A model generated the notes under the pieces. That model did not search any database and was not told where the DNA came from. It was given only the letters and a program-made list of their open reading frames with translations. Of a stretch of 21,323 bases of DNA, positions 1-21,323 are shown piece by piece. Source of the stretch: a virus; the IMG/VR virus record IMGVR_UViG_3300046499_000246, positions 1-21,323 of that record; one strand, given 5' to 3'. The position numbers were made by a program, and so were the translations under genes. Positions within the stretch are counted from its first letter, which is position 1, and each line of letters opens with the position of its first letter.

Positions 1-164
1 TTGTCCGTCGGCGACGTCGGTGACGTCGGCGTGCCCTTCGGGATCGTCGGATGGACGGTCGGCGGACGCGGCCGGTCCTTGCCAACCGGATCGACGGTCT
101 TGAACGACGGGGGTCCAGAGAACCCCGAACCCGGTGGCAGCTTCGTGTTAGTCGGCTGAGTCAC
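1..164 (-). CDS. N-terminal part of a proline-rich structural-operon protein (runs off the window)
   Basis: A GTG start at 164-162 overlaps the TGA stop of the NlpC/P60 gene (GTGA, 4 nt), the coupling used elsewhere in this operon. The frame is open for 54 codons to the window edge. The product begins MTQPTNTKLPPGSGFSG and stays rich in Pro, Thr, Gly and Ser, ending in PTSP-type repeats. The MTQP start is shared with the giant 1689-aa protein. There is no recognisable domain in the visible part. Its place after the hydrolase suggests a virion or tail component. Function is unknown. Confidence 0.65.
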   Translation of the reverse strand, partial: MTQPTNTKLPPGSGFSGPPSFKTVDPVGKDRPRPPTVHPTIPKGTPTSPTSPTD

Positions 165-1483
165 GATGCGAATCCAAACGCTTGGCCCAGTGAATGCATC
201 AGCCCATAGGCCGTCTGCTTCGCGTTGTCTGTGTTGCCCCAGCGGGGGTCGTTCTTGAGTTGCTTCTGGAAGTCGAACAACGTCATCGGCTGCGGAGCAG
301 ACGAAGCCGCGGTGCCCTTAACCCCAGGTGAAGTGGGTTGCCCGGTCTGCGGCTGGCCGGTGATAGCCGGTGCCTGCACCTGCCCCGTCAACGCTCGCTG
401 GATCGTCGGATCGGTCAGGTTGATCTGCGACGGGTCGATCTCCAACGTCTGAGCCATCTGGGCGATGAACGGCTGCGCGATCTGCTGCACCGTCTGGCCG
501 GCGTCGATCTGGCTCGACAGCGACGGGAACGCCGACTTCGCCTGGTTGATCAGATCCTGTGTCGCGCCCTCAAGGCCGGTGCCGGTCGACAGCGACTGCT
601 TGATGTGGCTGTCGATCCACGACTGCGTCACCGGCAGCCCGTACGACGCGGCCAGGCTCTTCAGCTGCTGCTGCATCGCGACCGACTGGCCACCCGTGAC
701 CTGCGGCAAGTTGTTGTAGAGAGCACCGATGCTCTGCGACAGTGTCGCGTCATCGAGACCCGAGAACAGGTCCGACGTCGCCAGGTTGGCAACCCACTTG
801 TCGCTCAAGGCGACGCCGAGCTGCGACGCGATCTGCTTCACATGGGCCTGCGCCTGGGCCAGCTCCTGCTTGTACTCGCCTGGATCTGACGCCTGCATCG
901 CGATGAACTTCTTCGCGCTGTCCGAGTGAGTCTTCCACCAGCCGGTGGTTTGAAGCTCATCCTGGAACTTCTGCGGCGACCAGCCTTCCTTGATGGCCTG
1001 CGCCAGCTTGTCCTTGATGTCGGGGACAGTCGCCGCGAGGGCCTGCACATTCCCGTAGGAGATGTATGGGGCTGGGTTGTTCGCCAATCCCGCCGCCTCC
1101 GATCTTCCGTTCGCTGCCTGGTAGCCCTTGACCCGGCCGAATACGACGTTTTTGACGTTTACGTTTGCGATCTTGACGACGTCGCCGGAATGCGGCGCTT
1201 CCAGGAACTTGCCGTTCCCCATGTAGATGCCGGTGTGGTACGCGTGGCCGTTGCCGTCCAGGAAATAGACCAGGTCACCGGGCTGGGCATCTTTCGCGGT
1301 GATCCGCTGCGTCGAGCGGTACTGCTGGTCCGCCGTCCTGGGCAGTTTGAAACCGGCCTTCCGGTACGCGTACTGGACCAGACCGGAACAGTCGAACTCG
1401 CGGGCGTCCGGGTTCTCGGCACCGAACACGTAACTGGCTCCGAGGAACTCCCGCGCAAAGTCGATCGCACTCTGAGTGGTCAC
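161..1483 (-). CDS. NlpC/P60 peptidoglycan hydrolase, virion-associated
   Basis: This 440-aa protein starts with an NlpC/P60 cysteine peptidase domain (about residues 5-120). The catalytic Cys is C32 in FDCSGLV, the His is H83 in HTGIYMG, and H98 in APHSGD is a candidate third polar residue. The family cleaves stem-peptide bonds in peptidoglycan. Residues 125-440 are a long Gln/Ala-rich, mostly helical extension with no recognised domain and a Pro/Thr linker near 385-405. There is no signal peptide and no holin beside it. It lies in the structural operon, which favours a tail-tip or ejected hydrolase that opens the wall at infection over a lysis endolysin. The ATG overlaps the stop of the upstream gene by 4 nt (ATGA). 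The fold call is firm; the role in entry is inferred. Confidence 0.88.
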   Translation of the reverse strand: MTTQSAIDFAREFLGASYVFGAENPDAREFDCSGLVQYAYRKAGFKLPRTADQQYRSTQRITAKDAQPGDLVYFLDGNGHAYHTGIYMGNGKFLEAPHSGDVVKIANVNVKNVVFGRVKGYQAANGRSEAAGLANNPAPYISYGNVQALAATVPDIKDKLAQAIKEGWSPQKFQDELQTTGWWKTHSDSAKKFIAMQASDPGEYKQELAQAQAHVKQIASQLGVALSDKWVANLATSDLFSGLDDATLSQSIGALYNNLPQVTGGQSVAMQQQLKSLAASYGLPVTQSWIDSHIKQSLSTGTGLEGATQDLINQAKSAFPSLSSQIDAGQTVQQIAQPFIAQMAQTLEIDPSQINLTDPTIQRALTGQVQAPAITGQPQTGQPTSPGVKGTAASSAPQPMTLFDFQKQLKNDPRWGNTDNAKQTAYGLMHSLGQAFGFAS

Positions 1484-2250
1484 AGGACCCCCAGCATCTT
1501 GTTGAGCTGATCGACGTACGACGCCTCCCGGAACTGGTTCTCCTCCCCCTGGTGGTTGTCGTCGACGAAGCTCATCGCCTCACCGGACACCTCCGGGTTC
1601 GTGGAGGTTTTGTTGGCGTTCCTGGCGTCGTATGCCGACTGCTCCTTGCCGTGGAAGGCGGACACGAAGTGCGCCAGCTCCTTCGACGACAGGTTCCGAC
1701 CGAGAGCGTTCTGAGACGCCTGCTGCAGCGTCTGCGTCAACGTCTCCGAGTCAGTGAGCTGCAGCGGCGGCGGCGTCGGGGCGTATGAGCCACCAACACC
1801 GGCAGCGCCCAGCCCCTGCAGGTACCCCGAAAGCGTCACGTTCGGGTTCGTCTTCGCGACGTCCGAGTACTGCTGAAGCGCCTTCGCCATCGCGTCGTGG
1901 TCGGCCCCGGTGTAGGAGCCGTACGTCGGCTTGTTCGAGCCGTAAAGGCCAGCCGCCTGCAGCGCCTTCTGCGCCGCGATGTACGCCGACTTGTCCTTCT
2001 GCTGCGACGACTCCACGAACCCCGAGAAGTACTGGTTCGCGGTCATCTGGGTGGGCTTCAAGGAGCCCTGCGACCCCCAGCTGCCGTCGGCCTGCTTGAC
2101 AAGGTTCGAGCTAGGAACTCCCGTGCTGCCAGGGGTGATCGTGACCAGCGTGCTGGCCAGGTCCCCGAGGCCGAACAAGTCATTCGTCGGCCCCGTGGAC
2201 CCATACGGGTTGTAGGCGAAGTCGGGAGACGTCGTCACGTTGTTAGGCAC
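1480..2250 (-). CDS. Putative minor structural protein, 256 aa
   Basis: I do not recognise the family. The product is soluble and Ser/Thr/Gln/Asn-rich, with no signal peptide or membrane segment. The first 60 residues are low-complexity and Gly/Pro/Ser-rich. The rest is probably helical, with a Pro-rich break (APTPPPLQL) around 165. The C-terminal 80 residues (ALGRNLSSKELAHFV onwards) resemble the helical Gln-rich tail of the neighbouring hydrolase in composition. It starts 2 nt after the giant gene and overlaps the hydrolase by 4 nt, so the three are very likely cotranslated. A virion or ejection role is inferred from position only. Confidence 0.75.
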   Translation of the reverse strand: MPNNVTTSPDFAYNPYGSTGPTNDLFGLGDLASTLVTITPGSTGVPSSNLVKQADGSWGSQGSLKPTQMTANQYFSGFVESSQQKDKSAYIAAQKALQAAGLYGSNKPTYGSYTGADHDAMAKALQQYSDVAKTNPNVTLSGYLQGLGAAGVGGSYAPTPPPLQLTDSETLTQTLQQASQNALGRNLSSKELAHFVSAFHGKEQSAYDARNANKTSTNPEVSGEAMSFVDDNHQGEENQFREASYVDQLNKMLGVL

Positions 2251-2252
2251 GC

Positions 2253-5200
2253 TTAACTCCCAACCGGGTCAAGGACATTCGGATCGAGCATTCGGAACAC
2301 ACCGGAGTAGAGCCCGGCAAGCTGCGGATTCGCAGCGACCTTCGCTTCCATCCAGGCCGCGTACTTCGCGGCGACATCGGCACGGATCGCGACCTCCCCG
2401 TTCGTCCCGCCCGGGGTTGACTCGACGACACTGTGGTAGGTGTCGTAAGCCCGGAGCATCTGCGAAACCTCGCTCACCGGCACAGCGGCCGGCGCGTCGC
2501 CGGTAGCGACCATCCGGTGGAGCTGCTGCAGCTGATCCTTCGCCGTGCCCTGCGCAGCCGAGAAGTCCTGCTGGGTTGCCCCGAACATCGGGTGCAGCCC
2601 GAAGAACTCCTGCTTCCAGGCCGCGAACTGGCTACGGATATCCGAAGCGTTGTCCGGGTTCTCCTGAAGCATTGCCTTCTCGGCATCCAGGTTCTTGTAG
2701 TACTGGGCCGCAGCGCCCGCCGTCGCAACCTCGTTGGCGAACTGCGCTGTCGTCTTGTTCTGGCGCAGGCCAATCTCCAGCTCCGCGTGGTACGCGTTCA
2801 GGTCGAACTCGCCCTGCTGGGCGCTCTGCGGAACGAAGTACGCGGAGACACCCTTGTACTTCTTCATGAAGCCGACGTTCTCGTTGATCCACTGCTCCGA
2901 CGCCTTCGTCGCCTGCAGCGTCGCCGACTTCGTGGTGCTCTCCGACCCCGAAATCTGGTAGATCAGCTTGTCCGGGTGCAGCTGCGCCCACACGACGTTC
3001 GCCTGCTGGTAGCCGACACTGCTGACCAACTTCTTGTACTCGGCATCCAAGCCATTGACACCGCGTGCGCCGTAGAACCAGTCACCCTTCGACCCAGACG
3101 TTTCCTCGGTTGGTGTCGAGGGAGCCGCCGGGGCGAAGAACCCGAAGATCGCACGAAGCAGCATCTGGTTCTTGACGCCCGTACGCAGATGCACCAGGTA
3201 GTCCTGTATCTGCGCGGAGTCCTGGCTGTCCTTCGGCAGCTTGCCGGCGGCAGCGAGGTTGAGGATCGCCGACTTCATCGCGCCGGCCACCAGCGATGAC
3301 TTGTCGTCGTCGCTGAGTGCGTCGCTGAACTTCTTGATCGCCGCAGGCATCAGCTCGGACCCGAGCGACTTCTGCTGCGGGCTGAGCTTCCCGTTGAAGA
3401 ACTGGTCGATCTGATCGATCTGCTCCTGCCACGCCGGGTGGACCTTCGCCACCAAACGCATCGGCATGTTCGCCAGCGGCGTCAGGCCAAGCTGCAGCGG
3501 GTTCTGCAAGCCGCTGTTCAGGAACCCGACCTTGCTCGTCAGGTTCGGCACGACACCCGGCACGCGGGTGATGCCCGGGATGTGCAGCCACTCGCCAGCT
3601 TGGAGGATCGCGTTGATCGCAGCACCCGAGCCCGGGTAGACGAAGCTCTCGTCGCCGTTCTCGTCCTTGTAGATCAGGCCGGACTGGACAGCCGCCTCAT
3701 GCGCCATCATCGTCCGACGGAGACGCACCGGGTCCTCGATCATCTGCGTGCCCCAGCGGCGGATGAACGCCTCGGTGGCCCGTTGGAAGGCGAAGAACCC
3801 GCGAGCGACAACGTCCATCTGCGTCCGGTACTCCGGGTTGTCGATGTACTTCAGCGTGCGGTTCGCGGCCATCTGGAATCCGATGTCCTGCGCCATCTGG
3901 TCTGCGGCCTCAGCCGAGAGCCCACCGTTGACGAGGTCGTCCTCCCAGCCGCGCATGAAGTACCGCATCCGGCCGTAGTTCGCGGCGAAGATCGGCATCG
4001 TCGCCATCCGCGCAAGCGGACGCTCCACCAGCAGCTTGTAGCCCTCGCCGCTGACGTCCAGGAGCTTCTCCATCAGGCCGTGCTTGGTCGACTCGAGAGG
4101 CATCGCCTCGAACGTGGGCGCCAGCGTCGCTGACGGTCGCTCGTCGTGTTCCAGGTTGTTGATGATCCAGTCGGAGTTGGGGGCCTTCTCGTTCTCGCCG
4201 ATGAACTGGACGAGCTTCTTGTTGAGCGTCCCGTCCTGCTTCGTCAGGAGGTACTTCAGCTCCCGCACCTGCATCTCCGCGATCTGGCGGTCAGCCAGCT
4301 GCCGGTCAGCGTCGGTGACGATCGGCCGGTCGATGCCGTCCGCGTCCTTGAACGTGCCGCTGCGGCGGCTGATCCGGTCCCACGCCGGATCTTTCTTCAG
4401 CGAGCTGACAACGTCATCGATCGTGAACCGGCGACCCTTGGCCGCAGCCACGACCGACTTCGACGCCTTCTTCGACAAGCCGGTCACGGTCGGCTTGCCC
4501 ACCTGACCCAGCAGATCGCCGACGGTCGAGTCGACGTGGTTGAGGATCATCATCGTCTGCTCGGGGCTCTTGTTGACGAGCGTCGCAAGATGCGCCGCGA
4601 ACGCCTCCGACCCCTTCTGCAGGTCGGCGAAGTTCTCCGCGTCGTGGCCGGCGGACACCTTCGCGAACCCTGTCCGATCGAACTTGACCGCGACATCGAT
4701 GCCTTGAAGGTTCTGGTAGCGGACCCGTGCCGGTGTCATGCCGGCGGCAGCGATCTCGGTGGAGTCGCCCACGCCTGCCGGGTCGAGCATTTCCTTCATG
4801 CGCAGGTCCATGTACTGGTCGATCCAGTCGGCGAACGTGCCTTCCTTCAGGTTCAGGATGTACTTCGTGCCCTCGCGGGCGTCAGCCGTGTCGATCGCTG
4901 CGTGGTGGTACAGCTGAGTCAAGCGGTGGACCTGGCCGTAGACCAGGTTCCCGGCCTTGGTCTTCTTCATCAGGCTCGGGATGATCGCGGACGGGAGCTG
5001 GCCAGCGTCGTCGAGGGCGTACTTCGCCGCGAACATGCCGTGGATGCCGCTGCCCTTGCTGCGGATAGCCTCGCCGAACTGCTCTTCCAGAGCGTTGCGC
5101 AAGGCACCAGCGAACTGCGACACCCAGCCGTTGCGGACGAGCTGCATCGACTGATTGACGAACTTCGAGTTGAACATCCGGCCGATCGTGTTCTGCCAGA

Positions 5201-7322
5201 TGCCCAGCTTCGCAGCGGCCTGCTGCATCTCAGTGAACCCGGTCAGGGTCATGACCTCGTTCGTCTGCCCGCCGAACAGCGCCGTGTCACGTTCCTCGCC
5301 CGTCACCGGGTCGAGGTAGCGGCTGCCTGTGACGCTGTAGACCTGGTCGGTGAGGGGCCGACGTGCCTCTGCCAGCAGCTTCTGGCCCGCCTCGGTCGCG
5401 CCGAACCCGGCCGCGTGCATCGACTGCAGGTTCATCCCGCTCAGAATCGCCTTGCGGGTGCCCTCATCAGCCACGGAGTACTTAGCCGCAGTGATGTAGG
5501 AGTCGGCCGACGTGAGTTGCATCCGAGCGTGCGCGAACACCTGCGAAACGGCGTTCTGGTCGCTCGTGCGGAACGTGGCACTCTTCGGCAGGCGGGACGC
5601 GAACTTCTGCGCCAGCTTCCGGTACCGGGCACCGAACGCGCCGACGCTGAGACCCTTCTGCGACGCGTACAGAGCCTCGCCCTTCAAGGCCGAGTCCAGA
5701 GTGGCTCGCTGCTGCGACGCCAAGCCTTCCGCCGCGACGTCGTCCGAGCTGTCGATGATCTTGCCGGTGGCCGAGTCGACCTGGTCCCCGGGGACCGGGA
5801 GCAGCTTGCCAGCCATACCCGGGATGCGCAGGTCGATGCCACGCTTCGCAGCGGACTCGACATGGCCGGCGAGGTTCACATCGGCGGCGTCGATGTTCTT
5901 CAGGATGGTCTTCGCGGTCTTGTCAGCAGAGAGCCCGACGCGGGTAGCGTTCAGGGAACCGGCCAGTTTCTTGAATCCGAACCGGGAGAGCTGCCCTGGC
6001 ATCAGGCCGATCTCGGACGGCGCACGACCAGCGAACAGCCGGACCATGCCGTACTTCGACGCCAGGTAGTCCGCCGCGTCGTCCAGCGACGTGATCGGTG
6101 TTCCCTTGCCGACGAGCAGCACGTTACGGCCGGTCTCAGCGTTCTTGCCGATACCTGTCGCCTGGAGCGAGCCGTTGAAGTCGTCGACTAGGTGGACGAG
6201 CCCCGGCGTCTGTGCGCGGATACGTGCGTACGACTGACCGGCCGCGACGTCATCGCCTTTGGCAATCGCCTCGCGCATGGCGGTCGTGTTCTCGATCAGC
6301 GACTTGAAGCCCTGCCGAACCTGGCTCGCGCCCCAACCCTTGACCTGGGTCGCCGGGTCTTCGCTCAGGATGTCGCGGACCTTGTTCGTGTCGCCCATCG
6401 AGTCGATCGTGATCGGGGCGAGCTTGTATGCCTTGAACGCCTGGCCAGCAAGCAGGGTCGGGTCCAGCTTCGCGCCAACCACCAGGTCGATCGCAGCGCC
6501 GCTGATGCCTCGCACCTTGCCGCCGACATCCTGCTTCGGGTCAGCCGGTTCGAGCACCCAGTCGCCGAACGTCGCGTGACGGGCCGACACCTGGTCGACC
6601 AGCGTCGTGAACTTCGGGTCCTGGAGTTGGTTGGCGCGCTTCTGCAGCTCGCCCATCGTGATCTTCGGGTCGCCGAGGTACGAGTTGATGAAGTCGTCGC
6701 CGCCGTTCGCAACCTGGATCGCGAAGTCGACCTGCTTCGGGTCGTAGTTCTTGTAGAGGTCGTTCAGGTCGAGCTGGGCGTGCCCAGACGCCAGGTAGGC
6801 GAGGTTCGAGATGACGCTGTTCGGGTCGTAGCCCTGGACCTGCATCTGACGGTTGTAGTCGGCCTGCCACGAGCTGTTTGCCGAGGCGAGATCCCAGTGG
6901 ACAGCGCCACCAATATCGCGGCTGGCCATCGACGCGAACCCGCCAACGGTCGCGTTGACGAAGTTGCCGGCCTGGCCGAAAACGTCCGTGACCGGGTTGT
7001 GGGTGATGTCGTGCCAGACGCGGCCGAGGCTCCAGTGGTTGGACGGCAGGACGTCGGAGTAGTTGACGCCCGCAGCATCCAGCTGCTTCTTCTGCGCGCT
7101 GGTGAGGTTTAGCTTCGTTCCGGCCGCACGAGCCGTCTGCACCATGCTGTTCGCCCATGCGGCACCAGCGAGCTGGTTGACGGCCTGCGCCTGCGGCGGG
7201 CTCGCGTTCGCGGACACCAGACCGGCCACGATCCGTGGCTGGCTCACCAGGTTCGAGTTACCCGCCGCGATGCTCGCGATCTGGTCGAACGCCGCGTCGG
7301 TGTCCTGGCCTGGCTGCGTCAA
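2253..7322 (-). CDS. Giant 1689-aa virion protein, possible ejected internal protein
   Basis: This is the largest gene in the window (5.07 kb). The product is mostly helical and Ala/Gln/Asp/Lys-rich, with no signal peptide. Short hydrophobic stretches occur, for example near residues 120-135 and 1290-1340, but there is no clear multi-span membrane domain. I see no tape-measure heptads, peptidase or glycosidase motif. The last 350 residues alternate helical repeats with SAYFVPQ and FDLNAYHAELEIGL-like elements. It is preceded by a 154-aa Pro/Gly-rich protein and followed by the 256-aa protein and an NlpC/P60 hydrolase. Size, composition and the adjacent muralytic enzyme suggest an internal or ejection protein, as with T7 gp16 or the large inner proteins of N4-like phages. 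That is inference. A tape measure or a large polyvalent effector are alternatives. Confidence 0.7.
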   Translation of the reverse strand: MTQPGQDTDAAFDQIASIAAGNSNLVSQPRIVAGLVSANASPPQAQAVNQLAGAAWANSMVQTARAAGTKLNLTSAQKKQLDAAGVNYSDVLPSNHWSLGRVWHDITHNPVTDVFGQAGNFVNATVGGFASMASRDIGGAVHWDLASANSSWQADYNRQMQVQGYDPNSVISNLAYLASGHAQLDLNDLYKNYDPKQVDFAIQVANGGDDFINSYLGDPKITMGELQKRANQLQDPKFTTLVDQVSARHATFGDWVLEPADPKQDVGGKVRGISGAAIDLVVGAKLDPTLLAGQAFKAYKLAPITIDSMGDTNKVRDILSEDPATQVKGWGASQVRQGFKSLIENTTAMREAIAKGDDVAAGQSYARIRAQTPGLVHLVDDFNGSLQATGIGKNAETGRNVLLVGKGTPITSLDDAADYLASKYGMVRLFAGRAPSEIGLMPGQLSRFGFKKLAGSLNATRVGLSADKTAKTILKNIDAADVNLAGHVESAAKRGIDLRIPGMAGKLLPVPGDQVDSATGKIIDSSDDVAAEGLASQQRATLDSALKGEALYASQKGLSVGAFGARYRKLAQKFASRLPKSATFRTSDQNAVSQVFAHARMQLTSADSYITAAKYSVADEGTRKAILSGMNLQSMHAAGFGATEAGQKLLAEARRPLTDQVYSVTGSRYLDPVTGEERDTALFGGQTNEVMTLTGFTEMQQAAAKLGIWQNTIGRMFNSKFVNQSMQLVRNGWVSQFAGALRNALEEQFGEAIRSKGSGIHGMFAAKYALDDAGQLPSAIIPSLMKKTKAGNLVYGQVHRLTQLYHHAAIDTADAREGTKYILNLKEGTFADWIDQYMDLRMKEMLDPAGVGDSTEIAAAGMTPARVRYQNLQGIDVAVKFDRTGFAKVSAGHDAENFADLQKGSEAFAAHLATLVNKSPEQTMMILNHVDSTVGDLLGQVGKPTVTGLSKKASKSVVAAAKGRRFTIDDVVSSLKKDPAWDRISRRSGTFKDADGIDRPIVTDADRQLADRQIAEMQVRELKYLLTKQDGTLNKKLVQFIGENEKAPNSDWIINNLEHDERPSATLAPTFEAMPLESTKHGLMEKLLDVSGEGYKLLVERPLARMATMPIFAANYGRMRYFMRGWEDDLVNGGLSAEAADQMAQDIGFQMAANRTLKYIDNPEYRTQMDVVARGFFAFQRATEAFIRRWGTQMIEDPVRLRRTMMAHEAAVQSGLIYKDENGDESFVYPGSGAAINAILQAGEWLHIPGITRVPGVVPNLTSKVGFLNSGLQNPLQLGLTPLANMPMRLVAKVHPAWQEQIDQIDQFFNGKLSPQQKSLGSELMPAAIKKFSDALSDDDKSSLVAGAMKSAILNLAAAGKLPKDSQDSAQIQDYLVHLRTGVKNQMLLRAIFGFFAPAAPSTPTEETSGSKGDWFYGARGVNGLDAEYKKLVSSVGYQQANVVWAQLHPDKLIYQISGSESTTKSATLQATKASEQWINENVGFMKKYKGVSAYFVPQSAQQGEFDLNAYHAELEIGLRQNKTTAQFANEVATAGAAAQYYKNLDAEKAMLQENPDNASDIRSQFAAWKQEFFGLHPMFGATQQDFSAAQGTAKDQLQQLHRMVATGDAPAAVPVSEVSQMLRAYDTYHSVVESTPGGTNGEVAIRADVAAKYAAWMEAKVAANPQLAGLYSGVFRMLDPNVLDPVGS

Positions 7323-7323
7323 C

Positions 7324-7788
7324 TCACACTCCTTGGCTCTGGGCGAACTGGAACAGGGTCGCCAGCGACCCGGTCATGTCTCGCGCCGAGAGCTGGGACA
7401 TCATCTGGGTTATTGGGCCCTGCTGGGCGAACGTGTCTGTGTGCTCAAGGGCCAGCGACTCCTGGCCGGGTCCGGCACCGATGTTCACGCCGGACGTGAT
7501 CGGCTCGTTGGGGCGCTGGGTCGGAGCACCGAACGGGACCGGGCTCGGGCCGCTGCCACCAGCGGCCGGCGCGTCCTGCGGCGGTGGGATGTCGAGACCC
7601 GGGCCACCCGGCGATGCGGACATCGGAGCGACCGCTTCCTGGGCGTGCAGAGCTTGAGCGTCCCCGTACGCCATGCCCGTGGGCACGGACTTGACCTGCG
7701 CGGGCCCACCATCGGTGCGCTTCGAGAGCGCGCCAGGCAGACCAACCGGTGCTGGGTTCGTCGGCTTCCGGTAACCGCCACTAGCCAT
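7324..7788 (-). CDS. Pro/Gly-rich structural-operon protein, 154 aa
   Basis: The protein has a disordered, Pro/Gly-rich first two thirds and a short helical C-terminus rich in Gln and Met. The N-terminal motif GYRKPTNPAPVGLPGALS followed by KRTDGGP is of a type I associate with small proteins near the portal in actinobacteriophages, from memory and without a search. No enzyme motif, membrane span or signal peptide is present. The ATG has GGAGGG about 12 nt upstream, a slightly long spacing. It lies 1 nt before the giant gene, so the two are likely coupled. It could be a scaffold, adaptor or head-tail accessory protein; the sequence does not decide. Confidence 0.72.
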   Translation of the reverse strand: MASGGYRKPTNPAPVGLPGALSKRTDGGPAQVKSVPTGMAYGDAQALHAQEAVAPMSASPGGPGLDIPPPQDAPAAGGSGPSPVPFGAPTQRPNEPITSGVNIGAGPGQESLALEHTDTFAQQGPITQMMSQLSARDMTGSLATLFQFAQSQGV

Positions 7789-8181
7789 GCGAGATCAACC
7801 CTCCATCGTGCTGAATCAAAGAGCGCAACCCCGCGCTAGTAGTCCCGTGCAGCTCAGAGCGGCATCGAGGAGGCCGGGACATTTCCGTCAACCGGCCGAT
7901 ACGCCAGCCACTGTCATCGGTGAAAAGAAGAGCTGTACCGACGCCTTCGGCGACTTTCCCTTTTTGGCATGGGGGGTACCAAGGCGTGGCCGCAATCAAG
8001 CGTTGCGGTAGCCCAATGGGTCGCTAACAGGCGACGAAACGCCTGCTTAGGGTGCGGTGAACCTATTACGACACCCGGCCCGCCTTCGAGGCGGGACATC
8101 CCACACACCCGTGTTACCCGACCTTCCCGCGCGGGTTCCTGGCTCGCGAGAAACGCTAGTGGTCGGTGCGCAGGGCGGGGT

Positions 8182-8267
8182 TATCCTGTACGATCAGGCA
8201 CGCGGACCTCCAGAGTCCGTCACAGCCCCGGTAGCGTTCCCGCGCTAGCCGGGGCTCTTCTTGTTTG
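8182..8267 (+). ncRNA. Putative small RNA ending in an intrinsic terminator
   Basis: On the plus strand, opposite to all flanking genes, weak -10-like hexamers (TATCCT at 8182, TACGAT at 8189) precede a 5-bp hairpin CGGAC/GTCCG with the 7-nt loop CTCCAGA (8203-8219). A strong terminator hairpin follows. There is no ORF and no clear -35, so the start is uncertain. A stand-alone hairpin plus terminator antisense to the late operon suggests a small regulatory RNA or a transcription block. It is inferred from structure only. Confidence 0.35.
8224..8267 (+). terminator. Intrinsic terminator, plus strand
   Basis: The arms AGCCCCGGTAGCG and CGCTAGCCGGGGCT pair over 13 bp with one bulged C and a TTCCCG loop, followed by the T-rich tail CTTCTTGTTTG. 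The minus strand has no T tract after the stem, so it works rightward, although no protein gene reads rightward into it. Confidence 0.65.
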
Positions 8268-8308
8268 TCCGGCCAGCATACACCCGGACACCAAGAACGC
8301 AACCACCC

Positions 8309-10165
8309 TCAGCCGGTGGCGATCCTGCGGCGGACGGTTGCACCCACGTTGGGCGCACCCCCCGAGCTGAATCCGGCTGTCAGATCCTGGATGCTCGGGC
8401 GACCGCCCGGAGGCAGGCCCGCCTGACCCGGAGCCACGTTCTGTGGAAGCCCGTTCGGGCCGACACCGTCCAGCGGCTCGCCGCCAGGCCCAGCCGCGCC
8501 AGGGGCACCAGGTTCGCCCGGGGCTCCGGGCATGCCAGGTGGGGCCGGCGGGGCCGGCGGTGGCTGGAACGCCTGCACGAACAGGTCGGACAGATCCTTG
8601 CCTTCGCGGCGACCCTGAACGATCGAGGTCGCAGCCTGGAAGAACTGCATCGCCTGGGCCACCTGGCCCTGCGCGATCATCTGCCCGGTCGCGGTCAACG
8701 CCGCAGCTAGACCCTGCTTCAGCCCATCTTCGACGGTCTGCACGTCCAACTCCCGCTGCGCCTGGTCGACGTCGAGGTCGAACGGCAGCTGGCGGCGGAA
8801 GGTATCGCGGCCGATGATCCCGTCACCACGAAGCTGCAGCAGCGTGACGATCGCCGAGTTCGGCGACAAGCCAGCCGCGAAGCCATAGGACACGTCGCAT
8901 CGGGTGTCACCCGCGAGATCCTTGCTCGGCTTGTACGTGAGCTGGAAGCTCTCACCAGACAAGTTTCCCGAGATCGTCTTGGTCTTGTTCGGCCACAGAC
9001 ACAGCTCCATCTCGAAGCACATCTCGGTGGCCAACCGCAGCAGCTCGCCGAGGACGTCCTGGCCAAGACGGATCTGTGTGTCGAAGCCACCCTCAAGCGC
9101 AGAGATGCCACGGCCGGTGCTGCCACCGGCAGGGCCAACGCCTAGGCGGGTGTCCGGGTAGCCCGCGCCCGAGTGCAGCTCCTGCTGGAGCTGTTGCCCG
9201 AGAGCGAACGCGGCCGGCGGAACGTTCAGCGGCACCCGCTGGATCTTGTCCGGGTTGTCGGTAACCAGTACCGCGTCCGGGCCGATCGGGATTTCGTTCG
9301 TGTCGCTCGGCACCGCCAGCGGGGCCTGGACCGCCTTGTGACCAGCTTCGAGCGTCAGAGCAGCCATGACCGCGTTCGCGATCTGCACCCACAGCACGTC
9401 GTCAAACTGGCCGCGTGGCTCACGCTCGACACCAGGCCGCAGGGCGATGACCACCGGGGTGCACTTCATCCCGTGCCGGTAGCCAGCGAGAACGAGGTTC
9501 CCGCGCTCAGGCAGGTACAGCATGCACACCGTGTCGTCGATGTAGCGGACAACTTCGGTGTCAGTCGAGGCGTACGGGCGACCCGTGCGCGGATCGTTGA
9601 GGATGCCGCCCGCGTACTCCGGGAACATCGACGCCAGCTCTTGCGTGTCCTGCCGCCAGATCCTGGCGTACCGCTTCGTTTCAAGCCAGCGGTTCAGCTC
9701 GAAGTACGCACCAGCCGGGTCCTCGAGGTGGATGACCGGCATCTTGTTGGCGAAGTCCGGCTCGATCCAAGCAGGCAGGAAGCCGTAAGTCAGGTACTGG
9801 TCACTGCCGTACTTCATCTGCGTCTGCAGACGCGAGTACCGCCAGTAGTTCGCGCCGATCCGGTTCTTCTTCTCCGCACGCCGCTTGTCCGCGTCGGTCT
9901 TCATGTTGCCGGCCGAACACGCCAGCGACGGCAGCGGAGAGAGGTTCGCAGCCAAGTCCCGGGCAGCGATGTCGACGAAGTTCGCGACCACAGCCTTCGG
10001 ATACTTCTCGCTGAACGCGCCAGGGGCGACGTGCTCCAGCTTGCCACGGCGGATCTGCCGGACCCGGTCGATGGCCGCGTCGCGTTCCACCGAGGTGTCA
10101 CGCATCCGCTTGACGCTCTGAATGATCGAGCGGTCGACCGTTCCGGTCAGGGGAGCCGTCATCAC
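8309..10165 (-). CDS. Portal protein
   Basis: This is the protein next to terminase and is assigned as the portal, the dodecameric ring through which DNA enters and leaves the head. It is 618 aa, within the usual range for large portals. The N-terminal half has alternating helices and strands with Trp/Tyr-rich segments (GANYWRYSRLQTQ, PAGAYFELNRW), as in the portal wing and clip. Residues about 505-590 are very Pro/Gly-rich, with collagen-like G-x-y repeats (PGMPGAPGEPGAPGAAG), and must be a flexible tail. The gene starts GTG ATG ACG; the GTG at 10165 overlaps the terminase stop (GTGA), and the ATG at 10162 is equally possible. Assignment rests mainly on synteny, size and composition. Confidence 0.8.
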   Translation of the reverse strand: MMTAPLTGTVDRSIIQSVKRMRDTSVERDAAIDRVRQIRRGKLEHVAPGAFSEKYPKAVVANFVDIAARDLAANLSPLPSLACSAGNMKTDADKRRAEKKNRIGANYWRYSRLQTQMKYGSDQYLTYGFLPAWIEPDFANKMPVIHLEDPAGAYFELNRWLETKRYARIWRQDTQELASMFPEYAGGILNDPRTGRPYASTDTEVVRYIDDTVCMLYLPERGNLVLAGYRHGMKCTPVVIALRPGVEREPRGQFDDVLWVQIANAVMAALTLEAGHKAVQAPLAVPSDTNEIPIGPDAVLVTDNPDKIQRVPLNVPPAAFALGQQLQQELHSGAGYPDTRLGVGPAGGSTGRGISALEGGFDTQIRLGQDVLGELLRLATEMCFEMELCLWPNKTKTISGNLSGESFQLTYKPSKDLAGDTRCDVSYGFAAGLSPNSAIVTLLQLRGDGIIGRDTFRRQLPFDLDVDQAQRELDVQTVEDGLKQGLAAALTATGQMIAQGQVAQAMQFFQAATSIVQGRREGKDLSDLFVQAFQPPPAPPAPPGMPGAPGEPGAPGAAGPGGEPLDGVGPNGLPQNVAPGQAGLPPGGRPSIQDLTAGFSSGGAPNVGATVRRRIATG

Positions 10166-12051
10166 ACCGCCTCTCGTTCAGCTAGGAGCAGTTCGCGGTA
10201 GTCCGCGAGGTTGACTACGTGCCGCTCGCGAAGCCGATCCTTCGAGGCGTACGGGTTGTTCATGTGGGACGACACCTGTCGGCCACGGTGGAGGATGCGG
10301 TTGAACCCGATCTCTGTGAACCAGCTCGCCATCACCAGGTCTGTTTTCGAGCCCTGCTTCATGCCCGACGGCTGCCAGATCACGTACTGGTTGATCAGCT
10401 CACCCACCCAGGCGTTCTGCTTCGGGTTCGGCAGCTCGATCAGCGCCTTCTCGGGCGTCTTCTTCCAGATGCCGTCACCGCCGTTCGACGGCGGCTCACC
10501 ACAGGTGAGGAACAGCTGGGCCATGGCCGCAATGCCGAAGTCCGGGTCGAACTTGTTCGCGGTCGTGTAGTGCTCCGACAACTTGCAGCCACGGCTACGC
10601 AGGAACTGCAACAGCTCGTCGTCCTGCGTCAGGAAGCGTTGGAACGCGTTCCGCTCGATCACCCACTCGTTGATGCGGTAGGTGTCAGTCAGGCGTTTGA
10701 CGGTGTCGCGCATCAGACGCGGCGTCGTGTTCTTGTTGTTGAAGCCGTCGAGGTAGAACCGCTTCTCAGTCGTCCGGTCGAGACCGGCGACGATCATCGC
10801 CGTGTTGCCGACCGTCGCGGGGTCAAGCCCGCCGACGACGTACAAGCCGTCCATCCCACCAGGCCGGTGACCCATCCCGTTGGCCGTCATCGGGCCCGGG
10901 AACCGCTGCATGTTGATCGACGCCTGGACAGCTTTCGCGTTGAACGTCGCGTCCTCGGCCACGTCCTGCTGCTGGTAGACCAGCGCCCACGTCGCCTCGT
11001 CGCGGCGGATCTTCCGCAGCCGCTTGCCGCTGAACCGCTCAGGCCACAACGGCACCCAGTTCTCCGGGTTGCCGTCGCCCTCATCGAGGACCGCCGGCAT
11101 CGAGAAGTACGTGTAGACCTTGTTGTCGTCGAAGTCGACGGTGTCGCGCATCGTCGAGTACAGGTCGACCGGCGCGACACGGGTGCCGAGAACCCCCAGC
11201 AGGCCAGCGCCGTCCAGGCGCGACTCGACCTCCTGGTCAAGCCAGCGCCGCTGCTTGTCGTACTCGTTGACGTTCGCCAACGTCACCGCATCGTCGAGGA
11301 GGATGACGTCCGACCGCGCACCGTAGATGCGGCCCCCGATGCCGAGGGCTTGCATGGTCGGGTCCTTCTCGCCGTCGCCCTTGCCCTGGACGAAGATTTG
11401 CGTCTGCGTCCAGCTGGAGTCGGGGTCCTTCCACCCGCCATCAGGGGCGAAGCGGAGGTGCATCTCGCGGTAGACCGGGGACGTGAGCCGGAACTTCACC
11501 GCGCCGAGGATCTGCACCGCGAGGCCCTGGTCCTTGCAGACCACGATGATCTTGATATCGGGGTCTTTGTGGATCAGGTACGTGCACCAGTTGATCGATA
11601 TCGAAGTCGTCTTCGCGTGCCCAGGAGGCACGTTGATGATCACGCGACCGGCGGGCACATCTGGCCGGCGCGACTCCCACTTCGTTCCCGGGTCATGCCG
11701 GAACACCGGCAGGATGTCGCGAGGCTCGCGCCCTTCAAGGACGTCCCACATCCGAAGCTGGTGCGGGAAGAGTGGCTGCTTGAGGTACTGCTCGCAAAAG
11801 ACATCGAACGGTGGCAGCTCAGGCCGACCAGAGTCCTTGATGTCAGCCCGCGTCGACCGCAGCTCCTGTAGCGCAGCCTTGAACTCAGGATCGTGCTTCT
11901 GCCAGTCGCGATACGTCTCAGGCGACCGCCCCACCGAGGCACACGCCTCGGCGACCTTCGCGCCGCCAGCGATCAGCTCAAGCACCTTCGCCTTGGCCTC
12001 TGCGACCGGGATCTGCTTCTGGGGGCTGCGGCGGGCTACCGACTTCGCCAT
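10162..12051 (-). CDS. terL: Terminase large subunit (ATPase/nuclease) with N-terminal HTH
   Basis: This is the DNA-packaging motor. The ATG at 12051 is chosen because GGAGG lies 6 nt upstream; a longer frame to 12096 lacks such a site. In the 629-aa product, residues 14-55 hold a helix-turn-helix (VAEACASVGRSPETYRDW), the kind of module normally in the small terminase. Walker A is VPPGHAKTT (141-149) and Walker B is VILLDD (249-254). The C-terminal RNase H-like nuclease is marked by VVGGLDPAT with D410 as its first metal ligand. No separate small terminase gene is seen, so this protein may recognise DNA itself. The portal follows with a GTGA overlap, and the gene overlaps its predecessor by 16 nt. 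Confidence 0.93.
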   Translation of the reverse strand: MAKSVARRSPQKQIPVAEAKAKVLELIAGGAKVAEACASVGRSPETYRDWQKHDPEFKAALQELRSTRADIKDSGRPELPPFDVFCEQYLKQPLFPHQLRMWDVLEGREPRDILPVFRHDPGTKWESRRPDVPAGRVIINVPPGHAKTTSISINWCTYLIHKDPDIKIIVVCKDQGLAVQILGAVKFRLTSPVYREMHLRFAPDGGWKDPDSSWTQTQIFVQGKGDGEKDPTMQALGIGGRIYGARSDVILLDDAVTLANVNEYDKQRRWLDQEVESRLDGAGLLGVLGTRVAPVDLYSTMRDTVDFDDNKVYTYFSMPAVLDEGDGNPENWVPLWPERFSGKRLRKIRRDEATWALVYQQQDVAEDATFNAKAVQASINMQRFPGPMTANGMGHRPGGMDGLYVVGGLDPATVGNTAMIVAGLDRTTEKRFYLDGFNNKNTTPRLMRDTVKRLTDTYRINEWVIERNAFQRFLTQDDELLQFLRSRGCKLSEHYTTANKFDPDFGIAAMAQLFLTCGEPPSNGGDGIWKKTPEKALIELPNPKQNAWVGELINQYVIWQPSGMKQGSKTDLVMASWFTEIGFNRILHRGRQVSSHMNNPYASKDRLRERHVVNLADYRELLLAEREAV

Positions 12052-12239
12052 GACGCCCTCCGCACTCCAACTTCGAGCGGGCCGCTGTCCAGCCACCGTT
12101 CCTCGTCGTCGGCCACGGGGAACCCGAACGGGATCTCATCCGCACCGACGGAGACCAGCTCGACGTCGGGCTTCTCGCGTACGCCCATCACTAGGTCGGC
12201 GAGTACGAAGGACCCAAAGGAGATCCGCAGAGCCAGCAC
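12036..12239 (-). CDS. Small protein upstream of terminase, 67 aa
   Basis: The GTG at 12239-12237 is preceded by GGAGG at 5-nt spacing; a longer frame to 12314 runs into the tRNA-like gene and terminator and is rejected. The product is short and acidic in its second half (VELVSVGADEIPFGF, DDEERWLDSG), with no recognised domain. Its end overlaps the terminase start by 16 nt, so the two are translationally coupled. It lies just after the tRNA terminator and is the first gene of the virion operon. It could be a reduced small terminase subunit, but no DNA-binding motif is evident. Confidence 0.6.
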   Translation of the reverse strand: MLALRISFGSFVLADLVMGVREKPDVELVSVGADEIPFGFPVADDEERWLDSGPLEVGVRRASWRSR

Positions 12240-12256
12240 ACGAACCTCCGGGTATG

Positions 12257-12285
12257 AAAAAACCCGGCCCCATCGGGAACCGGGT
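12257..12285 (-). terminator. Intrinsic terminator after the tRNA array
   Basis: On the minus strand ACCCGG and CCGGGT pair around TTCCCGATGGGG and run straight into TTTTTT. It ends 5 nt downstream of the last tRNA-like gene and 17 nt before the start of the small terminase-upstream gene. It therefore separates the tRNA transcript from the late operon, whose promoter or antitermination must lie here. Confidence 0.85.
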
Positions 12286-12290
12286 GTGTG

Positions 12291-12458
12291 TGCTCGCAGA
12301 TGGGATCGAACCACCGACCACCGCTGGCGCTTTCCGTACTTTCCAGGTGCCTGGCGCTAGCGACCAGTCGGCCGAGAGTTTTCCGTAGTCGCGTTGATCC
12401 AGCAGCCGCTCTGTCCATTGGCCGGAGTTTGCTTCCGGCTCATCGGGCGCATACGAGC
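12291..12458 (-). tRNA. tRNA-like element, 168 nt, interrupted or degenerate
   Basis: The 3' end is tRNA-like: T arm GGTGG-TTCGATC-CCATC, then TGCGAGC and discriminator A, with CCA not encoded. The only complementary 5' strand nearby is GCTCGTA at 12458, a full 7-bp acceptor with one G-U, placed 11 nt after the previous tRNA gene. Between them are about 140 nt rather than the usual 60 or so. A 5-7-5 hairpin CCGGA-AGCAAAC-TCCGG could be an anticodon arm reading CAA (Leu) but has G at position 33. There is also a D-arm-like AATGGACAGAGC and a CACCTGG/CCA..GGTG helix. It could be an insertion-bearing tRNA, a fusion of two broken tRNAs, or another RNA with a tRNA-like 3' end. Confidence 0.4.
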
Positions 12459-12469
12459 ATGTGTGAACG

Positions 12470-12553
12470 TGCGTGCCCCAGGACTCGAACCTGGCATCCC
12501 CAAAGGGAAAGCGGATTTGCCGTCCGCCGAGCGAGCCGCCGCTCCTAACACAC
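12470..12553 (-). tRNA. Class II tRNA-like gene, anticodon GCA by position, G33
   Basis: An 84-nt cloverleaf folds completely: acceptor GTGTGTT/GGCACGC (three G-U), D arm GAGC-8 nt-GCTC, anticodon arm GCGGA-CGGCAAA-TCCGC, a 16-nt variable arm (TTTCCC..GGGGATG), T arm CCAGG-TTCGAGT-CCTGG, discriminator A. The variable arm makes it class II (Leu, Ser or Tyr in bacteria). The anticodon at 34-36 reads GCA (Cys), with G instead of the near-universal U33. The anticodon stem equals that of actinobacterial tRNA-Tyr, whose loop is CTGTAAA, so a Tyr origin with changes at 33 and 35 is plausible. Aminoacylation identity cannot be stated. Confidence 0.7.
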
Positions 12554-12561
12554 ATTGCTGC

Positions 12562-12632
12562 CAGGCCAGGGAGGATTCGAACCCCCATACATCCCCGCGC
12601 GTCAGGTGCTCTGCCACTTGAGCTACCGACCT
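12562..12632 (-). tRNA. tRNA-like gene with broken anticodon arm
   Basis: The 71 nt have an acceptor AGGTCGG/CTGGCCT (7 bp, two G-U), TA, a canonical D arm GCTC-AAGTGGCA-GAGC, and T arm GGGGG-TTCGAAT-CCTCC, with discriminator G. The anticodon segment ACCTGACGCGCGGGGATGTAT is 2 nt short and cannot form a 5-bp stem with a 7-nt loop: the 5' half CCTGA is typical, but its partner TCAGG is gone. It may be a pseudo-tRNA, or a tRNA body kept for another purpose. It is 7 nt from tRNA-Phe and 8 nt from the class II gene. Confidence 0.6.
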
Positions 12633-12639
12633 GGACTTG

Positions 12640-12712
12640 CCGCAACCCGAGGGGTCGAACCTCGAACCTCCCCCATTTCACGGGGGCGCTCTGCCAATTG
12701 AGCTAGGTCGCG
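12640..12712 (-). tRNA. tRNA-Phe (GAA)
   Basis: A standard 73-nt cloverleaf: acceptor CGCGACC/GGTTGCG, TA, D arm GCTC-AATTGGCA-GAGC, anticodon arm CCCCC-GTGAAAT-GGGGG with U33 and anticodon GAA, 5-nt variable loop AGGTT, T arm CGAGG-TTCGACC-CCTCG, discriminator G. CCA is not encoded. It is the most canonical tRNA of the array. Confidence 0.93.
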
Positions 12713-12782
12713 AAATGCCGCATCATTGGCCTGCGTGCGGCTCACAGGTGTCGTCAGCCCAGGCGCACCGAGACTGACAGAG
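12713..12782. other. 70-nt spacer in the tRNA array with one inverted repeat
   Basis: It has no T arm and so is not a tRNA, although it has tRNA length. It holds the 6-bp inverted repeat GCCGCA/TGCGGC over a 13-nt loop directly after the 5' end of tRNA-Phe, possibly a processing hairpin. Confidence 0.4.
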
Positions 12783-12852
12783 CAGAGACACCAAGAATCG
12801 AACTTGGCTCAGCCGGTTTTGGAGACCGGCCGCCTCCCAGAGGCATCCCTCC
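12783..12852 (-). tRNA. tRNA-Trp (CCA) with shortened D arm
   Basis: The anticodon arm CCGGT-CTCCAAA-ACCGG has U33 and anticodon CCA; variable loop CTGAG; T arm CCAAG-TTCGATT-CTTGG. The acceptor GGAGGGA/TGTCTCT pairs with one G-G mismatch. The D arm is reduced to about CCTC-TGG-GAGG, a 3-nt loop without the usual A14 or GG18-19 context, giving only 70 nt. Discriminator is G and CCA is not encoded. Identity is clear; whether it is fully functional is not. Confidence 0.75.
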
Positions 12853-12857
12853 GGACC

Positions 12858-12887
12858 TCAGAAGGTCCAAGCACCGTCGCGAAACAT
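12858..12887 (-). CDS. Nine-codon ORF with near-perfect Shine-Dalgarno (MFRDGAWTF)
   Basis: AGGAGGAGGTGTC stands immediately before an ATG, one of the best ribosome-binding sites in the window. The frame closes after nine codons (M F R D G A W T F) with TGA, 5 nt before tRNA-Trp. Upstream, AGTACGT and ACGTACT form a 7-bp inverted repeat right before the Shine-Dalgarno. It contains one Trp codon. It may be a leader peptide, the stump of a decayed gene, or a ribosome-loading site on the tRNA transcript. Expression is not shown. Confidence 0.35.
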   Translation of the reverse strand: MFRDGAWTF

Positions 12888-12997
12888 GACACCTCCTCCT
12901 AGTACGTCCCGAGCGACCTCTCACCCACGTACTGGTGATTCACCGGGATAGGGCCTACGGCACCGCCGACGATCGCCTAGTCAAAGCGGAGATGCTG

Positions 12998-13077
12998 TGG
13001 AGGTGTGGGGAATTGAACCCCAGTGCGCCGGCAGGCCGTCATGCGGTTTTCCACCGACGTCGAATCCATCCACCCCC
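12998..13077 (-). tRNA. tRNA/tmRNA-like RNA, 80 nt, identity unassigned
   Basis: Acceptor GGGGGTG/CACCTCC (7 bp, one G-U) and T arm TGGGG-TTCAATT-CCCCA are complete, with discriminator A and no CCA. There is no normal D arm: nucleotides 8-20 read GATGGATTCGACG, matching the D-loop segment of tmRNA (GG-TTCGACG). An imperfect hairpin CGGT-GGAAA-ACCG has a 5-nt loop that looks like a Ser-GGA anticodon loop missing two bases. A CGG-CCTG-CCG helix could be a variable arm. There is no space for a tag-peptide frame. It is either a degenerate class II tRNA or a minimal tmRNA-like tRNA domain. Confidence 0.5.
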
Positions 13078-13080
13078 GTG

Positions 13081-13169
13081 TGCTGAGGCCGGGTGCCGAA
13101 CTCGATTAAGGCCGAATGGCGATCCGCAGACCCGTGTGGCCACACCCGTTAAGCTGCCGTTCCCGCAGC
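13081..13169 (-). tRNA. Possible degenerate tRNA-like element, 89 nt
   Basis: GCTGCGG and CCTCAGC pair 6 of 7 as an acceptor, with discriminator A. TCGAG-TTCGGCA-CCCGG is a T-arm-like hairpin with one mismatch and G in place of A58. It starts directly after the stop codon of the 129-aa gene and ends 3 nt before the next tRNA-like gene, as array members do. I cannot fold a convincing D or anticodon arm; it instead contains the palindrome GTGTGGCCACAC. The call is weak. Confidence 0.28.
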
Positions 13170-13559
13170 TCACCCCAGCAACGAACCCGTACCGCGGGCT
13201 GCGGTCCCCCACTCGCTCAGTAGTGGCCCTGCATGTGGCCCGAGCTGGCGAAGGTGGGAAAGAACAGGCTTGACGACATCACTGTCGACAGGAGCCCATC
13301 CGAGAAGGTCGGCTGCCCTCGCAAGTGGAAGGGTTTTCGGCAGCCGAGAAATGTTGAACCCCAGAAGCTCCAGCGCCTCGAACACCGCCTCGGTGTCGAC
13401 CTTGTGCGCCACCACCGGGGCGAAAAGCCCGTACCTCTGCCGCCACTTCCGCATCAGGTCCGGCACATCTCGAGTTTCACTGATCCGCGCAGACCAGTCG
13501 GGGAAAGCCCCGACAAGCACGTACCTCTTCACCCACACCCCCTCGGTCACCAAGAACAT
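13170..13559 (-). CDS. Hypothetical protein, 129 aa, upstream of the tRNA array
   Basis: The codon use looks phage-like. The product is basic at first (KRYVLVGAFPDWSARI), then has RKWRQRYGLFAPVVAHK and a helical region VFEALELLGFNI. The second half resembles a small helical DNA-binding or adaptor protein, but I do not recognise a family. ATG at 13559 has a poor ribosome-binding site. The in-frame GTG at 13532, with GAGGGG 6 nt before it, is at least as likely and gives 120 aa. It is the most upstream gene of the leftward segment, followed directly by tRNA-like genes, and downstream of the hairpin array at 13601-13879. Confidence 0.6.
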   Translation of the reverse strand: MFLVTEGVWVKRYVLVGAFPDWSARISETRDVPDLMRKWRQRYGLFAPVVAHKVDTEAVFEALELLGFNISRLPKTLPLARAADLLGWAPVDSDVVKPVLSHLRQLGPHAGPLLSEWGTAARGTGSLLG

Positions 13560-13600
13560 TACCGTCAGGTGTCAGCGAAGTCGTGGGGTTTCCCGTACCG

Positions 13601-13879
13601 GACGCCCGTGATTAGGGAGACGGGCGTCTAACTATTCATGGAGCATCGGGCGTCTTGACGCCAAGTCTTACGGGCGGCTGAAGCCGCCTAACTAGCTGGG
13701 CGTCCCTGACGCCCTAAGTCCGGGTTCGAACTTCGTTCTCACCCTTATATATACCTCGGACAAAAAATACGGACAGTTGAGACGAGCCCCCTTAAACGGG
13801 GGCGAGTTAACTAGTAAATGAGACCTACTTCACAGGTCCGGGAACCGAAGGTTCCCCGTACACGACGCCCCCAGGCGTC
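13601..13879. repeat. Array of seven GC-rich perfect stem-loops
   Basis: Stems: GACGCCCGT/ACGGGCGTC (13601-13628), GGCGTC/GACGCC (13649-13662), GGCGGC-TGAA-GCCGCC (13673-13688), GGGCGTC-CCT-GACGCCC (13698-13714), GCCCCC/GGGGGC (13786-13803), GGGAACC-GAA-GGTTCCC (13840-13856), GACGCC-CCCA-GGCGTC (13864-13879). Three are followed by TAACTA, directly or within 4 nt (13629, 13689, 13808), and one by TAAGTC. Four share a GGCGTC/GACGCC core, so they look like amplified copies. They have no T tracts, so they are not ordinary terminators. Confidence 0.7.
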
Positions 13880-13882
13880 ACA

Positions 13883-14008
13883 CCCGCACTCCTCCCCCCG
13901 GATACCCCCTACACCGCCTCCCCCAGAAAAATGAGCGTAGGGACGTTTATATGTACGCCGGCCGCCACGGGAAACGGGGGGTCAAAGCCGGACAGGGTGG
14001 GGCGAGGG
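13883..14008. other. Opposed G-runs (quadruplex-prone) on both strands
   Basis: On the minus strand, runs of 3-6 G occur at 13883-13924 (four runs). On the plus strand, runs occur at 13969-13971, 13976-13981, 13995-13997, 13999-14002 and 14006-14008. Both are in non-coding DNA between the hairpin array and the iron boxes. Folding is only a possibility. Confidence 0.35.
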
Positions 14009-14165
14009 CTGCTCTTCTTCGCATACCCGGACATGACCCATCGAGATCAGCCTATCTTCCCAGGTCAGGGGGCATATTCCATGCCCACCATGCCCATGGT
14101 CTATGGGATTTGATCCGAACTCCCTTGTCCCCTAGGCCTGGCCAGCCATGCCAGCGACAGGCCGG

Positions 14166-14199
14166 ACGCCGGTACCGGCGTGACAGTGCCCGAGGGCAC
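14166..14199. repeat. Palindrome and hairpin upstream of the iron boxes
   Basis: ACGCCGGTACCGGCGT (14166-14181) is a perfect 16-bp palindrome. GTGCCC-GA-GGGCAC (14186-14199) follows at once, 12 bp before the first iron box. They may be protein-binding sites or a hairpin pair. Confidence 0.55.
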
Positions 14200-14210
14200 G
14201 CTAGGCCAGG

Positions 14211-14229
14211 TTAGGTTAGCCTTACCTAA
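14211..14229. promoter_or_regulatory. Iron box 1 (DtxR/IdeR/DmdR operator), perfect match
   Basis: TTAGGTTAGCCTTACCTAA fits all 19 positions of the actinobacterial iron-box consensus TWAGGTTAGSCTWACCTWA. That site is bound by the Fe(II)-dependent repressors DtxR, IdeR and DmdR1. It lies in non-coding DNA. No clear -35/-10 pair could be fixed around it, so the controlled transcript and direction are unknown. Confidence 0.8.
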
Positions 14230-14251
14230 TGGATGGTGCCAGCACAAACGG

Positions 14252-14270
14252 TTAGGTTAGGCTGCCCTAA
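14252..14270. promoter_or_regulatory. Iron box 2, 17 of 19 positions
   Basis: TTAGGTTAGGCTGCCCTAA matches the same consensus except at positions 13 and 14. Its centre is 41 bp from that of box 1, close to four helical turns, so two dimers would lie on the same face. A TATGTT hexamer at 14285 could be a -10 for a rightward transcript, without a good -35. Confidence 0.7.
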
Positions 14271-14310
14271 CTAACTCCTCTGTGTATGTTACAGCATCGA
14301 CCGGAGGCTG

Positions 14311-14343
14311 TGACCTGCGGTTATGCGGTGTTTCCGCTGGTCA
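14311..14343. repeat. Stem-loop repeat, copy 1 (TGACCTGCGGTTATGC)
   Basis: TGACCTGCGG and CCGCTGGTCA form a 10-bp stem with one mismatch. The first 16 nt are identical to copy 2 at 14567. It lies 41 nt after iron box 2. Confidence 0.65.
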
Positions 14344-14414
14344 GCGGTGCTGACTTTCTGAGGCTGTGTCCCTGTCGACCCTGGCAGCGGTTCGCCTAGC
14401 GGCTGTTTGTGGCT

Positions 14415-14491
14415 CTGCGAGTCCCGCAGGGGTGTGCGGTGGGCACGCTGCAGCGTGCCGAGCGAGTGCGACAGGTGGCACAAACTGTCGC
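14415..14491. repeat. Three consecutive hairpins, one an 18-bp perfect palindrome
   Basis: CTGCG-AGTCC-CGCAG (14415-14429), the perfect palindrome GGCACGCTGCAGCGTGCC (14442-14459), and GCGACAG/CTGTCGC with a 10-nt loop (14468-14491). Spacing between them is 8-12 nt. None has a terminator T tract. Confidence 0.6.
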
Positions 14492-14555
14492 CTAGCTGAC
14501 ACAACGTTCATCAATATTCCCAGCTCAGGGCACATATGAGCCCTTCGAGCCCCTC

Positions 14556-14583
14556 TTGACAGGTGTTGACCTGCGGTTATGCA
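14556..14583 (+). promoter_or_regulatory. Putative sigma70-type promoter
   Basis: A perfect -35 TTGACA (14556-14561) and a TATGCA -10 (14578-14583) are 16 bp apart. The -10 lies inside stem-loop repeat copy 2, so the structure or a protein bound to it would control the promoter. It reads rightward toward the early-type genes. Confidence 0.5.
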
Positions 14584-14598
14584 CGTTTTCCCAGGTCA
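14567..14598. repeat. Stem-loop repeat, copy 2
   Basis: TGACCTG and CAGGTCA form a perfect 7-bp stem, with the same first 16 nt as copy 1 (14311). The loop sequences differ (GCACGTTTTCC against GCGGTGTTTCC) but the outer pairing is kept. Confidence 0.65.
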
Positions 14599-14788
14599 CA
14601 GGCTTGATCGATAGATCGAGCTGTCTCGATAAAGCCATCGAACCTCATCTACGTGTTGGCCGAGTTCTTGCTGGTCAGGGTACAGATGAAAAAAACTTTG
14701 GTGTTCTTGTTGACACGGGACACCATGAAACCTTCTACTTATGGAGCAACACAGCACGGCAGCGAGGTTGGCAGCGCCCCCGAGGGAG

Positions 14789-14813
14789 CGTCGCCCCGAT
14801 TCAACGGGGGACG
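14789..14813. repeat. Stem-loop, 8 bp with one bulge
   Basis: CGTC-G-CCCC pairs with GGGGGACG around GATTCAAC, with the single G bulged. It stands about 38 nt before the 14-bp tandem repeats. Confidence 0.45.
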
Positions 14814-14850
14814 TGTGGAACTCGGATCTAGGGCACTCATCCGCTGGCAG

Positions 14851-14892
14851 GGAAGACGGAGCTAGGAAGACGTAGCAGGGAAGACGGGCCCC
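14851..14892. repeat. Three tandem 14-bp repeats (iteron-like)
   Basis: GGAAGACG recurs at 14851, 14865 and 14879, exactly 14 bp apart, in units GGAAGACGGAGCTA, GGAAGACGTAGCAG and GGAAGACGGGCCCC. Such direct repeats are common in replication origins and operator arrays. No AT-rich unwinding element is next to them. Confidence 0.6.
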
Positions 14893-15071
14893 TTAGTCGC
14901 GATCTGCAGCAGGTGGCGGCTAGGTGTGTGGCTGTCCTTTGAAAACTCCACAGTGTCATACGCAGGGCTGGCATTCAGCCGCGAGCGTTGAGACGTCGCA
15001 GTAGCGACGCGAGAGCCGTCGACTTGTCCGGCTCAAACGTCACTGAACACACGTCGCGAAACGTACGTAGA

Positions 15072-15110
15072 CCCTGCCTCCCAAACTCACTAGTTCACGG
15101 TGAGGCAGGG
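15072..15110. repeat. 9-bp inverted repeat with 21-nt loop
   Basis: CCCTGCCTC and GAGGCAGGG are perfect complements around a loop containing the palindrome ACTAGT. It lies about 165 bp upstream of the first rightward gene and could be an operator or leader hairpin. Confidence 0.55.
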
Positions 15111-15200
15111 GAGAGAGACCGCGCCGCCCGTCCCTCATCGATACGGGTATCAGTCGCACTCGATTCCCTGCCTACGCCGTGTCCGGTGAATAACGGACCT

Positions 15201-15274
15201 GGCCACTACGTGGCCGGTAACGCCCTTGACCTGCTCCAACAGGTCTCGGGCCGAGGGATATGGGAGTCCCGAAC
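15201..15274 (+). promoter_or_regulatory. Leader of the first rightward gene, with a degenerate start motif
   Basis: Hairpins GGCCAC-TAC-GTGGCC (15201-15215) and ACCTG-CTCCAA-CAGGT precede GGGATATGGGAGTCCCGAAC and the ATG at 15275. This line matches the GGGAAAGTGAGTCCCGA line found before 17343 and 18191, with the AAAGTG part changed. The GGGAG may serve as ribosome-binding site. Confidence 0.45.
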
Positions 15275-15877
15275 ATGGCTAAGTCTGACCTGTCGCATGA
15301 CGAGCGTTTGCAGACGATTGGTGAGTCAACCCGCAAGGTTGCTGACCGGATTGTCAAGATGTGGAACCGTGCGACGGATGCGGATAAGGAGGCTGGTGCC
15401 AGGTGGTATGCGGAAGGCGAAGCGTTTATCGATGAGCTGACCGTCCGATCTGGCAAGACTCGCGACCAGGTGGCGGCGGTGGTGGCTCACTTGTCACCGC
15501 GTACGACCTGGCAGCGAAACCTCCTCGGCGCACAGTCGCTGTTGCTGACCGATCAGGCACCAGGTTGCATCGGTGCGAACGTCGACCGGGCACGTAAGGC
15601 TCTGGCGGCTGACCAGCCACTAGGCACGCTCAACGGCCCGAAAACGTCTCGCTTCGCTCGGAATCTCCTGGGTGACCGCGAAGCGGTGACGGTCGATGTG
15701 TGGGCGGCGCGGGTCGCTCTGGGCGCCCGCGACGATGCGGAGCTATTGCTCGGCCGGGTAGGCGTGTACGAGGCGATCGAACACGCGTACCGGGTAGCAG
15801 CTCGCAGGGTGGGCGTGGACCCCGTGACCATGCAAGCAACCACTTGGATCGTGGCGCGTAACGGTCGCGCCGACTAG
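15275..15877 (+). CDS. Putative HhH-GPD-like DNA glycosylase-fold phage protein, 200 aa
   Basis: The ATG at 15275 is preferred over the in-frame ATG at 15260, because the latter lies inside the leader motif. The layout recalls the HhH-GPD superfamily: an N-terminal helical part, HLSPRTTWQRNLLGA, then GPKTSRFARNLLGD at the helix-hairpin-helix position, then VTVDVWAARVALG. Its Asp sits where EndoIII/AlkA-type enzymes have the catalytic Asp (VDxHVxRV). A conserved-looking end is MQATTWIVAR. There is no iron-sulphur Cys cluster. If active it would excise or guard modified bases; it may be a non-catalytic relative. The fold call is my reading of motifs only. Confidence 0.7.
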   Translation: MAKSDLSHDERLQTIGESTRKVADRIVKMWNRATDADKEAGARWYAEGEAFIDELTVRSGKTRDQVAAVVAHLSPRTTWQRNLLGAQSLLLTDQAPGCIGANVDRARKALAADQPLGTLNGPKTSRFARNLLGDREAVTVDVWAARVALGARDDAELLLGRVGVYEAIEHAYRVAARRVGVDPVTMQATTWIVARNGRAD

Positions 15878-15961
15878 CGGAAATGGTTCGTGGGGGCGGT
15901 TCGATTCCGCCCCTCCGCACGCTGCGGCAACTAGGCCGCACGAAGTGAAAGTGAGTCAAGG
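15877..15961 (+). promoter_or_regulatory. Leader with tRNA T-arm-like hairpin and start motif
   Basis: GGGGCGG-TTCGATT-CCGCCCC (15893-15913) has a perfect T-loop. GCGGA (15877) and TCCGC (15914) enclose it like an acceptor. GCGGC/GCCGC follows, then GTGAAAGTGAG (15945-15955), a one-base variant of the start motif, 6 nt before ATG 15962. Confidence 0.6.
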
Positions 15962-16375
15962 ATGAGCCTAGTTAAGGCGATGCTGGCAAGCACTGAGGCC
16001 GAGCGTCAGATGTGGGCGGACATCGAAGTCTGCAAGTTCGCCGCATCTCATCACATGTTCTGCAAGTACAGCGGGCGACTGCTGGACACGCGAACGGTTG
16101 TCGTGGTCGAGATCCTCGAAGGCGGCAAGGTGGCATCCACGATCGTCGCCCACGGTGACGTGTGGGACGACCGGGGCCCGACGGTGACCGCGTGGGCTCT
16201 GGGCAAGGGCTACACGGTCGACGTGACCGACGGTCGGGACCTGGAGCGGTCGCGCAAGTTCTACGTGGCGCAAGAGCGTGCGGTGAAGCGTGCCGCGCAG
16301 GTTGCGAACCTGGCGACCGTGGCCAGCGCCGACGGCGTGGTCATCGCACAGACCCGGCGGGTTGACCTGGTCTAA
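15962..16375 (+). CDS. Hypothetical phage protein, 137 aa
   Basis: I do not recognise the family. The first 45 residues hold Cys and His (EVCKFAASHHMFCKYSG), which could be a small or degenerate metal site. Residues 46-90 are a beta-rich stretch (RTVVVVEI...ASTIVAHGDVW), and the C-terminal third is helical and charged. There is no signal peptide or membrane span. The start is fixed by the motif GTGAAAGTGAG 6 nt upstream. It belongs to the run of small rightward genes with individual leaders. Confidence 0.72.
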   Translation: MSLVKAMLASTEAERQMWADIEVCKFAASHHMFCKYSGRLLDTRTVVVVEILEGGKVASTIVAHGDVWDDRGPTVTAWALGKGYTVDVTDGRDLERSRKFYVAQERAVKRAAQVANLATVASADGVVIAQTRRVDLV

Positions 16376-16459
16376 GTGATCCGACTGTGCAGACTGTCCA
16401 CCACTCCGGTGGTGGGCAGCTCTGGGCAACTCGGCCCACATCGGAAAGTGAGTTCCGAC
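16376..16459 (+). promoter_or_regulatory. Leader: stem-loop plus GGAAAGTGAG
   Basis: Perfect hairpin CCACCAC-TCCG-GTGGTGG (16398-16415), then GGGCAACTCGGCCCAC, then GGAAAGTGAG (16443-16452), 7 nt before ATG 16460. Confidence 0.7.
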
Positions 16460-16885
16460 ATGGCAAGTAAGCAACTGCTGACCCTGGCCGCTGCGATCTC
16501 CGCTGACATGCTGCGGGGCTATGAGCGGTACCTCGAAGAGTGCGACGAGTGGCAGCGGAAGGGCTACCGCCCGCACTACTGCGAGCACGGCACCAACCGC
16601 TGGACGGATTACGACAACATCTGCGGCGGCTGCGAAGAGGGCTACTCGATGCGCGATGGCGTGTTTCGTCGCCGAGAGGCACTAGCTGAGGCGAAGGCGC
16701 AGCTGGCCTCGCCGATCGCCCTTAACACGCTGGTCCGGTACATCGGATCGATGGTGAACGAGCACGGGTTTTATGTCGTGGTCGACTTCGGCCTAGATGG
16801 CCGGTACAAGATCGCCGACGAAGAGTACCCAGAGTTTGTGTTGGCGAACGTGCGCCGCGAGAGCTTGTACGCGGTCAGCAACTAA
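16460..16885 (+). CDS. Hypothetical zinc-ribbon-like phage protein, 141 aa
   Basis: The start at 16460 is set by the leader motif; the frame is open upstream to 16376, which would include the leader. Residues about 40-60 contain HYCEHGT...CGGCEEGYS, a C-x-H...C-x-x-C pattern typical of a small zinc finger. Helices rich in Ala, Arg and Glu follow. The last 50 residues (FYVVVDFGLDGRYKIADEEY) are beta-rich and end before RRESLYAVSN. A nucleic-acid or protein-binding role is possible. The family is not recognised. Confidence 0.75.
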   Translation: MASKQLLTLAAAISADMLRGYERYLEECDEWQRKGYRPHYCEHGTNRWTDYDNICGGCEEGYSMRDGVFRRREALAEAKAQLASPIALNTLVRYIGSMVNEHGFYVVVDFGLDGRYKIADEEYPEFVLANVRRESLYAVSN

Positions 16886-16969
16886 TCGAGTTCGGCTCTT
16901 GGTTGCGGGCCCCCGGTGGGGGCTCGCTTCCTGGGGTAACTCGACCCCTGCACGGAAAGTGAGTGAGAA
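16886..16969 (+). promoter_or_regulatory. Leader: nested double stem plus GGAAAGTGAG
   Basis: Outer pair TCGAGTT (16886-16892) and AACTCGA (16938-16944) encloses the 10-bp stem GCGGGCCCCC/GGGGGCTCGC (16905-16927, one G-U). GGAAAGTGAG (16954-16963) is 6 nt before ATG 16970. Confidence 0.75.
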
Positions 16970-17254
16970 ATGACGGGTTTTTGGGAAGCGATCGATGCAC
17001 AACTAGCCGAACTGAAGTCGGCGCAGGGTGCCGATGACGTGATCCGCATCCTGGGCACGAGCGACGCCCAAGACGGTGCCGCACAAGCGTTCTTCGCTGG
17101 CTCCGGTGGAGACGGCACCGTCAGGGAATCGCTGTACGCGGCTGGCTGGACGAACGTATGGATCGAAGCCAGCTATTACTGGGCGATGCGGGCCCCGGAT
17201 GGCTCAGTGGTCACCTATGTCGAGGGCGACATCTACCGGGGCTCTCGACGGTAA
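16970..17254 (+). CDS. Hypothetical phage protein, 94 aa
   Basis: A small soluble protein: an N-terminal helix (FWEAIDAQLAELKSA), the segment DDVIRILG, a Gly/Ala turn region, and an aromatic C-terminal half (AAGWTNVWIEASYYWAMRAP, then GSVVTYVEGDIYRG) that is probably a beta sheet. No enzyme motif is evident. It is an alpha/beta single-domain protein of unknown role. Start is set by the motif 6 nt upstream. Confidence 0.72.
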   Translation: MTGFWEAIDAQLAELKSAQGADDVIRILGTSDAQDGAAQAFFAGSGGDGTVRESLYAAGWTNVWIEASYYWAMRAPDGSVVTYVEGDIYRGSRR

Positions 17255-17342
17255 CTGGCGTGAGTCGGAGCGTGCCGGGGTTGCTCGGCACGCTGCGGGA
17301 TAGCGCCAGCTATCAACCACACAAGGGAAAGTGAGTCCCGAG
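17255..17342 (+). promoter_or_regulatory. Leader: nested double stem plus GGAAAGTGAG
   Basis: Outer pair CTGGCG (17255-17260)/CGCCAG (17304-17309) encloses AGCGTGCC/GGCACGCT (17269-17294), whose loop GGGGTTGCTC recurs in the 18609 leader. GGAAAGTGAG (17326-17335) is 7 nt before ATG 17343. Confidence 0.75.
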
Positions 17343-18098
17343 ATGTCGGAGAACAACAAGATGCTGGGCAAGATCCGTGCGCTGCTGGCGCTTGCGGAGG
17401 ACCCAGCGGCCACCGGCCCGGAGGCTGAAGCCTTCATGGCGAAGGCTGCCGAGCTGATGGCGAAGTACGGCATCGATCGTGCGCTGTTGGGTGCTCTGCA
17501 CCCGGAGACCGACAAGGTCGGCGACAAGATCGTGGTGGTCCCCGGGCCGTATGCGATGGGGCGGATGCGACTGCTGCACTGCATCGCGGTGGCTCTCGGC
17601 GTTCGCACGCTGCAGCGGCACCGCAACGCGGGGCAGGACCCGGGCACGGTGGAGCTGCACATGTTCGGCATGGAGTCGGACTTGGAACGTGTCGAGATCC
17701 TGTACACGTCGCTGCTGCTGCAGGTGCTGACCGCACAGACGCGAGACGCCGTCAATTCCCCGGCGGCGGCGCGTAGCCCACGTAAGTGGAAGCGGGACTA
17801 CATCGAAGGGTTCGCGACGGTCGTACACAACCGGCTGAAGGACGCCGAGGACCGTGCCCGTCGGGCGGCTGAGCCAGAGGCTCGAGCGAAGACGGGTAAG
17901 TCGATGGAGCTGGTCCTGGTCGACCGCAAGGCGCAGATTGACCGGCGGTTCGCGGCTATCTACCCGAACACCAGGACGACCGGCTCGCGCCGCAAGGTTG
18001 GCTCCGGTTACTTCCGGGGCAACGAGGCGGGACGCCGCGCCGACCTGGGCGGTAGCCGCGTCGGGAGCACGAGCGGGCGCACGGCGCTGGCCCGCTGA
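17343..18098 (+). CDS. DUF2786 domain protein, 251 aa
   Basis: Residues about 7-46 fit the DUF2786 pattern: KIRALLALAEDPAATGPEAE, then AEAFMAKAAELMAKYGID, the helical segment common in actinobacterial and phage proteins. Residues 55-150 form a second conserved-looking domain (RMRLLHCIAVALGV, HMFGMESDLERVEILYTSLL). The last 100 residues are very basic (RKWKRDY, TTGSRRKVGSG, GRTALAR) and probably bind nucleic acid. The ATG at 17343 is preferred to an in-frame GTG inside the motif at 17331. The biochemical role of DUF2786 is not established. Confidence 0.85.
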   Translation: MSENNKMLGKIRALLALAEDPAATGPEAEAFMAKAAELMAKYGIDRALLGALHPETDKVGDKIVVVPGPYAMGRMRLLHCIAVALGVRTLQRHRNAGQDPGTVELHMFGMESDLERVEILYTSLLLQVLTAQTRDAVNSPAAARSPRKWKRDYIEGFATVVHNRLKDAEDRARRAAEPEARAKTGKSMELVLVDRKAQIDRRFAAIYPNTRTTGSRRKVGSGYFRGNEAGRRADLGGSRVGSTSGRTALAR

Positions 18099-18190
18099 GT
18101 CTGCATCGCTAGCGCGCCGACCAGTCGTGTGAGGGCTGGCCGGCGTGCGGGTGGGGCAGGCCCATCTATCGAGGGAAAGTGAGTCCCGAA
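18099..18190 (+). promoter_or_regulatory. Leader: 10-bp stem plus GGAAAGTGAG
   Basis: CGCCGACCAG (18115-18124) pairs with CTGGCCGGCG (18136-18145) with one mismatch. GGAAAGTGAG (18174-18183) and the trailing TCCCGAA lead to GTG 18191. The surrounding 15 nt match the 17343 leader. Confidence 0.7.
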
Positions 18191-18610
18191 GTGAACCGGA
18201 CACAAGAACGCATCCAGTTCCTGACTGACGTGCTGATCACGGCGGTCGAGAACTACGGGTACGGCTGGTTCTCGGTCGACGAGTACGAGCCGGGTGGAGA
18301 CGAACCGGACGGCAAGGCGTATGCGGCCATCACGGACGACTTCGACGACAACAAGCAGCACCGCATCGACCTGGCGGTGATCGCACACGGGTTCGGTGTG
18401 ATCACCGACGCGAAACCAGCAGTCGACCCGAAGCACCCCAACGACGGCGAGGTGCTGCACAACGCCAAGACGGGCCAGCGGCTGTTCGTGTCGGGCCAGA
18501 ACCGCAAGCGGTTGGTGGAGGCTTCACGGCTGAACGACGCTGGCGAGCTTGACGTGATCGACGCACTAGCGGTTGTGGAGTGCGGGCTGTTCGGCGCGGT
18601 GACGTACTGA
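18191..18610 (+). CDS. Hypothetical phage protein, 139 aa
   Basis: The GTG at 18191 is chosen because it lies 7 nt after the start motif, as in the neighbouring genes. Sequence: an N-terminal helix (TQERIQFLTDVLITAVEN), an acidic segment with aromatic residues (GYGWFSVDEYEPGGDE), ITDDFDDNKQHRIDLAVIAHG, and a C-terminal helical DAGELDVIDALAVVECG. It resembles the one-domain acidic early proteins common in actinobacteriophages, but no family is recognised. It is cytosolic, with no metal site. Confidence 0.72.
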   Translation: MNRTQERIQFLTDVLITAVENYGYGWFSVDEYEPGGDEPDGKAYAAITDDFDDNKQHRIDLAVIAHGFGVITDAKPAVDPKHPNDGEVLHNAKTGQRLFVSGQNRKRLVEASRLNDAGELDVIDALAVVECGLFGAVTY

Positions 18611-18691
18611 GTCATGGGGTTGCTCGCCAGCTTCGGCTGGCGGGTTTCCGCGCAACTCAGCGCAACCCATACGGAAAGTGAGTGAGTAGAG
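18609..18691 (+). promoter_or_regulatory. Leader repeat A: hairpin plus GGAAAGTGAG
   Basis: A 74-nt unit (18609-18682), 93 per cent identical to 19428-19501. The stem CTCGCCAGC-TTCG-GCTGGCGGG (18623-18644) has a UUCG tetraloop, and GGTTGC pairs with GCAACC outside it. GGAAAGTGAG is at 18673-18682, 9 nt before ATG 18692. Confidence 0.85.
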
Positions 18692-19423
18692 ATGGACAAC
18701 AAGCCGTTCAACGGTGCAGAGGTCGTGGCCGTGTTCCCCCGGGTGACCGGCGGGCCCGACAAGTGGGTCGTGGCGCAACACCACGAGTTCGAGTATGTGG
18801 CCTTCTGGGCGACCGACATGACCGCACCGACCTGGGGGCAGGGGCACTACTTCCTGCAGGACCGCGAGGCGGCGCTGCGGTGGGCTGCCGAGCAGGCCGG
18901 TTACGTCGGGAGCAAGGAGGAGGACGAGGAGATGCGTCCGCAGGTCGAGGCGGCGGCGCACTTCCTCAACGTCTGCAGCGAGGTGATCGGGTCGCTTCCG
19001 GGCGACTACTCGTGCTACCTGACCTGCTACGAGGCCGAGTCGCTGGCCGAGCTGTACCGAGCCTTCGGCGATGACGGCAAGGCCGACGACGTCATCGAAG
19101 GCCACGCCGAGGGTGACGAGCACGGCGAGAAGCACTGCCGGTGCGAGGAGTGCGTGCCGACGGTCGACTGCCCCGGCTGCCCGTCCGAGCAGGAGATGGC
19201 CGCGAGTCGGGCGGCGTGGACCGCCTTCAACCGAGAGGTCTCCGAGGCCGAGGTCGACTACGTCCGCAAGCGCCCGGGCCCCGGGCCCTGGAACGAGTCG
19301 TGGTTCACCAGCGAGGAGCACAGGGCCCTGCTTGCCCGCAAGCCTCAGATGCTCTACAGCGGCTGCCCGACCTGCAACTACAAGGGTAGGGTGCCCGCTC
19401 CGCAGGGGCTGGTCACCGTCTAG
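18692..19423 (+). CDS. Hypothetical Cys-rich phage protein, 243 aa
   Basis: Three parts can be seen. Residues 1-70 form a compact domain with aromatic residues (HHEFEYVAFWATDM, FLQDREAALRWAAEQAG). Residues 75-150 are acidic and helical (ESLAELYRAFGDDGKADDVIE). Residues 145-243 contain two metal-binding-like clusters, HCRCEECV...CPGC near 150-165 and SGCPTCNYKG near 226-235, flanking a helical linker. The Cys pairs suggest two zinc ribbons and hence nucleic-acid or protein binding. The N-terminal part resembles small phage domains of unknown function. No catalytic motif. Start is set by the motif. Confidence 0.75.
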   Translation: MDNKPFNGAEVVAVFPRVTGGPDKWVVAQHHEFEYVAFWATDMTAPTWGQGHYFLQDREAALRWAAEQAGYVGSKEEDEEMRPQVEAAAHFLNVCSEVIGSLPGDYSCYLTCYEAESLAELYRAFGDDGKADDVIEGHAEGDEHGEKHCRCEECVPTVDCPGCPSEQEMAASRAAWTAFNREVSEAEVDYVRKRPGPGPWNESWFTSEEHRALLARKPQMLYSGCPTCNYKGRVPAPQGLVTV

Positions 19424-19507
19424 CACTGAGTCACATGGTTGCCCGCCAGCTTCGGCTGGCGGGCTTCCGCGCAACTCAGCGCAACCCATACGGAAAGTGA
19501 GACCGAG
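19424..19507 (+). promoter_or_regulatory. Leader repeat B: hairpin plus GGAAAGTGAG
   Basis: The second copy of the 74-nt unit (19428-19501). Its stem CCCGCCAGC-TTCG-GCTGGCGGG (19442-19463) is fully Watson-Crick, where copy A has a T-G wobble. GGAAAGTGAG is at 19492-19501, 6 nt before ATG 19508. Confidence 0.85.
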
Positions 19508-19693
19508 ATGGACACCGAGCTGGAGATGCAGACGCTCGATGACGGCTACGTGTACCTCGCGAAGCGGTTCGAGGGCGTCTACACGCTGGCGGTCACCGGC
19601 AACAACAACGCCGAGACCGAGGTGCGGCTGACGAAGCTGGACCTGCTGCGCCTGATCAAGGGGGCGGCGCAGCTGCTCGCCGAGAGCGAGTGA
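19508..19693 (+). CDS. Hypothetical small protein, 61 aa
   Basis: An acidic protein with a predicted beta-rich first half (DDGYVYLAKRFEGVYTLAV, then AETEVRLTK) and a C-terminal helix DLLRLIKGAAQLLAE. The frame is open further upstream to 19439, but the leader motif places the start at 19508. It is translationally coupled to the next gene (GTGA overlap). Function unknown; a small interaction or inhibitor protein would fit its size. Confidence 0.68.
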   Translation: MDTELEMQTLDDGYVYLAKRFEGVYTLAVTGNNNAETEVRLTKLDLLRLIKGAAQLLAESE

Positions 19694-19935
19694 GCATGCC
19701 GAACAACGAGCCGCCCGTGCGGTACATCCCGCCGCAGGGCCACCAGTACCCACCACCGCCGCCGCAGTACGTGGCGACGACTCGGCAGTACGTCGAGACG
19801 AACCAGCGTGGCCTGCGTGGCTCCCACGCGGCGCTGATCATCTGGGGGTCGATCATCGCGATCCCCGTGCTCATCTGCTTGGTGTGCGGGGTGCTGGCCC
19901 TAATCGGGTCGGCAGCTAGTCCGCCGCAGCACTAA
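19690..19935 (+). CDS. Small membrane protein with proline-rich N-terminus, about 80 aa
   Basis: GTG at 19690 overlaps the previous stop; ATG at 19696 (MPNNEPPVRY) is equally likely. Residues 1-45 are hydrophilic and Pro/Gln/Tyr-rich (PPQGHQYPPPPPQYVATT). Then comes one membrane segment of about 23 residues, ALIIWGSIIAIPVLICLVCG, extended by VLALIGSAAS. No signal-peptidase site is clear. The Cys residues within the span could be lipidated or chance. Phage proteins of this build are often superinfection or membrane-modifying factors; no holin partner is visible here, so that is open. Confidence 0.7.
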   Translation: MSMPNNEPPVRYIPPQGHQYPPPPPQYVATTRQYVETNQRGLRGSHAALIIWGSIIAIPVLICLVCGVLALIGSAASPPQH

Positions 19936-20032
19936 CCCCATCCAGCATGTTCCGTCCCGCGCCGGCCACCCGGTCGGCGTGGGTCGGTGGGTGCTGCCCA
20001 GAAGGGGAAGCACTTGGAAGAGGGAGCAATAG

Positions 20033-20395
20033 ATGAGCAAGTTCGCTTCGCAACGCGACAAGGTGCTGTGGCACCTGTGGCAGCGGGGTTTCGCGACCCG
20101 CGAGGGCGGCGAGATCGGTTCGCGATCGGGCGGTTTCGCCACGGTCCACATCTCCACCCCAACCGAGGTGGCGAAAGCGGAGGCGACCTGCGGGGAGCTG
20201 CTGGCGCGGGTGCAGTTGCCGGTCGAGAAGATCGTCGGCCACTTCGTTGTCAGCGAGGACCACTACGGCCGCTGCCACGTCTACGACTTCGAGCGTGGCT
20301 ACCAGGCCGACGACGAGTTCGACGACCGGCAGCGTACCCACCGGCTGCGTACCAACCCGGGCTACCGCCTGCGGGAGTTCCCGACCGCCGCCTAA
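20033..20395 (+). CDS. Hypothetical phage protein, 120 aa
   Basis: The start ATG at 20033 has GAGGGAGC upstream and lacks the GGAAAGTGAG motif, the only uncoupled gene here to do so. The 97-nt gap before it includes a GTGCT/AGCAC imperfect hairpin. The protein starts with basic residues (MSKFASQRDKVLWHLWQRGF), then GGFATVHISTPTEVAKAEATC, which looks alpha/beta, then a beta-rich VEKIVGHFVVSEDHYGRCHVY and an acidic, Arg-rich tail. I do not recognise the family. Confidence 0.7.
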   Translation: MSKFASQRDKVLWHLWQRGFATREGGEIGSRSGGFATVHISTPTEVAKAEATCGELLARVQLPVEKIVGHFVVSEDHYGRCHVYDFERGYQADDEFDDRQRTHRLRTNPGYRLREFPTAA

Positions 20396-20424
20396 CAACC
20401 AACCAACGGAAAGTGAGAGAAGAG
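20396..20424 (+). promoter_or_regulatory. Short leader with GGAAAGTGAG, no hairpin
   Basis: Only 29 nt separate the genes, with repeated AACCAACC and GGAAAGTGAG (20408-20417), 7 nt before ATG 20425. The motif is therefore kept even where the hairpin is missing. Confidence 0.7.
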
Positions 20425-20634
20425 ATGAAGAGGCCAGCAAGTCGGCAGCACGAGATCGGGTCGCTGCATCGGCGACTCCGTCAGGTCGTGCGCCAGGCCG
20501 AATACCGGAAGGTCAGTGGGCTGAAGCCGACCGAGGCGCAGCTCGCCGAGATCACCAGGTTGAAGGCTGGCATCAAGCAGCAGGAAGAAGTCCAGGCGCA
20601 GATTGAGCTGCAGCAGTTCGAGGAGGCGGCATGA
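20425..20634 (+). CDS. Hypothetical basic helical protein, 69 aa
   Basis: Almost entirely helical and charged: HEIGSLHRRLRQVVRQAEYR, then a short link (KVSGLKPTEAQ) and a second helix LAEITRLKAGIKQQEEVQAQ. A helical-hairpin or coiled-coil protein, perhaps a DNA- or RNA-binding adaptor. Start is set by the motif 7 nt upstream. The stop overlaps the next start by 4 nt (ATGA). Confidence 0.7.
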   Translation: MKRPASRQHEIGSLHRRLRQVVRQAEYRKVSGLKPTEAQLAEITRLKAGIKQQEEVQAQIELQQFEEAA

Positions 20635-20936
20635 ACCGCAACCGCCCGATGCGCCGGGATCGGCCCGAGCGGCTGCCGATCGGTGTGGAGGTCGTCGTCG
20701 CGCACATGGGCGGCGACCCGCTGCTGCGGGACTCGCTGCTGGCGGGGATGTTCCCGTTCGAGCGGATGAACCTGGCTGAGACTCTGGCCGGGTTGTCCCG
20801 CACGCTGACGCAGTACTGCGCCGGATGCGGAGCCCCGATGGAAGAGGACGAAGGCATCCTCACGATCAGCTCCGACCACATGCAGGTGCGCCGGCACGAG
20901 CAGTGCAAGGTCGGCTGGGGTCAGGTGGCGGCATGA
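20631..20936 (+). CDS. Hypothetical zinc-finger-like protein, 101 aa
   Basis: Basic N-terminus (MNRNRPMRRDRPERL), then a hydrophobic segment IGVEVVVAHMGGDPLLRDSL, then YCAGCGAPMEEDEGILTIS and VRRHEQCKVGW, giving C-x-x-C...H-x-x-C as probable metal ligands. A small zinc-binding protein of the kind that binds nucleic acid or the host RNA polymerase; no family recognised. It overlaps its neighbours by 4 nt on both sides, so three genes are coupled. Confidence 0.7.
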   Translation: MNRNRPMRRDRPERLPIGVEVVVAHMGGDPLLRDSLLAGMFPFERMNLAETLAGLSRTLTQYCAGCGAPMEEDEGILTISSDHMQVRRHEQCKVGWGQVAA

Positions 20937-21323
20937 CGTGGAAGCGGGTCCTGGCCATCGCTGGCCTTGTGGCCGTGGCGGTCATGGCCGGTGCCGTGTC
21001 CTACACGCACCAGTACGAATTGGCCGCACACACTGGCCAGTCCGAGCTGTTGGCCAGAGGCTACCCGGCCACGATCGATGGCCTGATTGCCGCCTGCGGC
21101 GGGATGGTGGCCATGGACCGGGCTGCCGGTTGGCAGCCTCGCTTGTGGGCGGTGACCGGGTTCTGGCTCGGGTTTGCCGCGTCCGCTGCCGCGAACTGGC
21201 TGGCCACACCGGGGGGCGTTATCGCCCACCTCGTGTCCGCTTTCCCGGCTATCGCCTTCCTCTGGTCGTTTGAGGCATTGACCGGGCGTCCGACGAAACG
21301 GCTGAAGGCCCTTCCGCAGGTCG
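20933..21323 (+). CDS. DUF2637-type membrane protein, C-terminus beyond the window
   Basis: The ATG at 20933 overlaps the previous stop (ATGA), and the frame stays open to the window end (130 codons). Four hydrophobic segments are visible: VLAIAGLVAVAVMAGAVSY, then IDGLIAACGGMVAMD, then LWAVTGFWLGFAASAAANWL, then VIAHLVSAFPAIAFLWSFEAL. The features SYTHQYELA, YPATIDGL, SAAANW and FPAIAF match DUF2637, a family I know from Streptomyces plasmids (Spd proteins of the spread locus) and actinophages. Its function in phages is not established. The match is from memory of the family, not a search. Confidence 0.8.
   Translation, partial: MTWKRVLAIAGLVAVAVMAGAVSYTHQYELAAHTGQSELLARGYPATIDGLIAACGGMVAMDRAAGWQPRLWAVTGFWLGFAASAAANWLATPGGVIAHLVSAFPAIAFLWSFEALTGRPTKRLKALPQV

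Follow-up and report, generated by a model that had tools for sequence, protein, structure and literature searches.

Organization of the locus and kinship of the phage

The window, i.e., the whole stretch of DNA analyzed here, is a 21,323-bp IMG/VR virus record, and the phage it represents is of soil type. The structural genes are encoded on the minus strand and the genes carrying the mark described below on the plus strand, with a largely non-coding region at 13.6-15.2 kb between them. All right-arm open reading frames (ORFs) have a coding-like GC3 (0.71-0.97) and several of them match PHROGs of unknown function. Ahead of nearly every uncoupled gene among them stands a ten-letter start-associated sequence (SAS), GGAAAGTGAG, which in seven gaps follows a GC-rich hairpin (HP1) and a small hairpin (HP2), in this order. 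The features are:

8309-12096, minus strand: portal (8309-10165) and terminase large subunit (TerL, 10162-12096), which place the phage beside the Beephvirinae
15275-15877, plus strand: first right-arm gene, phrog_3842; alternative opening at 15260; degenerate SAS GGGATATGGGAGTCCC just 5' of 15275
15878-15961, plus strand: gap element 1 (84 nt); HP1 GGGGCGG..CCGCCCC; HP2 TGCGGC-AACTAG-GCCGCA; variant SAS TGAAAGTGAG at 15946-15955, 6 nt before the start at 15962
16376-16459, plus strand: gap element 2 (84 nt); HP1 (TCCG loop); HP2 TGGGC-AACTCG-GCCCA; SAS 16443-16452, 7 nt before the start at 16460; fold z -4.8
16886-16969, plus strand: gap element 3 (84 nt); strand A TCGAGTT at 16886-16892; HP1; HP2 GGGGT-AACTCG-ACCCC; SAS 16954-16963, 6 nt before the start at 16970; fold z -3.2; 7-bp A:A'
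17255-17342, plus strand: gap element 4 (88 nt); strand A CTGGCGT; HP1; HP2 GATAGC-GCCA-GCTATC; SAS 17326-17335, 7 nt before the start at 17343; fold z -4.7
18099-18190, plus strand: gap element 5 (92 nt); strand A GTCTGC; HP1; HP2 GGGTGGG-GCAGG-CCCATCT; SAS 18174-18183, 7 nt before the GTG start at 18191; fold z -3.5
18611-18691, plus strand: gap element 6 (81 nt); strand A CTGAGT over the stop codon; HP1 (UUCG loop); HP2 GCGC-AACTCA-GCGC; SAS 18673-18682, 9 nt before the start at 18692; fold z -1.9
19424-19507, plus strand: gap element 7 (84 nt); strand A CTGAGT; HP1 and HP2 sharing 84% identity with those of element 6; SAS 19492-19501, 6 nt before the start at 19508; fold z -4.6
19936-20032, plus strand: exception, structured 97-nt gap before the gene at 20033; GGAAGAGGGAGC instead of the motif; fold z -4.3
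20408-20417, plus strand: SAS in a hairpin-free gap of 29 nt, 7 nt before the start at 20425

Terminase and portal match the Beephvirinae, which are lytic Streptomyces phages, at 38-41% (portal 39%, TerL 38%), and the portal matches are limited to 29 Beephvirinae-type Streptomyces records and two records of ct2KA10. The gene order terminase (TerL), portal, large protein of ~1,650 aa and minor tail is the same in FlowerPower, so that portal, terminase and gene order all speak for kinship with the Beephvirinae, a member of which, Abafar, is described as a virulent podovirus (PMC11536984). The right-arm genes of FlowerPower run leftward up to the genome end; together with the strand layout of the window this makes the window look like two genome ends joined and read in reverse, a reading suggested by gene arrangement. 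At a genome size of ~45 kb, as in the relatives, roughly half of the genome would be represented by the window. At the nucleotide level no relatives of the window were found in the phage collection, only patches of 66-76% identity, and in a search of viral contigs the terminase found one relative and one right-arm protein none.

An exact mark ahead of uncoupled genes

A preliminary description of this DNA had reported exact copies of the motif before seven rightward genes, together with a copy differing in one base before 15962 and a degenerate one before 15275. The seven exact copies, ending 6-9 nt before their starts, are confirmed; a search of the whole record returned these copies and no others, all at starts and all on the plus strand, against a chance expectation of 0.007-0.017, i.e., ~0.01, for the plus strand of the window (Markov models of order 1-3). 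With two mismatches allowed 17 sites were found vs. 16 expected by chance, and the signal therefore lies in the exact sequence of GGAAAGTGAG. A scan of the window found no copy in the structural block. The variant is likewise present at 15946, while the degenerate copy stands provided that the first gene opens at 15275, where it reads GGGATATGGGAGTCCCGAAC-ATG (compare GGGAAAGTGAGTCCCGAG-ATG at 17343); the ORF may instead open at 15260.

The eight mark sites lie in gaps of 81-92 nt, with the exception of the 29-nt gap before 20425. As had been proposed for overlapping genes, the coupled genes at 19696, 20631 and 20933 (gaps of 2, -4 and -4 nt) have no mark. That the mark precedes almost every uncoupled rightward gene holds for nearly all of them; the gene at 20033 (gap of 97 nt) is the sole uncoupled one lacking it and carries GGAAGAGGGAGC in its place.

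The motif was rightly described as differing from a classic Shine-Dalgarno sequence, as it contains neither an AGGAGG-type core nor GGAG. The partial pairing with 16S rRNA suggested to run through GAAAG is possible: with the actinobacterial 16S 3' tail the motif pairs as GAAAG, a bulged U and GAG (-8.1 kcal/mol). This energy is ordinary, since 45% of shuffles of its ten letters pair with the tail equally well or better, and pairing with 16S rRNA thus fails to explain the exact ten letters. The sequences flanking the motif pair in five of the eight copies, which would place the motif in a hairpin loop (P ~0.005 vs. swapped spacers), and the variant copy has a matching change on both sides, TGA..TCA; this pairing is missing at 16970, 18692 and 20425.

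Folding and covariation of the gaps

The near-uniform length of the gaps, their two hairpins, the complementarity of the HP2 loop described below and the shared layout of the Beephvirinae go beyond the preliminary description. Except for the recent duplicate pair of elements 6 and 7, the gap elements are 45-61% identical to each other, compared to a mean of 50% and a 95th percentile of 55% for shuffled elements. As identity is near the shuffled level and the motif is exact, the SAS outlives its surroundings. The gaps of the window are more stable than dinucleotide shuffles (fold z -0.9 to -4.8), the mean fold z of the 66 nt located 5' of the motif being -3.2, and the HP2 stem scores exceed those of shuffles both in the window (z 3.1, 8 sites) and in the Beephvirinae (z 7.4, 39 sites). 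In the latter, HP1 consists of a stem, a small internal loop, a stem and a tetraloop, with HP2 directly 3' of it. A compensatory change around an identical HP2 loop is seen between FlowerPower (CCTCTC-gcacg-GAGAGG) and Stella (CCCCTC-gcacg-GAGGGG), and in a mixed alignment seven of eight paired HP1 columns show changes on both sides. Stems changing in sequence with pairing kept, and inverted repeats differing from gap to gap in the same manner, fit RNA rather than a DNA-binding site, and for HP2 they argue for a leader acting at the RNA level, unlike the extended start-associated sequences (ESAS) of cluster K. The structural case rests on our own scripts, and RNAalifold on a MAFFT alignment of 19 Beephvirinae leaders gave no consensus fold. 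The stem lengths of the leaders are strongly variable. Outside of the SAS and the start the gap elements contain no invariant unpaired nucleotides.

Just 5' of HP1, on or close to the stop codon of the preceding gene, lies a strand (strand A) to which the HP2 loop is complementary, in many cases along with the 3' arm of HP2. Compared with loops swapped between gaps, this complementarity reaches z 6.3 over the 31 annotated gaps of the window and its relatives, and z 6.8 over 71 sites in a looser window, the test windows having been chosen after inspection of the sequences. Cluster K and cluster EF sites, taken as controls, gave z -0.1 and -0.6; random Beephvirinae positions gave z 1.8, so that local composition accounts for a part of the signal. 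Within the window alone, where five of the seven gaps have a pairing score of 5.5-7, the result varies with the test window, from z 2.1 for the tightest to a non-significant z 0.7 for the widest, with P 0.06 in a further test, and here the complementarity is suggestive only. A strict pairing with the stop codon was considered and rejected, with 11 of 25 well-paired A strands overlapping it. Four-base loops that are fully paired and complementarity that reaches into the 3' arm of HP2 lead us to favor A:A' and HP2 as mutually exclusive alternatives rather than a pseudoknot.

Marks of relatives and resemblance to known elements

The preliminary description had proposed looking for the motif in relatives; the Beephvirinae-like right arms examined carry other marks in the same layout. 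In FlowerPower, Manuel, Percastrophe and Stella, (C)AAGGG(G)AGAGA is located a few nt 5' of most uncoupled right-arm starts; this mark is AAGGGGAGAGA-like and contains a canonical GGAG, which the window mark GGAAAGTGAG lacks. Viral contigs with related portals have marks of their own, namely AAGGGAGAG (L220), GGGAGAGAG (L208), AAGGAGAGA (L207) and TCGGAGAGG (L161), and these four contigs and the four phages show the gap layout at matching positions. The mark is near-constant inside each genome and differs from genome to genome. Matches to CGGAAAGTGAG(n5-9)ATG in viral contigs were, among the matches listed, single and mostly of low GC, and under a stricter pattern there were 12, again single; contig L084, with three motif copies among the matches listed, was set aside as unrelated to the window phage.

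The parallel drawn earlier to the SAS/ESAS of cluster K mycobacteriophages, a group unrelated to the window phage, holds in position, orientation and arm. The cluster K SAS are short exact repeats at the position of the ribosome-binding site (RBS), 3-9 nt before the start, in one orientation and in the non-structural arm, mainly before uncoupled genes with gaps of >50 bp, and a subset has an inverted-repeat element upstream (PMC3203893, PMC11373665, PMC12699233). In the window the distance is 6-9 nt on the plus strand and seven of the eight gaps exceed 50 bp. The parallel does not extend to the sequence, as the 13-bp consensus GGGATAGGAGCCC is absent at ≤2 mismatches, nor to the shared consensus of the imperfect 17-bp inverted repeats, nor to the SigA-like promoter, which a consensus scan did not find in 13500-21323. 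In the same k-mer scan Anaya, as a control, yields GGATAGGAG 15 times. The upstream repeats of cluster K have a common sequence, whereas those of the window have none and keep the pairing; RNA pairing of the cluster K repeats was considered little supported by the authors describing them (PMC3203893, PMC11373665, PMC12699233). The SAS/ESAS of Microbacterium cluster EF phages (PMC7302621) is similar in having a consensus, GGGAAAGGACCCC, at the RBS position tied to an element in the upstream gap, and differs in sequence, in an ESAS centered on GTAGAG and in the absence of the A:loop signal reported above. The consensus sequences of clusters K and EF share a GGG..CCC symmetry.

The right-arm leaders of the Beephvirinae agree with the window in gene order, gap lengths and the layout HP1-HP2-SAS, the two hairpins preceding the SAS in both, with strand A 5' of HP1 as a putative further common part. 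In the Streptomyces phage Janus each gap also contains one structured RNA ending just 5' of the RBS of the next gene, and its matching right-arm gaps encode 11 type II hammerhead ribozymes (Rfam RF02276), the catalytic core of which is missing in the window. The window element is closest in appearance to the SAS/ESAS of clusters K (PMC3203893) and EF (PMC7302621) and by descent belongs with the Beephvirinae right-arm leaders. A description of these leaders was not found in the open-licence literature, and the paper on a Beephvirinae member (PMC11536984) does not mention repeats; the combination of a lineage-specific start-associated sequence and a covarying RNA leader apparently was not previously described.

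A probable per-gene RNA leader and its alternatives

We consider it probable that each uncoupled right-arm gene has its own RNA leader, which exposes a lineage-specific ribosome-binding sequence, and that each gene is initiated separately. In this leader, strand A, on or close to the stop codon of the preceding gene, would be followed by the GC-rich HP1, the short HP2, a few free nucleotides and the SAS, and the loop of HP2, in many cases along with the 3' arm, would be able to pair with A. The SAS, GGAAAGTGAG in the window, would be a phage-specific, purine-rich ribosome-binding sequence 6-9 nt from the start and most likely the RBS. The folded gap may keep it exposed and shielded from upstream sequence, so that the genes of a polycistronic early transcript would each be translated as a unit. 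With strand A in this position, a ribosome terminating on the preceding gene could choose between A:A' and HP2 and thereby link the leader to upstream translation. Position and exactness of the mark, the architecture, the covariation in relatives and the lineage-specific marks are observed here; the ribosome-binding role, exposure, insulation and any ribosome-gated switch are what we infer beyond them. Two sites run against the leader model: 20425 has the motif without hairpins, and the gap before 20033 is structured without the motif.

Several other explanations have to be weighed, which are not all mutually exclusive, so that the probabilities given to them do not sum to one. RNA processing is the main rival, although on balance rather unlikely. 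Cleavage of HP1 by RNase III or a similar RNase would release individual mRNAs, each having HP2 close to its 5' end along with a strong RBS, and the motif would be the RBS of each unit. In phage T7, RNase III cuts between the early genes. The geometry of HP1 in many gaps, the presence of one element in each intergenic gap and the Janus hammerheads, which point to cutting in every gap of another actinophage right arm, are consistent with it, but it leaves the exact ten letters and the A:loop pairing unexplained. Regarding cleavage by a ribozyme, neither positions 12000-21323 of the window nor the two Beephvirinae loci scanned match an Rfam ribozyme, the gaps match no Rfam family at all, and a small ribozyme, considered in view of Janus, was rejected because invariant unpaired bases are lacking. 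Distinctly improbable is control at the DNA level as suggested for the cluster K ESAS, with a promoter or operator in each gap and the motif as transcript start or RBS. The ESAS of Adephagia hold putative SigA promoters (PMC11373665) and TAGGAT or TAGGGT is found around HP2 in some Beephvirinae gaps; however, neither sigma-70-like promoters nor U-tract terminators were detected at the gaps in a scan of 13500-21323, and the variation of the repeats with pairing kept points to RNA.

The motif might also be a plain strong RBS without special role that was multiplied when gaps were recently duplicated along with their genes. Elements 6 and 7 do derive from a recent duplication, and the motif is at Shine-Dalgarno distance with partial anti-Shine-Dalgarno pairing. 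We regard this as quite unlikely, as outside the motif the remaining elements are near the shuffled level of identity, with the motif exact in every element except one, the energy of its pairing is average given its composition, and genes with coupled starts have no mark. A translational activator or repressor, i.e., a phage protein or RNA that reads the mark during infection, would explain both the exactness within a genome and the concerted change of the mark between genomes, as would be expected if the reader co-evolves with it. A phage protein of this kind, or an altered ribosome, had been suggested in the preliminary description. The placement of the motif in a hairpin loop by its flanks, the two-sided change at the variant copy and the GGG..CCC symmetry in clusters K and EF are in line with it; the three copies without flank pairing in a small sample are not, and we hold such a reader to be unlikely. 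Within the preferred reading of a per-gene leader, it is possible that a co-evolving reader keeps the ten letters exact.

A more far-reaching form of the leader reading is of doubtful probability. It assumes an RNA switch reiterated in almost every right-arm gap of Beephvirinae-like phages, in which a complementary loop adjacent to the stop codon and a mark read by a co-evolving factor would let termination set the initiation of the next gene, or mRNA processing, across an 80-nt gap. Start-associated sequences have been known since 2011, and the present example comes from an unrelated phage group and has an attached element that covaries as RNA instead of behaving as a DNA site. The relatives with different marks in the same frame form a natural series, by which the question of SAS function becomes testable in laboratory Streptomyces phages.

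Transfer RNA genes and a tag-less tmRNA-like RNA

The window and L141 each carry a tmRNA tRNA-like domain of 83 nt, and in the window the minus-strand tRNA group at 12469-12852 adjoins this mini-tmRNA.

Window 12469-12852, minus strand: span containing tRNA-Cys, tRNA-Phe and tRNA-Trp (ARAGORN)
Window 12562-12632, minus strand: additional tRNA match (Rfam)
Window 12995-13077, minus strand: tmRNA tRNA-like domain, 83 nt (Rfam RF00023)
L141:828-910, plus strand: tmRNA tRNA-like domain, 83 nt (Rfam RF00023)

The RF00023 matches score 60 bits in the window and 65 bits in L141, both domains retain G3-U70 and lack a tag reading frame, and ARAGORN made no call at either of them. As a tmRNA without CDS, acting as inhibitor of the host tmRNA, is on record for mycobacteriophage DS6A (PMC11915505), the two domains may by analogy be additional cases of such CDS-less tmRNAs.

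The sequence GGGGGCGGTTCGATTCCGCCCCTCCGCA (window 15889-15920, plus strand), which forms the GC-rich first hairpin of gap element 1, is similar to a tRNA T-arm plus 3′ end; no tRNA was called there.

Other RNA matches and sequence elements

In the right arm of Streptomyces phage Janus (16935-24151, minus strand), 11 sequences match the type II hammerhead ribozyme, with a single match in each gap that separates uncoupled genes; no account of this series was found in the open-licence papers searched. Streptomyces phage Stella has a bacterial small-subunit rRNA fragment match (85 bits) near its genome end, at 20526-20634 on the minus strand.

L084, an unrelated low-GC virus contig, contains three copies of GTTGCGGAAAGTGAGTGAGAARTG (8602-8621, 9482-9501 and a third near 9750). 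This is a separate start-associated repeat, and the ten letters in common with the motif of the window are shared by chance.

Two DtxR/IdeR iron box-like sequences, TTAGTTAGGGCAGCCTAACCTAA and TTAGGTAAGGCTAACCTAA, lie in the non-coding region (window ~14195-14275, minus strand) and may hint at a host having a DtxR/IdeR-type regulator.
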